From Microvirga ossetica (GTDB lineage Bacteria > Pseudomonadota > Alphaproteobacteria > Rhizobiales > Beijerinckiaceae): DNA of 64,000 nucleotides. The notes under the pieces are model-generated. The model made no database searches. It worked only from the letters and a program-made list of their open reading frames with translations, and was not told the origin of the DNA. The position numbers and the translations under genes are program-made. The stretch is from contig NZ_CP016616.1 in assembly GCF_002741015.1 (NCBI RefSeq), forward strand, positions 5,606,501-5,670,500. Direction: 5' to 3'. The stretch's first letter is position 1; the number at the start of each line of letters is the position of its first letter. Shown here piece by piece: positions 1 through 64,000 of this stretch.

Positions 1-569
1 GCATGGATGGCGTCGTGGGCGCGGACGAAGGCTCCGGCGTCGGAACCGATCGATGCGGCGATGTCGATGGCACGCTTCTCCTGGACGAGAAGGCCTCCGT
101 CGTTGGCCAGGTCGCGGATGTCGTCGAGCAGGGCCTCGCTGACCCCGACGTTCTCGCTCCAAGGTGCCAGGACGTTGTCGACCCAGAGCTTCGTCGCGCG
201 GGTCGCCGCCTTGACCGCCTTGTCCGTCCCGTCGTCGATGACGTCCAGGAAGTACGCTGGCCCTTCGGCGTCGCGATTGCGCCCGATCCGTCCGAGATCG
301 GAGGAGACGAGAACTGCATCGGTCACGGCCGCGGCGATGGCCGCACGCAGCGCCGCGTAGGGAAGGGCTCCTGCCTCGGGCTTCCTCGATGCCTTGGCGG
401 ACGAGGCGATGGCCCTGAACAGGTCCTCGGCCTGTCCGCTCCATCCCATCCTGATGCCGTGAACCTCCTCAGACGCTCCCGGGATCGGCCGTAACGCCAT
501 TGCCACGTTGGCCGTCTTCGGCTGAGCCTTGCCAGAGAGGGGCAGAAGATAGGATGGTCCGTCAGTCAT
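1..569 (-). CDS. Probable pPIWI-RE (Argonaute-like) protein, N-terminal part only
   Basis: The frame runs off the left edge, so only about the first 189 residues are visible, beginning MTDGPSYLLPLSGK. No PIWI catalytic residues fall in this part. The call rests mainly on context: it is the third gene after a PD-(D/E)XK nuclease and a DinG-like helicase, the order described for pPIWI-RE three-gene islands (Burroughs, Iyer and Aravind). In that family the N-terminal X domain precedes MID and RNase H-like PIWI domains. The ATG overlaps the helicase stop by 8 bases, implying translational coupling. Seen directly: frame, overlap, order. Inferred: family identity. If the rest of the gene lacks a PIWI fold, this is simply the third gene of an unknown nuclease-helicase operon. 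Confidence 0.6.
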   Translation of the reverse strand, partial: MTDGPSYLLPLSGKAQPKTANVAMALRPIPGASEEVHGIRMGWSGQAEDLFRAIASSAKASRKPEAGALPYAALRAAIAAAVTDAVLVSSDLGRIGRNRDAEGPAYFLDVIDDGTDKAVKAATRATKLWVDNVLAPWSENVGVSEALLDDIRDLANDGGLLVQEKRAIDIAASIGSDAGAFVRAHDAIH

Positions 570-3500
570 CTTGCCTCGCGTCGTAGAACCTGATGCCTTC
601 CACGCGGCTCAAGGGGCCGTAGAAGGGTGAATAGAGTGCGCCGTAGACCTCGCGGACGACCGGGTCGGGGTCGGTGACCCTCTTGCGCAGGATGTCCCTC
701 ATCATCACGATGAAGCTCGTCTGGGGCTTGTCAGGCTCGTTCCCGCCCGTCGCGGCCGCGACGTTGGCCCATGCGCCGTCGACGAAAATCGCCCTGGCCT
801 TGCAGCCGTTGCGCATCGCGCGGCCGATGGTTTGCAGGATGTCGATCATGATGTCGGCGACGAACGGCTCGAGGAGGTCGCCGAGCAGGCTGGCCTTCAC
901 CGAATGGCGCATCAGCCTGCGCACCCGCTCGAGGGATGCCTGACGCTCCCGCCGCCATGCCAGCGAGATGTCGCGGATGCCCATGTCGGCGGGGAACTCC
1001 CGGAGGTCGAAGTCCATGCTGTCGCGTCCGGCGAGCCCTGCCACGAAATCGTAGCTCTCGGCGGCCGGATGAGGCCGGGTCAGGAAGACGACGGTCGAGA
1101 TGGCGGCCTTGTTGAACAGAGGCGTGCCGGCATGCGCCTCGCCCCCGAAGACGATGTTCACGCCGCGGGCGATCGCCTTCATCGGGAAGACGATCGCATC
1201 CCAGTCGTCACGGGCGCCGATGGACTCGACCTGCGCCGTGGTGACGTAGTCGCCGTCATGGTCGGCCGGAATCTCGTCCACCACCCCGATCACGCGGCGT
1301 GCGATCCCGTCGCGGACGCGGGCGATGTGCCGCTTGACCAGCTTGACCTGCTCGTAACCGTTCACGACGAATGCGACCTTGCGGCCCGGGTCGAAGTCGC
1401 GGGTCAGCGCCAGCACCCGCGGATCGTCGCCCATGAAGAAGTGCTCGACCATCTTCTCGAGGATCCTGCCCCTCTGCGAAAGGGGCGCGCCCGAGAACCG
1501 GAGCATACGGCGGGGATCCTCGGGATCGGGGATCGGCTGGAAGAGGAACACGCTGTCTCGCCACGCGGCTTCGGCGCCTGCACGGCGCAGGACGTAGTGC
1601 GGACCGACCGGGATGTGGAAGGACGGGCTCTCGGCGAGGAACGACGTGGCGCTCGTCAGGAGGACGTTCGGACCGCGCTCGAAACCGTCGTGCCTCAGCA
1701 GCTCGTGCATGCGGTACAGCAGGGTGCGCGGAGCGCCCCGGAACGTGAGGTAGCTGACGGCGAGGCTCGTCCGCCCGGCATCGGTCTGGAAGCGGAAGCG
1801 GATGCCGGAGAGGCGTCCGATCAGGGCCTCGGGCACGAGCCGGGCGAAGTCCTCGCTGATGCCCTGCTGGAACAGAGGTGAGGTGTGGATGCCCTCGGCG
1901 ACCATGGCGTGCTGGGCCGGCACGATGGCCAGGAACTGCATCACCACGGTCGTGACGTTGACCAGGAACCGGAAGATCTCGTTCGTCTTCTCGGGCCCGA
2001 GGTCGCGAGGCTCGATCAGCGCGAACACCGCCTCGCGAACGGAGGCGATGTGGGTCTCCTTGACGATGGGCGAGGGCTCGGCCAGCCAGTCCCGGAGCGG
2101 CTCGACGATGGCACGGAACGCCTCGCCCACCTGTTCGGGCGGGCGTCCGATCGCCTCGCCGATCTTGACCGGATCGTACTCTCGGACTGTGTCGTCATCG
2201 ATCACGGTCCTGCGGAAGAGGGATTCGCGGATGCACGAGTCCCAGAAGGTCGTGATCGCCGAGAACCTCTGCTCCTCGTCCGCCCGCTCTTGCGGCGTCA
2301 GCTTCGAGGGGTCGGGATGGCCGAAGAGATCGCTGGCCACCCGATTGCCCGTGATGAACGCGTCGTCGTAGGCGTCGAGGTGGGTGTTGCCCTTGCCCCG
2401 TCGCCTGTCGGCCTGGAGCTGCACGACGAGTGCGCGGTTGAGAGCGACGAAGTTGTTTGCCCTGTTCGAGTAGTCCGTGATGTTCGCGGCAACCGCGTCG
2501 TTGCGCCCCTGGGCATGGGGCATCATCAGGTCCTCGATGAGCTTCAGCTCGTAGGAGCTTCCGCTGCCCGTGATGTCGACGACCGAGACCGCCTTCCGGT
2601 CGAGCACGGCCTGCACGCCGTCGACCTCGTCGACGATCACGACGTCGGCCGTCATGGCGACGGACTCGAGATACCGGATGTGCTCCTCGACGAAATGGAG
2701 GGGCAGGCGGGTGTCGAGCGAGAGCACGTGGCCGAGCCAGATCCTGCGGCGGGTCAGCTCCCGGGTTGCCTTGAGCCGTCCGCACCACCCGCCGACCGGG
2801 CAGAGCTGCTGGGTCGCCTTCTCGGATTCGCCGCCCTTCTTCAGCTCCCTCTTCTGCCAGACCCCGTTGCAGGGCGGCTCGAGATGGGGGAATACGTCCT
2901 CGTCGCTTTCCTCCTCGAAGCCTCCGAGGGCGCAGTTCAATCCCATGAGGTCCGCGCCGAAGATGCTCCGCCCGAAGCCGCGCGCCTCGTCGAGGGATGC
3001 GATCCTCTCGGCGAGCTTCGCGGCATGGCGACGGCGGGTGTCTGGCGACTGCCCCATCAGCAGTCCGGCCTTCACGCCGTAGTGGTCGAGGTCGGCCAGC
3101 GTGTTGAAGGCGTTCTCGATGGAGGGCACCAGTACGACCACGTGATACTCACGGCTGTCGAGCCAGGCGAGGACCAGCTTGATCAGCGTCGTCTTGCCTG
3201 TCCCGGGCAGTCCGATCATGTGCTTCAAGCCGTCGAGCCTGAGGGACTGAACGGATTCGAGTCCCGAACCATCGGCCTTGGGCGCCAGCAGATGGACCTT
3301 CTGGTTGCCCAGCTCATCCTCGAGGCGCTTCAGCCACTCGCCTCCGGTCCTTCCGGGATTCGCAGCGTCGATCCTGTCGAACTCGATGGCGATGGCCCTG
3401 AGATCGGCCAAGGGGATGTCGATCGGACCCCGCGGCCGACGGGTCACGTCGTGCTGCGGCGGCTCCGGCAACAGGTCGGCCACGCCCTTCAGGTCGACCT

Positions 3501-3978
3501 TGACGGCGCGGGCATGGGATCCGCGCTCGCTCAGGATGTGCATGGCGCGGCCGGGATCGGCGATGCCCCGTCCGTGCTCGGCCAGCGGCAGTCCGTCCAC
3601 GAGGGCATCGACCATCGCATCGATGGAAGGGTCGTTCTCGGGAACGCGGCGCCAGAAGGGGATGCCCGGCGATTCCGGATCGACTTCGTAGGGCGGCTCG
3701 ATGAAGCCGTCCTCTTCGGCGTTCTCAGCCTCCCACTGCTGCATGTCATACACGGCCTGACGGAGGCTGGCGTCCGACGAGACGACCACCCCCATCTGGC
3801 GCAGCGAGAAGGCAGCCCGCGCGAAGGCCGACGCATTGGGATGGTCGAGGATGGACCCGTACCCGGTCATGAGGGCAGGGACGTCGGCGAGGTTGCCCGC
3901 ACCGAGCAACCGGTCGACGGCGGCACAGAGCCACTGGACGCCGACTGCCTTCCTGTAATCCGCAGGCCTCACCCTCAT
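562..3978 (-). CDS. DinG/XPD-like superfamily 2 helicase of a pPIWI-RE-type operon
   Basis: An 1,138-residue helicase. A Walker A motif (GLPGTGKTT) lies near residue 258 and a Walker B/DExD box (VIVDEVDG) near residue 449. A C-terminal motif VI (QTIGRAMRNG) lies near residue 1050. Four cysteines between motifs I and II (in LNCAL, PPCNG, QLCPV, GWCGR) are spaced like the Fe-S cluster of DinG/XPD helicases. The first 240 residues match nothing I recognise by motif; pPIWI-RE helicases are known to have an extra N-terminal domain. The reading frame stays open for another 126 codons upstream, but that is the shadow of the preceding gene. The start chosen here, ATG at 3978, overlaps the nuclease stop as ATGA. 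It probably unwinds DNA for the nuclease and PIWI partners. Confidence 0.75.
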   Translation of the reverse strand: MRVRPADYRKAVGVQWLCAAVDRLLGAGNLADVPALMTGYGSILDHPNASAFARAAFSLRQMGVVVSSDASLRQAVYDMQQWEAENAEEDGFIEPPYEVDPESPGIPFWRRVPENDPSIDAMVDALVDGLPLAEHGRGIADPGRAMHILSERGSHARAVKVDLKGVADLLPEPPQHDVTRRPRGPIDIPLADLRAIAIEFDRIDAANPGRTGGEWLKRLEDELGNQKVHLLAPKADGSGLESVQSLRLDGLKHMIGLPGTGKTTLIKLVLAWLDSREYHVVVLVPSIENAFNTLADLDHYGVKAGLLMGQSPDTRRRHAAKLAERIASLDEARGFGRSIFGADLMGLNCALGGFEEESDEDVFPHLEPPCNGVWQKRELKKGGESEKATQQLCPVGGWCGRLKATRELTRRRIWLGHVLSLDTRLPLHFVEEHIRYLESVAMTADVVIVDEVDGVQAVLDRKAVSVVDITGSGSSYELKLIEDLMMPHAQGRNDAVAANITDYSNRANNFVALNRALVVQLQADRRRGKGNTHLDAYDDAFITGNRVASDLFGHPDPSKLTPQERADEEQRFSAITTFWDSCIRESLFRRTVIDDDTVREYDPVKIGEAIGRPPEQVGEAFRAIVEPLRDWLAEPSPIVKETHIASVREAVFALIEPRDLGPEKTNEIFRFLVNVTTVVMQFLAIVPAQHAMVAEGIHTSPLFQQGISEDFARLVPEALIGRLSGIRFRFQTDAGRTSLAVSYLTFRGAPRTLLYRMHELLRHDGFERGPNVLLTSATSFLAESPSFHIPVGPHYVLRRAGAEAAWRDSVFLFQPIPDPEDPRRMLRFSGAPLSQRGRILEKMVEHFFMGDDPRVLALTRDFDPGRKVAFVVNGYEQVKLVKRHIARVRDGIARRVIGVVDEIPADHDGDYVTTAQVESIGARDDWDAIVFPMKAIARGVNIVFGGEAHAGTPLFNKAAISTVVFLTRPHPAAESYDFVAGLAGRDSMDFDLREFPADMGIRDISLAWRRERQASLERVRRLMRHSVKASLLGDLLEPFVADIMIDILQTIGRAMRNGCKARAIFVDGAWANVAAATGGNEPDKPQTSFIVMMRDILRKRVTDPDPVVREVYGALYSPFYGPLSRVEGIRFYDARQDD

Positions 3979-5141
3979 GCCGCCAGCTCCCTGATCACGT
4001 CGCTTACCGTCATGAATTCGAGGCACTTCCCTTCGCCCTGCAAGGCGATGGCCTTCAGGGTCTTGAGGTAACCGTTGTCCTGCCGGACCCGCGCATCGGG
4101 AACGCAGAGGATGCGGCGGCGGAACATGGTGATCTGGCCGACGCTCCGCGCCAGCCGGGCCCCGAGGAGCGACGCGCTGGCGTACGACTTCACGTCGATC
4201 CCGACATCCCTGCCGTCGACCGAGACATCCGCGGCATCGCTGTAGGGATAGAGGTCGACCGTCCGCCCGGCAGCCTTGAGGCGGTCGTGGACCTCGATCT
4301 CGGCAAGGCCGGGGCCGGTCCAGTAGGCGAGGACGGCATTGGTGGCGAGGCGCCACTCTCCGACATCAGTTACCTCGAATTCCTCGGCCACCTCGCAGGT
4401 CGGATGCCTCATGCGGCAGTCGCGGATCCGGCAGCGCCCGTTGGGAAATGAGACCACGTCGTTGTCGGGCCACAACGGGGAGCCGCAGCCGGCGCACAGC
4501 CGGAGCGTCTTGCCGTGAAGGGCCGTGGAGGGCAGGGGACGATAGAACGACTGGACGTCCGGAGCGGCCGTCAGCCAGTCCTCGATGAATTCGAACAGGT
4601 CCGCGGTCGGGAGGCACGGTCGACGGACAACCAGGCCGCGTATCTCCCTGTAGGCACGGTCCCTCATCTTGGGTCCGCAGCGTTCTGCGGCGGCCCTGAG
4701 ACGCTCGTGGTGGATCTCCTGGAGAAGCTCCGTCTCGCTTCCGCCCCCGGCGGCCAGCTCGAAGCATTCTGCCGTCGGCTGCCCGAGATCGCCGTCCACC
4801 AGGACGATGTTCGCCCATGGGAAGTCGCCTTGGAAGGAAGGCATCCCCCATTCGCACATGGGACGGGCGGCCATCGCCATGACATTATGGATGCTTGCCC
4901 CCAGGTCATCGGCGCCATCACGGAGACTCTGGGCTGACAACCGTGCCAAGGCCCGCCGCATCCTTGGAGGCATGCGCCCGTCCTGCCGGACGAGATCCCC
5001 GTGGAAGAGGAGCCTCTCATGAACGTCGGCAAGGCCACGAGCTAGCATTCCGGCAGTGATTAACGAATCTTCGCCCATGCACCGAATATCATATTGCCAA
5101 GGTGGGAGAAGAGGGGTAATCAATTCACTAGATGAAGTCAA
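3975..5141 (-). CDS. PD-(D/E)XK endonuclease-like protein of a pPIWI-RE-type operon
   Basis: First gene of the three-gene minus-strand operon, up to 388 residues. The C-terminal third has a restriction-endonuclease-fold signature: a conserved Asp in DAADVSVDG followed by GIDVKSY, fitting the D-(X)n-(D/E)XK active site near residues 310-325. Before it lies a cysteine cluster (CAGCG, then CRIRDC and HPTC, residues about 215-250) that may bind zinc. pPIWI-RE modules are known to carry a dedicated REase. The start is uncertain: TTG 5141, TTG 5123 or ATG 5079. The first two lie inside the operator repeats, so ATG 5079 may be the true one. Its stop overlaps the helicase start (ATGA). Confidence 0.7.
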   Translation of the reverse strand: MTSSSELITPLLPPWQYDIRCMGEDSLITAGMLARGLADVHERLLFHGDLVRQDGRMPPRMRRALARLSAQSLRDGADDLGASIHNVMAMAARPMCEWGMPSFQGDFPWANIVLVDGDLGQPTAECFELAAGGGSETELLQEIHHERLRAAAERCGPKMRDRAYREIRGLVVRRPCLPTADLFEFIEDWLTAAPDVQSFYRPLPSTALHGKTLRLCAGCGSPLWPDNDVVSFPNGRCRIRDCRMRHPTCEVAEEFEVTDVGEWRLATNAVLAYWTGPGLAEIEVHDRLKAAGRTVDLYPYSDAADVSVDGRDVGIDVKSYASASLLGARLARSVGQITMFRRRILCVPDARVRQDNGYLKTLKAIALQGEGKCLEFMTVSDVIRELAA

Positions 5142-5210
5142 TCCACTCAGTAGACGATTTCGATCTATTCAATAGATGACATCGATAAACTCACTAGACG
5201 AGATCCGGGT
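5123..5210. promoter_or_regulatory. Four 22-bp direct repeats, probable operator array of the WYL regulator
   Basis: Four repeats begin at 5123, 5145, 5167 and 5189, with an exact 22-bp period (about two helical turns). The core is A[CT]TCANTAGA[CT]GA. Each is also an imperfect dyad (TCA-N5-TGA or TCA-N5-CGA); the first contains TTCACTAGATGAA. The array fills the space between the divergent nuclease and WYL genes and overlaps their outermost possible start codons. WYL regulators of defence operons are known to bind dyad operators next to their own gene and repress transcription. Binding here is inference. Confidence 0.75.
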
Positions 5211-6036
5211 GAAACGGGGCGGCGAGGCCATCCTGAGGCGCCTGCGCTGGATCGAGGACACGATCCACTGGACGGGGCAGTTGCGCCGCAGGGATCTTTG
5301 CGCCCATTTCAACATATCCCCGCAGCAGGCGTCGTCCGACATCGGGGAGTACCTGAACCTCGTTCCCGGCAACATACGGCTCAGTTCCGAGGACAAGGTC
5401 TACAGGCAGGACGAGGGATATCGGCCCATTTTCGAGAAGGATGCCGCCCGCTGGGTCCAGGAAAGCTCCACGTCACTGGATCCGCCCACGATCCCCATCG
5501 AACGGATTTCCACCCCTTGGCAACGTGCTGACGACGGCATCATCGCTGCGATCATCCAGTCCTACAGCCAGAAGACACCTCTCTCCGTACTGTACCAGTC
5601 TCTCACGAGCCGTGACGCACGGCGGCGGACGATATGCCCTCACCGCCTCGTCGAGGACGGCAACCGCCTCCACGCACGGACCTGGGACTACGAACGCAAC
5701 GCCTTCATCGACCTCGTCCTGACACGCATGTCGGATCCAGAACCCGACCAGACACTCCCTTGGATAGACGGTGCCGCCGACCGGGACTGGAACGAGCGCA
5801 TTGACATCGACCTTGAACCGAACCCCTCCCTGTCGCCCGGCCAGGCGGACGTGGTCATGAGGGAGATCGGGCTGCCTCCCAAGGGCGGTAGGATCTCTGT
5901 CCGTCGTGCCGAAGCCCTATACCTCCTTGAGCATCTCGGAATCCGGAGCGCCGTGCAGGACGGGGCCGAGAACCCCGCAGCACGCATTGTCTGCACGAAC
6001 CAGGTCGAAGTCAGGGAAACCCTGCGTTCCCGGTAG
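5176..6036 (+). CDS. WYL-domain transcriptional regulator, BrxR/CapW-like
   Basis: A 286-residue protein with the layout of BrxR/CapW defence-island regulators. An N-terminal winged helix (RLRWIEDTIHWTG then LCAHFNISPQQASSD, residues about 20-60) is followed by a WYL domain (LSVLYQSLTS, ICPHRLVEDGNRLHARTWD and FIDLVLTRM, residues about 130-190) and a C-terminal WCX-like segment. Family members repress a neighbouring defence operon until a phage-related signal binds the WYL domain. It diverges from the nuclease-helicase-pPIWI-RE operon. The given start is ATG 5176, but it lacks a Shine-Dalgarno sequence and the fourth operator repeat lies within its first codons. In-frame GTG 5209 would still leave about 10 residues before the winged helix and is a serious alternative. 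Confidence 0.85.
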   Translation: MTSINSLDEIRVKRGGEAILRRLRWIEDTIHWTGQLRRRDLCAHFNISPQQASSDIGEYLNLVPGNIRLSSEDKVYRQDEGYRPIFEKDAARWVQESSTSLDPPTIPIERISTPWQRADDGIIAAIIQSYSQKTPLSVLYQSLTSRDARRRTICPHRLVEDGNRLHARTWDYERNAFIDLVLTRMSDPEPDQTLPWIDGAADRDWNERIDIDLEPNPSLSPGQADVVMREIGLPPKGGRISVRRAEALYLLEHLGIRSAVQDGAENPAARIVCTNQVEVRETLRSR

Positions 6037-6131
6037 GCTCTGCAATCGGAAGCCGTCGGAGAAGGAACGGACGCTGGACTGAGTGCGGGCGATCGGAGAT
6101 ATTCTCCGAACCACGGGTGGGGGGCTTGCCG

Positions 6132-7934
6132 ATGCCGACGTCCGTCTACTCCCCCGACGTCGAGGCTGTGCTGGCGGGTGCCCGTGCCCCGCAGGAGCGG
6201 ACCGTGGACGTCGATGGGGCGCAGGTCTCCATCACGGTTCCATTCCCGTCTCCCGCCGATTGGCGGGATCGATGGATCTACTTTGCCCTGGTCGATCAGT
6301 TCAACAATCCGAATGGCGGCCCGGCCACGGCGTGGAATGATCCGTTTGATCGGTTTCAGGGCGGTACGCTTGAAGGCCTAAGGCTCCAGCTCGGCTATTT
6401 GCAACGTCTCGGTGTCGGCGTGATCTGGATCACCCCGGTGCTACAGAACTGCCAGGGACAGGAAGGGACCTATCATGGGTACGGGATCCAGCATTTCCTG
6501 AAGGTAGACCCGCGCTTTATGTCCGATCATTCCGACCCCGACGCGGAACTGCGCCGCCTGGTCGACGAGGCGCATGCGCGGGGCATGTACGTGATCCTGG
6601 ACGTCATCCTGAACCATGCCGGGGACGTGTTCGCCTACGACGATGGGTCAGCCGGCGGGGCCTCTTCGATGCCTTGGAGCGACACGGTCTACCCGATCCG
6701 ATGGCGCGCCGCCGACAACGCGGCGGTCCAGGGATGGGACAAGGCCCCGGGCGAAAACGATGCCCAACTCACTGAAGCCGCCGCGGTCTGGCCCAAGGAA
6801 TTGAGGTACAACGAGGCCTTCCGCCGTCAAGGCAAGGGCGGAGAGCTCGGCGGCGACTTCGAGTCGTTGAAGGAATTCGACACCAGCAGAGGCGACATCC
6901 GGTCAGCCCTCATCCGGTCCTATCAGCATGCCGTCGCCAAATGGGATGTCGATGGCTTTCGCATCGACACGCTAAAGTACGTCGAGCCGGGCTTCGCACT
7001 GGTGTTCGGCAACGCCATGCGCGAATTCGCCTTGGAGATCGGCAAGCGCAACTTCTTCACCTTCGGGGAGGTCTACGACAGCGAGGAACAGATCGCGCGT
7101 TTCATCGGTCGCCCCACGAGCCTGGGCGGCGACATGATGGGGGTCGATGCCGCCCTCGACTTCCCGCTCTTCTACAAGCTGCCCTGGGTCGTGAAGGGGT
7201 TCTCGCCGCCGACCGAGATCATGGAGGTTTTCGAAAGGCGGAAACGCGTCCAGCGGGACATCATCAGTTCCCATGGCGAGGCCAGCCGCTTCTTCGTGTC
7301 GTTCCTCGACAACCACGACATGACGTCCCGTATCCTTGCGGAAGACCCAAGCCAGCCGGGTCGGTATCAAGGGCAGGTCATCGCGGCCCTCGGCTGCATG
7401 TTCGGGCTACAAGGCATCCCCTGTGTCTACTACGGGACGGAGCAGGGGCTTTCCGGCTCCGGATCGGACAAGGCCGTGCGCGAAGCCATGTGGGGGCGGC
7501 CGGGTGGCTTCGACGAGCCCTCCGCGATGTACGTCGCCCTGCAAGGCCTTGCCACCGTGCGAGGGCAAACGCCGGCACTCCGCTACGGCCGCCAGTATTT
7601 CCGTCCGGTTTCCGGCGACCGCAAGACGTTCGGGTTCTCGACACTCAGCCCAGGTGTCCTGGCCTGGTCCCGTATCCTGAACGAAACCGAGGTGGTATGC
7701 GTGCTCAACACCGACATCGATCAGCAGGTCGACTTGTCGGTTCTCGTCGATTCTGTCCTGCATGATGCCAATGCCACATTCGGTGTCGCCTTCTCCAGCA
7801 CGGGTCAGGCATTGACGCATCCCGTCGAACGGTTTGACGCCATCGTCGAGGGAAGTCCCTTCCCGCCGGGTGCGGTGAATTCCATCCGAGCCGCCTTGGA
7901 TCCAGGCGAGTTCCGCATCCTGAGGCAGGCGTAG
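6132..7934 (+). CDS. Alpha-amylase family glycoside hydrolase (GH13)
   Basis: A 600-residue enzyme with the four classic GH13 regions in order: I, DVILNH at 157-162; II, GFRID with Arg277 and nucleophile Asp279; III, FGEV with acid/base Glu313; IV, FLDNHD ending at 396. It should cleave or rearrange alpha-1,4-glucan linkages, or act on trehalose or sucrose-like substrates; specificity cannot be read here. No signal peptide is visible, so it is probably cytoplasmic. ATG 6132 is preferred over in-frame GTG 6117 because a G-rich Shine-Dalgarno lies just upstream. It is separated from the regulator by about 95 bases and has no obvious defence link; likely metabolic cargo of the island. Confidence 0.88.
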   Translation: MPTSVYSPDVEAVLAGARAPQERTVDVDGAQVSITVPFPSPADWRDRWIYFALVDQFNNPNGGPATAWNDPFDRFQGGTLEGLRLQLGYLQRLGVGVIWITPVLQNCQGQEGTYHGYGIQHFLKVDPRFMSDHSDPDAELRRLVDEAHARGMYVILDVILNHAGDVFAYDDGSAGGASSMPWSDTVYPIRWRAADNAAVQGWDKAPGENDAQLTEAAAVWPKELRYNEAFRRQGKGGELGGDFESLKEFDTSRGDIRSALIRSYQHAVAKWDVDGFRIDTLKYVEPGFALVFGNAMREFALEIGKRNFFTFGEVYDSEEQIARFIGRPTSLGGDMMGVDAALDFPLFYKLPWVVKGFSPPTEIMEVFERRKRVQRDIISSHGEASRFFVSFLDNHDMTSRILAEDPSQPGRYQGQVIAALGCMFGLQGIPCVYYGTEQGLSGSGSDKAVREAMWGRPGGFDEPSAMYVALQGLATVRGQTPALRYGRQYFRPVSGDRKTFGFSTLSPGVLAWSRILNETEVVCVLNTDIDQQVDLSVLVDSVLHDANATFGVAFSSTGQALTHPVERFDAIVEGSPFPPGAVNSIRAALDPGEFRILRQA

Positions 7935-8017
7935 CCCTGGGGATGGGCGGCGATGGGGGCAGGCGGTCGCGCCCGGTGATGATCCTTCTTACACCTGTTG
8001 TAGAGCAAAGATCATCC

Positions 8018-8152
8018 TCAAGCCGCAAGCAGCGAGAAAACAGTAGCTGCAACATTAATGGATCCAACGACCAGAAGGAGCGCGATAGGCAGAGACAAGG
8101 GCTGCGCCTCAAGCCCGCGATCGTTCTGAAGGTGGTGATCAGGTGTCCTCAT
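8018..8152 (-). CDS. Small single-span membrane protein (44 residues)
   Basis: A short frame beginning MRTPDHHLQN and ending in a hydrophobic stretch (PIALLLVVGSINVAATV), which predicts one membrane helix near the C-terminus. A strong Shine-Dalgarno sequence (GAGGAGG) sits just before the ATG at 8152. No family recognised. It stands alone between the amylase-family gene and a small secreted protein. Confidence 0.45.
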   Translation of the reverse strand: MRTPDHHLQNDRGLEAQPLSLPIALLLVVGSINVAATVFSLLAA

Positions 8153-8340
8153 GACATCCTCCTCGCGTCTGAGAGGGCTGCAAGATGGCGTATGCTGGCC
8201 CAGAGTTCTGTGAATTGCGTCACAGCACCGCCAATAATCTGCGGCACCTATAAAGGCCCCATGACAACCTGGATGTCATTGGTATCTGGGGAACCCGTAT
8301 GGTGGACATAGGCGATGGTGAGGGAACCGCTTAGGTCAAC

Positions 8341-8634
8341 TCACCTACCGCGAGCGACGCCAACGCAGCGAGAGCCGACCTGACACCGAGGAATATCCTT
8401 TGTTGGAGCCCATCCGGGGGCCGGCACTTCACCCATCCCGCAATAGTTGCTTGAGGCCACGTATCGGTCGTAGGCGGTCGCGCTCGTGCTGAGAACAACA
8501 GAGCCTTGGGTAGCGACAAGGCTTTGTGCCTGATTGCAAGACATCGTAGCGGTGAGTGGGCGACCTTGCGCCAGTGCGCCAGCACTGATGCTGATGAAGC
8601 CGATAGCAGCACACACCTGTTTGACGTGTTTCAT
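8341..8634 (-). CDS. Small secreted protein of a family common in Rhizobiales
   Basis: A 97-residue protein with a clear signal peptide (VCAAIGFISISAGALAQG) and a mature part beginning RPLTATMSCNQA. Cysteines at the conserved-looking positions (SCNQ, NYCG, PRCQ, SRCV) suggest disulphides in the periplasm. I recall many rhizobial genomes encoding similar short proteins of unknown function with an xCNQAxxLVAxxGxVVLST core. ATG 8634 is preferred over GTG 8646 because GGAGAAG sits 5 bases before it. Monocistronic. Confidence 0.7.
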   Translation of the reverse strand: MKHVKQVCAAIGFISISAGALAQGRPLTATMSCNQAQSLVATQGSVVLSTSATAYDRYVASSNYCGMGEVPAPGWAPTKDIPRCQVGSRCVGVARGR

Positions 8635-8732
8635 AAACTTCTCCACGGATCAGACAGGGCACAAGGTGACGCAATCTGATTATGGATGCTGTGAAATGCT
8701 TCACACCCACGCACCTTTTGTAAATCTCAGCA

Positions 8733-8893
8733 TCACGGCTCCAGGAGAACGCCGCGGACATAGACCGCCCCACGATCTCCATTGATGGCGGAAGACTGGG
8801 CGACGGCGCACTTTCCCGATCACTGACGAAATAGACGGGCAGTCCCTCGAGGAAAACAGGGGTCTTGAGCTTGTCCCGCTTGTCGATGCCCAT
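8733..8893 (-). pseudogene. Possible short gene with a frameshift
   Basis: Starts with a good Shine-Dalgarno (AGGAGG) and MGIDKRDKLKTPVF at 8893. The frame reads sensibly to MEIVG near 8773, then meets a G run. Skipping into the next frame gives AVYVRGVLLEP and a stop at 8733, a more natural end than the alternative, which continues across the secreted-protein gene in a conflicting frame. A one-base loss in the G run would explain this. No family recognised. Confidence 0.3.
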
Positions 8894-8914
8894 AGCCCAA
8901 CCTCCTGGATACGA

Positions 8915-9370
8915 TCAGTGCAGGCTCGACCCATTTCCGCCACCCGGCGCATCGGCGTCCAATGCGAAACCCCGCAACTCCGGCAGGAGGCTCAAACCGT
9001 CAGTGAACCGAGCCGATGGTTCCGGCGGAATCCTCTTTCCCGTCTGGTTGCCGGTTTGGATTGCCTCTCGGATTTCCTCCGCCGACAGCGTCAGAATTCC
9101 CGCCTTGCTGACAACGAAGCCAGCGATCGTCTTCAGGGGGATCTTGCCGGGAGCAGGCTTCTCGTCGGGCCGACGCACGATGACAACGTAAGTGTCTTCA
9201 TCCGCCTCTGAACTGATGAGTTCATCAACCGATTGCGTCAGAGAGCGCCAGTTGTCGTCGGAGAAATTCATCACCTGCCCGCTGATGGTCAGCAACGTAA
9301 TGGAAAGGCCATCCCCAGCCTGTGCGTGCTCGTCCAGAACCTCGACGATCTTCCTCAGACCGTGCGCCAT
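8915..9370 (-). CDS. Hypothetical protein (151 residues)
   Basis: Begins MAHGLRKIVEVLDEH. A mixed alpha/beta protein with no signal peptide, membrane span or recognised motif. It has an acidic middle (SSEADEDTYVVIVRRPDEKP) and a Gly-rich tail (DADAPGGGNGSS). It lies about 20 bases upstream of the shorter frameshifted frame on the same strand and could be co-transcribed with it. Function unknown. Confidence 0.6.
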   Translation of the reverse strand: MAHGLRKIVEVLDEHAQAGDGLSITLLTISGQVMNFSDDNWRSLTQSVDELISSEADEDTYVVIVRRPDEKPAPGKIPLKTIAGFVVSKAGILTLSAEEIREAIQTGNQTGKRIPPEPSARFTDGLSLLPELRGFALDADAPGGGNGSSLH

Positions 9371-9476
9371 GTCGCTTCCCCTTGCTCAAACATAGCGAAG
9401 CATAGCTGTATGATCGGAACGTGACCGGCACACATCAGTCCCCAGAGCCGCTAAACTCGGCATCGAACAAATGATC

Positions 9477-9980
9477 TCATCGTCTCTCGAACAGGTTCCT
9501 GTACGGGGTTTCCATCTCGTCGGGCACCTCGTCATCGCGAAACCCGAGCGCCTTGCGACCATCCCGCGTCAGGATCGGGAAAGCGACAGCTCGGCGCTCA
9601 CCCGACCGGGCAGCCATGAAAATGAACAGGACCCGTTCCGGGAGATCGGGGTCGTGCTCGGTCGGGATGTCCTCGAGCCTCTCTGCCTGTTTGCCCAGAA
9701 GATCGAGTTGCACCCTTCCGGACTCCATGGCCTCGATCTCGGCTTCGGACCCTACAAGCATTGCCTCGAACGCCACTGCGTAGGCCGCCAATCGCCGCTG
9801 CTCCAACAGGTCGGCCAGTCGCGCGACCGCATCGGTATCCGAGGTGGAATCCCCGATCGGAACGGAGTCGAGCTTGCCGTCCTGTGTCATGACGACGGCC
9901 ATGTCCCTCCATCCGCCCTTTTCGGCGAACACGTCGGTAACCATGCCCTCGCTGTAATCGAAGAATTTTGACGGTTCCAT
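9477..9980 (-). CDS. Hypothetical protein (about 167 residues)
   Basis: Begins MEPSKFFDYSEGM. The frame is open further upstream (to 10097), but that extension is Arg/Gly-rich and looks non-coding, so the inner ATG was chosen. The middle is helical and acidic (DLLEQRRLAAYAVAFEAMLVGSEAEIEAM). A basic stretch near the end contains ERRAVAFPILTRDG. No recognised domain. No operon partner: the next gene on this strand is a kinase fragment. Confidence 0.5.
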   Translation of the reverse strand: MEPSKFFDYSEGMVTDVFAEKGGWRDMAVVMTQDGKLDSVPIGDSTSDTDAVARLADLLEQRRLAAYAVAFEAMLVGSEAEIEAMESGRVQLDLLGKQAERLEDIPTEHDPDLPERVLFIFMAARSGERRAVAFPILTRDGRKALGFRDDEVPDEMETPYRNLFERR

Positions 9981-10185
9981 GTGGCCATCCCGCTGCCGCC
10001 CGACAGCAGTACCAACCCATCCAAAGCCACGTCCAGAGACATTCTGGATAGGTTTTCTGTCTGCCGGGCGGCCGGGGGACGTCCAAAACGAGGACACGGC
10101 CGAGCCCTTCCGCAGATTTAGTTAACCGAAGTCCCTGACTGGGCGTCCGTTGCGACCGTCTCCCCGAAAAAGGGAGGTCTCATCC

Positions 10186-10596
10186 TTATGAGTGATCCGG
10201 TGATGCGCCTTGCTGAGGCCCCTTCAAGAACAGGGCAGGCGACCTACTCAGTAAGTCTATGGCGGCCGCCACCTCATGGTCCGTCGCCATCCCGCCGCCC
10301 GGTGATCGACCACGTCCACGTTCGGGCGGTTGTTCCCCCGCCGGGATGTTCGGCAGCTCCTGGATGAACAACTCGCCGTGCCCCTCGATCAGGCCTTGCT
10401 TTTTCAGGCGCCAGTCACCGGTCGCGACCTTCTCCGCCAGCGGACGATCCACGACCTCGTAGATGATTTGGATGTCGGCCGCGATCTTGTCGACGATCGC
10501 CAGACGGCCGTTGCGTTTCAGGTTCGTGACATCCACCAGGACGGTTTCGCCTTCCGCGAGACGACGGATGACCCACCGCTCAACCTCCCTGAACAC
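10186..10596 (-). pseudogene. Fragment of an AAA_33-type P-loop kinase
   Basis: The visible part (VERWVIRRLAEGETVLVDVTNL, then VVDRPLAEKVATGDWR and GLIEGHGELF) resembles the C-terminal half of polynucleotide-kinase-like P-loop proteins that often accompany a phosphoesterase. The N-terminal half with the Walker A motif is missing, and bases upstream do not restore it. The end (ERGRGRSPGGGMAT onward) also looks unlike the family. It is most likely a decayed remnant. Confidence 0.5.
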
Positions 10597-10777
10597 GTCC
10601 GTCTGGTGACGTAGAAGCTTTCACCAGCCTTTGTGCGCTCATTCAGAGCCTTCGCAATGGTCCTTAATGATCTTCACGAAAGCGGTTTAACGTCGGGCGT
10701 TGTCATTGGAATAACTGATGGATTGAGCCAAGACGCGGTAGGGTAAGAGGAATCCAACACGGTAACGCCTCTATCAC

Positions 10778-10960
10778 CTACCAGCACTTCATGCAGCGCG
10801 ACACCACCGCCTCGAATAGGTGACGGAACAGATGGCTCTCAGGGAAGCGCCCCTGGCGTTTCTTGGAGAAGGTGGGGCGGTCCGGCACCTTGCCCCAGCC
10901 CGAGTCGGCAGACCCAGCGGCAGACCAGGTTCGCGAAACTCCTCGCGTCGCCCCTAGAAG
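10778..10960 (-). mobile_element. IS1182/IS5-like transposase remnant
   Basis: Two pieces in different frames read like the N-terminal domain of an IS1182-type DDE transposase: FANLVCRWVCRLGLG, then after a frameshift GKVPDRPTFSKKRQGRFPES followed by a further stretch ending FRHLFEAVVSRCM. The catalytic domain and both terminal repeats are absent. The surrounding bases 10,597-11,185 hold nothing else that I can support. Confidence 0.5.
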
Positions 10961-11185
10961 TTCTTGGGAAGGACGCGCTCTCAAGGTCGGCTTGGGGTCA
11001 AACCTTCACGTTTTCAGCCAAAATGCTCCCGCCGGAATCCGGTTAGCGGTTAACCGGGGAGTGCTGAGCGATGCCCACTGAAAGTCGGAGCCAATCTACA
11101 CCTTAAGAGTGCATGCACCACGCGTCCGCCCGATTGATTTCTGTCCTAGCTGTCGGTGATATGCCCGATCACTCGGAGTACCGAC

Positions 11186-12526
11186 ATGGCCGACACTACA
11201 GCACCTATTCTGACAAGCCTGACCTTCCAGACCACGTTCGACCTGAGAGACGGCAGCAAGCAAATCACTTACACGGCTTATGTAACGGACGACCTTTCCG
11301 GGGTCGATCAGGTCACTGTTTGGTTTGACCACGCCTACACCTACGACCTCGGCACGTTCGATCTCAACATCCTGTTCGACAACCCTTCTCCGGGTGTCTG
11401 GACCGATACCACGACGATCTCGCAATTCAACGGACCGGGCGTGTACAACGTCACGAAGGTCACCGTTAGCGACCTTACCGGCAACACCCGCACTTACTGG
11501 GCCCATGAGTTGGCGGCCTTGGGAGCGCCGACTTCCCTCGAGTTCATTACTGGTACCTACAATCCTACGGAGGGAGGCGATCACCTCGTCGGCTCGAACA
11601 AGGTAGACGTCCTTCGCGGGCGGGGTGGGAATGACCATCTCGAAGGCTTGGGTGGCAGCGACACCCTGTACGGGGACGACGGGAATGACGTGTTCTACGT
11701 CGATGGAGACCCGGCGTTCGGCTTCGAGCACGACGTTGTTTACGGCGGCACCGGATACGACACGGTCATCGCATCAGGAAGCTTCAGGCTTGAGAGCAAC
11801 TCCAGCGTCGAGGTGCTGAAGGTAGCATCGGGGTTTCTCAACGTTAGTCTGACGGGGGACTCCGGCAACAACTGGATCGAGGCGACGGCGGGAAATGATA
11901 CGCTCACCGACGGGGGCGGTCAGGACACCCTAGTGGGCGGAGCAGGCAATGACACCTACAACGTAAGCGGCCCGCTCACCGTTATCCAGGACGCATCAGG
12001 CTTCGATGTCGTGAACACCAGCGTGAGCTTCACTCTCAGCGACGGTATCGAGAACCTCGTGGCATCCTTCCATGACAGCTCGAACATCGTCCTGAAGGGC
12101 AACGCCGCCAACAACTCCATCAAGGGCAACAGCGGCAACAACAAGCTCTATGGCGATTTGGGCGCCGACACGCTCGAAGGTGGCTTCGGCAAGAACATCT
12201 TTGTCTTTGACACCAAAGTGGCCAAGACAAAAAACAAGAACATCGACAAGATCAAGGACTTTAGCTTCCAAGACGACATCTGGCTCGAAAACAAGATATT
12301 TACGAAGCTCGGGAGTGCCGGCTCCGAGAAAAAACCCCTGAAGCTATCCAAGGAAAAGTTCTGGATCGGCTCGAAGGCCCAGGATGCCAATGACCGGGTC
12401 ATCTACAACGACAAGAATGGCAAGCTCTACTACGATGCCGACGGCACAGGGAAGGCTCAGCAAATTCAGATCGCGACCTTGGATAAAAAGCCCCATCTGA
12501 CAAACGCGGATATCTTCGTGATTTGA
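11186..12526 (+). CDS. RTX-type calcium-binding secreted protein
   Basis: A 446-residue acidic protein. The first 120 residues look like a beta-sandwich (ADTTAPILTSLTFQTTFD, then VTDDLSGVDQVTVWF). From about residue 135 there are blocks of RTX nonapeptide-type repeats (GRGGNDHLEGLGGSDTLYGD; GGGQDTLVGGAGNDTY; YGDLGADTLEGGFG). The C-terminus (YDADGTGKAQQIQIATLDK, then ADIFVI) is the type seen in substrates of type I secretion, which lack an N-terminal signal. Repeats bind calcium outside the cell. ATG 11186 follows CGGAG; upstream GTG 11156 lacks one. No type I secretion genes are nearby. Function could be adhesion or matrix; there is no enzyme domain. Confidence 0.85.
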   Translation: MADTTAPILTSLTFQTTFDLRDGSKQITYTAYVTDDLSGVDQVTVWFDHAYTYDLGTFDLNILFDNPSPGVWTDTTTISQFNGPGVYNVTKVTVSDLTGNTRTYWAHELAALGAPTSLEFITGTYNPTEGGDHLVGSNKVDVLRGRGGNDHLEGLGGSDTLYGDDGNDVFYVDGDPAFGFEHDVVYGGTGYDTVIASGSFRLESNSSVEVLKVASGFLNVSLTGDSGNNWIEATAGNDTLTDGGGQDTLVGGAGNDTYNVSGPLTVIQDASGFDVVNTSVSFTLSDGIENLVASFHDSSNIVLKGNAANNSIKGNSGNNKLYGDLGADTLEGGFGKNIFVFDTKVAKTKNKNIDKIKDFSFQDDIWLENKIFTKLGSAGSEKKPLKLSKEKFWIGSKAQDANDRVIYNDKNGKLYYDADGTGKAQQIQIATLDKKPHLTNADIFVI

Positions 12527-12547
12527 GATCGCGGCGCACGACACGTG

Positions 12548-12570
12548 GAACCCGGTCCATGACCGGGTTC
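12548..12570 (+). terminator. Hairpin after the RTX gene
   Basis: A perfect 10-bp stem (GAACCCGGTC and GACCGGGTTC) with a 3-base loop lies 22 bases after the RTX stop. No T run follows, so it may be a transcript-stabilising hairpin or a weak terminator. Confidence 0.5.
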
Positions 12571-12619
12571 ACATTCGAGAAAACTGAGATGGCCAATCAG
12601 TCCAGTCGCGATGGGGATA

Positions 12620-13657
12620 CTATGCGCCACCCATGCGCCCATTGACCCATCTGTCGAATGCTCCTCGATGCCTGTCGATCCACTGGCTGCACAGGTAGTA
12701 AAGCTGGTCCCCGATCTTGAGCGGGTTCGAATAGTACCTGCCGTGCCCGTTGACGCGATGTTGTCTCTCATGACGGGGCAGGGTCGGATCGTGCCATTTC
12801 AGGACAGGGTATGACTGGCTAAAAGTCGAGTTTGAATAGCGTTGGTCAATCAGCCTTCCGATCTCTTCCGGCGGAATGCGGTCCATCTCGATCAATTTCT
12901 GGAACACGTTCTGCACATGGATGCCGATCGGAACCAGTTCTTCTTCCGCACCGTCGTAAGCGGCCGAGCCTGTTTGAGACGCTACAGGCCTGACGCGCCT
13001 CCGCTGAGAGGGATCGACGCCTGCGATCTGGCAGAGCTGAATGGTTCTGAGAAACAGTTCCGAGGTATCTGCCACTGAGGGGGCGCAATCGATCACCTTC
13101 TGTACGATCTCGGTTCCGAACTCCTCATTGCAGATCAACCTGACTTCGACGGACATGGCACGATGCACGAGGGCCTTGTTGATGTCCGCTATGCAGTCCG
13201 TCAGCAGTTCCCGTGTCTGCTGGTCGACCTTCGGGGACGCGAAGATCACCTCCGCCGGGATTCCGGGGAGATAGCCCTGGACCGAGGCGCATGATCTGAC
13301 GAGCTTCTTGATCACGCGGGCGATGGTCCTGTCCCTCTTCCCGAGGTTCAGTCCGGCAAGATGGGTCGCGATATCGATTGCGAATAGCCGCTGGTTCCCA
13401 TCGTCATCCCGTTGCAGTCCGAGCACGTCGATCTCGCCCTGACGGATGAGTTGCGACGAATTCCCCTGATTGAGGATCTGGCGGCTTCGCTCCTCGGCGA
13501 AATGGGTCTCGATTTCGGATACGAACTCCGCGAGCTTGTCCCCGTTATGCAGTGACCAGCTATTCACGGACGGCTTCCAATTGAGCTGCACGATCTGGCA
13601 CCCCACGACATGCCGCAACCACGAAAAGATCAGCGATTCCCCGGCTTCGACCTTCAA
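12620..13657 (-). CDS. Uncharacterised protein with a nuclease-like signature
   Basis: 345 residues, unrecognised as a family. Near residue 75 it reads QGEIDVLGLQ, followed about 15 residues later by LFAIDIATH. This resembles the GEIDVLG...(D/E)XK layout of PD-(D/E)XK nucleases, but the expected lysine is not there, so activity is doubtful. The C-terminus (RYYSNPLKIGDQLYYLC then SQWIDRHRGAFDRWV) looks like a compact, probably nucleic-acid or protein-binding module. The start TTG 13657 is chosen because GGGAGG lies 5 bases upstream. It stands alone between the RTX gene and an HNH endonuclease, in a region otherwise rich in defence-type genes. Confidence 0.55.
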   Translation of the reverse strand: MKVEAGESLIFSWLRHVVGCQIVQLNWKPSVNSWSLHNGDKLAEFVSEIETHFAEERSRQILNQGNSSQLIRQGEIDVLGLQRDDDGNQRLFAIDIATHLAGLNLGKRDRTIARVIKKLVRSCASVQGYLPGIPAEVIFASPKVDQQTRELLTDCIADINKALVHRAMSVEVRLICNEEFGTEIVQKVIDCAPSVADTSELFLRTIQLCQIAGVDPSQRRRVRPVASQTGSAAYDGAEEELVPIGIHVQNVFQKLIEMDRIPPEEIGRLIDQRYSNSTFSQSYPVLKWHDPTLPRHERQHRVNGHGRYYSNPLKIGDQLYYLCSQWIDRHRGAFDRWVNGRMGGA

Positions 13658-13834
13658 CGCATCCTCCCTGCGTACATTTCAGCCGCAGGTATGCCACCGG
13701 CCCGCCTTGCGGGCGATCCTCCCGGTGGACGGGAAGAGTGGCGATCATGGAGATCCCGGCGGAAAAGGAGGTCTAATCCCCGATGGCTTCGGCGGGCGTA
13801 TGTCATGAAGTTCCCAAACGGAATGCCCGCTCGC

Positions 13835-14287
13835 CTATTCGATGTGAAACTCGAGATTTGGCTGCTCTTCCCGGCGCATGAGGATTCCAGCGAATGGACC
13901 CTTGCTCGTGGCTTTCCCTTTGAGCTTCTTCCGCGGCAGAAATTTCTCATTGGGTTTGATGTCTCGGGCGCCGCTTGGCCGTGGGCGAGGGTCTGTGCTG
14001 TTGTGCCCCGGCGTGCCATCCCAATAGTAGCCTGTCCGTCCATCAAGGGTCACACATCCAAGCTGAGCTCCTTTCGATCGGTTACATGGGGTGCAGATAG
14101 GCGCTCGGTTCCAAGGTCCGTTAGCACCACCTCTCGCTCTTGGGACGATGTGATCCGATTCAAGCCCGAAATCCGACTGCCATTTAGTACCGCAATAAGC
14201 GCAGCTAAGTTTTAACCAATACCACATCGACCTAGAGTCAGAATATGGCAAGTCATGACCGAGAGGGCGCCAGTCATGATAGATCAC
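13835..14287 (-). CDS. HNH endonuclease
   Basis: A 150-residue protein with the HNH signature: a zinc-binding CAYCG, then SDHIVPRARGG with the catalytic His, and PICTPCNRSKG near residues 28-72. HNH enzymes nick or cut DNA with one metal ion. The basic tail (KFLPRKKLKGKATSKG) may bind DNA. GTG 14287 is the longest start; a later ATG at MWYWLKLSCAYCG would keep the whole domain. A lone HNH like this may be a defence nuclease, a phage-derived gene or part of a mobile element. Confidence 0.8.
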   Translation of the reverse strand: MIYHDWRPLGHDLPYSDSRSMWYWLKLSCAYCGTKWQSDFGLESDHIVPRARGGANGPWNRAPICTPCNRSKGAQLGCVTLDGRTGYYWDGTPGHNSTDPRPRPSGARDIKPNEKFLPRKKLKGKATSKGPFAGILMRREEQPNLEFHIE

Positions 14288-14711
14288 ATGACCAGTATAA
14301 GTCTCACTTTGCAGTATGATTTTCGCCGGAATGCGTTCACCATTTATAAGAGCTTAGCGCGTTGGCGCACGCGTGCTTGTATTGCTCATTGGTCTCGCAT
14401 CCTGATATGTGGTGCGATTACTGTTATAGTGCGGCAGGATCGTTTAGCTGCCTCCGGTTTTGGCGATAGCCCTTATTAGACGCTCCGGGGATCACCTGAA
14501 TCGCCCTTCGAGGAATGTCCATTGGTCACGATTTCAATTGCAATCCCAGAAGAGCCACCATCTTGCGGCCGGGTGATCATGCCCATGCACGGGCACCCCC
14601 TGATCAACGATGTACTGCCCAAGACAGCGCTGGCTTCGTCAGGGATACCGATGACCGCCTCAATCGTCGGGACACACCTCTTGAGGGCGGCCCGTCAAGC
14701 GCCGCCCCTCC
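14288..14711. other. Gene-free stretch
   Basis: No complete gene seen. On the minus strand, about 14,480-14,690, a frame without a start reads VPTIEAVIGIPDEASAVLG and further plausible residues before a stop, so it could be a decayed gene end. The bases near 14,290-14,470 are AT-richer than their surroundings and may hold the HNH gene promoter. Confidence 0.35.
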
Positions 14712-17700
14712 TCACGCGATAGTCGCCACCTGCTCCCCGGTCTCCGCATTCATCGCTTGAACGCCGATAACCACACCACGGACGGGCATGTGGACGAAGC
14801 ATCCGATGCAGCGCTTCCTGCCACCGATCGCGGTCTCCACGGCCTTGGCGTACTTCCCGAGCTGCGGCGCATGCTTCCGGGCGTGGCCATCCCACTTGTC
14901 GGGTCTTCCCGGAAAGCTCTTGTGGTCGAAGACGACGAACCAATCCTCGTCGTCGGGACCCTCGACGAGGAGGTCGATCCGGCCAGAGATCACCTGAAGC
15001 CCGTCGTAGGCATGGACGGGAACCTCACGCATCACCTTGCCCGTCGGGAACCGCTCGTCGAGATGCTTCCAGAAGCGGTCTGCCGCAGCGATCACCTCCT
15101 CCGGGAGGACACCCGTGACACCCCATCGGGCGAGGATGGTCTTCGCGGTCTCGATCCGCGCCTTCATATCCCGTCCGCGGTCGTCCACGGCGAAGATGGC
15201 GTGCATGGCCGACCCGAGATCATCCATTTCCGGATTGCCGGAGATCGGGATCTCGCCGTACAGATTCGCATGCGTGAAGGTATACGTGCCTTCATCGGAG
15301 GCCACATCGCTGGGACGGATCCTCAGCGGATCGTGCACGGCCATCGTTCGCGGAAGGGCGATGAACGGTGCCTCCGGCGATACGTCGACCGGCTCGCCCT
15401 CAACCCACGACACGAACCTGACGGCATGGTACTTCCCGTTCGCCACGAGAGGGCGGCCGGAAGCGGTCGGCAGGATCACGTGAGGCGTCACGGGGTCAGC
15501 CGCGAGGCGGTCGAGCCAGTCCACGTTGCCCTTGCCTGCGGTGCAGAGCACCACGTGGTCCCGCGCGCGGGTCACGCCGACGTAGAGCAGCCGGACGGCT
15601 TCCTCATCGGCCTCCTTGATTGCCTTGCGTCCCGTCTCCGAGTTGCGCCAACGGACGTCGATGTCCACACCGTCCTTGTTCAGTCCGAACGGGTAGGGCC
15701 AGAACCGGATCCAACGGTTCTCCATCGGCTTCTGCCAGTCCACCTCGCCGTCGACGGCCGTGGTCGGCATGAGGACGGGCCACGTCTTCGGCTCCGAATC
15801 GAGGTCCGTACAGATCACGATCGACCACTCGAGACCCTTTGACTTGTGGTAGGTGAGCACGTTCACCGAGTTCCGGTCGCGCGACCGGGGACGGGTCGCC
15901 ATGTCGTCCTCGATGGCCGTCGCCAGTCCGGACAGGGTCGCGGGCGCCCCCGTGTTGCGGCACGTTTCCTCGTACTTGCGGGCCAGACCCCTCATCTTCT
16001 CGAGGCAGTCGAGCCTGTCGGTGGTGTTCCCCCAACGGCAGGAATGCCCTGCCACCCCGGCGGCGACGAGCACCTCGTCGAGGATCTCGCTCGGCGTGAG
16101 CTGCAACTGGCGCTTCCTGATCTGCCTCAGATCGGAAGCGAACGGAACGAGCTTCTCAAGTTCGTCGTCTCCTTCCGCGAGAACGGAATAGAGCCACGCG
16201 GTCGGCTCCTCCGTTCCGCCCAGAAGGCGGGCGATCCCGGCGAGCGCGAGCTGGTTGGTGTGATCGGCAGTCCACCGGAGCGCGGCAAGGGCAAGCTCGA
16301 CCTCCTCCGCCTGGAACAATCCCCTCTGCTCCGCCGCGACGCGGATTCCGGCATCGGCCAGGGCCGAAGCCACGCGGTATACGTCAGCGTTGTCACGGCA
16401 CAGGACGGCGATGTCGCCGGGCACGAGAGGCCTGGACAGGTTCGGGCCGGCACCTACTGGCCAGGGTGCCCGGTTCGCCAGCATGTCGGCAACCGCAACA
16501 GCCAGCGCCCCCGCCTGGTTCTTGGGATAGCGCCCCTCGAAATGCCAGACCGAGAGAGGAGTATCGACCGCCGGGTCCGCCTTCCGCCGCACCTTCTCGT
16601 AGCTGCTTTCCTTTTCGGGGAGTCCCATTCGCACGAAGGCGGGAACGAACATGTCGTTGACGAGGCTGACGATGCCCGGCCGGCTGCGGAACGACTCCGC
16701 CAGGACGCCGGGCTTGCCGCCGGTCTCAGCCGCGATCCCGAGGGAGGCGTTGAGGGTGAGGGTGGTGTCCGTCGCGCGGAAGCCGTAGATGGCCTGCTTC
16801 GGATCGCCGACCCAACGGCTCTTCGGTGCGATGCGGGCCAGCTCGAGGAACAGCGCCACCTGGATCGGGCTCGAGTCCTGCACCTCGTCGATGTAGACGC
16901 TTCCGATGCGCTCGCGCAGCCTGTCCTCGAACTCCTGACGGCGGAGAATCTCGAGGGCCAGGCAGAGTTGGTCTGAGAAGTCGATGAGTCCGTGCTCGCG
17001 CTTGTAGGCCTCGTAGGCCGTCATCACGTCGGCCGCGCATGCGAATACGGCCTCGATGTAGGCCTCCATGTCCGCCCTGAGGCGAGGATGGCGCGCGGCG
17101 ACTGAAGCGGCCCTCAGCACGTCGGCGAAGACCATGACCTCATCGGCCTTCTTGCCGACCTTCAGCTTCATGGCCCTTCCCCAGTCCGGCCAGCTCAGGG
17201 ATTCTCCCCGCGACAGCTTACCGTTCAGCCTTTCAATTTCCTCCAAGGACTTCGCGCCCATGCTCGCGGTCAGCGCCACCCCATCGGCCCGCCTGATCGC
17301 CTCGCCGATGGCATCGCGAAGGTCGCCGTCCCACGTCGACGGGTTCTCGGCGTCTGACGGTACGGGCATGAACTCGGCCAGCCCCTCGATCGACTTCCGG
17401 GCGGACACCTTCAGGTCGGCCGCGGCGATGCCGTTCTCGTCCGCCTTCTCGACGATGCAAGCCACGTGCTTGCGCCAGTCGCCCTTCTCCTTGAGTTCTC
17501 CGAGTGCGAGCGCCTCCCACAGTCCGAGGATCTTCGGCGCATGCCTCGCAAACACCGGGTCGGCCGCGAGCTGGAGCAGTTCGTCCCTCTCCTCGGCCGG
17601 GATGACCTGGTTCGTGGGCGACCGACCCAGATCGATCGCGAACTCGCTCACGATCCTGCCGCAGACGCCGTTGATGGTGCCGATCATCGCGCTCAGGAGC

Positions 17701-17903
17701 CTTACGGCTTCCGGGCCGCGGCCTTCATCCACGAGGCGCGCACGGGCCCGCTCGATCAGCTCGTCGGCTGCCTTGACCGTGAAAGTGGTCGCGAGAATCC
17801 GCTCAGGCTCGACGGTCTTGATGTCCTCACCGATGAGGCTCACCAGTTCCGTGGTCTTGCCCGTTCCTGCCGATGCGATGGTCGTGTCGACGCGCCCTGT
17901 CAT
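14712..17903 (-). CDS. AddA-like UvrD/RecB helicase-nuclease
   Basis: A 1,063-residue superfamily 1 helicase fused to a nuclease. Motifs in order: Walker A (ASAGTGKTTEL, residues about 10-17); DExx box (YIDEVQDSSP, about 338); motif III (GDPKQAIYGFR, about 367); a TYHKSKGLEW motif; motif VI (LYVGVTRARDHV, about 780); and a C-terminal PD-(D/E)XK module (GRIDLLVEG then VFDHKSFPG, about 975-990). It should unwind and degrade DNA with the AddB-like partner immediately upstream. ATG 17903 follows GAGGAA and starts 11 bases after the partner's stop; the long open frame further upstream overlaps that partner and is a shadow. In this position it is probably a defence nuclease rather than the housekeeping AddA. 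Confidence 0.85.
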   Translation of the reverse strand: MTGRVDTTIASAGTGKTTELVSLIGEDIKTVEPERILATTFTVKAADELIERARARLVDEGRGPEAVRLLSAMIGTINGVCGRIVSEFAIDLGRSPTNQVIPAEERDELLQLAADPVFARHAPKILGLWEALALGELKEKGDWRKHVACIVEKADENGIAAADLKVSARKSIEGLAEFMPVPSDAENPSTWDGDLRDAIGEAIRRADGVALTASMGAKSLEEIERLNGKLSRGESLSWPDWGRAMKLKVGKKADEVMVFADVLRAASVAARHPRLRADMEAYIEAVFACAADVMTAYEAYKREHGLIDFSDQLCLALEILRRQEFEDRLRERIGSVYIDEVQDSSPIQVALFLELARIAPKSRWVGDPKQAIYGFRATDTTLTLNASLGIAAETGGKPGVLAESFRSRPGIVSLVNDMFVPAFVRMGLPEKESSYEKVRRKADPAVDTPLSVWHFEGRYPKNQAGALAVAVADMLANRAPWPVGAGPNLSRPLVPGDIAVLCRDNADVYRVASALADAGIRVAAEQRGLFQAEEVELALAALRWTADHTNQLALAGIARLLGGTEEPTAWLYSVLAEGDDELEKLVPFASDLRQIRKRQLQLTPSEILDEVLVAAGVAGHSCRWGNTTDRLDCLEKMRGLARKYEETCRNTGAPATLSGLATAIEDDMATRPRSRDRNSVNVLTYHKSKGLEWSIVICTDLDSEPKTWPVLMPTTAVDGEVDWQKPMENRWIRFWPYPFGLNKDGVDIDVRWRNSETGRKAIKEADEEAVRLLYVGVTRARDHVVLCTAGKGNVDWLDRLAADPVTPHVILPTASGRPLVANGKYHAVRFVSWVEGEPVDVSPEAPFIALPRTMAVHDPLRIRPSDVASDEGTYTFTHANLYGEIPISGNPEMDDLGSAMHAIFAVDDRGRDMKARIETAKTILARWGVTGVLPEEVIAAADRFWKHLDERFPTGKVMREVPVHAYDGLQVISGRIDLLVEGPDDEDWFVVFDHKSFPGRPDKWDGHARKHAPQLGKYAKAVETAIGGRKRCIGCFVHMPVRGVVIGVQAMNAETGEQVATIA

Positions 17904-17914
17904 GAAACGGTTCC

Positions 17915-20590
17915 TCAATTGGCTTGTTGGATTCGGCAGAGACTGCCGTACTCGCAGTACTCGCAGGGGGTCTTCGGCGGGACCATGACGAGACCGGGAG
18001 GCAATGGGGCGCCCTTGATCCCAGAGGCCGCTGCCGTTCCCGACGCCGCCAAGTCGCTCCAGGACCGATGCATGCCGACGACGGCATCCCAAGTATCCTT
18101 GAGGTTCCTGTCCGCCTTCACGGGATCCTTCGCGAGAGGCGACGCCTGCTCGGCCAGCATCGATCCCTGAGCGAGCATGAAGTACGCGGCCGGCAGGGAC
18201 TTGCCCGGCTCCACGGCGTGTCCGTAAGTGGAGATCTGCACGGCACGGCCTTTCTTGACCTCGTCCCGGCGCCGCTTGTCCCGTCTCGACCACTTGAGGT
18301 CGATGACTCCCGTCTCGTGCACGGGATGGCGGACGCGAAGATCGGTGTAGCCCTTCACCTTCAGTCCGTTGCCGAAGTCGTGCGTGACTTCCATCTCGGT
18401 CCCGACGATCTCCCATCCGTCCGTCGTCAGGAGTTCCGCGAGTGTACCCAGGGCACGTGGTATGCGCTCCCTTGCGAATGCGAGGTCGCCAGCGCCGCCA
18501 GGCTTGAGGAGAGGCGCGGCGATCTGCTGGACCACCCGATCGAAAATCTGCTCCGCAAGTTTCTTCGCCTGCGATCCAGACGCAACCGGGCCCGGCACGA
18601 ACACCTCTTGGGCGATCGCGTGGGCGATGTTGCCGAACAGGCGGTTCGCATCCGGTATGCTGCGGATCCGCCCCGCGCCCAAGTCTGCCACGTGCGAGAG
18701 AAGCCACTTGAGGTGGCAGGTCGCAAGCGTCTCCAGCGAGGTCGGGCTTTCGACCTTCTCCGCAAGGATGTCGGCAATGGCGGGGAGTGGCCACGACTCG
18801 CGCGCCTCGGGAAGGCTTTTCGCAACGTCCTGGCGACGGGTGATGGTCCTGGCCGCAACGGGGATCGTCTCCCGCTCATGGACATCCTCCGCCCTGATCG
18901 TGATCCGCTCCCTCTTTCCGCCTTCCTCGAAAAGGGGTGCCAACAGATGCGAGAAGGGATGGCTCCCGGCTTCGGTGCCTGCGATCACGGCTGGCCGCAC
19001 CAACAGGATGCCGTGGCTCGCCGCCAGTGCGGCGTTGCTCCAGTAGGCGGTCATGCGCCGGGCCGCATTCGACGGCTTCTCCGGGCAGCAGCCTGCGGAC
19101 TCCAAGGCTTCGAGTTCGACCCGGTACCATGGGAACGGAGGGGAGGCGGGTTCATGGCCCGCGAAGTTCCACCAGACGACCCGCCGGACCGGGCCGCAGA
19201 TCGCTCCCGGGTGGCTGACGGCACGGAGGTGTGATGCCTCCGGCTTGTGGGCCGGGTTGCCCAGCCCTTCGGCGATGGCCGAGTCGATCATCTGCTCGAT
19301 CTGGCGACGGGAAACCGGAGTCTCGTCGAGCTTGGTCAGGGCCTCTGACAGCGCCTTCGCCGCGCCGACGACGCACATCAGGAGCGGATCCCGCTCGGCA
19401 CCTGCCATCGTGTTCGCCCACGTCCGAACGCGGTCCGTGATGCCCTTGGCATCGATCGCAGGCATCGTGTGCTCGAACCGGGCCACGTCGGACCAAGCCC
19501 GAAGCTCCCCGAGGAGCTTCGTCGCCTTCCGCTTGTCATCCTCGGTCTCGGCTAGAACCCACTTCTCGATGTTCTCCCACGCACGCTTCCATTCCGGCCC
19601 GTCGATTCCTGGCTGTCTCGAGACGGCCCGTGCCAGGAATTGTCCGGGCGCCCATCTCACGGGCGGGTTAGGAAGGGTGAGAAGGTCGAGAAACCGCTCC
19701 GCATCGAACGGCTTCCAGACGGTCGCGAACGCAAGCGTCAGGACCTGCAAGGCGCCGCGGAAGGGAGATGCGGCCGAGACCCCGAGGACGGGTTGACCTA
19801 GCCTTGCAAGGGCGAGGTCGAGCAGCGCCGTGCTGCCCGTCTGGGCAATGACGAGCGTCTTGCCGACCCCGGCTTCGGTATCGGACGCGATCCATTCCGC
19901 GACGGACTCGGCCGCCGATAGCTCGGTCGATGCCTCCATCTCGACGACGGTGTCGTCTCCGTCGAGCTCTGCCCGCGTTCCCTGCTTGAGGAAGACGTGG
20001 AGACGACCGAGGTCCGACGATGCCTCCACCGGAGCCTGGACCACCTTCTGGCGCACGTCGGTTCCGCCAGCCGACAAAAGTTCGGTCAGCCTGAGCCATC
20101 CCGGCGGCAGCTCGTCGGAAGCCTCCACCGTCTCCAGCCTGTCGATCCCCGCCTTGTCCCCGGCCTCGAGCCGGGCGATCACCGCCCGGAGGCGGTCCGC
20201 ACGACCGGACGGCATCGGACTGCCGGCAGCCTCGGCGGCGGCAAGGTCGGAAAGCCGGGCAGGGGCGTTGGCGAGGACTCCCGGCCTCCATCCGCCTTCG
20301 ACGAGAGCATCGCGCCAGGACAGGATGAGACGGGCCGTGGAGAAGGGGTCGGCGGCCAGCGACGCGGCCCAGAACCGCTTCCCGGTCTTGCCCGCTTCTT
20401 GCAGCTTCTTCTGCCACGCAGTGATTCGCACCACGGGGGTCACGGGAGGACCGCCCAGACCCAGCTTGGTCTCGAGGATTTCCAGGAAGCCGAGCGGGCC
20501 GACGATGCAGCCGTTGAGGCACCCGGGACCGTCCCCCGGGAAGTCAGGGTAGGCGAATCCATCCGCCACCATGCCGAAGACGATGTGCAT
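17915..20590 (-). CDS. AddB-like PD-(D/E)XK nuclease with Fe-S cluster cysteines
   Basis: An 891-residue partner of the AddA-like helicase. The C-terminal nuclease shows GYTDLRVRHP and GVIDLKWSRR (catalytic Asp and DXK, near residues 745-765). A first cysteine in LATCHLKW (about 625) and three more in PCEYCEYGSLC (about 877-886) match the cysteine staple that holds an Fe-S cluster in AddB and Cas4-type nucleases. The helicase-like N-terminal part has no intact Walker A motif that I can see. Start chosen at ATG 20590 (MHIVFGMVADG), which resembles the beginning of AddB proteins; the upstream frame extension is low-complexity. Confidence 0.75.
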   Translation of the reverse strand: MHIVFGMVADGFAYPDFPGDGPGCLNGCIVGPLGFLEILETKLGLGGPPVTPVVRITAWQKKLQEAGKTGKRFWAASLAADPFSTARLILSWRDALVEGGWRPGVLANAPARLSDLAAAEAAGSPMPSGRADRLRAVIARLEAGDKAGIDRLETVEASDELPPGWLRLTELLSAGGTDVRQKVVQAPVEASSDLGRLHVFLKQGTRAELDGDDTVVEMEASTELSAAESVAEWIASDTEAGVGKTLVIAQTGSTALLDLALARLGQPVLGVSAASPFRGALQVLTLAFATVWKPFDAERFLDLLTLPNPPVRWAPGQFLARAVSRQPGIDGPEWKRAWENIEKWVLAETEDDKRKATKLLGELRAWSDVARFEHTMPAIDAKGITDRVRTWANTMAGAERDPLLMCVVGAAKALSEALTKLDETPVSRRQIEQMIDSAIAEGLGNPAHKPEASHLRAVSHPGAICGPVRRVVWWNFAGHEPASPPFPWYRVELEALESAGCCPEKPSNAARRMTAYWSNAALAASHGILLVRPAVIAGTEAGSHPFSHLLAPLFEEGGKRERITIRAEDVHERETIPVAARTITRRQDVAKSLPEARESWPLPAIADILAEKVESPTSLETLATCHLKWLLSHVADLGAGRIRSIPDANRLFGNIAHAIAQEVFVPGPVASGSQAKKLAEQIFDRVVQQIAAPLLKPGGAGDLAFARERIPRALGTLAELLTTDGWEIVGTEMEVTHDFGNGLKVKGYTDLRVRHPVHETGVIDLKWSRRDKRRRDEVKKGRAVQISTYGHAVEPGKSLPAAYFMLAQGSMLAEQASPLAKDPVKADRNLKDTWDAVVGMHRSWSDLAASGTAAASGIKGAPLPPGLVMVPPKTPCEYCEYGSLCRIQQAN

Positions 20591-20687
20591 CGCAATCCCC
20601 AGGGGAAAAACAGCTAAGGTTGCGATTAGCGCCCCGTTGCTGTCGACCTGCAAGGGGAACGGGCAGTGGATAGCGGGGATAAATCCT

Positions 20688-21038
20688 ATGGCGCTTGACC
20701 ACAGGCGGCGCGAGAACGAGGAGCGGGAATGCGCCAGGAGGGCGCAAGACCAACGCGAGGAGGACGGACGCGTCGAGCGGTGCCCGCAGCTATCTCGGCG
20801 CCGGAAGCGATGGGTGGGCGACCACTGCCAATGCCGGGATCGGCGGCAGGTCCCGGTCGCCCGGGACAAGCTTGAGGCAGCGGCCGCGCGGGTGTTTCAG
20901 GAAGATCGCCTCACCGTGTACCTGAGGAACCCGCAGCACGTGCTCGGCGGCAAATCCCCGCTCGCCTACTGCGTCGATGACGCTTCCTTCCTGAAGTGCG
21001 TGGAGCTTACGCTTCTGACGGGAAGACGCCGGCGTTGA
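20688..21038 (+). CDS. Small protein with a MbcA/ParS (DUF2384)-like C-terminus
   Basis: A 116-residue protein divergent from the AddB-like gene. The first 60 residues are very basic and Glu-rich, with a CQC pair. The last 55 (AAARVFQEDRLTVYLRNPQH, then VLGGKSPLAYCVDD) follow the pattern of the Xre/MbcA/ParS toxin-binding domain: a Trp/Tyr-Leu-x-x-Pro element followed by LGGxxPL. Such domains are found in type II antitoxins, but no toxin gene (RES or similar) is adjacent. ATG 20688 follows GCGGGGAT. Confidence 0.55.
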   Translation: MALDHRRRENEERECARRAQDQREEDGRVERCPQLSRRRKRWVGDHCQCRDRRQVPVARDKLEAAAARVFQEDRLTVYLRNPQHVLGGKSPLAYCVDDASFLKCVELTLLTGRRRR

Positions 21039-21526
21039 GCGTGGCGTCTCCAGCCCGTGGCTGCGGAAGATACATTAAGGCGCGGAAAAGGTCAGTTTGG
21101 GTGCTTAGGAAGGCGTAGGCCCTCGCCACACTCCTCAGTCTTCTGAAGAAACTGAACACCTCTCCTCTCGGTGTGGACCGGATGAGCACAATGGGCCTGC
21201 CAAGCAATATCGTCATCGCCGACCAGACAATTCCGGTCGAGCGGTGGAGTGGAAGAGCCTCCGGACACTGCCTGCACCCCTGCGGCGGCGTTACGAGCCC
21301 GTTGATCAGACCTCGTGATTTTATTTAGTCCCGTCACCTGACTGGAGTTGCCGGATTGGTTTGGCACACGGCAGCATCGCGGGAGGTCTGCCGGAGAAGG
21401 TCGATTCCTTCGATGAGATCGCGAGGAATCGTGCCAAGCGTGCGGCTTTGCTACAGCGCTTGGATTGGCATCGAATCCTGCATCGTGAGGATGGTAGCGC
21501 TCGAGATTATGCGCGCCAGTGGTATT
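21039..21526. other. Gene-free or remnant region
   Basis: No gene I can support. An open stretch on the plus strand (first ATG 21183, stop 21327) reads MSTMGLPSNIVIADQTIPVE and could be a 48-residue peptide or a remnant. A second frame from 21361 reads DEIARNRAKRAALLQRLDWH but runs antisense into the Xre gene. Neither has a good Shine-Dalgarno. Confidence 0.3.
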
Positions 21527-21805
21527 CTATGGCCTCCTCTTGCTCCGCGAGCGCCGAGGCACGCGCGGATGATTGGGCGGAATTCGGAAACCAGGACCGA
21601 GCCCGCCTTCCTCCTTTAGGAAGACGACGCCCCGCGCTTCAAGCGCCTGCCTAATGGCCTTGTGGGTACGTATCGTCATGTCCTCCCGACCGAGTTCAAA
21701 CCTCATCAGGGAGCGAGTGCTGATTCCTGCGGCTTCGGCCAACTCGTCCTGCGTCAGCCCAAGCGTCAGGCGAGCGGCTCTCAGAAGGTCGGGAAAAAGT
21801 TCCAT
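21527..21805 (-). CDS. Xre-family helix-turn-helix regulator
   Basis: A 92-residue single-domain regulator. The helix-turn-helix (LGLTQDELAEAAGISTRSLM, residues about 15-34) is of the lambda Cro/C1 (Xre) type. The tail after FRIPPNHPRV is basic. ATG 21805 (MELFPDLLRAARL) is preferred over 21820, since family members begin about 12 residues before the helix-turn-helix. It diverges from the AAA+/RWYRLG operon, and the space between holds TTGTCA half-sites. It probably controls that operon and itself. Confidence 0.8.
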   Translation of the reverse strand: MELFPDLLRAARLTLGLTQDELAEAAGISTRSLMRFELGREDMTIRTHKAIRQALEARGVVFLKEEGGLGPGFRIPPNHPRVPRRSRSKRRP

Positions 21806-21841
21806 GGCGCGAATTTGCACGCACGCGCTAGGAATACCAGC

Positions 21842-21900
21842 TTGTCAACAATTGCGTAGCTACATGACAATATTATCATTCGATGTGCATTTTTTTGTCA
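21842..21900. promoter_or_regulatory. Candidate operator and promoter between the Xre gene and the AAA+ operon
   Basis: TTGTCA at 21842-21847 and its inverse TGACAA at 21865-21870 form a dyad, and TTGTCA recurs at 21895-21900. The stretch is unusually AT-rich for this genome, as expected for promoters. Inference: binding sites of the adjacent Xre regulator. Confidence 0.4.
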
Positions 21901-21991
21901 CTTTACCGTTCATTGCGATGGATCCGAGCCTTGGGTCGGGTTAACCTTCAGCGAATCAGGAGGTCTTTCCACGTCGGAGCGGGAGGACAAG

Positions 21992-22402
21992 ATGGACGTG
22001 CTGGCACTTGGAGGTTCAAAAGGAGGTGGATCGCGAAACACCTCAAGCGTCCTGCTCGAGGCTGGGGCACGCGAGATGGAACTTCACCCTCTCCGTATAC
22101 GGGTTCTCCCTCCTGGGCGGGCGCCAGCCCTGAGGAACGTCCGGAAAGTGCCGTTCAACACGGCTTCGATCTTGGCGGATGACGCAGAACTCGTCCCCGC
22201 TCAAACCCGGCTCCTCGTCCTGAGAAGCCCCGAATGCTTCCCCGTCATCGTCGACATGCTCTGCAAAAGGATTCGCACGACCATGCTCATGCTGGCCGGC
22301 ACCAAGGCTCGAATCCTGCTGCCGATCCGGGACAGAGGCGGCAAGTTTGCAAATCGCCCTCGAGCAGGTCTGACGAGCGCACATCCCACGTGTGACGGAT
22401 GA
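21992..22402 (+). CDS. Hypothetical protein, first gene of the AAA+/RWYRLG operon
   Basis: A 136-residue protein with a strong Shine-Dalgarno (GGGAGGACAAG) before ATG 21992. It begins MDVLALGGSKGGGSRNTSS, faintly like a ParA P-loop, but the lysine-Ser/Thr pair required for nucleotide binding is missing. The middle (PLRIRVLPPGRAPALRNV, then VPFNTASILADDAELVP) has no family I recognise. It is followed about 45 bases later by the first RWYRLG protein. It could be a decayed or very divergent ATPase, or something new. Confidence 0.45.
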   Translation: MDVLALGGSKGGGSRNTSSVLLEAGAREMELHPLRIRVLPPGRAPALRNVRKVPFNTASILADDAELVPAQTRLLVLRSPECFPVIVDMLCKRIRTTMLMLAGTKARILLPIRDRGGKFANRPRAGLTSAHPTCDG

Positions 22403-22448
22403 AGATCGCTCCGCGTCCAGAACAACCCTGTCGAATAGGAGACTTCGA

Positions 22449-22778
22449 ATGTTCGAAATCGAGGGCAATGAATTCACTGACACTGATCAAATGCTACTGA
22501 CAGCCGATCGTCTCGAGCGTCTCGCCACGAACCTGAGGGCGATCCACGCAGGCGCCGGTCCGACCGAGGACGATCTCGCCAACGCCCCAGTCATTGAAAA
22601 CTGGGCTACGGAATACTTACCCGCAAAAGTCTTGTTCGGGCGTGTGGCGAGCAACCTGCCAGGGAAGTATCTCGGCTTCTGTTCAACGGATCTTTGGGTC
22701 CTAGCCGAGCCACGTGGCTGGGCACTGACGCTTGAGCGCTGGTACCGCCTCGGGTCACCGGAGAGGCGCCAAGATTAA
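22449..22778 (+). CDS. RWYRLG-motif small protein 1
   Basis: A 109-residue acidic protein, start ATG 22449 after AGGAGAC. It has an N-terminal helical half (LTADRLERLATNLRAIHAGA, then GPTEDDLANAPVIENW) and a C-terminal half (FGRVASNLPGKYLGF, then TDLWVLAEPRGWALTLERWY and RLGSP). The second half recurs in the products at 22,946 and 24,937, so this is the complete form of a family that I do not recognise. No membrane segment or catalytic motif is seen. Its place beside an AAA+ ATPase suggests a small partner or adaptor (inference). Confidence 0.6.
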   Translation: MFEIEGNEFTDTDQMLLTADRLERLATNLRAIHAGAGPTEDDLANAPVIENWATEYLPAKVLFGRVASNLPGKYLGFCSTDLWVLAEPRGWALTLERWYRLGSPERRQD

Positions 22779-22797
22779 CACGCGAAAGGTAGGACGG

Positions 22798-22935
22798 ATG
22801 CGCCCGCTTCGCAGGGAGCCACTCATCTCCGCGTACGAGGCCCTGTTCTATCTTCTCGATGAGTCAACCCACTGCACGGCTGCGCCGTCAGCCGACCCGC
22901 ACATCTTTGTCGGCAGACGCCGCTTCAGAGCATAG
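22798..22935 (+). CDS. Possible 45-residue peptide in the AAA+ operon
   Basis: Starts MRPLRREPLISAYEALFYLL at ATG 22798 with GGTAGGACG just before it, and stops 10 bases before the next gene's ATG. No family recognised. Its spacing and Shine-Dalgarno fit an operon member, but it is short enough to be chance. Confidence 0.35.
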   Translation: MRPLRREPLISAYEALFYLLDESTHCTAAPSADPHIFVGRRRFRA

Positions 22936-22945
22936 GAGGGACTTG

Positions 22946-23209
22946 ATGTTCGTAATCCTCAAGGATCGGATCCTGGGCCGAGACAACGTTGCCCGACTGA
23001 TCGACGGCCTCGAACACCTTAGCGCGGTTCTCCGAGCAATTCAGGATGGGCGTGGACCCACTGCCCAGGAGTTGGCTGAGGCTCCTATCCTCAACAATTG
23101 GAGCATCGAGATCAAATCCACGCCATGCCTGAGCATCACGGCCGACTTGACTGACGATCTGTTCCTTCCAAAGGACGAAACCCTCAGGGAGATGCCGGAT
23201 CTTCGCTGA
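22946..23209 (+). CDS. RWYRLG-motif small protein 2, apparently frameshifted
   Basis: Start ATG 22946 after a strong AGGAGGG. The N-terminal half (NVARLIDGLEHLSAVLRAIQ, then GRGPTAQELAEAPILNNW) aligns with protein 1. The annotated frame stops at 23209 with LREMPDLR. The next frame, from about 23,185 to 23,285, encodes RIFAEQQGWVRGLAGWYRLG and SPLG, the expected family ending. So one base has been gained or lost near 23,180-23,200, or the ribosome shifts frame there. It sits directly before the AAA+ ATPase gene. Confidence 0.6.
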   Translation: MFVILKDRILGRDNVARLIDGLEHLSAVLRAIQDGRGPTAQELAEAPILNNWSIEIKSTPCLSITADLTDDLFLPKDETLREMPDLR

Positions 23210-23300
23210 ACAGCAAGGTTGGGTAAGGGGCCTCGCGGGCTGGTACCGCCTCGGAAGTCCGCTGGGCCTTATCAGCACGTCGTGATCAGCAGGATTTCCT

Positions 23301-24905
23301 ATGCCAGCAGACATGCCACCCCAAGATCCTGGCCGCAGTCAAGATCGCGATCGAAAGCATTTTGAGCGGAGGCGGAAAGCCGCCTTGGCAGGCCTTCACC
23401 TGCCGACGGAACAAGAACTCCTCGAGGGAATGCCGTTCCTTGCTGGCGACATCCGGCAGGACATGCAGGCTTTTGCCGAGCGGTTGATGCCCAGGCTCCG
23501 AAAGAAGGCGGAGCGCATCCACTTCGCCGCGGTCGTCAACTGCTTGGAGCAACTCACCGTCAGTCCCGGCGTCGAAGAGCTCAGAGCGCTCAAGGGCGTC
23601 CTTGAGGAGGCTACAGCCAGTCTTCCAGACAGTGTCCGGTCCTGGCGACTGCGGTGCCGGATCTATCTCGCATACCTTGGTGATCATCGCGCCGCGTTCG
23701 CACTCGCCCGCGATGCCATCCTGATGGCCATTGCGATGCAGTCGTACTCAAAGGAGCCGGTGACGGCCCTTGCAATGATGAAGGCCGCACTAGGCTGGCT
23801 CTTCTTCGCAACATCTGATCCTGAGTACGCCTATCTCGGGCGGGAGATCCGGACAGCATGCCGGGCCGAGCCAGCGATCATGGTTGACCACTATGGGGGA
23901 TTGCTCGTCGAGTTTGTGGAACACCAGACTCAGGAGGCACTGCTCGCCGCAATCGCTGACGAGGAGACCGCAAACGGAAGGCTGCCGGCGAGCGAAACCG
24001 CGAACACCCCGAGCGTCTCAACCCCGACGGGGTACCCGGGATCTGCCGTAGTGTCCTCAGTGGTCATTTTCAGCCAAGTCGGCAACGCGAATACGGGGGA
24101 AGGGAAGAAGGTCGCGAAGGAACTCGACGGGCTCGCCGGCAAGGCCTTGCCCCTGGTTCCAGTACCTGACCTCAAGGCGGCACGCGCAATGTTGAAAGCG
24201 GAGTTCCCGTATGCGACGGAAGTAATCGATACCGTCCTCTGGGACGTCGCGCTCCGATCCCATGTCCAGATCCGCCCGACCATCCTTGTGGGCACTCCGG
24301 GATGCGGCAAGTCCCGGTTCGCGACCCGCCTCCTGAAGGTTCTCAATCTGCCTCACGACATGATTCCATGCGGTGGGGTTTCGGATGGCGCCTTCGCTGG
24401 CACTCCCCGTCGATGGTCGACCGGCGAACCGTCCCTCCCGGTTGCCCTCATCACCCGCTACAAGGCGGCAGGACCCGGTGCGATCTTGGACGAGATCGAG
24501 AAGGTCGGGACCTCCCGCCACAACGGTCAGGCTCATGACGCACTTCTCGCATTCCTGGAGCGGGAGACGGCGTCCCGCTTTCACGATCCTTATGTACAGG
24601 CGCCGTGTGACCTTTCCCATGTCACATGGCTGATGACAGCCAACTCTCTCGAGGGACTTTCGGCCCCGCTTCGGGACCGCTGCCGGGTCATTCCGTTTCC
24701 AGAGGCCGGACAGGATCATCTCGCAGTCCTCAGCCGTCAGATCCTCGCGGAACTCCTTGCTGATCAAGGATTGGATCATCGCTGGATCAGCCCGCTCGAC
24801 GAGATCGAACTGGAAGCCGTCACCAAAGTATGGCCGGGTGGTTCACTGCGCAAATTGCGAAGGGTAATCGAGGTCATTCTGGCGAGTAGGGGCGTGAGGC
24901 ACTGA
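23301..24905 (+). CDS. Lon-like AAA+ ATPase without protease domain, with a novel N-terminal domain
   Basis: A 534-residue protein. Residues about 25-220 form a helical domain (LPTEQELLEGMPFLAGDIRQ start; later RLRCRIYLAYLGDHRA and KAALGWLFFAT) shared with the two downstream proteins. Residues about 300-520 are an AAA+ module resembling Lon: Walker A GTPGCGKS (about 331), Walker B AILDEIEKV (about 393), sensor 1 WLMTANSLEGLS (about 442), Arg finger region APLRDRCR. There is no Lon Ser-Lys protease domain. It probably uses ATP to remodel or load partner proteins. Central gene of the operon; no named system recognised. Confidence 0.75.
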   Translation: MPADMPPQDPGRSQDRDRKHFERRRKAALAGLHLPTEQELLEGMPFLAGDIRQDMQAFAERLMPRLRKKAERIHFAAVVNCLEQLTVSPGVEELRALKGVLEEATASLPDSVRSWRLRCRIYLAYLGDHRAAFALARDAILMAIAMQSYSKEPVTALAMMKAALGWLFFATSDPEYAYLGREIRTACRAEPAIMVDHYGGLLVEFVEHQTQEALLAAIADEETANGRLPASETANTPSVSTPTGYPGSAVVSSVVIFSQVGNANTGEGKKVAKELDGLAGKALPLVPVPDLKAARAMLKAEFPYATEVIDTVLWDVALRSHVQIRPTILVGTPGCGKSRFATRLLKVLNLPHDMIPCGGVSDGAFAGTPRRWSTGEPSLPVALITRYKAAGPGAILDEIEKVGTSRHNGQAHDALLAFLERETASRFHDPYVQAPCDLSHVTWLMTANSLEGLSAPLRDRCRVIPFPEAGQDHLAVLSRQILAELLADQGLDHRWISPLDEIELEAVTKVWPGGSLRKLRRVIEVILASRGVRH

Positions 24906-24936
24906 CCTCAGTTATGACGCGCATTGGGAGGACGAG

Positions 24937-25164
24937 ATGTATGGCCCAGTCACAGGTTTCTGGAGCACGGTGGAAATCCCGATGACCTGCCTGATCGGCG
25001 CAGCCTCGGGGCATCCCCTGCTCCCAGGAACTGGGCGCGTGATCCGCACGTCCGACCTCTGGATCATGTCTGAGGAGTTTTCATGTGCTCGCACGCTATC
25101 GCGTTGGTATCGCCTCGGCCGACCTTACGAGGCGATCGACGAAGATCAGACCTCGGTGTCGTGA
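24937..25164 (+). CDS. RWYRLG-motif small protein 3 (short form)
   Basis: A 75-residue protein, ATG 24937 after GGGAGGACGAG. It lacks the N-terminal helical half but keeps the C-terminal family pattern: IPMTCLIGAASGHPLLPG, then TSDLWIMSEEFSCARTLSRW and YRLGRP. Its stop lies 11 bases before the next start. A family copy just before this shared-domain gene, as in front of the ATPase, suggests each small protein is paired with a larger partner (inference). Confidence 0.6.
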   Translation: MYGPVTGFWSTVEIPMTCLIGAASGHPLLPGTGRVIRTSDLWIMSEEFSCARTLSRWYRLGRPYEAIDEDQTSVS

Positions 25165-25175
25165 AGGAAGGCTCC

Positions 25176-26261
25176 ATGAGCGGCAAACGCCACAAGGATA
25201 TTCGGGCGGGACGGGGGTTCCCGAGCGCTGCCGAACTGGAAGCCGGGTTTCCTTTCCACAAGGACAGCATCCGCGAGGACATGAGCATCTGGGTGGAATC
25301 CAAGGTGCGGCAAAAGCCGGAGGAGCAGGACTCAGGCTGGGACCGCTCAAGATACCTGGTCGCTCTCCGATGGTTGCGGGACAGCGCGAGGGACAGCCTC
25401 AAGACCGACGAGGACTTGGCCGAACTTGTCCTCCAGGTGATCGAAACCCTGCCGCCTTGGGCGCCGGCCGATCACCTCCGTTGCTGGGCGTATTGGAGTC
25501 AACTCACGGCACAGCCGCCGATGGGTGAGGAACACCGGCGGACTCTCGGAGCATCGGCTGATGTGAATGCTGGCAAGCTTCCTGGTGGTCAAGCCGCACG
25601 CGTGGGAGCCGATAGCCTCGACCGACACCCGATTTCCATCATGCCACAAGCGAATGATCATCCGGGGCGCATGAAGGACATTCTCGCCGGGAAGGCATGG
25701 CCCGAAGCCATCGAACTTTTGCGTGGAATGCCGTTCTTCAAGGGTAGCCTCCACGAGGACATGCGCCACTACGCCGGACGCTTGTTAGGCGGCATCGAAC
25801 GCGACGTGTACAGACGCGATGATTGGGACGACTACGAAGCGTCTATCATCCATCAGGCTCGGCGCTTGCGGAAGGCAGCAAGCAACGAAGCGTCAACCCA
25901 GTGGGATTTCCGTCCAATTATTGAACGTCTGCTGTTCACGTTCCCCAGGGACTATCGCGAGGGGTGGCTTCGGTGCAGCTACTACCGGGCGGCTCTCGGG
26001 GTGAGATGGGCGCAGGTCGACATGGCGAGCACGGCAGTCTCACTGGCCCTGGTTTCAGCCAAGGCCGGATCTCCATCGGAATCCGACTATCAACTGATCG
26101 CCACGGCGCTGGGCTGGCTCGCCGAGCTGGCGGTAGATGAGCTCGCGCTGGTGGAGCAACCGAAACCCATCTGTTGCGACGCGCCGGAAGATACCGCAAG
26201 ACACTACGGGCAGATGCTTGTCGATTTCATGCGTATGCCTCCGACGAGGAGTGGTCCATGA
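25176..26261 (+). CDS. Protein with two copies of the shared operon domain
   Basis: A 361-residue protein, ATG 25176 after GAAGGAAGG. Residues about 10-120 are a shortened first copy (FPSAAELEAGFPFHKDSIRE onward, with DHLRCWAYWSQL). Residues about 165-355 are a full second copy (WPEAIELLRGMPFFKGSLHE, then EGWLRCSYYRAALGVRW, TALGWLAELA and HYGQMLVDFM). No catalytic motif visible; probably an all-helical scaffold or adaptor. The stop overlaps the next start as ATGA, so the two are translationally coupled. Confidence 0.65.
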   Translation: MSGKRHKDIRAGRGFPSAAELEAGFPFHKDSIREDMSIWVESKVRQKPEEQDSGWDRSRYLVALRWLRDSARDSLKTDEDLAELVLQVIETLPPWAPADHLRCWAYWSQLTAQPPMGEEHRRTLGASADVNAGKLPGGQAARVGADSLDRHPISIMPQANDHPGRMKDILAGKAWPEAIELLRGMPFFKGSLHEDMRHYAGRLLGGIERDVYRRDDWDDYEASIIHQARRLRKAASNEASTQWDFRPIIERLLFTFPRDYREGWLRCSYYRAALGVRWAQVDMASTAVSLALVSAKAGSPSESDYQLIATALGWLAELAVDELALVEQPKPICCDAPEDTARHYGQMLVDFMRMPPTRSGP

Positions 26262-27277
26262 CAGACCGAATGGCTGAAATCCGTGCCTACAACACCCGCC
26301 AGGGCCACATTCTAGCCGGACGGGCGATCCCGTCTGCCGACGAACTGCTGCGCCTCATGCCCTTCTTTGAGGACAGCATCCGTGAGGACGTCCTTGAGTG
26401 GGTCAAGGGCGAGATCGCCCGCCTTGAGCGGCTCAACCCACCTGAGCGCCGGGCGCTCCTCCCATTTCAGGGGCTGCTCAACAACTTGGAAGACTCCGAT
26501 GTTGTCGGTGCAAAGCTGGCCCAGCGCATTGACATGCTGATGCTCGCACTGGCCGAAGAAGATCGTGAGGGGCGGCTGCGGTGCACGGTCTACCAGGCAG
26601 CCCTCGGGCAGCGTGCGAGTATGATCACGCTCGCATGCAATGCGGCAACAGCCCTCGCAGCGTCCGCCGAGACGTCACCAGAGCCGACACTGGTGGATCT
26701 CACGCTCGCTTGGGCAGCGCTCGGCTGGCTCGCCGCGCTAGCCACCGATGACGCATTCGTGCCGCTGTCAGACCATCCTCGGCCGGAGCGTTTTGAGTCA
26801 TCCGTCGACACTGCCCTGTGGCACGGCCGGGCGATCGTAAGGTTCCTGAGCGGAGAAGCGCCACCGAAGGTGCTGCTGCGGCAGAGGTACCGCGATAATG
26901 CAACTCAGCATTGTGATGCCGCCGAGCGCAAGCAGTGGCTGATCCGACAGGCTGGCGGCGTGTTGGAAGAGGATTTCGTGGCTGACTGGCTCGGCATGAG
27001 CCTTCCAGAGTTGCGGCGGTATACGGAAGGGGGCGACCTGATCGCCGTCGACATGGACGGCCGTGCGGTCTACCCGGCGTTTCAGTTGAAGAACCCGACG
27101 ACAGTCTTGGACGTGCGCAAGATCCTCTCCGTCATGCCGATCAGGTCTTCCTGGATGCGACTGGAATGGTTCCTGACACCAGCCAGCGTGCTGGGCGGAG
27201 ACACCCCTTGGCAAGCCCTGCGTGCGGGGTGGCGGGAGGCTGTTCTTGATCTCGCGAGGAGCCATGGTGCGGAATGA
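26258..27277 (+). CDS. Shared-domain protein fused to a MbcA/ParS-like domain
   Basis: A 339-residue protein, last of the operon. Residues about 15-200 are the shared domain (IPSADELLRLMPFFEDSIRE, then GRLRCTVYQAALGQ and AWAALGWLAALA). The C-terminal 115 residues read EEDFVADWLGMSLPELRRYT, AVYPAFQLKN, then RLEWFLTPASVLGGDTPWQA and LRAG. This is the layout of DUF2384/MbcA-ParS toxin-binding antitoxin-like proteins, with a preceding helix-turn-helix-like part. No RES toxin follows. The fusion suggests the domain recognises a partner or DNA within this system. ATG 26258 overlaps the upstream stop. Confidence 0.7.
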   Translation: MTDRMAEIRAYNTRQGHILAGRAIPSADELLRLMPFFEDSIREDVLEWVKGEIARLERLNPPERRALLPFQGLLNNLEDSDVVGAKLAQRIDMLMLALAEEDREGRLRCTVYQAALGQRASMITLACNAATALAASAETSPEPTLVDLTLAWAALGWLAALATDDAFVPLSDHPRPERFESSVDTALWHGRAIVRFLSGEAPPKVLLRQRYRDNATQHCDAAERKQWLIRQAGGVLEEDFVADWLGMSLPELRRYTEGGDLIAVDMDGRAVYPAFQLKNPTTVLDVRKILSVMPIRSSWMRLEWFLTPASVLGGDTPWQALRAGWREAVLDLARSHGAE

Positions 27278-27456
27278 TGGCGCCTTAGGACCGTGCCGCT
27301 TCCTTGGTCCCGTGGTAGATGATCCATCACGGGAAGATCTGGATTTTGTACAGGGTTTTGCACAGGTGGGTCCGACTGCCCGGAGGTGTATCCTGCCTCG
27401 GGACTCGGGCTCACCGGAACCGCCGCAGGCACCGGGTCGCCGGAGGAAGTCTCGCC

Positions 27457-27630
27457 ATGACGCGCATCCTGATCGCCGACGATCACGACGTGGTCCGCTC
27501 CGGCGTCCGGGCCATCCTGGAGGGACATGAGGGCTGGGAGGTGGTCGGCGAGGCCCGGGACGGCAAGGAAGCCATCGACCGGGCCCTGGCCACCCCGCCC
27601 GACGTCGTGGTCCTCGACTATGCCTTGCCG
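27457..27630 (+). pseudogene. Response regulator (NarL/LuxR type), 3'-truncated
   Basis: Starts MTRILIADDHDVVRSGVRAI with a good Shine-Dalgarno (GGAGGAAG) and keeps the receiver domain to the phospho-acceptor region (PDVVVLDYALP). After residue 58 the sequence stops resembling a receiver and enters the antisense of another gene. The rest of the receiver and the whole DNA-binding domain are missing. Such genes are usually chromosomal in this order, so this may be a transported or rearranged fragment. Confidence 0.75.
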
Positions 27631-27972
27631 GAGTTTGGCGATAGCTTGCTCACCCCAAAGCTCCACCGCCTTGCGAGCCAAATCGGTTCCCAAACCATTC
27701 CGATTTAAGAATGCGATTGCTTCGGTGATCGCCTTCTGGTTTCCCCATGCATCGTGGACGATCTCAGCCTGTGATTGAGGCAATACTTCCGAAAGACGGT
27801 CGACTCGGCCCTCGTCGAGAATTCCATAGATATCTTCGCCGAACGTCTCCCACATTCTCCGTGCCGTTACTGGTCCGCTACCTGCAAATTCAGGACGCCC
27901 TGCGAGAACCCGAACGATGTGGCGGCCGTTTGAATGTCCTAGGCCAGGCAGGCGATCGAAGTCGACGCTCAT
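27625..27972 (-). pseudogene. RecD2-like helicase, N-terminal fragment
   Basis: Starts at ATG 27972 (MSVDFDRLPGLGHSNGRHIV) and contains the helix-hairpin-helix region typical of RecD2-type proteins: GPVTARRMWETFGEDIYGIL, AWGNQKAITEAIAFL and ARKAVELWGEQAIAKL. After about 115 residues it hits the junction with the response-regulator fragment. The helicase core is absent from the window. It is oriented toward that fragment, so one rearrangement removed the 3' ends of both. Confidence 0.65.
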
Positions 27973-28038
27973 GGGATGACCCTCCGACCTGATCCTGTCA
28001 TATGATCTACGACCGACTCGTACCGCATATGCGTCGCC

Positions 28039-28365
28039 TCAATTCTTGGTTCTCGCTTCGGGCGGCAGCCAAGCGCTGCTCAAGGCGCATAATCGTAGAG
28101 TTGTCGCCGCTATCACGGGGCGCAGGTGCCTCAACCTCGGGATATCGATTCCAATTTCTTGTACGGCAGCAGCAAGTGTCCGAGTCAAGCGCGGGTTCGG
28201 TTGGAAGACTTCCCAATCGAATCCACAGGCTCTGGCGATGGCTGTCTTGTTTACATTGCCACGTCGTACCAAAAGCGGGAGCCTCGCCGTTCGCAGAGGA
28301 TCAATGAACTCAACCAACTTGGCATGATTGTCTTCACTCACTTCAAGGAATGACTTCTGCGTCAT
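28039..28365 (-). CDS. Small fifth protein of the recombinase cassette
   Basis: A 108-residue protein whose ATG overlaps the preceding stop (TGATG), so it belongs to the recombinase operon. It reads MTQKSFLEVSEDNHAKLVEF, then RRGNVNKTAIARACGFDWEV, which looks like a helix-turn-helix. It may help DNA recognition by the recombinases (inference). No family name recognised. Confidence 0.6.
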   Translation of the reverse strand: MTQKSFLEVSEDNHAKLVEFIDPLRTARLPLLVRRGNVNKTAIARACGFDWEVFQPNPRLTRTLAAAVQEIGIDIPRLRHLRPVIAATTLRLCALSSAWLPPEARTKN

Positions 28366-28799
28366 CAGCGGTTATCTGAACGATCGATAGGTCGAAGGGG
28401 GGTATCGAGAAACTTCTCGTCGAGGTTCCGCGAACTGGCGTTGACTGCCCAGCGGACGAACTTCTCCAATAATAAATCGCGGATAGCTTCCAACTCCGCA
28501 ACTTTCCGCTCAAGCCTTCGGATCTTCGTTTGCGTCCGACTCAGAGGCTTGTCGTCTCCGGACAGGATCGGTGCCTTATTGTAATTCTCATAAGCTGCCT
28601 TGATCTCGGTATAATTGTCCAACGCCTGCCGCGTATATCGCCCACCGATCTCACGGTCGACGACATCGCATAGGGCTTCCCATGTCAGTCGTCCCTTCCA
28701 GCCATCAATTATGGCGACAATGCCCACAATGCGGTCCTGCGTCATGCGTGGTGCGCGGGGCCGCCGATTCCGTTGCTTGGTACGAACTTTCTTAGGCAT
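28365..28799 (-). CDS. TnpC-like DNA-binding/coiled-coil protein of the recombinase cassette
   Basis: A 144-residue basic protein. The N-terminus is rich in Lys/Arg (MPKKVRTKQRNRRPRAPRM). The middle (LTWEALCDVVDREIGGRYTR) suggests a DNA-binding helix-turn-helix, and the end (KIRRLERKVAELEAIRDLLL) is a coiled coil. This resembles the small third protein (TnpC) of Tn554-type elements. ATG 28799 overlaps the upstream recombinase stop by 8 bases; a longer start inside that gene is less likely. Confidence 0.6.
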   Translation of the reverse strand: MPKKVRTKQRNRRPRAPRMTQDRIVGIVAIIDGWKGRLTWEALCDVVDREIGGRYTRQALDNYTEIKAAYENYNKAPILSGDDKPLSRTQTKIRRLERKVAELEAIRDLLLEKFVRWAVNASSRNLDEKFLDTPLRPIDRSDNR

Positions 28800-30846
28800 C
28801 GGATCCAGGCAATCCATCAGGTGCCTCGCTGCGGTGATTATGTAGTAGCACTGCACCTGTCACCGCTTCATGATCACGCATAGCTTGCTCAATCAACGAG
28901 TACTGACCGGACCGGGACAATCGGATCAGTGTCCCATCGGGCACTGAGGGATTCAGCAGAATCGCAAGCAATTGCTCCAAACGGTCAATGGTCCCACGGT
29001 GAGCTCGTACCCACTCTTCAGCACCAAAATACTCCTTCGCCATAGCAGCCTCAGCTTCAGCAAGGCTTCGACGGGCACTTTCCAGAGCGAGGCTCACCCT
29101 CTTTGTATGCTGAGGGTCATGTCCTTTTACACACACATGTTTGGTGCAGTGTAAGCACTCCATAAACATGCTACAGGGTGAGGATGCGAAATCATGCTCA
29201 CAGAAGCCGATTTCGGTCGCATGTCCATGAGTTGCGCGCTTCTGTCCATCCTCCCTAGATACGGGCGGGTTAACTCTGATCCTCTGGCCTCGGACATTAG
29301 CTAGTTCCTTTTCCCGCCGCCGCCCTTGCTCTAATCTTTCTTCCGGCGTCCGGTGATCGTAGACGGTGTTCTGTCGAACATCGGCGCGCCCGCTCCATGC
29401 TGCTATTTCCGCCTCCGATAGGCCACCTCGTTGAGCAAGCGTGTTGAGATAATGCCGCAGTTGGTGGGTTTTCAACGTGATTGGATCATCGGGATTTGAC
29501 AGGCCGAGACGCGCGAAGATCCCGTCAGCCGTATGAAATTGCTTCATGATATTGTCATAGGACACAGCATCGAACATACAGCGCCATCGAGCCTGTCTCC
29601 GAGACCCGAACTCACGACGCCTCACAATCATCAACGCTTCGCTGTAACGGAGCCCAGTCGCTTTATCCATCAGTGGAAATCCCCGCGGCAGCAGAGAAAG
29701 AATAGCCGTCTCGATGTCAGCGAACTTAAATCCGCGGGAAGTTCGTCCGTTAGCACCTCGGACGAGTGCCGTTGCGCGAATGCCCTGCCGCTGGGCCCAC
29801 AACTGGCCCTCTTTCGGTCTGGTGAAGCCAATGATCTGCTCAATGTCGGCTCCGGTAAGTATTTTCCCGCGCAGTCCGGCACAGTCTTCAGGCAGATAAA
29901 GTTGATCAGGATACCTCTCGTACCAACCGGCGATTCGTCGGGCCTCGTCCGTCTGATCTCTCAAACGGCATATAGCCTCCTTTGCTACATCCGCCATAAC
30001 GGCGGGAATGCCCTTGATGAAGTCTGGATAGCCTTTTGATCCCGCCCAACGTAGCATATATCCCTGCTCACCTTCTGAAAGCGGCTGTACCTCGCAATCC
30101 GCTGCAAGCGCGAAAATTTCGTTTACACGACTGGGCGCACAGGAGAGCAGCGCCATCACGGACGTGGAAATGATATCTTGAGGGGATTTGGCGAGTTGGA
30201 AGGCCGTCGGTAGTGCGCGGAGGGCCCGATCGGAGGGGAGTTTCTTTTCGCGTATAGCCTTTGCCGCCTCGCCAAGTCTCCGCTTCTTCGCAACCTGCCA
30301 TTTAAGGCCATGTTTCCAATCAACTGGTGCATTGGCGGCAAGATGCTTCTCGTGAAGAAAGGTCGAAAGGTATCTGAGATGCAGCCCGACACGCGGTCCA
30401 TAATCCCCGGGAACCCGAGTATCGGCAAGATCGACAGCTTGGTCGAGCAATTGAGCATTGATGGCGCCGAGATCTGGTTTCAATCCGCTCTTTAGGAAGG
30501 CCCAATACAATTCCCGCATTGCTCTAATCTCCATTAACGGCGGAGACGTTGGTGCCTTTATGCCCACGTAGTAACGGATGTAAGCCTTGACCTGCGATGC
30601 GAACGGTTCCTTCACAGGAGAGCCAGGAAGCGTTTTTTGCTTCCGCGCTTCCTCGACAAAATTGAGAAGCATCCGTCCTTTGAAGCCTCTCTTGAAATAA
30701 AACTTGGTTACATCCCAAGTCGGCGCGTCGAAGTCAAGATCAGAGCCGTATACATCGAGGTCATGGCGGCACATGCGAACAAACGCTTCCATATTCGCCG
30801 CGGCGGTTAGAGTTGCTTTTGGTATGAACGGGATTAATTCAGCCAA
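28792..30846 (-). CDS. Tyrosine recombinase 3 of a multi-recombinase cassette
   Basis: About 684 residues from a TTG that overlaps the upstream stop by 8 bases; the longer open frame upstream is a shadow. The catalytic domain shows TLKTHQLRHYLNTLAQRGG, AAWSGRADVRQ and the Tyr nucleophile in NTVYDHRT. The C-terminus has a cysteine/histidine cluster (GFCEHDFASSPCSMFMEC, then CTKHVCVKG) that probably binds zinc. Such long third recombinases occur in Tn554-like and related trio elements. It acts on the island ends with the other two recombinases (inference). Confidence 0.75.
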   Translation of the reverse strand: MAELIPFIPKATLTAAANMEAFVRMCRHDLDVYGSDLDFDAPTWDVTKFYFKRGFKGRMLLNFVEEARKQKTLPGSPVKEPFASQVKAYIRYYVGIKAPTSPPLMEIRAMRELYWAFLKSGLKPDLGAINAQLLDQAVDLADTRVPGDYGPRVGLHLRYLSTFLHEKHLAANAPVDWKHGLKWQVAKKRRLGEAAKAIREKKLPSDRALRALPTAFQLAKSPQDIISTSVMALLSCAPSRVNEIFALAADCEVQPLSEGEQGYMLRWAGSKGYPDFIKGIPAVMADVAKEAICRLRDQTDEARRIAGWYERYPDQLYLPEDCAGLRGKILTGADIEQIIGFTRPKEGQLWAQRQGIRATALVRGANGRTSRGFKFADIETAILSLLPRGFPLMDKATGLRYSEALMIVRRREFGSRRQARWRCMFDAVSYDNIMKQFHTADGIFARLGLSNPDDPITLKTHQLRHYLNTLAQRGGLSEAEIAAWSGRADVRQNTVYDHRTPEERLEQGRRREKELANVRGQRIRVNPPVSREDGQKRATHGHATEIGFCEHDFASSPCSMFMECLHCTKHVCVKGHDPQHTKRVSLALESARRSLAEAEAAMAKEYFGAEEWVRAHRGTIDRLEQLLAILLNPSVPDGTLIRLSRSGQYSLIEQAMRDHEAVTGAVLLHNHRSEAPDGLPGSDA

Positions 30847-32392
30847 CGGATTGCTCCTGGAATGGTAAGCCTTTGGCGAGACATTGTCGTACGACCTCTG
30901 CACAGGCCACGATCGTATCATCGAGAGTTGCAGCGACGATCGGAGAGCCATCCTCAGCCATCCTCCGTCGTCGAGCGAGCAGGCCCTCAAGGATGGCCTC
31001 GTGGGGACCGTCGAGCCAGGGATGGAATAGTCGGCAAGTATAACAGGCAACTGGTTTACCGAGGCCGCAGAAGCCGTGCTTTCCGCATCCGCCTATGTCT
31101 ACTGGTCCTTCGCCTTCATGTGAGGCGCCGAACACGTGGTGTTGGATTTCTTGATTCGAATCGTTGCCGCGGGTTGCCAATTTCCCGGCGAAGCGTTGAG
31201 CCATCGGCGCGAGCAACATGGCCAATTTCCTGTCGATGCTTTGAAGTAAGTCGACGCAATACTCGATGTAGCTCTTGGCTGCGTTTAAGGACGAGTGGTC
31301 GAGAATGGCAGCGATCTCCTCAAAGGAACGACCTGCTTGTGCGGCTCTCGTACCTGTGGTCCTACGGGCTCGCGTTGCATGAACGTTGATGGGCTCGCCT
31401 GTTCTCTCGGACTTCACTCCTAGCCCTTCCATTACGTATACGATCCGCTGACTGATGGTAGCGCTAGTCGGTTGTGCCAGCACAGTACCATCGCCGATGA
31501 ACGTGCTTGCAGCATGGGATGCGGGGAACATAGGCGCCTGCTCCGGGTCACTCATTCCGCAAGCATAAGCTTTCACACGCACGAGCCGCACTTGGGCTTC
31601 GAGTATGATGCCTACGTCTTCAATCAGTGGGCGCTCGGTAAACAATTTGCGATATCCAGCACCGCGTTGCTTTGCGCGAGGTATGGCAATGACATAGCTC
31701 TTCCCGGAAGCCGTGCTGCTTATTTTCAGGTCGCAGATCCGCAAACTCGCAAGCTGGATCGGACGGGCTCCAATGGCGCCGGAAAGGAGACATAGGCTGT
31801 AATTATCTAAGGAGATTGTGCCTTCAGCAAAGCCCTGATGTAGAGCCTTGTACAAGCCATCATACTCAAGGTTTGAATACGCTCCGTTGACCGGACACTT
31901 CAATCGAAGCGCCCGCCTTCTCGGCTTGACGTGTCTCGGCATTTCATTCGCTGTGATCAGAGCATCCCGCGAGATTCCTGGAATTCCAAGCCTTGCCCAT
32001 GCTCGCACGGCATCGTTTGCGTCGGTCGAACAGTGAAGATGTGTCTGTTCTAGTGATGCTCGATAATTGACTAGATGGATGCCTCTAATCGACTTAGCAT
32101 CCTTATCTGTGTCAACGAGGATCTTCAAAATATGTCGAAGGTACCGATAAGAGGCAGCAGCAGTACCGGGACTTGCGCTGCGAAGCCTTGACATGATGAA
32201 TCTCTTGAAGGAGCGCTTGAGACCCTCGTCTATCGGCAGGTCACCGTAATGAAAGTGCAGCCGTCCCGTGTCAGTAACGACTTCCCAGTCGTCTTCGCGA
32301 GGATTGAACGTGTATCCATCGCGCGTTTCAGCATGTTCGGGAAGTTCGTAATCTGCGTTGCGAGGGTTCGCGCTTGGGATTCTAGCTCGCAC
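30839..32392 (-). CDS. Tyrosine recombinase 2 of the cassette
   Basis: A 517-residue integrase. The Arg of box I is in GARPIQLASLR. The box II pattern is NVHATRARRTTGTRAAQAG, followed by LDHSSLNAAKSYIEY with the probable nucleophile Tyr. A cysteine/histidine group near the C-terminus (GGCGKHGFCGLGKPVACYTC) suggests zinc binding. GTG 32392 overlaps the first recombinase stop by 11 bases. Confidence 0.8.
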   Translation of the reverse strand: MRARIPSANPRNADYELPEHAETRDGYTFNPREDDWEVVTDTGRLHFHYGDLPIDEGLKRSFKRFIMSRLRSASPGTAAASYRYLRHILKILVDTDKDAKSIRGIHLVNYRASLEQTHLHCSTDANDAVRAWARLGIPGISRDALITANEMPRHVKPRRRALRLKCPVNGAYSNLEYDGLYKALHQGFAEGTISLDNYSLCLLSGAIGARPIQLASLRICDLKISSTASGKSYVIAIPRAKQRGAGYRKLFTERPLIEDVGIILEAQVRLVRVKAYACGMSDPEQAPMFPASHAASTFIGDGTVLAQPTSATISQRIVYVMEGLGVKSERTGEPINVHATRARRTTGTRAAQAGRSFEEIAAILDHSSLNAAKSYIEYCVDLLQSIDRKLAMLLAPMAQRFAGKLATRGNDSNQEIQHHVFGASHEGEGPVDIGGCGKHGFCGLGKPVACYTCRLFHPWLDGPHEAILEGLLARRRRMAEDGSPIVAATLDDTIVACAEVVRQCLAKGLPFQEQSVG

Positions 32393-33785
32393 TGTTCATC
32401 TCCGACAGGTATGAGCGCTCTTGGGCGAGGTCGCGGGTGGACAGCTCGATATCTTGCATTAGCTTATGGATCCTCGAGCCATGCATCATGAGACGATGCT
32501 GCATATTTCTGACGTGCTCATCAGCTTTGGCTTTCGTCTTGCGCCTAAGATAGCTTGCTGCCATTCTTGAGCCTGGGACCCAGCCCATCAACCAGCATCT
32601 CTCTCGAGCTTCTTCTTCGCGGTTAAGCCCGATCGCATCGGCATAGGACGAGAAGTCCTCATTCCATTGATGTCTCAGTACATGTGCAGTGACGGGACCG
32701 ACGCTGGGGTGCTTGAGCCGCAAGGTTGCGAACATTTCCGTGATCGCACTGTCCGAAAGTGGCTTGCCGTCCTGAGAAACGAAAAGAAAGTCGTGTTTCC
32801 TGGCCGCCTCGATCTTGTTACGGGCCTTTAGGTATTGTTCACCGAGATCAGCTAGGACCTCGTCAAGAGGTGCAAGGCGCTCCAGCGTCTTTGCGTTGGG
32901 TTCTCGCAGCCGGGGATCTGACCGATCATCGTGTCGTCGTTTGATCTCAAGGTAAGCTTTCTGTTGATTGAAATCACGCACGCGTAGACCGAGAAGTTCT
33001 CCTATGCGCATACCGGTTCCATGGAGCCAACGCACGATTACCCAATTTCGCAAGCGCACGAAAAGAACCTGCCAGGGATTTTCCAGAGCTTGGGGGTCGG
33101 TTACAACCAGTAGCCAGGCAAGTTGCTCCGTGTTCAAGCTCGTGCGGTCGTCTTCAACAGGAGTTGGTGCTCGTTCTCTGATGTATTCGATTGTTTCGAC
33201 AAGGGCCAATCCGTATTCATGTGCTCGGAGGAAAGTATCATCGACTCCCCTCGCATTGCTCATGAGGCGCGACTTTTGCCGAGCGCCAAGCCATCTCATA
33301 TACTCGGTCCCGTAATAAATTCGTATTACAACCGTGATTGGATTCAAGACCCGCACTTTGGTGGCGCGGGGTAGCTTACGCTTAATGCTTACCAAGTAGT
33401 GGTTTACTCTCCTCTCCCGCGGCGCTTTGGGTGCTGCGTGGGATGGTGAAACTGCTCGGTCGCGTAGGGATTCTAGGGGTTTGAAAGCATCGGCTATAAG
33501 AGCGTCGAGCTCGCCCAAGTCGAAGAAAGCACCGTCGTTGATCCGTTGGGTAAGGTCGATGCCATGTCGCCAACAGAATAGGTGAATGAACATCGCGCCG
33601 CGAAGCGCTTGCTCCATCGTTCCGGCGCTCGCTTGACGATACTTGGTGGCGGACCAGACCGTTGGATCGAACAGTGGGAGCCCGGTTCCATCTCGCAAAA
33701 TTGGACACCGTTCGCCATCCGAGAGAATGGTAGTCCTCACTCTCAGGCCTGAAATGGCGATGGATGCTTGCTTGGCCTTAACCAT
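32382..33785 (-). CDS. Tyrosine recombinase 1 of the cassette
   Basis: A 467-residue integrase and first gene of the operon, start ATG 33785. Box I Arg is in GTGMRIGELLGLRVRD, box II in AHVLRHQWNEDFS, and the nucleophile Tyr in SRMAASYLRRK. In place of the usual His of box III there is Trp (MGWVPGS), a variation tolerated in several recombinases. Three overlapping recombinase genes in tandem recall Tn554/RIT and Gamma-Mobile-Trio elements. It lies about 480 bases from the dinB breakpoint, so the cassette sits at the island edge. Confidence 0.8.
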   Translation of the reverse strand: MVKAKQASIAISGLRVRTTILSDGERCPILRDGTGLPLFDPTVWSATKYRQASAGTMEQALRGAMFIHLFCWRHGIDLTQRINDGAFFDLGELDALIADAFKPLESLRDRAVSPSHAAPKAPRERRVNHYLVSIKRKLPRATKVRVLNPITVVIRIYYGTEYMRWLGARQKSRLMSNARGVDDTFLRAHEYGLALVETIEYIRERAPTPVEDDRTSLNTEQLAWLLVVTDPQALENPWQVLFVRLRNWVIVRWLHGTGMRIGELLGLRVRDFNQQKAYLEIKRRHDDRSDPRLREPNAKTLERLAPLDEVLADLGEQYLKARNKIEAARKHDFLFVSQDGKPLSDSAITEMFATLRLKHPSVGPVTAHVLRHQWNEDFSSYADAIGLNREEEARERCWLMGWVPGSRMAASYLRRKTKAKADEHVRNMQHRLMMHGSRIHKLMQDIELSTRDLAQERSYLSEMNSAS

Positions 33786-34304
33786 GTCTCCGAAGCTGCA
33801 ACTCTAGTGCAGCGGAGGTCAATACTACTGATTTGCAACCGCCTTAAGTTGGGGAGTTTAACGAGTTTTGCAGCTCGGGCTTATTGTGCCGAGGGCTGAC
33901 CCTTCCTACCTTAACGGTTGGCCACATAGAGTTTCATTTTACTCAACGACTGGTTTTCGACGTCGCTATATCAACCTAAAGGTGATGCGAATCACTTGTT
34001 GGCGTATTTTGGATTGCCCTTTGGGACCCACCAGCCAATCGGACAGTGGATTGGCCCTTTAACGCATCATGACCGAGGTTATTTCGTTCCTATTGCAATG
34101 TAGTATCTTTCGGCCTGGCGGCTCCACACGAATGAAACCCGATTTCATTCTCATGTTAAAATGGTGTGTTCGCAGGTGCTGTTTGAAGCGGGACTGTGAG
34201 CCAGAACCCGATATGGGTTCTTTGTCGGCGCTGTAAACAACGGAAAAGCCATGTCCGCACAAAGACATGCTGCTACACATTTACAAAAATGGGGGAGGTG
34301 GGCC
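33786..34304. other. Island end region, no gene
   Basis: AT-richer sequence between the recombinase operon and the broken dinB, probably including the operon promoter and the recombination end. A 7-bp inverted repeat (GCCAATC 34034-34040 and GATTGGC 34049-34055) is the only clear structure. No coding frame is supported. Confidence 0.5.
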
Positions 34305-34856
34305 TAAGAACTTGTTGTAGGACAGCCCGACCGAGATGCTGATGCCGATCTCTTTCTCCACCTTGTGGGCGAAGCGGGCAAGGGTGAGGGCCGGGCTGCC
34401 GTGATGCAGCCGTTCCGTGCCGGTGAGGTCGAGGAAGGCCTCGTCGATGGAGACCGGCTCAACCAGGGGCGTCAGCTCCCGCATGAGCTGGCGCACCTCG
34501 CGGCCCGCCTTGCTATATTTCTCCCCGTTCGGCTTGATTACCGTGGCGTGGGGGCAGAGCTTCAGCGCCTGGAACATCGGCATGGCGGAGCGCACGCCGT
34601 AGGTGCGCGCCACGTAGCAGGCGGTCGATACGACCCCGCGCTTGCGGCCGCCGATGATCACCGGCTTGTCGGCGAGGCTCGGGTCGTCCCGCTTCTCCAC
34701 CGCCGCGAAGAACGCATCGCAATCCACATGGGCGATGGCGAGGCTGTCGCGCTCCTTGTGCCTGAGCAGGCGAGGGGAGCCGCAGGTCGGGCACCGTTCC
34801 GCCAGGGGGCTGGCGGCGGGGGTCAGGCAGTCGCGGCAGAAGGGCGCTTCGCTCAT
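34305..34856 (-). pseudogene. dinB: DNA polymerase IV (dinB), truncated by the island
   Basis: Begins [10 protein letters not shown] with a zinc-ribbon pair (CRDCL and CPTCG), as in alphaproteobacterial DinB. The Y-family active site is intact: [15 protein letters not shown] and [11 protein letters not shown]. The frame keeps family similarity to [11 protein letters not shown], then changes to unrelated residues and stops at 34281. About 60 percent of the protein (rest of palm, thumb, little finger) is missing, so translesion activity should be lost. It follows the DUF3572 gene on the same strand. The break marks the right end of the genomic island. Confidence 0.9.
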
Positions 34857-34868
34857 GGGAGGCCGGGG

Positions 34869-35159
34869 CTATTCGAACTCGGACGGCGAAAGGGTCCAAT
34901 GGGCCTGCATGATGTGCTCCGGCTTGGTGTTCAAGTCCTTCGCCAGGGCAATCAGGAGCGGCTCGTCGGAAACCACGTAGTCGAGAATTCCAGCGAGGAA
35001 GCCGGGCGAGGTCGCGGCGGAGCGAATCGTGTCCGGGCGGAGACCGGAGACCGCGAGAAAGCGGCCGAGGCGCTCTTCGTCGCTCGTGATGAAGGAAAAT
35101 GCCCCCACTGCGACATTTTCGGCCTCCTCACGGGTAACTCTTTTTAAGGGAGTGTTCAT
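34869..35159 (-). CDS. DUF3572 family protein
   Basis: A 96-residue protein beginning MNTPLKRVTREEAENVAVGA, with the family core DEERLGRFLAVSGLRPDTIR and the tail AKDLNTKPEHIMQAHWTLSP. Rhizobiales genomes commonly carry this gene between dinB and divK, the arrangement seen here. Function unknown. It ends 12 bases before dinB and is probably co-transcribed with it. ATG 35159 was chosen because the upstream extension matches nothing. Confidence 0.85.
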   Translation of the reverse strand: MNTPLKRVTREEAENVAVGAFSFITSDEERLGRFLAVSGLRPDTIRSAATSPGFLAGILDYVVSDEPLLIALAKDLNTKPEHIMQAHWTLSPSEFE

Positions 35160-35258
35160 GCTGACAATTTGCATTTCATCAATAGGTTTGGACCTAACTA
35201 TACCATCAGACGAAATTGAGGGCCGGTGAAGTCGGTTTTGGCCCCGGGGATCGTGCCC

Positions 35259-35642
35259 ATGAAGAAGACAGTGCTCATTGTTGAGGATAACGAACTCAAC
35301 ATGAAGCTCTTCAACGACCTGCTCGAGGCCCACGGCTACGCGACCCTCAAGACCAGCCATGGAATCGAGGCCATGGAGCTTGCCCGGGCCCACAAGCCGG
35401 ACCTGATCCTCATGGACATCCAGCTGCCCGAGGTCTCCGGTCTCGAGGTGACCCGCTGGCTGAAGGCCGACGAAGAGCTGAAATCGATTCCCGTGATCGC
35501 CATCACCGCCTTCGCCATGAAGGGGGACGAGGAGCGTATTCGGGAGGGAGGCTGCGAAGCCTACATGTCGAAGCCGATCTCGGTCGCCAAGTTCATCGCC
35601 ACCGTGAAGACTTATCTCGAGGCCGACGGAAAGCAGTCGTGA
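35259..35642 (+). CDS. divK: Cell-cycle response regulator DivK
   Basis: A 127-residue single-domain receiver: [20 protein letters not shown], acidic pocket E9/D10, phospho-acceptor Asp53 in LILMDIQLP, conserved Lys in YMSKP. DivK is known to carry phosphate between PleC/DivJ and to control CtrA through DivL, setting polarity and cell division. In many relatives pleD follows; here it does not. ATG 35259 is favoured over in-frame GTG 35226 since family members begin [11 protein letters not shown]. The promoter faces the divergent DUF3572 gene. Confidence 0.93.
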
Positions 35643-35691
35643 CTTGGCCAAATCCATGGCAGGAGTACGGCCGGGGCGGTGGAAAGCCGGC

Positions 35692-35725
35692 TCATCTCTT
35701 TGAGATGACTTGGCTTTAAATTTTT
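35692..35725 (+). terminator. Probable divK terminator
   Basis: A 7-bp stem (TCATCTC / GAGATGA, loop TTT) is followed by a CTTGGCTTTAAATTTTTT tract, 50 bases after the divK stop. Confidence 0.5.
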
Positions 35726-35796
35726 TGGGAAAATGCCGCTTTTTGGCCACATGGGCGCTTGCATCGCCCTCTGTTTTCTATACGTTCAGCCTAACT

Positions 35797-35967
35797 TTCC
35801 GCTTGAAGCGGAAGAAATGCCCTACGGATGCTCAGGTCCGCCGCATCTCCTGGGAGTTCGTGGGCTCGGCCAGCCTGGGGGCAGATCGTTGCCTCCTCAA
35901 CGCTGCCCCCAGCTGGCCACCAACTTCAGCGACTAGCGTAAAGGCGCCGCAAGGCGCCTTTTGTTTT
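35797..35967 (+). ncRNA. Predicted structured small RNA with a CCUCCU loop
   Basis: Three hairpins in a row without a convincing gene. First: TTCCGCT-TGA-AGCGGAA (35797-35813). Second, very stable: GGCCAG plus CTGGGGGCAG pairs with CTGCCCCCAG plus CTGGCC (35868-35918), with an inner CGTTG/CAACG and a six-base loop CCTCCT, which is complementary to a Shine-Dalgarno. Third: terminator AAGGCGCC-GCAA-GGCGCCTT followed by TTGTTTT (35941-35967). Loops of this type are known in rhizobial and Rhodobacter regulatory RNAs. The 5' end is not determined; it could instead be a long 3' leader region of a neighbour. Confidence 0.6.
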
Positions 35968-36159
35968 GCGCGAATGCGTCGCCTGCCAGGCTAAGAGCCG
36001 ATAATCCCACGCGAATCGATCCATATCTAAGTGTAGGCCAAGCTTGGCCTTAAGATGACTATTCCGTTACGGAAAATTCTCCGAGGGTCGTGAACCGGGA
36101 TGCGGTGCCGGGGCGGCCCTGCTACCCTTGCCCGGCATCATCCAAGTGGAAGAGGGATC

Positions 36160-37998
36160 ATGAACCACCGCACGCCTTCGCTGCCTCCCAAGACGGCCTT
36201 GACCCGCTTCTCCGTCGCGCCTCTGTCCACCATGACCCGCAGGCTTGCGGATGTCGCCTCGGGCCGCGCTCCGGCCGATCTCGTGGTCACGGGCGCGCGG
36301 GTGCTCTCCACCTACAGCGAGCGCATCGCTCCGGAGCGGGAAGTTTGGATCGCCGGCGGGCGCATCGCCGCCGTGAAGCCGGCAGGTGCATACAGGCAGG
36401 TCAAAGGCCAGCCGGGCCGGATCTATGACGCGAGGGGCGGCATCGTCGCGCCGGGGTTGGTCGATCCGCATATCCATATCGAAAGCAGCATGGTCACGGC
36501 CTGCGCCTATGCGGAGGCGGCTCTGCTCAACGGTACCACGACGATCTTCTGCGACAGCCACGAGATCGGCAACGTGATGGATTCAGCCGGCATCGAGATG
36601 ATGCTGGAGGATGCGCGCCACGCGCCGCTCTCGATCTTCCTCACCGTGCCGAGCACGGTGCCGGCCACCACGCCCGATCTCGAGACCGCCGGCGGCGACC
36701 TGACGCCCGACAAGATCGCGGCGCTGTTCGACCGCTGGCCCGAGGCCGCCGCGCTCGGCGAGAAGATGGATTTCGTGCCCGTGACCATGGGCGACGAACG
36801 CAGCCATGCGATCCTCGCGGCGGCTTTGGAGCGCGGCAAGCCGGTCTCCGGCCACATCTACGGCCGCGAATTCGTGGCGGCCTATGCGGCGAGCGGCGTG
36901 ACCGACACGCACGAGGCGATCGATCGCGACATCGCCGACGATCTGCTTGACGCAGGTATCTGGATCTTCCTGCGCGGCGGCCCGCCCACGACCCCGTGGC
37001 ATTCGCTGCCGGAAGCGATCAAGACGATCACGGAACTCGGGTCGTCGCACAAGCGCATCTGCGTCTGCACCGACGACCGCGATGCGGACGATCTCATGCT
37101 GTTCGGCATGGATTGGGTGACGCGCGAGGCGCGCCGCGCGGGCATGAGCCGCGAGCAGGCCTGGAGCATGGGCTCGCTCCATCCCGCCACGCGCTTCAAC
37201 ATGGAAGGCGACATCGGCGGCCTCGGCGGCGGACGCCGCGCCGATCTGGTGCTGCTCAACGACGATCTCGAAGTGCGGAACACCTGGTACGGCGGCGAGC
37301 TTGTCGTCGAGAACAAGACGATCACGCCCGCGCTCGATCAGGCGCTTTCCAACCGCTACCGCTATCCTGCGGAAGCCTATCGCACGGTCCATGTCTCGAA
37401 GCGGCCGAAGCTGATCCCGGAACTGCCCAAATCCGCTTGCGAGGCCAATGTCATTCGCGTCGCGCTGCCGGGCATCGTGCTGTTCCACGACAAGGTGCAA
37501 CTCCAGCCTGAGAAGGATTGGGACACGCTGCTCGCCAAGCACGGTTTCACCTTCGTCTCCGTCATCGAGCGTCACGGCCGCACGCAGGGGGATGGCATCG
37601 CCCATGGCCTGCTGAAGGATTTCGGCCTGAAGAGCGGCGCGGTCGCGAGCAGCGTCGGGCACGATTCCCACAACCTGATCGTCGCGGGAACCAACGAAGG
37701 CGACATGCAGGTCGCGCTCGACACCATCATCGAGGCGCAGGGCGGCGTCTGTGTGGTGGATCAGGGCAAGGTCGTCGCGATGGTGCCGCTGCCCATCGCC
37801 GGGCTTCTTTCCGACAAGCGCGTGACCGAAGTGGCGGAGGAAACCCGCGCGCTGAAGGCGGCCTGGGAGAAGGCGGGCTGCAAGATCGCCTATATGGGCT
37901 TCAACCTCATTCCGCTCTCGGTGATCCCGGAAATCCGCATCACCGACAAAGGCCTCGTTCTCGTGCCGGAGATGGAGCTGGTGCCGCTTTACGAATGA
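36160..37998 (+). CDS. ade: Adenine deaminase
   Basis: A 612-residue amidohydrolase. The metal site appears as [13 protein letters not shown], with [13 protein letters not shown] further on, and the C-terminal part carries [18 protein letters not shown]. These match adenine deaminase (EC 3.5.4.2), which converts adenine to hypoxanthine and ammonia for purine salvage, usually with Mn or Fe. Length fits the family. ATG 36160 follows AAGAGGG. Appears monocistronic, with a palindromic repeat after it. Confidence 0.92.
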
Positions 37999-38059
37999 GG
38001 TTCTAAAAGTCTGGCCCATAAAATCACCGGCCGCTCCCCACAAGGTGCAGGTGCGGTCT

Positions 38060-38167
38060 CCCTCCCCCTTGTGGGGAGGGATCAAGGGTGGGGGTGCCGG
38101 CGCCCGAGCCTGATAGGCTATCGCTTACACCCCCGCCTCCAACTCCTCCCCACAAGGGGGAGGAGGG
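38060..38167 (-). repeat. About 109-bp palindromic intergenic repeat, copy 1
   Basis: Ends in TCCCTCCCCCTTGTGGGGAG and CTCCCCACAAGGGGGAGGAG arms with a centre containing AGCCTGATAGGCTATCGCTT. It is the inverse of the copies at 59,835 and 62,886. It lies between convergent ade and the FUSC gene and may form a hairpin in RNA. Confidence 0.8.
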
Positions 38168-38228
38168 CTCTGAGGCGCTCCGCTTTGTTTAAGCAAGACT
38201 CTGAGGGTGGGATGTCGAGTGTGCCTGT

Positions 38229-39344
38229 TCACGGCTCCTCGATAGCCGTCTTTCCCGCCAGCTCCCGCGTCCGCGCCAGGAGATCGCCCAGATCCTGCCG
38301 GAACTGCTCGAGGGCGAAGCTCAGGGCGAAGATCTGTCCGAACGCCCTTGCCGGCAATGCGTGCACGAGAGCGTTGGATCGAAGGGCCTCCGCCTCGCTG
38401 CCGAATTCGTTCAACGCGTCCTCGAAGGCGTCGGCCTCCGGAGGCGCCTTGCGATGCTGGAGAGCCCGCGCCAGATCGCGGAGCAGCGCATCGGTGGTCC
38501 GATGGAGAGCAGTGAGCGATGGGCCGAGGCGTTCCAGAACGGGCGCGGGCAGGGGACTCGAGGCGGCGCGGCCGATCATCACCAGATCGTGGCGCACGCG
38601 GTAGAGGGTGCGGATGAGGGGCTCCGGATCGGGCGCTTCGGTGAGGTGGCTCTGGCGCTCCCGCATGGCTTCCTCGGATGCGGCCTCCGCCTTCTTCAGG
38701 GCGGAGCGGATCTGCGGATGGAGCTTCTGCAGGGCCAAGCGCCCTTTCGGATCTGCGGTCAGCTCGCCGATGAACACCGAGAACAGATCCGCATTGAGGG
38801 AGACGACCTTCGCCGCAGCCTCCGTCATCAGCGTGTGGGCGCGCGCGGGCAGGACGAACAGGGAAACCACCAGGCCGACGATGTTGCCGAGGGTGATTTC
38901 GAGCACGCGGTCGATGGCGGAGGCGAGGGGGCCGATGGCCTGTCCGGTTGGCGGCAGCATCATGATGAGCGAGGTGATCGGCGCCACCCGGAAGGCCGGC
39001 TTGATCGCGGCGAGAATCGCCAGCGGAAACAGCGCGACGACGATGGAGAGTCCCAAGGTCAACGGCGAGCCGTGGGGAACGAAGGCCGCAATCACCCCGC
39101 CATAGATGGCGCCCGCGAGCGTTCCGCTGAAGCGCTCGACGGCGGCCTTGAGCGAGCCGCCGACGCTCGCCTGAACCACGACGACGGCCGTGATCACCGC
39201 CCAATAGCCCTGCGGCAGGTCGAGGACTTTCGTTACCGCATAGGCGAGAGTGCCGGCAATGGTGACCCGCAGCGCCAGTTTCAGTTCGGCGAGCCGTGCT
39301 CCGATGCGGCCGCCTGCCCGTTCGATCCATTCAGGGAATGCCAT
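38229..39344 (-). CDS. FUSC family membrane protein (aromatic acid exporter-like)
   Basis: A 371-residue protein. The N-terminal half has several membrane segments (LKLALRVTIAGTLAYAVTKV, GYWAVITAVVVVQAS, LAGAIYGGVIAAFV, LGLSIVVALFPLAIL) in the FUSC arrangement of the AaeB/YccS group. The C-terminal half is cytoplasmic and helical (LFSVFIGELTADPKGR onward). Family members export aromatic acids or stabilise the envelope; substrate unknown here. No membrane fusion partner gene (aaeA) is nearby, so function is uncertain. Confidence 0.85.
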   Translation of the reverse strand: MAFPEWIERAGGRIGARLAELKLALRVTIAGTLAYAVTKVLDLPQGYWAVITAVVVVQASVGGSLKAAVERFSGTLAGAIYGGVIAAFVPHGSPLTLGLSIVVALFPLAILAAIKPAFRVAPITSLIMMLPPTGQAIGPLASAIDRVLEITLGNIVGLVVSLFVLPARAHTLMTEAAAKVVSLNADLFSVFIGELTADPKGRLALQKLHPQIRSALKKAEAASEEAMRERQSHLTEAPDPEPLIRTLYRVRHDLVMIGRAASSPLPAPVLERLGPSLTALHRTTDALLRDLARALQHRKAPPEADAFEDALNEFGSEAEALRSNALVHALPARAFGQIFALSFALEQFRQDLGDLLARTRELAGKTAIEEP

Positions 39345-39417
39345 GCGATTCTCCGAACGCAGAGCATAGTGCGCGGTTCGCAGGACAGGCTATGGGACAG
39401 GCGCGGCGACCGTGGGG

Positions 39418-39600
39418 TCATTCGTTCGGCAGCACCACCAGCTCGGAGCCGCATTCCTCACAGATCCCTAGCACGGGCGACGCGATCATATGCTTCGTGC
39501 CGCATTCGGGGCAGCCTTTCATGGCCATGCGGAGCGTTCCCTGCATCTGCGGTGCGCTTTCGCGGAACGCCTCGCTGACTTCGACGGCTCGTTCGAACAT
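39418..39600 (-). CDS. Small zinc-ribbon protein
   Basis: A 60-residue protein with two CXXC knuckles (KGCPECGTKH and GICEECGSEL), which predict one zinc ribbon. It begins MFERAVEVSEAFRESAPQMQ; the upstream in-frame ATG at 39663 adds residues unlike a start region. No further domain. Unknown function, perhaps a nucleic-acid or protein-binding ribbon. Confidence 0.65.
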   Translation of the reverse strand: MFERAVEVSEAFRESAPQMQGTLRMAMKGCPECGTKHMIASPVLGICEECGSELVVLPNE

Positions 39601-39883
39601 GGACGCCTCCCTGAAGCATCGGAGTTGAGGGATGCTGCCCCTAGGGAATCCCATCGTCAACAAAGCTTTCTGGGTAGTTGTCCGGTCAGATCCCGCCTAA
39701 CGGCAATCGAGAAGACGCTGGAAGTTGCTGAGAGCGGGATTTCACGCAAATACGGTCGTTTATGAATAAATATTTAGAAATCAGAAGCAAAACGCCGCAG
39801 CTTTCAGCCAAGCTCTGAACTAAACAGGCAATAACGAATTGGTATCACGTCTAAGTTTTGTGCAACATGTCAAGGTGCCGGCC

Positions 39884-40462
39884 ATGAAGAAACTTGGTTT
39901 GCTTGCAGGTGTTGCGTTGATCACATTCAGCACCGTCGGCACCGCCGACGCGCAGAGATGGCGCGGTGGCGGCTGGCGCGGCGGAGGAGGCTGGAACGGT
40001 GGCTATTATCGCGGCGGAGGCTGGGGATACCGCGGCGGCGGCTGGGGGAACGGCGGCGCGGTCGCCGCGGGCCTGATCGGCGGCGCATTGCTCGGTGGCC
40101 TGATCACTGCTGCGGCCACGCCAGCCTACGGCTACGGTTATCCGGGCTACGGTTATGGATATGGCTATCCGGGTTACGGCTATCGCTACGGTTATGGATA
40201 TGGCGGCTACCCGGCTACCTATAGCTACCCGGCGTATTCCTACCCGGCCTACGGCTATTATTCGGCCCCCGTGACTCGGGTCGTCTACCGACCCGCTCCG
40301 GTGTACGGGACACGCGTGGTCTATCGCCAGCCGGCCTACAGGACGCGAGTTGTCTATCGCGACCGCGTCCGGGTCGTGCGCCCCATACGGCGCGACGTGG
40401 TGACCACGGGCGCGATCGGCGCCCGCCAGGTCACGCGGGTCCGGGTCGACCGCTACCGCTAA
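39884..40462 (+). CDS. Gly/Tyr-rich secreted or surface protein
   Basis: A 192-residue protein with a signal peptide (MKKLGLLAGVALITFSTVG then ADAQR). The mature N-terminus is WRGGG repeats, followed by a Gly/Ala membrane-like stretch (GAVAAGLIGGALLGGLITAA) and a long YGYPGYGY-type repeat. The tail is basic (VVYRDRVRVVRPIRRD). Such proteins are common in Rhizobiales and of unknown function. ATG 39884 follows CAAGG; earlier starts give no signal peptide. The long AT-rich upstream region probably holds the promoter. Confidence 0.75.
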   Translation: MKKLGLLAGVALITFSTVGTADAQRWRGGGWRGGGGWNGGYYRGGGWGYRGGGWGNGGAVAAGLIGGALLGGLITAAATPAYGYGYPGYGYGYGYPGYGYRYGYGYGGYPATYSYPAYSYPAYGYYSAPVTRVVYRPAPVYGTRVVYRQPAYRTRVVYRDRVRVVRPIRRDVVTTGAIGARQVTRVRVDRYR

Positions 40463-40493
40463 GCCTTAGTCTTCGAACGCCCCCGAAACGAAA

Positions 40494-40516
40494 AAACCGC
40501 CTCGATGAGGCGGTTT
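40494..40516. terminator. Bidirectional terminator
   Basis: AAACCGCCTC-GAT-GAGGCGGTTT with A and T runs on both sides, between the convergent Gly/Tyr-rich gene and rpmG. Confidence 0.85.
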
Positions 40517-40544
40517 TTGTTTTGAGAGCGATCTGCCCGGAAGC

Positions 40545-40712
40545 TTACTTGATCTTGGCTTCCTTGAACTCGACGTGCTTCTTCGCGACCGGGTCGTACT
40601 TCTTGAGATTGAGCTTCTCGGTCATCGTGCGCGAGTTCTTCTTCGTCACGTAGAAATAGCCCGTGTCGGCGGTGGAGACGAGCTTCACTTTGATCGTTGC
40701 GGCTTTGGCCAT
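40545..40712 (-). CDS. rpmG: 50S ribosomal protein L33
   Basis: A 55-residue protein: [39 protein letters not shown], ending in EFKEAKIK. It belongs to the large ribosomal subunit near the E site. This version lacks the four zinc cysteines of the other L33 type. The ATG at 40712 is preferred over the longer frame. Placed downstream of Nudix, DUF983 and rnr, the usual alphaproteobacterial order. Confidence 0.97.
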
Positions 40713-40877
40713 GGTCGGACCCTTTGTTCGGTTCGGCGCTCCGGCCGGCCCCATGGCATGGCCGAAACGCAAAAGCCGGGCGAGCCCGGCCGGAAAATCG
40801 TGGCGTCCCAATGCCCGATTATCGCCGGACAGTCAAGGGAGAAGGGGCTGGAGGGCGGTAGAAATACCGCCATCGTC

Positions 40878-40979
40878 GTCATCCCTGGGCTGCGGAGCAG
40901 AACCCGGGATCTTCAGACGAGAATGGCGCCTTAGCCTTCACACGATCCCGGATCTTCGCTGCGCTTCGTCCGGGATGAC
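40878..40979. repeat. Palindromic intergenic repeat (GTCATCCC family)
   Basis: Outer arms GTCATCCC (40878) and GGGATGAC (40972-40979) enclose inner GGGATCTTC/GGATCTTCG-type arms. It lies between the Nudix gene and rpmG on the minus strand. Confidence 0.6.
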
Positions 40980-40986
40980 GCTTTCA

Positions 40987-41745
40987 TCACAGCAGCTCCC
41001 GCACGAAACGGCCACGCTGCTGGTGGAAGAACGGGACCGGGAGCTGGTGGCCGAAGCCCGCCGCGGTCCGGGCCTCCAGCTCGCCCAGAATCACCGTGGT
41101 GATCGGGGGCAGGTCGAGGGCCTTGGCCTGGGCGATCGTGACCCAGGTCAGCTCGACCAGCTCGCTCTCCGGCCCGACGATGCCCTCGACCTCGTCGGCG
41201 ATGGCCGTGCGGTCGACGGCGAAGAAGCGGGTGTCGAAGCGGCGGACGCGCTTGGGCGGGGTGATGGCGCGGCCGATGAAGTGCAGGGCCTCCAGGTCCG
41301 GAAACACGCCGCGCTCCTGAAAGCCGGACCAGGCCGTGCCGGCCGGGACCTTGTCGGGGCCGCCGTAATCCTTGGTGCCGAGCAGGAGGCCGGTCTCCTC
41401 GAAGGTTTCGCGGATGGCGGCGAGCGCCAGGGCGCGGCAGCGCTGGGTCGAGGGGCGGGTCACCTTCGCCATGAGGGCCTGCTCGGCGCGCGGATGAAGA
41501 GCGCCCGTCACCGCCATCGACCGGTCGCCGGCCTCGATCCGCCCGCCGGGAAAGACGAACTTGCCCGGCATGAATTTCAGGCCCTCATGGCGCTTGCCCA
41601 TGAGCACCTTCGGCACCTTCGGCTTGCGGTCGATGATGATGAGGGTGGCGGCATCGACGGGACGGAGGGTAGGGGCCTTGGGGTTGGTTTCAGAGGAAAC
41701 GAGGCGATCCATCTTCGCCAGGGTTTCGGCATCCGTCACGTGCAT
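40987..41745 (-). CDS. Nudix hydrolase
   Basis: A 252-residue protein with the Nudix box GGRIEAGD spread across the loop and AIRETFEETGLLLG carrying REUXEEXGU. It should hydrolyse a nucleoside diphosphate linked to another group; the substrate cannot be told. The N-terminus (RPVDAATLIIIDRKPKVPKV) and LPVPFFHQQRGRF fit a Rhizobiales group found between DUF983 and rpmG. ATG 41745 (MHVTDAETLAKM) lies inside the end of the upstream gene, overlapping it by 56 bases. Confidence 0.88.
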   Translation of the reverse strand: MHVTDAETLAKMDRLVSSETNPKAPTLRPVDAATLIIIDRKPKVPKVLMGKRHEGLKFMPGKFVFPGGRIEAGDRSMAVTGALHPRAEQALMAKVTRPSTQRCRALALAAIRETFEETGLLLGTKDYGGPDKVPAGTAWSGFQERGVFPDLEALHFIGRAITPPKRVRRFDTRFFAVDRTAIADEVEGIVGPESELVELTWVTIAQAKALDLPPITTVILGELEARTAAGFGHQLPVPFFHQQRGRFVRELL

Positions 41746-42172
41746 CGTCCTTGTCGATATTTTTCTTCGTCCGGGCAGCCCCGAAGCCATGCATACCTAG
41801 CGCGTATTGCAGCCCCACGACAGCGCCTTTGACGGGTTGGAGCAGGGCCAGGCACAGGATGAGCGTCAGCGCCGGCCAGGTGGCGAGATGCACCCACATC
41901 GGCATCTCGAGCTTGGTCTCGGTCATGAGGATGCCGTAGCCGACCAGGTGGCCGACGATGGTGATGACGATATAGGGCGGCAGGTCGTCAGCCCGATGGT
42001 GATGAAACTCGGTCCCGCAGGCCTCGCAATGGTCGACGACCTTCAGGAAGCGGCCGAAAAGCCTTCCCTTGTCGCAGGCCGGGCAATGGCCGAGGAAGCC
42101 CCGCTTCATGGCCGGAATGGCCTTCACCTCGTCCGAGCTCGCCGGTCGGGCCGTCTCGATCGTCAACGACAT
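41690..42172 (-). CDS. DUF983 family membrane protein
   Basis: A 160-residue protein. A zinc-ribbon-like N-terminus (GHCPACDKGRLF then HCEACGTEFHHH) is followed by two membrane segments (YIVITIVGHLVGYGIL and WPALTLILCLALLQPVKGAV). The family is found next to rnr in alphaproteobacteria; function unknown. ATG 42172 is preferred over TTG 42178. The C-terminal tail overlaps the Nudix gene by 56 bases. Confidence 0.85.
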   Translation of the reverse strand: MSLTIETARPASSDEVKAIPAMKRGFLGHCPACDKGRLFGRFLKVVDHCEACGTEFHHHRADDLPPYIVITIVGHLVGYGILMTETKLEMPMWVHLATWPALTLILCLALLQPVKGAVVGLQYALGMHGFGAARTKKNIDKDDARDGCRNPGEDGSPRFL

Positions 42173-42189
42173 CGTCAATCCTTCAAACG

Positions 42190-44511
42190 TCAGGCGCGCC
42201 CGCGCCGCTTGACCTTCACGCGCGTCCGGGAGCCGCTGCGCTCGGGCGGGAACGCCTTGCCGGCGCGAGCCCCGCGCGGCAGGTGCTTGGCGCCCTTCCT
42301 CGCAGGAGTGCCGCGACCGGTGAAACGGCCCTTGGTGAGGATCTCGAAGCGCAGCGCGCCGGCGATCGGTGCAGCCTCCACCAGCTTCACCTCCACCTTG
42401 TCGCCGAGGCGGTAGGTTTCGCCCGTGCGCTCGCCCCGCATGGAGTGGGTTCTCTCGTCGTAGCGATAATAATCGTCGCCGATGGTCGCCGCCGGGACGA
42501 AGCCGTCCGCGCCGGTGTCGCTCAGCTTGATGAAAAAGCCCGCCTTGGTCACCCCCGAGATCTGTCCCTGGAATGTGGCCCCGATCCGGTCGGCAAGGAA
42601 GTGCGCGATCAGGCGGTCGATTGTCTCACGCTCCGCCGCCATGGCGCGTCGCTCCGCAGCGGAGATCTTGGCGCTGATCTCGATCAGCTGCGCGCGGGTG
42701 GTGTCGGGGGGCAGTCCGTCCTTGCCGAGCTTCAGCGCGGTGATCAATGCGCGATGCACGATGAGGTCGGCATAGCGCCGGATGGGGGAGGTGAAGTGGG
42801 CGTAGCGCCTGAGGTTGAGGCCGAAATGACCGTAATTCTCGGCCGCGTACTCGGCCTGCGATTGCGAGCGCAACACCACCTCGTTGATGAAGAGCTGGTG
42901 CTCCGTATCCGCGACGCTGCGCAGGATGCGGTTGAACAGCTCCGGCTTGAGCGCGCCCTGGCTCGGAACCTTCAGTCCGATGGAGCCGAGCACTTCGCTC
43001 AGCGCGCGCATCTTCTCCAGCGAAGGCTCGTCGTGGACGCGATAGATCAGGTCGGACCCGGCCTGCTCCAGGCTCTCCGCCGCGGCGACGTTGGCGAGGA
43101 TCATGAACTCCTCGATCAGCCTGTGCGCCTCGAGCCGCTCCGGCACGAAGACCCGGTCCACGGTGCCGTCGGGATTGAGCACGATCTTGCGCTCGGGCAG
43201 GTCGAGGAAGAGCGGCTCGCGGAGGTCGCGCGCCTTCTTCACCAGCTCATACCCGGCCCAGAGGGGCTTGAGGATCTTATCGAGGATCGGCTTTGTCGCC
43301 TCGTCGGGATGTCCGTCGATGGCCGCTTGCGCCTGGGCGTAGGAGAGCTTCTCCGCGGAGCGCATCATCACACGATGGAAGCTGTGGCGGATCTTCCGTC
43401 CGTCCGGGCCGATCACCATGCGCACGGCGAGCGCCGGCCGGTCCTCGCGCGGCCTCAAGGAGCACAGATCGTTCGAGATCCGCTCCGGCAGCATCGGCAC
43501 GACGCGATCGGGAAAATAGACCGAGTTGCCGCGCTCCTGCGCCTCTCGGTCCATGGCGGTGCCGGGGCGTACATAGGCGGCGACATCGGCGATGGCGACG
43601 GTGACGATGAAGCCGCCCGCGTTATTGGGATCCTCGTCCGGCGCGGCATGGACCGCATCATCATGGTCCTTGGCATCCGGCGGGTCGATGGTGACGAGGG
43701 GCAGCGTGCGCCAATCCTCGCGGCCTTCCAGGGAGGCGGGCTTCGCCTTCTCCGCCTCTTCCAGGACGGCCTTGGGGAATTCATTGGGGATGCTGTGGGC
43801 GTAGATCGCGATCAGGCTGATCGCCTTCTCGGATTTGATCGCACCCAGGCGTTCCTTCACCTTGGCGGTCGGCAGGCCGAACCGGCCATGCTTCACCACC
43901 GAGACCGCGATCAGGTCGCCGTCCTTCGCCTCGCCCTCGTCACCGGGGCGGATTTCGAGCTCCAGCTCGCGCGCCTTCTTGTCGACGGGAACGAGCCGGC
44001 CGCCGCCCTCCGGCAGAGCGCGGAAGATCCCGAGCACCTGCGCCTGCTTCTTGGCGATGATCTTGGTCACGCGGCCGGAATAGCGGTGGAGGTCGCCGGG
44101 CTTGAGCGGATCGACCCGCAGCAGCGCCCGGTCGCCGACGCCGGCCACCGGCATGCCGGGATGCGGCTTGCGCGGCGAGACGATGACGATGGTGGGGATC
44201 GGGCCGTGTTCCGCCTCGTCCCACTCGGTCGGAACTGCGATCAGCTCGCCGTCCCGGTCACGTTTCGTGATGTCCGCCAGGACGACGGGCGGCAGCTGGC
44301 CGGCCTTGTGGACGCTCTTGCCGCGCCGGTCGACGACGCCGTCGACTTCAAGGTCCTTCAGCACCTTCTTCAGCCAGATTCGGTCGCTGCCCTTGATGCC
44401 GAAGCGTTGCGCGATCTCCCGCTTGCCCACCTTGCCCTGGGCTTGGGCGATGAAGGAGACGACGTCCTCGCGGGAGGGAAGGGCGGGATCAGCTTTCGAA
44501 TTTTTGGCCAA
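42190..44511 (-). CDS. rnr: Ribonuclease R
   Basis: A 773-residue exoribonuclease of the RNB family. The order is: a helix-turn-helix-like start (KVGKREIAQRFGIKGSDRIW), cold-shock-type domains, the RNB catalytic core with the metal Asp cluster (TIDPPDAKDHDDAVHA), and a C-terminal S1 domain (QISGVTKAGFFIKLSDTGAD) with a basic tail. It degrades structured RNA and takes part in rRNA quality control and trans-translation. ATG 44511 begins MAKNSKADP. DUF983 and Nudix genes follow, probably in one operon. Confidence 0.95.
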   Translation of the reverse strand: MAKNSKADPALPSREDVVSFIAQAQGKVGKREIAQRFGIKGSDRIWLKKVLKDLEVDGVVDRRGKSVHKAGQLPPVVLADITKRDRDGELIAVPTEWDEAEHGPIPTIVIVSPRKPHPGMPVAGVGDRALLRVDPLKPGDLHRYSGRVTKIIAKKQAQVLGIFRALPEGGGRLVPVDKKARELELEIRPGDEGEAKDGDLIAVSVVKHGRFGLPTAKVKERLGAIKSEKAISLIAIYAHSIPNEFPKAVLEEAEKAKPASLEGREDWRTLPLVTIDPPDAKDHDDAVHAAPDEDPNNAGGFIVTVAIADVAAYVRPGTAMDREAQERGNSVYFPDRVVPMLPERISNDLCSLRPREDRPALAVRMVIGPDGRKIRHSFHRVMMRSAEKLSYAQAQAAIDGHPDEATKPILDKILKPLWAGYELVKKARDLREPLFLDLPERKIVLNPDGTVDRVFVPERLEAHRLIEEFMILANVAAAESLEQAGSDLIYRVHDEPSLEKMRALSEVLGSIGLKVPSQGALKPELFNRILRSVADTEHQLFINEVVLRSQSQAEYAAENYGHFGLNLRRYAHFTSPIRRYADLIVHRALITALKLGKDGLPPDTTRAQLIEISAKISAAERRAMAAERETIDRLIAHFLADRIGATFQGQISGVTKAGFFIKLSDTGADGFVPAATIGDDYYRYDERTHSMRGERTGETYRLGDKVEVKLVEAAPIAGALRFEILTKGRFTGRGTPARKGAKHLPRGARAGKAFPPERSGSRTRVKVKRRGRA

Positions 44512-44647
44512 GGGAGAAGCTCTTCGGGTTCATCAGGTCTTGTCGCATGCAAGCCTGGCCGCGGCTAGCCCGGCGGCTTGGGATCTCTGATGACGCACCG
44601 GCAGGTCAAGAGATCCATGCGATGAGAAAGCCGTTCAGCCAAAAAAT

Positions 44648-44669
44648 AAGGCCCCGATGTCGGAGCCTT
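44648..44669 (-). terminator. Minus-strand terminator-like hairpin
   Basis: Read on the minus strand: AAGGCTCCGA-CA-TCGGGGCCTT followed by ATTTTTT. It lies between parE and rnr and probably ends transcription from the parE side. Confidence 0.65.
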
Positions 44670-44894
44670 GAGGGACCGGCCCGTGGGGGCAGAATGAGCC
44701 GGTGAGTTCATAAAACGTCCTGGCTCAGGGATGGTTCCGGCGGTTTCCGGAAATTTTTGGAAAAAATTTTATCCTGAGATCCCCACGTCATGTCCGGGCT
44801 CGTCCCGGCCATCTCGATCCTGTGAGACGCCACGCTTTTCTTTATCGAGATCACCGGCACGAGGCCGGTGATGAAGAGTGGATGGCTGCCCCCG

Positions 44895-45035
44895 CTGTCA
44901 TTCCGGGGCCGCGCAGCGGCGCCCGGAATCCATAAACACAACGTCTCAGAAATGAGCGAGTAGCGTTGCGCGACTTTCTGCATCGTCAGTGGTTATGGAT
45001 TCTGGGCTCGGCCTTTGGCCGCCCCGGAATGACAG
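44895..45035. repeat. Long inverted intergenic repeat (ATTCCGGGG family)
   Basis: Left arm begins CTGTCATTCCGGGGCCG (44895) and the right arm ends GCCCCGGAATGACAG (45035), with an inner GGATTC/GAATCC match. Two shorter inverted motifs lie at about 44,789-44,815 and 44,850-44,875. The region 44,512-45,043 between rnr and parE holds no gene. Confidence 0.65.
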
Positions 45036-45043
45036 TGCCTTGA

Positions 45044-47104
<2,061 letters not shown>

Positions 47105-47242
47105 TGGGACCTTGGTCCGAGATGATGATTCGCGTTTCTTTACACTATATCCCATGCCGTTTTTATACGTGAACAAAACGGAAACGGAAAGGGCGGTTCG
47201 TCGCCACGGGCGACAAAAGTGAAATCAGCTTAGGACATCGGA

Positions 47243-47267
47243 CCCAAAAGTGGAGACCACTTTTGGG
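47243..47267. repeat. CCCAAAAGTGG hairpin repeat
   Basis: A perfect 11-bp stem (CCCAAAAGTGG / CCACTTTTGGG) with a 3-base AGA loop in the intergenic space 47,105-47,452. The rest of that space is AT-rich promoter-like sequence for the flanking divergent genes. Confidence 0.75.
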
Positions 47268-47452
47268 ACCCGATCCGATGCTCTCTTATCTGAATGAGCG
47301 CATCGTTAATCGCGGACCTCTGGGTCCGCACGATGCGCCGTAAAGGTTACCGTCTAATTCCTCTAAAGGATGTCTTCCGGTTGTCATGCGGAACTGTTTA
47401 AATTCCATTCACGTTGGAAAGGTTAAGCAAGAGCTTAACGGGAGATACGGGC

Positions 47453-47641
47453 GTGACGACGCGGACGACTTTGGCACCGGCACAGAAGCTCCACCTCGAC
47501 CGCGCCGCGCGCAATGCGGGCGAGGCCTTCGCCTTCGACGAGCCGGATAACACGCCCGTCGCCCATCGCTCCTACGGTTCCAGCCTTCTGTGGCTGGCGA
47601 TCGCCGCCGTTGCCGTCATCGGGCTCGGGCTGACCTTCTGA
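47453..47641 (+). CDS. Small single-span membrane protein (62 residues)
   Basis: GTG 47453 follows GGGAGATAC. The first 40 residues are soluble (VTTRTTLAPAQKLHLDRAAR) and the last 18 form a membrane helix (LLWLAIAAVAVIGLGLTF). No family recognised. It ends one base before the mgtC-like gene stop on the other strand, so the two are convergent. Confidence 0.5.
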   Translation: MTTRTTLAPAQKLHLDRAARNAGEAFAFDEPDNTPVAHRSYGSSLLWLAIAAVAVIGLGLTF

Positions 47642-48136
47642 TCAGTCGTCGGCGGGCTTCTCGCCTGGGGAGAACAGCCGGGTCAGCATGTCTTCGAGGG
47701 GCTTCCCGAGGGTCAGAAGCAGCAGGGTGACGATCGTTCCGGCGATGGTGACGAACCAAGCTCCCAGGGCCGCAGCCACTCCGAGCCCCGCAGCGATCCA
47801 GACCGTCGCCGCCGTGGTGAGCCCGTGAACCTCCATCTTGTTCCGGGCCCGTAGAATCGCCCCGGCGCCGAGGAAGCCGAGGCCGGTCATGATGCCCTGA
47901 ATGACGCGGCTCGCCGAATCCTGTCCGAAATGGATGCCCTCGTAGACGGAGCCTGCCAGGACGACGATGGCGGAGCCGAGGGAGACGAGACCCAAGGTCC
48001 GCATCCCGATCGGCTTGTTGTGAATGTCCCGGTTGATGCCCACCACCATGCCGGCGATCGTCGCTGCGCAGAGGCGCAGCGACATCTCGATCTGGTCCGC
48101 GTATTCCGCCGCGAGCGATGACAGCCACTCCGTCAT
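47642..48136 (-). CDS. MgtC/SapB family membrane protein
   Basis: A 164-residue protein with about five membrane segments ([67 protein letters not shown] and [14 protein letters not shown]). The GINRD motif and GFLGAGAI segment are those of MgtC/SapB proteins, known for growth at low magnesium or for modulating the F-ATPase. The soluble C-terminal domain of true MgtC is absent. It starts 6 bases after topA ends and is probably co-transcribed. Confidence 0.85.
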
Positions 48137-48141
48137 CGCGC

Positions 48142-50853
48142 TCAGCCCGCCTTGGCAGCCTTCTTGGCAGGAACCTTTTTGGCCGTCGCCTTCTTGGCCG
48201 CCGTCTTTTTCGTTGCCGTTTTCTTGGCGGGAGCCTTCTTGGCTGCGGTCTTCTTGGCGGCCGGCGCCTTCGCTGCCGCCTTCTTGGCCGGAGCCTTGCG
48301 GCTGCGGGCGGACTTTTTCGACGGGCCGGCGGCGCGGCGGGCCTTCAGAAGCTCGACAGCCTCGGCCAGCGTCACCGCTTCGGCGGCCATGGTCCGCGGC
48401 AGGGTCGCGTTGGTCTCGCCGTCGGTGACATAGGGCCCGAAACGGCCGGCCTTCACCACGATCGGCTTGCCGGATTCCGGATCCTCGCCGATCGGACGGC
48501 CGGGATCGGCCGCGCCGCGGCGGGCGCCGCCTCCGCCGCTTTCCTTGGCGACGATCAGGTCGATGGCCCGGTTGGCGCCGATCTCCAGCACGTCGTCGCC
48601 GGCGCCGAGATTGGCGTAGACCTTGCCATGCTGGACGTAAGGTCCGTAGCGGCCGATGCTTGCCAGGATCGGCTCGCCCGATTCCGGATGGGTCGCGACC
48701 TGGCGCGGCAGCGCCAGCAGCTTCAGGGCCTTCTCGAGATCGACCTGTGCCGGGGTCAGCCCCTTGGGCAGGGAGGAGCGCTTGGGCTTCTCGCCTTCGC
48801 CGAGCTGGACGAAGGGGCCGAAGCGGCCATCGCGCAGGGTCACCTGTTCGCCGGTCTCGGGATCCGTGCCCAGCACCTTCACGCCAGGCTGGCCGCCGTT
48901 CTCGGACGAGCCTTCGCCGTCGCCATCGACGCCGGTGGCGGCGAGCTGGCGGGTGTATTTGCATTCGGGATAGTTCGAGCAGCCGATGAAGGAGCCGAAC
49001 TTGCCGAGCTTCAAGGAGAGCTGGCCCGTGCCGCAGGTCGGGCAGGTGCGCGGGTTGGAGCCATCGCCCTTGTCCGGGAAGATGTGCGGGCCGAGGAGCT
49101 CGTTGAGCGCATCGAGCACCTCCGTCATGCGCAGCTCCTTCGTCTCGCCGATGGCGGCGGAGAAGTCGCGCCAGAACTCGCGCATGACCTGCTTCCAGTC
49201 GATCTCGTTGTTCGAGACCCGGTCGAGCTGCTCTTCGAGGTCGGCCGTGAAATCGTATTCCACGTAGCGGAGGAAGAAGCTTTCCAGGAAGGCCGTGACG
49301 ATGCGGCCCTTGTCCTCCGGCACGAGCCGCTTCTTCTCGATCTTCACGTATTCGCGGTCGCGCAGGGTCTGCAGCACGGCGGCATAGGTCGAGGGACGGC
49401 CGATGCCGAGCTCTTCCATACGCTTCACGAGAGACGCCTCCGAGTAGCGCGGCGGCGGCTCGGTGAAGTGCTGGGTCGCAGCGATGCGGCGGCGCTCCAG
49501 GGAATCGCCGGCCTTCATCGGGGGCAGGCGGCCCTCGTCCTCGTCCGCATCGTCGTCCTTGCTCTCGTTGTAGAGCGTGAGGAAGCCGTCGAACTTGATC
49601 ACCTGTCCGGTGGCGCGCATGTCGAGCTTGCGCGGGCCGACCTGGGCCGCGATGTCGGCCGTGGTGCGCTCGAGCTCCGCCGATTCCATCTGGCTCGCGA
49701 TGGTGCGGGTCCAGATCAGGTCGTAGAGGCGGGCCTGTTCGGGCTCCAGGTATTTCGCCACGTATTTCGGCAGGCGGCTCATGTCCGTCGGGCGGATGGC
49801 CTCGTGGGCCTCCTGCGCGTTCTTGGCCTTGGTCGAGTACTTGCGCGGCGCGCCCGGCACGTAGCGGTCGCCGTATTCCTTGCCGATCACCCGGCGCGCG
49901 GCCTGCACGGCCTCCGGCGCCATGTCGACTCCGTCGGTTCGCATATAGGTGATGAGACCGACCGTCTCGCCACCGATATCGACACCCTCGTAGAGCCGCT
50001 GCGCGATCCGCATGGTCTGCGCCGGGGCAAGGCCGAGCTTGCGCGAGGCCTCCTGCTGCAGGGTCGAGGTGGTGAACGGCGGGTAGGGGTGGCGCTTGGC
50101 GGGCTTCGCCTCGATGTTCGCCACCGAGAAGGTCGCAAGCTCCAGATCCTTCTTGAAGGCCTCGGCATCCTTGCCGTTGCCGATGTCGAGGCGCGTGATC
50201 TTCTTGCCGTCGGCTCCGACGAGGCGCGCGTCGAAAACGCCTCCGTCCTTGGTGGCGAGCGTCGCGATCAGGGACCAGTATTCACGCGGCTTGAAGGTCT
50301 CGATCTCAAGCTCGCGGTCGCAGACGAGGCGAAGCGCCACCGACTGCACGCGGCCGGCCGAGCGCGCTCCCGGCAGCTTGCGCCAGAGCACGGGCGAGAG
50401 GGTGAAGCCGACGAGATAGTCCAGCGCCCGGCGGGCGAGATAGGCGTCGACCAGGGCCTGATCGATCTGGCGCGGGTTGCGCAAAGCCGCCTGCACCGCA
50501 TCCTTGGTGATGGCGTTGAAGGTCACGCGCTCGACCGGGAGGTCCTTCAGGACGCGCTTTTCCCGCAGCGCCTCCAGCACGTGCCAGGAAATGGCCTCGC
50601 CCTCGCGATCCGGGTCGGTGGCGAGGATGAGCTTCTCGGCGCCCTTGATCGCCTTGGCGATATCGGAGACCCGCTTCGAGCCCCTGTCCTCGAGCGTCCA
50701 GATCATACGGAAGTCGTCATCCGGGTCGACCGAGCCGTCCTTGGCGGGCAGATCGCGGATATGCCCGAAGGAGGCCAGGACCTCGTAGTCCTTGCCGAGA
50801 TATTTGTTGATCGTCTTGGCCTTCGCAGGCGACTCGACGACGAGGACTTTCAT
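48142..50853 (-). CDS. topA: DNA topoisomerase I
   Basis: A 903-residue type IA topoisomerase: TOPRIM ([34 protein letters not shown]), the catalytic Tyr in [10 protein letters not shown] (near residue 300), and C-terminal zinc-finger-like units ([23 protein letters not shown]) plus three related TopA repeats. It relaxes negative supercoils. The last 70 residues are a highly repetitive Lys/Ala tail ([17 protein letters not shown]), common in alphaproteobacterial TopA and probably DNA-binding. In most relatives topA follows dprA; here dprA lies 6 kb away on the opposite strand. Confidence 0.95.
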
Positions 50854-50990
50854 GAACGACTTCCTAAAAGCGGGAACAGGCGAGCGCCCTGCTGCCAGGG
50901 CGAAAGCGGCGGTCGGCCCGGACCGCCGCAGGGCGGGAATAAGTGGTTGATGATTGACGACAAGTCAAATCGGACCTGTCCCAAGCTTCC

Positions 50991-52628
50991 CTATATGGCC
51001 ACGAAGGCGCGCTCCAGCAAGGGATTCACGGCCGCCCCGAGATCGTTGGCGCCGATCATCCGGGACGGGGCGGCCAGGCGGGTCAGGGCGTAGGCCTCGG
51101 CAATCCGGGGCGGGGCGGAGCGGACGAGAGCGGCGATGGCGGCCAGGACGAACAGCCTCTCCGCGATGAAGCGGGCCCGCGCGTCGGCGTCCGGGGAATG
51201 GAGCGCCAGCACGATGTCCCGGGCCGCATCGGAGGCGCCGGGCAGGTCCCGGACATCCTCCATGAGGCGCTCCAGCACCGAGGTCGCCACCTCCGGCTCG
51301 CGGGTCTCGGCGCGCAGGATGTCGAGGGCGACCACGTTGCCCGAGCCCTCCCAGATCGCATTGACCGGGGCCTCCCGGTAGAGCCTGGGCAAGGCGCTTT
51401 CCTCCACATAGCCGTTACCGCCGAGGCATTCCATCGCCTCGTAGATGAGGCGCGGGGCCGCCTTGCAGATGCCGAACTTGGCGGCCGGCGTGACGAGCCG
51501 GGCGTACGCAGCCTCCTCGGCGTCGGCCTGCTGAAGGTCGAAGCTGCGGGCGGCCTGGAGACTTAAGGCCGTCATGGCTTCGCTCTCCAGGGCGAGGTCG
51601 GCCAGAACCATGCGCATGGCGGGCTGGTCGATCAGCTTCTTCTGGAACGCGCTGCGGTGCCGGGCATGATGCGCCGCGAGCGCGAGCCCCATCCGGATCA
51701 GCCCGGCGGAAGCGACGGCGCAGTCGAGCCGGGTCAGCTGCACCATCTCGATGATCGTGCGCACGCCGCGGCCTTCCTCACCGATCCTCCAGGCAAAGGC
51801 ATCTTCGAACTCGACCTCGGAGGAGGCGTTGGAGCGGTTGCCGAGCTTGTCCTTGAGCCGCTGCAGGCGCAGCGCGTTCAATGTCCCCTCCGGCCGGAAG
51901 CGCGGAACGAGGAAGCAGGTCAGGCCGCCCGGGGCCTGGGCGAGCACCAGGAAGGCGTCGCACATGGGCGCCGACATGAACCATTTGTGCCCGGTCAGCG
52001 CATATTCGTCGCCAGCCCTCGGCTCGGCGCGGGTTGTGTTGGCGCGGACATCCGTGCCGCCCTGCTTCTCCGTCATCCCCATGCCGAGGGTGACGGCCGT
52101 CTTTTCCCAGAACGGGAGGAAGCGCGAATCGTACTCCCGCGAACGGATTTTCGGCAGCCATTCGACCAGCCGGTTCGGAGCCGCCGCGAGCGCCCCTACC
52201 GAGGCATGGGTCATGGTGATCGGGCAGACATGACCGCTCTCGACGCCCGCCGCGGTATAAAGCCGGGCCGCCCGCGCGAGATGGGCATGTCCGCTCCGGG
52301 GCTCGTCCCAGGTCGAGGCATGCAGGCCATCCTCCATGCTGGCCCGCATGAGCACGTGATAGGCCGGGTGGAACTCCACCGCATCGATCCGGTAGCCGCG
52401 CGCATCGTGCGTGCGCAGCTTCGGCGGATTCTCGTTGGCGAGCCGGCCGATATCGAGCCGTTCCGCCGATCCCCAGGCCGCGCCGAAGGCGATCAGGCCC
52501 TCCGCCTCCGGGTCGACGCCGCAGGCTTTCAGGACGTCGAGCAGGGGCTGGTTGGTTGCGACGAGGTTCACCTCGCCGAAGGGCGGCGTCTGGTTGAAGA
52601 CCTCGTGCGTGTCATGGCGATCCGACAT
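50991..52628 (-). CDS. AidB-like acyl-CoA dehydrogenase
   Basis: A 545-residue flavoprotein. MTEKQGGTDVRANTT and the C-terminal REAPVNAIWEGSGNVVALD are the signature of the AidB/isovaleryl-CoA dehydrogenase branch. AidB in E. coli is a FAD protein of the alkylation response that binds DNA; real dehydrogenase activity is weak or absent there. Whether this one acts on acyl-CoA or DNA cannot be told. Monocistronic. Confidence 0.88.
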   Translation of the reverse strand: MSDRHDTHEVFNQTPPFGEVNLVATNQPLLDVLKACGVDPEAEGLIAFGAAWGSAERLDIGRLANENPPKLRTHDARGYRIDAVEFHPAYHVLMRASMEDGLHASTWDEPRSGHAHLARAARLYTAAGVESGHVCPITMTHASVGALAAAPNRLVEWLPKIRSREYDSRFLPFWEKTAVTLGMGMTEKQGGTDVRANTTRAEPRAGDEYALTGHKWFMSAPMCDAFLVLAQAPGGLTCFLVPRFRPEGTLNALRLQRLKDKLGNRSNASSEVEFEDAFAWRIGEEGRGVRTIIEMVQLTRLDCAVASAGLIRMGLALAAHHARHRSAFQKKLIDQPAMRMVLADLALESEAMTALSLQAARSFDLQQADAEEAAYARLVTPAAKFGICKAAPRLIYEAMECLGGNGYVEESALPRLYREAPVNAIWEGSGNVVALDILRAETREPEVATSVLERLMEDVRDLPGASDAARDIVLALHSPDADARARFIAERLFVLAAIAALVRSAPPRIAEAYALTRLAAPSRMIGANDLGAAVNPLLERAFVAI

Positions 52629-52669
52629 GGCGCGATCCTCGGTAGCGCACAGTCTTCATTGTAGCGCGC

Positions 52670-53042
52670 TCCCGCATCCGCAACAGGATTCCCTACCCCT
52701 CGCGAGGAGGCGCAGGGGTGGGGGGTTGTATGACTGGGTTAGATCAAACCAGCAAAGCGCCGGCTCACCTCTCCTTGAGGGAGAGGTCGACGCGCGTCAG
52801 CGCGGCGGGTGAGGGGTTATGCCCTTTCCGGATAGCGCTCTCCCCCTCACCCTCGCTCCGCTCGACCTCTCCCCACCGGGGAGAGGTGAGACGGTAGCAG
52901 TCGCGATCTTCATCGATGATTTTCTGCGTTTCGACTTTCCGACCCCCACCCTCGATCCCTCCCCGCAAGGGGGAGGGAAGAAAGTGGCTGAGAAACTCGG
53001 CTTGCCGCGATTTCCCAGACCGCCTATAGCCATCGCTTTAAG
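52670..53042. repeat. Cluster of short palindromic repeats, no gene
   Basis: Several G/C-rich hairpins: CTCTCCTTGAGGGAGAGGTC (about 52,770), CTCTCCCCACCGGGGAGAGG (about 52,867) and CCTCCCCGCAAGGGGGAGGG (about 52,955). They lie between divergent aidB-like and pyrB genes. No coding frame seen. Repeats of the same kind occur at 38,060, 59,835 and 62,886. Confidence 0.6.
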
Positions 53043-53990
53043 ATGAGCGACGCCCCCCGATCCATTTTTCCGCACCGGCACCTCCTCGGCATCGAGGGGC
53101 TGTCTCCTTTGGACATTCAGGCGCTTCTCGATCTCGCCGAGAGCCAAGTCGAGGTGAGCCGGCAGATCGAGAAGAGAAAGTCGACCCTTCGGGGCCGGAC
53201 CCAGATCAATCTCTTCTTCGAAGCCTCCACCCGCACGCAATCCTCCTTCGAGATCGCCGGCAAGCGCCTCGGCGCCGACGTGATGAACATGCAGGTCGGG
53301 TCCTCCTCGGTGAAGAAGGGCGAGACGCTGATCGACACGGCCGTGACGCTCAATGCCATGCGGCCCGACATCATCGTGGTGCGCCATCACGCGGCGGGTG
53401 CGGTGCATCTTCTGGCGCAGAAGGTCGATTGCTCGGTTGTGAACGCCGGCGACGGCGCGCACGAGCATCCGACCCAGGCGCTGCTCGACGCGCTCACCAT
53501 CCGCCGCAACAAGGGCCGCATCGAAGGCCTCACCATCGCGATCTGCGGTGACATCCTGCATTCGCGGGTGGCGCGCTCGAACATGATCCTGCTCGCGGCG
53601 ATGGGCGCGCGGGTGCGCCTCGTCGCTCCTTCGACCCTACTGCCGCCCGGCATCGCGCGCCTCGGCTTCGAGACCTTCACGAGCATGAAGGAGGGCCTCA
53701 AGGACGCGGACATCGTCATGATGCTGCGCCTGCAGCGCGAGCGCATGAACGGCTCCTTCGTGCCCTCGGTGAAAGAGTATTTCCGCTTCTACGGGCTCGA
53801 CCAGGAAAAGCTCGCCTTCGCCAAGCCTGACGCGCTGGTGATGCATCCCGGCCCGATGAACCGCGGCGTCGAGATTTCCTCCGACGTGGCCGACGGCGCG
53901 CAATCGCTCATCCGCGAGCAGGTCGAAATGGGCGTCGCCGTGCGCATGGCGGTGCTGGAGGCTCTGGCGAGCCATCTGCCGAACAGGTGA
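53043..53990 (+). CDS. pyrB: Aspartate carbamoyltransferase catalytic subunit
   Basis: A 315-residue enzyme of pyrimidine synthesis that makes carbamoyl aspartate. The carbamoyl-phosphate site is [12 protein letters not shown], the conserved HPTQ is at [14 protein letters not shown], and the aspartate side shows MLRLQRERM and [12 protein letters not shown]. First gene of pyrB - DUF559 - pyrC-like - plsY - dprA. No pyrI regulatory subunit is present; in this lineage the pyrC-like partner probably forms the complex. Confidence 0.95.
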
Positions 53991-53995
53991 GAATT

Positions 53996-54043
53996 TCCCT
54001 CTCCCCGAAGCGGGAGAGGGTGGCCCGAAGGGCCGGGAGAGGG
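53996..54043. repeat. Palindromic repeat before the DUF559 gene
   Basis: CTCTCCCCGAAGCGGGAGAG followed by GGCCCGAAGGGCC. It ends in GAGAGGGGCC, which provides the Shine-Dalgarno for the next gene. Confidence 0.65.
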
Positions 54044-54046
54044 GCC

Positions 54047-54490
54047 GTGGACAGGACACGAAAGAACCAAATCACCCCAAAACTCCGCTCCTTCGCCAAG
54101 GAGCAGCGCTCGATCCCAACACGGGCCGAGGATCTGTTCTGGCAGCAGGTCCGGGCCGGTCGCTTCCACGGCTACAAGTTCAAGCGGCAGGTGCCGGTTG
54201 CGCCTTACATCGTCGATTTCCTCTGTGCCGAGGCCAGGGTGATCGTCGAGCTGGATGGCGCTCCCCACGACCGAGCCGACCAGCGAGCGCATGACGAACG
54301 GCGCGATGCCTTTCTGCGCGGCCAAGGCTTTCGGGTGCTGCGCTTTTCCAACGATCTCATGCTCGGCAACGGCAATCTCGTTCTTGACACCGTGCGCCAA
54401 GCGATTGAAGCCGAACTCGGCCCCTCTCCCGACCTGCTTCGCAGGCCACCCTCTCCCGCAGAGGGGAGAGGGAAAGGAGACCACCTGTGA
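54047..54490 (+). CDS. DUF559 (VSR-like) endonuclease-domain protein
   Basis: About 147 residues. DUF559 proteins have a Vsr-like nuclease fold: AEDLFWQQVRAGRFHGYKFK, APYIVDFLCAEARVIVELDG, RRDAFLRGQGFRVLRF. The probable active-site Asp/Glu lie in DFLCAEARVIVELDG. Function unknown, possibly DNA repair. GTG 54047 follows GAGAGGGG; a longer start at 53987 would run through a repeat. The last 25 residues (DLLRRPPSPAEGRGKGD) come from a second repeat copy. Its stop overlaps the next start as TGATG. Confidence 0.75.
   Translation: MDRTRKNQITPKLRSFAKEQRSIPTRAEDLFWQQVRAGRFHGYKFKRQVPVAPYIVDFLCAEARVIVELDGAPHDRADQRAHDERRDAFLRGQGFRVLRFSNDLMLGNGNLVLDTVRQAIEAELGPSPDLLRRPPSPAEGRGKGDHL
54432..54478. repeat. 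Palindromic repeat inside the end of the DUF559 gene
   Basis: The motif CTGCTTCGCAGGCCACCCTC then TCCCGCAGAGGGGAGAGG is the inverse relative of the repeat before this gene. It is translated as the C-terminal tail. Confidence 0.6.
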
Positions 54491-55785
54491 TGCCTGCTGA
54501 TAGACCGATCCTGCTGAAAAACGCCCGCCTCATCGACCCCGCTGGCGACCGCGAGGAGCGGGGCGGGGTGCTGGTGCGCGACGGCGTGATCCAGGCGGTC
54601 GGGCCGCAGGTCGTGCAGGCCGCCGATGCGCAGGTGATCGATTGCGGCGGCCAAGTGCTCAGCCCCGGCCTCATCGACATGCGCGCCTTCATCGGCGAGC
54701 CGGGCGGGCCCTATCGCGAGACACTCAAGAGCGCCGGCGAGGCGGCTGCGGCGGGCGGGGTCACGACCGTAGTCTCCATGCCCGACACGAGCCCGGTTCT
54801 CGACGATCCGGCCGTCATCGACTTCATCGTGCGCCGCGCCCGCGACACCTCCATCGTCAACATCTGCCCAGCCGCCGCCCTGACCAAGGGACTGGAAGGG
54901 CAGGAGATGGCGGAGATCGGCCGCCTCAGGGAGGCCGGCGCCATCGCGTTCACCGATGGCGCGCGCTCGGTGACGAATGCGCAGGTCTTGCGCCGCGCTC
55001 TGACTTACGCCCGCGACTTCGACGCGCTGATCGTCCACCATGTGGAGGATCCCGACCTCGTCGGACAGGGCGTGATGAACGAGGGCGAGTTCGCCTCGCG
55101 GCTCGGGCTGCCCGGCATTCCGCGCGAGGCCGAGACGGTGATGCTGGAGCGCGACATCCGCCTCGTGCGCCTCACCGGCGGACGCTACCACGCCGCCATG
55201 ATCTCGACCGCCGATTCGGCGGAGATCGTGCGCGCCGCGAAGGAAAAAGGGCTGCCGGTCACCTGCGGCGTTTCCATCAATCACCTGTCGCTCAACGAGA
55301 ACGACATCGGAGATTACCGCACCTTCCTGAAGCTTTCGCCGCCGCTGCGCCACGAGGACGACCGGCAGGCGATGATCGACGCGCTGGCCGACGGCACCAT
55401 CGACGTGATCGTCTCCGACCACAATCCACAGGATGTTGAGAACAAGCGGCTCCCCTTCGCCGAGGCGGCGGACGGCGCGGTCGGGCTCGAGACCCTGCTC
55501 TCGGCGGCCCTGCGCCTCGTTCATGAGGAACGCGTCTCCCTGCCCCGGCTCCTTCGTGCCCTGTCGACGAGGCCTGCCGAGATTCTCGGGCTTCCGTCCG
55601 GACGGCTGACGGTCGGCGCGCCCGCCGACCTCATCGTCTTCGATCCCGACACGCCCTACGTCCTCGACAAGCGCGATCTCAGATCGCTGTCCAAGAACTC
55701 GCCCTTCGACGAGGCCCGCCTGCAAGGGCAGGTGACGATGACGATGGTGGCGGGCAGGGTGGTCTTTCAGCGCGATACGATGTAA
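54490..55785 (+). CDS. pyrC: Dihydroorotase-like protein, probably non-catalytic (PyrX type)
   Basis: A 431-residue amidohydrolase of the dihydroorotase family. In active enzymes the metal-binding motif after PGLID is DXHXH; here it reads PGLIDMRAFIGEPGGP, so both histidines are lost. Other family sites are present (IVHHVEDPDL, CGVSINHLSL, VSDHNPQDVENKRLP). This matches the inactive dihydroorotase homologue that supports PyrB assembly in Pseudomonas and related bacteria. A second, active pyrC is then expected elsewhere. ATG 54490 overlaps the DUF559 stop. The name pyrC is used loosely. Confidence 0.85.
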   Translation: MPADRPILLKNARLIDPAGDREERGGVLVRDGVIQAVGPQVVQAADAQVIDCGGQVLSPGLIDMRAFIGEPGGPYRETLKSAGEAAAAGGVTTVVSMPDTSPVLDDPAVIDFIVRRARDTSIVNICPAAALTKGLEGQEMAEIGRLREAGAIAFTDGARSVTNAQVLRRALTYARDFDALIVHHVEDPDLVGQGVMNEGEFASRLGLPGIPREAETVMLERDIRLVRLTGGRYHAAMISTADSAEIVRAAKEKGLPVTCGVSINHLSLNENDIGDYRTFLKLSPPLRHEDDRQAMIDALADGTIDVIVSDHNPQDVENKRLPFAEAADGAVGLETLLSAALRLVHEERVSLPRLLRALSTRPAEILGLPSGRLTVGAPADLIVFDPDTPYVLDKRDLRSLSKNSPFDEARLQGQVTMTMVAGRVVFQRDTM

Positions 55786-55795
55786 CGAGAAGTGA

Positions 55796-56398
55796 ATGTC
55801 TGACGAAGCCAATCTCCTGTACATGCTGGCCGCGCTCGTTTTCGGCTATCTCCTGGGCTCGATTCCCTTCGGCCTCATCTTCACCCGCATGGCGGGCTTA
55901 GGAGATGTGCGCAAGATCGGCTCCGGCAATATCGGCGCCACGAACGTGCTGCGCACCGGGCGGAAGGGCATTGCCGCCGCGACTTTGCTCGGCGACATGC
56001 TGAAGGGCACCGCAGCGGTCGCGATCGCCGCCCTGTGGGGCCCGCAATTCGCCATCGTCGCGGGGCTCGGCGCCTTCTTCGGCCATCTCTTCCCGGTCTG
56101 GCTCGGGTTCAAGGGCGGCAAGGGCGTGGCCACCTTCATCGGCGTGCTGCTCGGCCTGAAGCCGCTGGCGGCCCTGATCTTCGCGCTGATCTGGCTCGGA
56201 ATCGCCTTTACCAGCCGCTATTCGTCGCTTTCGGCGCTGATCGCCAGCGCGGCGACGCCTATCATCCTCTGGCTTCTCGGCGAGCCCGGCATGGCGGGCC
56301 TCGCCATCATCCTCGCGGCGCTGCTCTGGTGGAAACACAGCCAGAACATCAGCCGCCTTCTGGCCGGGACCGAGGGCAAGATCGGGCAGAAGGGATAG
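55796..56398 (+). CDS. plsY: Acyl-phosphate:glycerol-3-phosphate acyltransferase
   Basis: A 200-residue integral membrane enzyme, about five spans. It carries the PlsY motifs [54 protein letters not shown] and a C-terminal [12 protein letters not shown]. It makes lysophosphatidate from acyl-phosphate and glycerol-3-phosphate, the first step of phospholipid synthesis. ATG 55796 starts 10 bases after the previous stop; dprA follows after 3 bases. Operon pyrB to dprA. Confidence 0.95.
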
Positions 56399-56401
56399 TC
56401 C

Positions 56402-57583
56402 ATGATCCTGACGGATGAGCAGCGTCTCGACTGGCTTCGCCTCATCCGCTCGGAAAATGTGGGACCCAGAACCTCCCGTGCCCTGGTCAACCAATATGGC
56501 GGCGCGGGCCTGGCTCTCGAGGCCCTGCCGGAGCTCGCCCGCCGCGGCGGGCGCCTGCTGCTGAAGGTCTGCAGCCGGGCCGAGGCCGAGAAGGAGATGG
56601 CCGCCGCCGCTCGCCTCGGCGTGCGCTTCGTCGCCATGGGCGAGCCCGATTACCCGAAGACCCTGCAGGCCATCGACACCGCGCCGCCTCTCATCGCACT
56701 CCGCGGCGCTGCCGCGTTGCTGGCAAAACCCTCCGTTGCCATCGTCGGATCGCGCAATGCCTCCGCCGCCGGCCTGACCTTTGCCGAGCGCCTGGCGCGG
56801 CAGCTGGGCGAGGCCGGCTATGGGGTGGTGTCCGGCCTGGCGCGCGGCATCGACACCAGGGCGCACAAGGCGAGCCTCGAGACCGGCACCGTCGCGGTCC
56901 TCGCGGGTGGGCACGACCGGATCTATCCCTCTCAGAACGAGCCGCTGCTGAACGCCATCCTGGAGCAGGGCGGGGCGGTGATCTCCGAGATGCCCATGGG
57001 CTGGGAGCCCCGCGGACGCGATTTTCCGCGCCGTAACAGAATCGTTTCAGGCCTGTCCTACGGGGTGGTCGTGGTCGAAGCGGCGCGGCGCTCGGGCTCG
57101 CTCATCACCGCACGTTTCGCCCTGGAGCAGGGCCGCGAGGTCTTTGCCGTGCCCGGTTCGCCGCTCGATCCGCGCGCCGAGGGCACCAACGATCTCATCC
57201 GCGACGGGGCGACCCTCTGCGCGGGCGTGGAGCATGTGACCAGCGTGCTCGAACCCCTGATCGCCGCCGGCCCGCGTCTCGACCGGGGTGCCGAGGAGCC
57301 GCATCATGCCGTCGGGTCGGAGGAACTCTGGGACGAGCTCGACCTCCCCGACATCGTCCGCGCGCCGGTGCGTCCCGTCATGCCGGACGACGGAGGCGAC
57401 GAGCCTGCGGGCGACGCCGATCTCACGATCTTCCTTGGACCCTCGCCCGTCGCCATCGACGATCTCGTGCGGCAATCGGGGCTTCCGATCCGCAGCGTGC
57501 AGATGGCCTTGCTGGAGCTTGAGATCGCCGGGCGCCTCGAGCGCCATGGCGGCAACGCGGTGTCGCTGATCGTAGCGCGCTGA
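56402..57583 (+). CDS. dprA: DNA processing protein DprA
   Basis: A 393-residue DNA-binding protein of natural transformation. The Rossmann-like DprA core shows [71 protein letters not shown] and [22 protein letters not shown] winged-helix C-terminus ([19 protein letters not shown]) follows. It binds incoming single-stranded DNA and loads RecA. It ends the pyrB-plsY operon; in relatives topA is next, but here topA is elsewhere on the other strand. Confidence 0.93.
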
Positions 57584-57589
57584 GCGGCC

Positions 57590-57832
57590 TCAGACGTCTT
57601 TCCCGCCCGACTGGACGACCCGGATCGCCTCCAGCCGTGCCATGTCGAGAAGATATGCCAGAAGATCGAGCTTCGCCTGCCGGGCGAGGAAGGCGAGCTC
57701 AGCCGAGAATTCCGCAACATATCGCGCCGTCTCAACCGGGGACATTGGGGCCCGGGGCAGGCCCGCGTCCTGGGCCGCCAGCGGCTCTTGGGACGGCGGG
57801 ACGGTGAGGGATCGGCGCGGGGGTTTCGACAT
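57590..57832 (-). CDS. Hypothetical protein (80 residues)
   Basis: Small protein with an amphipathic helical core (VETARYVAEFSAELAFLARQ, then AKLDLLAYLLDMARLEAIRV). Similar short Rhizobiales proteins occur, but function is unknown. It is convergent with dprA, 6 bases from its stop. The AT-rich bases upstream (57,833-57,928) may be its promoter. Confidence 0.6.
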   Translation of the reverse strand: MSKPPRRSLTVPPSQEPLAAQDAGLPRAPMSPVETARYVAEFSAELAFLARQAKLDLLAYLLDMARLEAIRVVQSGGKDV

Positions 57833-57928
57833 CGAGGGCGACGCTGTCTCTTTGTTGCAATTACCCCTAGATAGCTACACAACCAAAAATAATACAAGAT
57901 GAATCTTACTATACTTATAGTTGTGTAA

Positions 57929-58855
57929 TCAAACCAGGAGGGAGATCAACAGTGGCATCGAGATCAGGGCGATCAGCGTCTGCAGGGTCAGGATCTCCGC
58001 CATGAGGCCGGCATTGCCTCCCATCTGCCGGGCGAGCACATAGGCCGCGCTGGCCGAGGGCACCGATGCGGCGACGACCGTGACCACGAGATCGTCGCCG
58101 GTCACGCCGATGAAACGGGCCAGGGTGACGGCCATGACCGGCATGAGGACCAGCTTCAGGGCGGCTGTCAGGGCATGCGGCAGGCCGGGGCTGGCGAGCC
58201 TGCGGATGTCGAGCCCGGCGCCCACAATCAGCAGGCCCGACGCCAGCGCCGCGCGCCCGATGACGTCGATATATCCCGCCACCGGCTTCGGCAGCGGCGG
58301 CGCCAGCAGGTTGAGGGCAAGCCCGATCGCGCAGGACCAGATGAAGGGATTGGCGATGAAGGAGCGCAGGATGTCCCACGGGCTCTGCCGCGGGCGGCCG
58401 GCGAAGCGGATGAACACGTAGAAGGCGAGAAGGTTGAGAAGCGGCACCATGGCCGCGATGGCGACCGCGATCAGAGCGATGCCGCGCTGCCCGAACAGGC
58501 TGCCCGCCACCGCAAGGCCGACGAAGGTGTTCCAGCGCGTCGCGCCCTGGAAGATCGAGGTGAAGCTCGGGCCGTCGATGCCGAACCGGCGCTCCAGCAC
58601 GGGCCTGATCGCCAGCACCAGAACGGCCATGGTCAGGATCGACCCGACCAGCGCCCCGCCGACGCCGAGCACCGGCACGGAGGAGAGGTCGGCGCGCGAC
58701 AGGGTGTCGATGATCAGCGCGGGAAAGAAGATCACGTAGGTCACGCGCTCCAGCCCCGCCCATTGCGGCTCGCTCACGAAATTCGTGGCGCGGCAGAGCC
58801 AGCCGGTGGCGATGATCAGGAAGGTCGGGATCAGGCTGGCGAGGATGGCGGACAT
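57929..58855 (-). CDS. AEC family transporter (auxin efflux carrier type)
   Basis: A 308-residue protein with about ten membrane segments, starting MSAILASLIPTFLIIATGWL. It includes GLERVTYVIFFPALI, GATRWNTFVGLAVAG, NPFIWSCAIGLALNLL and AASVPSASAAYVLARQMGGN, typical of the PIN/AEC family that exports organic acids or malonate-like compounds. Substrate unknown. Monocistronic. Confidence 0.9.
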   Translation of the reverse strand: MSAILASLIPTFLIIATGWLCRATNFVSEPQWAGLERVTYVIFFPALIIDTLSRADLSSVPVLGVGGALVGSILTMAVLVLAIRPVLERRFGIDGPSFTSIFQGATRWNTFVGLAVAGSLFGQRGIALIAVAIAAMVPLLNLLAFYVFIRFAGRPRQSPWDILRSFIANPFIWSCAIGLALNLLAPPLPKPVAGYIDVIGRAALASGLLIVGAGLDIRRLASPGLPHALTAALKLVLMPVMAVTLARFIGVTGDDLVVTVVAASVPSASAAYVLARQMGGNAGLMAEILTLQTLIALISMPLLISLLV

Positions 58856-58988
58856 GGAGAGCCGGTCAGGGAAGCGTATACCGGTCGCTTAGGATGGAAA
58901 GGGGTGCTCGACAAGCGCCGGATAAGCTTGCATTGGAATTCGGTCCGCATGCTCCACTTGTCTTTTCCCGGTTCCGGTCCGAGGCCCC

Positions 58989-59411
58989 ATGATCCAGGTC
59001 ACCAATTCCATCGCGATCGACGAAGCCGAGCTTCAGGAGAGCTTCATCCGCGCCTCGGGTCCCGGCGGTCAGAACGTCAACAAGGTGGAAACCGCCGTCC
59101 AGCTGCGCTTTGACGTGCGCAATTCACCCTCCTTGCCCGATTACGTGAAGGAGAAGCTCGAACGGCTCGCCGGCAGGCGCCTGACCAATGACGGCGTGCT
59201 TGTCATCACCGCCCAGCGATTCCGCATGCAGGAGCGAAACCGAGAGGATGCTCTGGCGCGCCTCGTCGAGCTGATCCGTCAGGCGACGGAGCGTCCGAAG
59301 CCGCGCCGGCCGACGCGGCCGACGCTCGCCTCGAAGAAGCGCCGGCTGGAGGCGAAGGGCCGCCGCTCCGAGATCAAGAAGGGCCGCGGCGGCAAGCCGA
59401 GCTACGACTGA
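58989..59411 (+). CDS. arfB: Alternative ribosome-rescue factor ArfB (YaeJ)
   Basis: A 140-residue peptidyl-tRNA hydrolase of the release-factor type. The GGQ motif lies in ASGPGGQNVNKVETAV and the C-terminal tail is strongly basic (RPKPRRPTRPTLASKKRRLE, then KGRRSEIKKGRGGK), which enters the empty mRNA channel. It frees ribosomes stalled without a stop codon. Monocistronic; ATG 58989. Confidence 0.95.
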   Translation: MIQVTNSIAIDEAELQESFIRASGPGGQNVNKVETAVQLRFDVRNSPSLPDYVKEKLERLAGRRLTNDGVLVITAQRFRMQERNREDALARLVELIRQATERPKPRRPTRPTLASKKRRLEAKGRRSEIKKGRGGKPSYD

Positions 59412-59413
59412 GT

Positions 59414-59782
59414 CTATCCTTTGAGGACGATGCCGCCAAAGCCGAGAAGGTCGGCGAAGATCGCGAACACGACCCCAAGGCCGACGAGGATCAGGCCGGC
59501 GAGGAAGAACCGGATCGAGCGATTATAGCGCTTCAGCTCAAGGGACGAGACGTGCAGCAGGTCCGCCAGCGACTTGACCTGAAGGGCGAGGCCCAGCGTG
59601 ATCAGGGCCACCGAGATGAGATCGGAATGGCTCCATTCCCCGGGAAGCGCCGCCCAGCGGCTTAGGAAACCGAGCGAGAAGCCGACGACGACGCCGATGG
59701 CGGTGATGGAGCCGTTGCGGAAGGTTGAGTCGACGCGCTTGTGCCCGTCGTGCTCGCCAGGTCCAACAGCATCCTTCGCCAT
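59414..59782 (-). CDS. Hypothetical membrane protein (122 residues)
   Basis: Three membrane segments: TAIGVVVGFSLGFLSRWAAL, SVALITLGLALQVKSL and FFLAGLILVGLGVVFAIFAD. The N-terminal 20 residues are soluble. No family recognised. ATG 59782 is preferred over the longer frame, which runs into a repeat. Convergent with arfB. Confidence 0.65.
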   Translation of the reverse strand: MAKDAVGPGEHDGHKRVDSTFRNGSITAIGVVVGFSLGFLSRWAALPGEWSHSDLISVALITLGLALQVKSLADLLHVSSLELKRYNRSIRFFLAGLILVGLGVVFAIFADLLGFGGIVLKG

Positions 59783-59834
59783 CGTCGGGTTCCACTCATA
59801 GTCCGACCCACAGGAGTCGGATCGTAAACCTAAG

Positions 59835-59943
59835 CCCTCCTCCCCCTTGTGGGGAGGAGTTGGAGGAGGGGGTGTGAGCGATAGCCTATCAGGCTGCGGC
59901 GCCAACACCCCCACCCTTGATCCCTCCCCACAAGGGGGAGGGA
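59835..59943 (+). repeat. About 109-bp palindromic intergenic repeat, copy 2
   Basis: Starts CCCTCCTCCCCCTTGTGGGG, carries GTGAGCGATAGCCTATCAGG in the centre and ends CCTCCCCACAAGGGGGAGGG. Close to identical to the copies at 38,060 (inverse) and 62,886. It lies upstream of the minus-strand membrane protein gene. Confidence 0.8.
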
Positions 59944-60051
59944 AAATGCCACTGTGCTTTACAATGAATGATGAGCCAGCCTTCAGAGCAAGTCTGGAGT
60001 CTCACAGCCGGGTGCGATCGTACCTTAGTTCCCCGCTGCTCGTTGTGCTCC

Positions 60052-61101
60052 TCACTCCAAGGGAGGATAGGGGTGCTGGCCACCCCTGAAATCCGAGACG
60101 GTGTAGCACCCGCCGGTCTCCCGGATCGAGTCCGGACCGATCACGGCCTTTCCGTGCCCACCGGGAATGTCGAGGATATAGGCCGGCTGGCAGAGTCCCG
60201 ATATCCGCCCGCGCAGGTTTGCCACCAGGGCGCGGCCTTCCTCGATGGACAGGCGGAAATGACTCGTGCCGGGGGCGAGATCGGGGTGGTGGAGATAATA
60301 CGGCTTGATGCGCGTCTCGACGAAGGCGCGCATGAGGGCGGCCAGCGTGTCCGGATCGTCGTTGACGCCCTTGAGAAGAACCGACTGGCTGATCATGACG
60401 ATGCCGGAATCCACGAGCCGGGCGCAGGCAGCGCGCGCATCCGGCGTCAGCTCGCGCGGATGGTTGGCGTGAAGCGCCACATAGGCCGTCTTGCCGCTCG
60501 TCTTGAGCGCCGCGATCAGGTCCGCGTCGATCCGCTCCGGCTCGACGACGGGAACGCGGGTGTGGAAGCGGACGATCTTCACGTGATCGATGGCGGCAAG
60601 CCGCTGCATGATCTCGGTGAGACGACGCGGGGACAGCACCAGCGGATCGCCGCCGGTGAGGATGACCTCCCAGATCTCAGGACGGTCTGCGATATAGGCG
60701 AAGGCCTTGTTCATGGCGTCGGGAGAGAGGGTGCCGAGTCCCTGCGGTCCCACCATCTCGCGGCGGAAGCAGAAGCGGCAATAGACCGGGCAGACGTGAA
60801 CGGCTTTCAGCAGCACGCGGTCGGGATAGCGGTGGACGATGCCCTCGACCGGCAAATGCGCGAGGTCGCCGATGGGATCGGCGCGCTCCTCCGGCGTGAC
60901 GTTCAATTCCGCTGCATCCGGCACGAACTGGCGGGCGATGGGATCGTTCGCATCGGCTCGGTCGATCAGCGCGGCCATGGCAGGGCTGATGGCGATGGCA
61001 TAGCGCTCGGCGACGGCCTCGATCCCGGTGAGATATTCCGGCGCGACGAGGCCGGCCTCGACGAGCTCAGCGGGCGTGCGGATGGGGCGGATCGCGTTCA
61101 A
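60052..61101 (-). CDS. epmB: EF-P beta-lysine pathway lysine 2,3-aminomutase EpmB
   Basis: A 349-residue radical SAM enzyme with the CXXXCXXC motif in VCPVYCRFCFRREMVG. It converts (S)-alpha-lysine to (R)-beta-lysine, used by EpmA to modify EF-P. VILTGGDPLVLSPRRL and YYLHHPDLAPGTSHFRLS are typical of the family. The start is TTG 61101, which overlaps the epmA stop as TTGA; the long upstream frame is the shadow of epmA. EF-P itself is encoded 1.2 kb away on the other strand. Confidence 0.9.
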   Translation of the reverse strand: MNAIRPIRTPAELVEAGLVAPEYLTGIEAVAERYAIAISPAMAALIDRADANDPIARQFVPDAAELNVTPEERADPIGDLAHLPVEGIVHRYPDRVLLKAVHVCPVYCRFCFRREMVGPQGLGTLSPDAMNKAFAYIADRPEIWEVILTGGDPLVLSPRRLTEIMQRLAAIDHVKIVRFHTRVPVVEPERIDADLIAALKTSGKTAYVALHANHPRELTPDARAACARLVDSGIVMISQSVLLKGVNDDPDTLAALMRAFVETRIKPYYLHHPDLAPGTSHFRLSIEEGRALVANLRGRISGLCQPAYILDIPGGHGKAVIGPDSIRETGGCYTVSDFRGGQHPYPPLE

Positions 61102-62162
61102 CGGCCCGTCTCCGGAACCGGGGCCCAGATCACCTGATCGATGCGGGAGGCGCCGGTGGCGAGCATCGCAAGCCGGTCGAAGCCGAGCGCGATGCCGCTG
61201 GCCTCCGGCATCTGCGCAAGCGCCACCAAAAAGTCCTCGTCCAAGGGGTAGCTCTCTCCATAGACCCGCATCTTTTCCGCCATCTCCGCCTCGAAGCGGC
61301 GGCGCTGCTCGGCCGCGTCGGTCAGCTCGCCGAAGGCGTTGGCAAGCTCGACGCCGCAGGCATAGAGCTCGAAACGCTCCGCCACGCGAGGGTCGCGGGC
61401 GGTCGGTCGGGCGAGCGCCGCCTCGGCGACCGGGTATTCGTCCAGGATCGTGGCGCGCCCGAGGCCGAGTTCGGGCTCGACCCGCTCCACGATGACGCGG
61501 CTGAACAGGTCGGCCCAGGTATCGTCCTCGGCCACCCGCAGGCATGAAGGCTTCAGGCTGGCGGCCAGATGCTCCCGATCCGTTGCGCCGTCGCGGTCGA
61601 TAGTGGCCAGAAGATCGATGCCGGCGAAGCGCTCGAAGGCTTCGGCCACGGTGAGGCGCTCCGGCTCCTTGAAGGGATCGGTCTCACGGCCTCGGAAGGC
61701 GAGGGTGCGGGTGCCGGCGGTCTCCGCCGCGAGAGCGAGGATCTCGCCGCAATCCTTCATCAGCGCCTCGTAGCCCTCACTCGCCCGGTACCATTCGAGC
61801 ATTGTGAATTCCGGGTGGTGCAGCGGGCCGCGCTCCCGGTTGCGGTAGACATGGGCGAAGCAGGCGATGCGGGTTTCGCCCGCCGCCAGGAGCTTCTTGC
61901 AGGCGAATTCGGGCGAGGTGTGGAGGTAGAGCGGCACCCGCGCGCCATCGGGGCCAATGGCCTCGGTTGCGAAGGCGTGGAGATGCGCCTCGTTGCCCGG
62001 CGAGGTCTGGAGCGTGGCCGTATCGACCTCGACGAAATCTTGGCTAGCGAAGAAGCTCCGCAGGGCCGCCTGGATCCGGTTGCGCCCGATCAGGAAGGGG
62101 CGCCGGTCGGCATGGACATGCGGCGTCCACCAGGGGGAGAGAGCGGGCAGGGGCTTATCCAT
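61098..62162 (-). CDS. epmA: EF-P--(R)-beta-lysine ligase EpmA (GenX/PoxA)
   Basis: A 354-residue lysyl-tRNA-synthetase-like enzyme. It has class II synthetase motifs ([52 protein letters not shown]) but no anticodon-binding domain, as expected. It attaches beta-lysine to EF-P. ATG 62162 ([12 protein letters not shown]) was chosen because the upstream extension does not resemble the family. Coupled to epmB by overlap. Confidence 0.93.
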
Positions 62163-62303
62163 TCCAAAGGGTTCCGCGAGGTCGGACTGGCGATTTGCAC
62201 GAAGATAGGCTACTTGCGGCTCCGAAAATGTTTTCGGCGCCACTGGGGGCAGGACGACCCGCCCCTCATGACGCGCCCCTATCTGTCACAAGGAAAGCGT
62301 CCC

Positions 62304-62870
62304 GTGAAGGTCATCGCCTCAACGCTCCGCAAAGGCAACGTCGTCGACATGGACGGCAAGCTCTATGTGGTTCTCACCGCCCAGAACATCCACCCCGGTA
62401 AGGGCACGCCCGTCACCCAGCTCGACATGCGCCGCATCTCCGACGGCGTGAAGGTCTCCGAGCGCTACCGCACCACCGAGCAGGTGGAGCGCGCCTTCGT
62501 GGAGGATCGCGAGCACACCTTCCTCTACGAGGACGGCGAGGGCTTCCACTTCATGAACCCGGAGACCTACGACCAGGTGGTCGTGCCGCAGGACATCATC
62601 GGCGACCAGAAGCCCTATCTCCAGGAAGGCATGGCCGTGATGCTCTCGACGCACAACGGCATCGCCATCGCCATCGAGCTGCCGGCCCGCGTGACCCTCG
62701 AGATCACCGAGACCGAGCCGGTCGTGAAGGGCCAGACAGCCTCCTCGTCCTACAAGCCCGCCATGTTGTCGAACGGCGTGCGCACCCTGGTGCCGCCCCA
62801 CATCCAGGCCGGCACCCGCGTCGTAATCATGACCGAAGACGGCTCCTACGTGGAGCGCGCGAAGGACTGA
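62304..62870 (+). CDS. efp: Translation elongation factor P
   Basis: A 188-residue protein that relieves ribosome stalling at polyproline. The modified lysine is Lys33 in [14 protein letters not shown], the usual EF-P tip, matching the EpmA/EpmB pair next door. Three OB-type domains fit family length. The start is GTG 62304 after AAGGAAAGC; an upstream in-frame start adds residues outside the family. No EpmC is visible, which is common. Confidence 0.95.
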
Positions 62871-62885
62871 GATGCCATTACGCAG

Positions 62886-62994
62886 CCCTCCTCCCCCTTG
62901 TGGGGAGGAGTTGGAGGTGGGGGTGTAAGCGATAGCCTATGACGCTCTGGCGCCGACACCCCCACCCTTAATCCCTCCCCACAAGGGGGAGGGA
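62886..62994 (+). repeat. About 109-bp palindromic intergenic repeat, copy 3
   Basis: Same arms as copy 2 (CCCTCCTCCCCCTTGTGGGG at the start, CCTCCCCACAAGGGGGAGGG at the end) with a slightly different centre (AAGCGATAGCCTATGACGCT). It lies between efp and the aminotransferase gene. Confidence 0.8.
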
Positions 62995-63117
62995 AAGGCG
63001 CGTACTAAGGACGCGGTCAGCTCTTGTAGAGCCGCAACAAACCTTGCAGGGCAGGAGGTTTCGGTGGAGTCTCGCCGGATTCCTGCCCTTTCTCATGTCT
63101 CGAAGGCGAACATTTTC

Positions 63118-64000
63118 ATGACGAGCGGTCCTGAAAAATCCATCAATCCCCTCGTCGCGGATGTCGGCAGCCCTCCGATCCCGGAGGCGCAGGCCTGGAC
63201 GAAGCGCTATGAAGGCGCCTTCGGGCCGCTGATCAACCTGTCCCAGGCCGTTCCGGGCAATGCGCCCCATGCCGAGCTGCTCGAGCGAATGGCCGCCATC
63301 GCCGGCGATGCCGCGGGCTCGCAATACGGGCCGATCAATGGCGATGCGCCTCTCCGGCAGGCTTATGCGGCCGAGCTTTCCCGAATCTACGAGGCCAGGA
63401 TCGGACCGGAGGACACGGCGGTCACGGCGGGCTGCAACATGGCCTTCTTCGTGGCGATGATGCTGCTGGCCCATCGCGGCGACGCGGTGCTGCTGCCGAC
63501 GCCGTGGTACTTCAACCACCAGATGAGCCTCGACATGCTCGGCATCGAGCCGCGCCCGCTGCCCTGCCGGGCGGATGCCGGATTCGTGCCACGCGTCGAG
63601 GATGCGGAGGCGGTGATCGACGACAAGGTGCGCGCCGTCGTCCTGGTGACGCCCAACAACCCGACCGGGGCCGTCTACCCGGCGCACGTGATCGAGAGCT
63701 TCGCGCAGCTCTGCCGAAAGCGCGGTATTTATCTCGTGATCGACGAGACTTACCGGGACTTCCTGCCACAGGGCATGAACCGCCCGCACGGGCTGTTCGT
63801 TGGCGAGGAATGGCGCGACACGGTGATCCAGCTCTATTCCTTCTCGAAATCCTACGCGATCCCGGGCCACCGCACCGGCGCGATCGCGGCCGATGCCGGG
63901 CTCATCGAGCAGGCGGCGAAGATTCTCGACTGCATCCAGATCTGCGCTCCGCGCACGGCGCAGGGCGCGCTGCCCTGGGCCATCGATGGCTTACGCGACT
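63118..64000 (+). CDS. Pyridoxal-phosphate aminotransferase (class I/II), partial
   Basis: The first 294 residues are visible before the right edge. Fold type I signals are clear: TAGCNMAFFVAMML, LVTPNNPTGAVYPAH (substrate/PLP Asn), VIDETYRDFL (PLP Asp and Tyr) and the Schiff-base lysine in YSFSKSYAIPGHRTG. It transfers an amino group between an amino acid and a keto acid; specificity is unknown. ATG 63118 (MTSGPEKS) follows AAGG. Confidence 0.9.
   Translation, partial: MTSGPEKSINPLVADVGSPPIPEAQAWTKRYEGAFGPLINLSQAVPGNAPHAELLERMAAIAGDAAGSQYGPINGDAPLRQAYAAELSRIYEARIGPEDTAVTAGCNMAFFVAMMLLAHRGDAVLLPTPWYFNHQMSLDMLGIEPRPLPCRADAGFVPRVEDAEAVIDDKVRAVVLVTPNNPTGAVYPAHVIESFAQLCRKRGIYLVIDETYRDFLPQGMNRPHGLFVGEEWRDTVIQLYSFSKSYAIPGHRTGAIAADAGLIEQAAKILDCIQICAPRTAQGALPWAIDGLRD

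Follow-up and report, generated by a model that had tools for sequence, protein, structure and literature searches.

A Microvirga operon combining DUF6634 small proteins with a Lon-type AAA+ ATPase that lacks a protease domain

Closest described systems and the Lon-type ATPase

IetAS systems combine an AAA+ ATPase with a serine protease, and Xre/MbcA/ParS-RES systems are toxin-antitoxin systems. The operon described here lies in a 64,000-nucleotide stretch of Microvirga ossetica DNA, referred to as the window. An earlier note on this DNA assigned the operon to no named system, and indeed none was found in PADLOC 2023 or among open-licence PMC papers; the papers found there contain no description of the gene set. 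At E ≤ 1, PADLOC 2023 yielded just two kinds of match for the cassette proteins: HTH-domain matches of Xre, the best of them to capH with 32.3 bits, and an 11.9-bit match to IetA. The AAA+ motor of IetAS is tied to proteolysis, as in the FtsH-type relatives of the locus; the single such relative scanned scored 79 bits against IetA. In contrast, the 11.9-bit match of the window ATPase (E 0.027) spans 30 residues, too little to class it as IetA-type, and Pfam detected no serine protease family in the window's seven proteins. A domain possibly related to that of the Xre/MbcA/ParS-RES systems terminates some homologues of protein C, whereas the winged helix of C itself appears rather Xis/BldC/Rv2175c-like. 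An ordinary RES-Xre toxin-antitoxin system was rejected because the cassette has no RES partner (Pfam, E ≤ 1, seven proteins).

The window ATPase shares the AAA+ fold and motifs of the Lon protease (endopeptidase La). However, it carries a helical N-terminal domain (ND) of unmatched fold, and the polypeptide stops just past its Lon-type AAA+ module; neither a protease domain nor the Lon N-terminal domain was detected (Pfam, E ≤ 1). Its score against the curated whole-protein Lon model is 80.3, the cut-off being 608. The missing protease domain excludes an ordinary Lon protease and bears out the description of a protease-less, Lon-like ATPase. The Walker A residues (G331, G334, G336, K337), the Walker B residues (D397, E398), N448 and W372 are invariant in 78 aligned sequences. 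Structural comparison, which mainly covered residues 254–534, gave no match for the ND.

Gene content and conservation of the operon

The features of the operon are listed in Table 1. Four further Microvirga loci contain recognisable versions of all seven genes in the same order; in some of these loci a gene is partial or frameshifted. The homologues therefore occur together in a fixed order, whereas homologues scattered and never found together would have counted against the candidate system of the earlier note. The operon as first described is real and conserved; however, the ParA-like ORF that follows xre had been overlooked, and one of the three small-protein genes is frameshifted.

Table 1 Features of the operon in window coordinates.
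Feature	Position	Strand	Remarks
Xre-type HTH regulator	21527..21820	-	divergent transcription; HTH_3 28.8 bits (Pfam)
Promoter-like sites, bidirectional, around near-palindrome ATGACAATATTATCAT (21864-21879)	21842..21901	both
Truncated p235-family member, probably ParA-like	21992..22402	+	136 aa
S1, DUF6634 small protein	22449..22778	+	PF20339 36.4 bits (scored on 22392-22778)
S2, DUF6634 small protein	22946..23209	+	frameshifted upstream of the C-terminal WYRLG motif
Lon-type AAA+ ATPase without protease	23301..24905	+	ND 23370-23915; AAA+ 24165-24890
S3, DUF6634 small protein	24937..25164	+	PF20339 31.4 bits
B, with a partial and a complete ND copy	25176..26261	+	ND profile matches 25185-25550 and 25668-26228
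C, ND and C-terminal domain (CTD)	26258..27277	+	profile matches: ND 26297-26845, CTD 26873-27274

The RWYRLG small proteins, earlier regarded as a new family, belong instead to Pfam DUF6634 (PF20339), a family of unknown function. Both S1 and S3 score above its curated cut-off of 27 bits, and the frameshifted S2 scores below it (16.8 bits). The ORF noted earlier for S1 opens at 22392, upstream of the start adopted here. In S2 the DUF6634 profile matches in two pieces and two frames, with the remainder of the domain out of frame at about 23190–23285; its counterpart is a single unbroken domain in loci L011, L012, L013, L014 and L017. The word DUF6634 occurred in no paper found among the open-licence PMC papers, and the best match of its profile to solved structures was to designed coiled coils (E 0.13).

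Proteins B and C share the N-terminal domain of the ATPase, as had been proposed, since the ND profile matches both. Protein B has no Pfam match at E ≤ 1. The C-terminal region of C bears Rv2175c/MbcA-like and winged-helix signs: the MbcA/ParS domain was weakly matched in 6 of 34 aligned C homologues (best E 0.012), and not by the window's C at E ≤ 1. Structure prediction gave a poor model of C, with a pLDDT of 58.5 and no Foldseek match at an E-value below 0.17. A set of 37 C-related proteins, which includes that of the window, has Microvirga as the source of all members that bear a name. At 80% identity or more, C occurs in 4 of 47 other genomes of the genus, and a fifth holds a 47% relative. 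By these sequence matches, the exact seven-gene set is so far known only from Microvirga-like sequences. Two loci (L008 and L177) combine DUF6634, ND and a C-type end and have no ATPase in the stretch read.

A divergent xre gene is also present in Microvirga relatives; in the window its likelier start is the ATG at 21805 rather than the end of the ORF at 21820. One promoter-like site was found per strand at 21842–21901, a weak signal given that 1.2 sites were expected for the 2 found. The near-palindrome that they surround is a possible Xre operator. The same palindrome type occurs in L011, whose Xre is 97% identical to that of the window; the palindromes of L013 and L014 differ, and there Xre is 52–53% identical.

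Linkage of DUF6634 to AAA+ unfoldases and candidate payload genes

In a sample of 297 genomes of the order, 33 DUF6634 loci and 18 Lon-type loci were read. A co-directional AAA+ gene lies within 3 kb at 30 of the 33 DUF6634 loci (12 Lon-type, 17 FtsH-type and one partial at a contig end) and near none of the other three. Conversely, DUF6634 is found near 15 of the 18 Lon-type loci and is missing near three. The partner ATPase is either Lon-type without a protease or FtsH-type with one. DUF6634 and the ATPase co-diverge (Mantel r 0.70, p 0.0002, 16 loci of one genus). In its general form the module pairs DUF6634 with an AAA+ unfoldase, the linkage described here, and the full seven-gene set is a local elaboration of this pair. 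As xre was matched near DUF6634 at only 9 of the 33 loci, control by Xre is not general.

A phosphoesterase or GIY-YIG gene accompanies 16 of the 18 Lon-type loci of the order sample. Across a set of 71 Lon-type loci, GIY-YIG (13 loci), phosphoesterase (19) and a ParA-like gene or its remnant (13) are mutually exclusive, and 26 loci have none of the three. The hypergeometric p values for exclusion, uncorrected for relatedness, are 0.011 for GIY-YIG and phosphoesterase, 0.054 for GIY-YIG and ParA, and 0.011 for phosphoesterase and ParA. One exception occurs among the FtsH-type loci, GIY-YIG and phosphoesterase standing together in L073. Two GIY-YIG genes scanned in PADLOC matched PDC-S14, which we take to be a candidate label only, with 74 and 87 bits; the phosphoesterase matched PDC-S10 with only 31.6 bits. 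By profile, such GIY-YIG genes precede the Lon-type ATPase at 13 of the 71 loci, whereas the window's cassette has no gene of this kind.

Proposed function and alternatives

These comparisons establish gene content and order, domain identities, co-occurrence, co-divergence and purifying selection. A mobile set of unfoldase and DUF6634 genes, often beside swappable DNA-cutting genes, looks undescribed and is probably directed against invaders; we infer the defence role from this context. The reading we prefer, with a probability of roughly 0.45, is a mobile module of an AAA+ unfolding ring with DUF6634 partners, Xre-controlled in this lineage and most likely anti-invader. The catalytic and pore residues retained by the Lon-type ATPase suggest that it forms a ring and threads a polypeptide through its pore, and since a protease is lacking, the client is proposed to be remodelled and not degraded. 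Linkage and co-divergence point to DUF6634 as an adaptor or client of the unfoldase. In many lineages the ring may license an adjoining nuclease or phosphoesterase; in that of the window, the truncated, probably ParA-like gene and a second unit, S3-B-C, would hold the payload place. The common ND would let proteins B and C associate with the ring, and the winged-helix end of C could bring it to DNA. More doubtful is the extension in which DUF6634 is the small adaptor of a new prokaryotic immune module, fitting two unlike AAA+ unfoldases and coupling unfolding to interchangeable payloads, which would comprise GIY-YIG, a calcineurin-like phosphoesterase, a PolB-like exonuclease and DNA-binding ND-wHTH subunits.

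PADLOC families near the sampled loci number 109 in 130 proteins versus 28 in 130 controls, a count of families rather than proteins in which most families are matched by one protein in either set. The control proteins also match defence-type families, namely mad2/mad3 (four proteins), a type I methyltransferase, DpdJ, BrxHI, SngC and HamB. A defence role would mean a Lon-type motor without a protease that controls a swappable nuclease by protein unfolding. The linkage supplies DUF6634 with a regular partner and with a role that can be tested, in a mobile operon set of Alphaproteobacteria, rhizobial plasmids included, that PADLOC does not name.

In favour of a mobile module, the ATPase is patchily distributed: 23 of the 48 genomes examined in the genus have it, as do 31 of 72,556 plasmid records. 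A phage origin of the module is not supported: tblastn of phage sequences with the ATPase gave nine records confined to residues 290–526, and a scan of viral contigs gave no match with the single protein and six loci with the ATPase alignment, two of which (L191 and L194) also have DUF6634 by tblastn.

It is unlikely, though consistent with several observations, that Xre, the ParA-like protein, the AAA+ ATPase and the winged-helix protein instead govern replication, partition or excision of a carrier plasmid or island. The ATPase occurs on 31 of 72,556 plasmid records, some copies lying near T4SS genes, and the poor model of C contains a local Xis/BldC-like winged helix (match probability near 1). 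Members of the p235 family, to which the ORF after xre belongs (E 2.8e-33, family positions 1–115), lie full-length between xre and DUF6634 in eight Microvirga loci and adjoin DUF6634 in L078. The ParA/MinD superfamily has a ParA-like fold with a deviant Walker A motif. In p235 an arginine replaces the Walker A lysine (R15, invariant in 9 of 9 members), and AAA_31 is weakly matched by two of the nine (best E 0.024). MinD and Soj chains align in register over residues 3–44 with E 0.09–1.3, and ribosomal S10 chains score better (E 0.02); on these weak E-values the family is probably ParA-like. Against carrier maintenance, however, the contigs that carry the copies L057, L058, L060 and L082 measure 3.8 to 7.2 Mb and that of the window 5.8 Mb, one genome (G322) holds six divergent ATPase matches, and the nuclease and phosphoesterase partners are left unexplained.

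It is improbable that the genes form a toxin-antitoxin or addiction module, with the ATPase or a payload as the toxin and DUF6634 or C as its antidote. The small proteins immediately 5′ of the ATPase, tandem DUF6634 genes (five in L071), the possible MbcA-like domain of C homologues and the weak likeness of Xre to HTH antitoxins (couple_hipB 34.4 bits, cut-off 71.65) would suit it, but the seven proteins contain no RES or other toxin domain (Pfam, E ≤ 1) and DUF6634 partners two unlike AAA+ families.

Least probable is that the window contains a decaying remnant, without present function, of a family that works elsewhere, as the S2 frameshift, the truncated ParA-like gene, the dN/dS of both (0.27–0.70 and 0.62), the ATPase relics downstream of C in L011 and L012 and the ATPase frame break in L017 might suggest, because the AAA, S1, B and C genes are free of internal stops with dN/dS of 0.13–0.42 (S1, 0.13–0.23) and the loss of the ParA-like gene is old, the gene being also reduced in L011, L012 and L013 and a mere 14-bit trace in L014. 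The window's copy may nonetheless be partly decayed, in S2 and the ParA-like gene.

Conservation of the cassette and of the wider module

The co-occurrence and gene order proposed for the cassette in the earlier note hold within Microvirga. All seven genes of the cassette as first read can be recognised, in order, at four other loci, L011, L013, L014 and L017, with the small protein S3 recognisable in part only in L013 and L014 and the ATPase of L017 split over two frames. L012 lacks S1, and a shorter form, xre-DUF6634-AAA, is seen elsewhere in the genus. Counting the genome of the window, 23 of the 48 Microvirga genomes searched have the Lon-type AAA+ ATPase at E ≤ 1e-30. Broken second copies of this ATPase lie downstream of protein C at L011:12010-12616 and L012:12351-12668.

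The small "RWYRLG" proteins, initially taken for a new family, are DUF6634: the scores of S1 and S3 lie above the Pfam threshold for that family, and that of S2 falls below it. S2 of the window is frameshifted into two DUF6634 parts in two reading frames, and a single-frame S2 domain is present in L011, L012, L013, L014 and L017.

A total of 101 loci were read by profile, of which 98 were tallied once a duplicate and two loci lacking core genes had been removed; five of nine loci from one earlier set were omitted as the same places under other identifiers. All 101 were drawn via the ATPase, DUF6634 or (L093) protein C, which biases the overall fractions, and two fairer samples were taken from 297 genomes of the Rhizobiales. 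The DUF6634 sample yielded a co-directional AAA+ gene within 3 kb at 30 of 33 loci, or 29 of 32 when restricted to loci drawn by DUF6634 alone, L056 having been drawn through the ATPase. These comprise 12 Lon-type and 17 FtsH-type ATPases and one partial gene at a contig end. A gene for a GIY-YIG protein, a phosphoesterase or a PolB-like exonuclease lies within 4.5 kb at 18 of the 33 loci, and xre is present at nine. The Lon-type sample comprises 18 loci read from 19 matches outside the window's genome, the 19th being at a contig end; DUF6634 is present at 15 of the 18, and a GIY-YIG or phosphoesterase gene at 16. An HExxH motif, identified as a sequence motif only, occurs inside the open frame of 19 FtsH-type profile matches above 370 bits, and the one FtsH-type protein scanned matches Peptidase_M41. 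DUF6634 is rare in the class sample (6/385 genomes, the window's own counted).

Distances between ATPases correlate with those between the nearest DUF6634 proteins, with a Mantel r of 0.68 (p 0.0001) over 23 non-redundant loci and 0.70 (p 0.0002) over 16 loci within the genus. The correlation is consistent with partner proteins, although shared descent of the linked genes contributes to it too. There is good support for a conserved, mobile module, and DUF6634 is likely an adaptor or a client of the ATPase.

Composition and state of the window's copy

As the earlier note proposed, B and C have the N-terminal domain (ND) of the ATPase, which is helical. A possible MbcA/ParS likeness at the end of C, the domain named in the earlier note, is seen in 6 of 34 aligned members; the closer resemblance is to Rv2175c (20 of 34). 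A local winged-helix match of C to Xis and BldC has a probability of 1.00 but E values of 0.75-1.1 and a poor structure model. C occurs at an identity of at least 80% in the window's genome and four others among the 48 of the genus, and a sixth (G341) encodes a 47% relative over residues 7-335. Because L008 (contig C6 of the same genome) and L177 have a DUF6634 gene with ND and a C-type end but no ATPase within the stretch examined, the window cassette is best seen as a composite of one unit comprising xre, the ParA-like remnant, S1, S2 and AAA, followed by a second comprising S3, B and C. In L008:6395-8304 the DUF6634 gene is followed by a fused ND-ND-C-type protein, with no ATPase nearby.

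Eight shorter loci of the genus encode, between xre and the first DUF6634 gene, a protein of 230-252 residues whose gene was missed earlier; the L078 member has 226 residues, and no ATPase was found in the L078 stretch read. The start of this family resembles a ParA/MinD protein, with arginine at the position where the ParA/MinD motif carries lysine, and R15 is invariant across nine aligned members. The ParA-like assignment of the family is weak by score, with chains of ribosomal S10 placed above those of MinD and Soj. L011 retains a remnant similar to that of the window; what is left in L012 and L013 is shorter, and in L014 there is a 14-bit trace only. The xre-side intergenic region contains a palindrome of one type in the window and L011 and of another in L013 and L014; the types track the divergence of the Xre proteins, which suggests Xre autoregulation.

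Relative to related loci, dN/dS is 0.13-0.42 for AAA, S1, B and C, 0.27-0.70 for S2 before its frameshift and 0.62 for the ParA-like remnant. Judged by these ratios the core is maintained, and selection looks relaxed on S2 and on the remnant; the window copy may thus work without these two genes or be in early decay.

Payload genes and genomic neighbourhood

Among 71 Lon-type loci, a GIY-YIG gene was found in 13, upstream every time, a phosphoesterase in 19 and a ParA-like gene or remnant in 13. No two of these three coincide within 4.5 kb at any of the loci, and 26 loci carry none of them. The FtsH-type locus L073 has GIY-YIG and phosphoesterase matches together in one stretch. In PADLOC, two GIY-YIG genes that were scanned score 74.3 and 86.6 bits against the candidate family PDC-S14, and the only phosphoesterase scanned has a weak match, of 31.6 bits, to PDC-S10. 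At L071:8574-10207, five tandem DUF6634 genes precede a phosphoesterase, with no AAA+ match in the stretch read.

Scanning 130 of the 612 non-core proteins called in 75 loci matched 109 PADLOC families at E 1e-15, and 130 of 287 control proteins, taken from 20 further sites of these genomes, matched 28; one protein can match several families, and family counts therefore exceed protein counts in neighbours and controls alike. The 25 families listed for neighbours include ZorA, ZorB, ZorC, PtuA, PtuB, HerA, STK_OB and BrxA, nearly all with one matching protein each. The 25 listed for controls include mad2 and mad3 (four proteins each) and, with a single protein each, a type I methyltransferase, DpdJ, BrxHI and HamB. 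Defence is the best single reading of the whole module and rests on genomic context. No named system with this set was found in PADLOC 2023, and no description of it was found in the open-licence PMC papers searched; the part of PMC10853773 consulted, on Dnd-linked systems, does not describe it.

Features in and around the cassette, in window coordinates
Feature	Position	Strand	Remarks
pPIWI-RE system	562-4949		PprDinG (548.7 bits), PprRE (189.4 bits)
UvrD-type helicase adjoining PD-(D/E)XK nuclease	14712-20590		AddAB-like layout
ParA-like remnant	21992-22402		136 residues; profile E 2.8e-33 over family positions 1-115
Response-regulator gene	27457-27708		adjoins recombinase block; first ~58 family residues kept, then diverges
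Three large ORFs in a row	28792-33785	minus	tyrosine-recombinase-like by eye; third alone matches Phage_integrase

A pPIWI-RE RNaseH domain lies just left of the window in the same genome (C1:5604202-5605131). At E ≤ 1e-60 the UvrD-type helicase has matches in the window's genome and just two others among the 48 of the genus, and it therefore looks like cargo rather than core. On an Acidiphilium plasmid, L009:3342-9460, a Lon-type relative is flanked on one side by a His-Xaa-Ser radical SAM cluster and on the other by an Xre-RES pair; at the corresponding place on a sister plasmid (L010) nothing is annotated as radical SAM. The arrangement of the three large ORFs recalls recombinase-in-trio elements, and the response-regulator gene was probably cut by an insertion.
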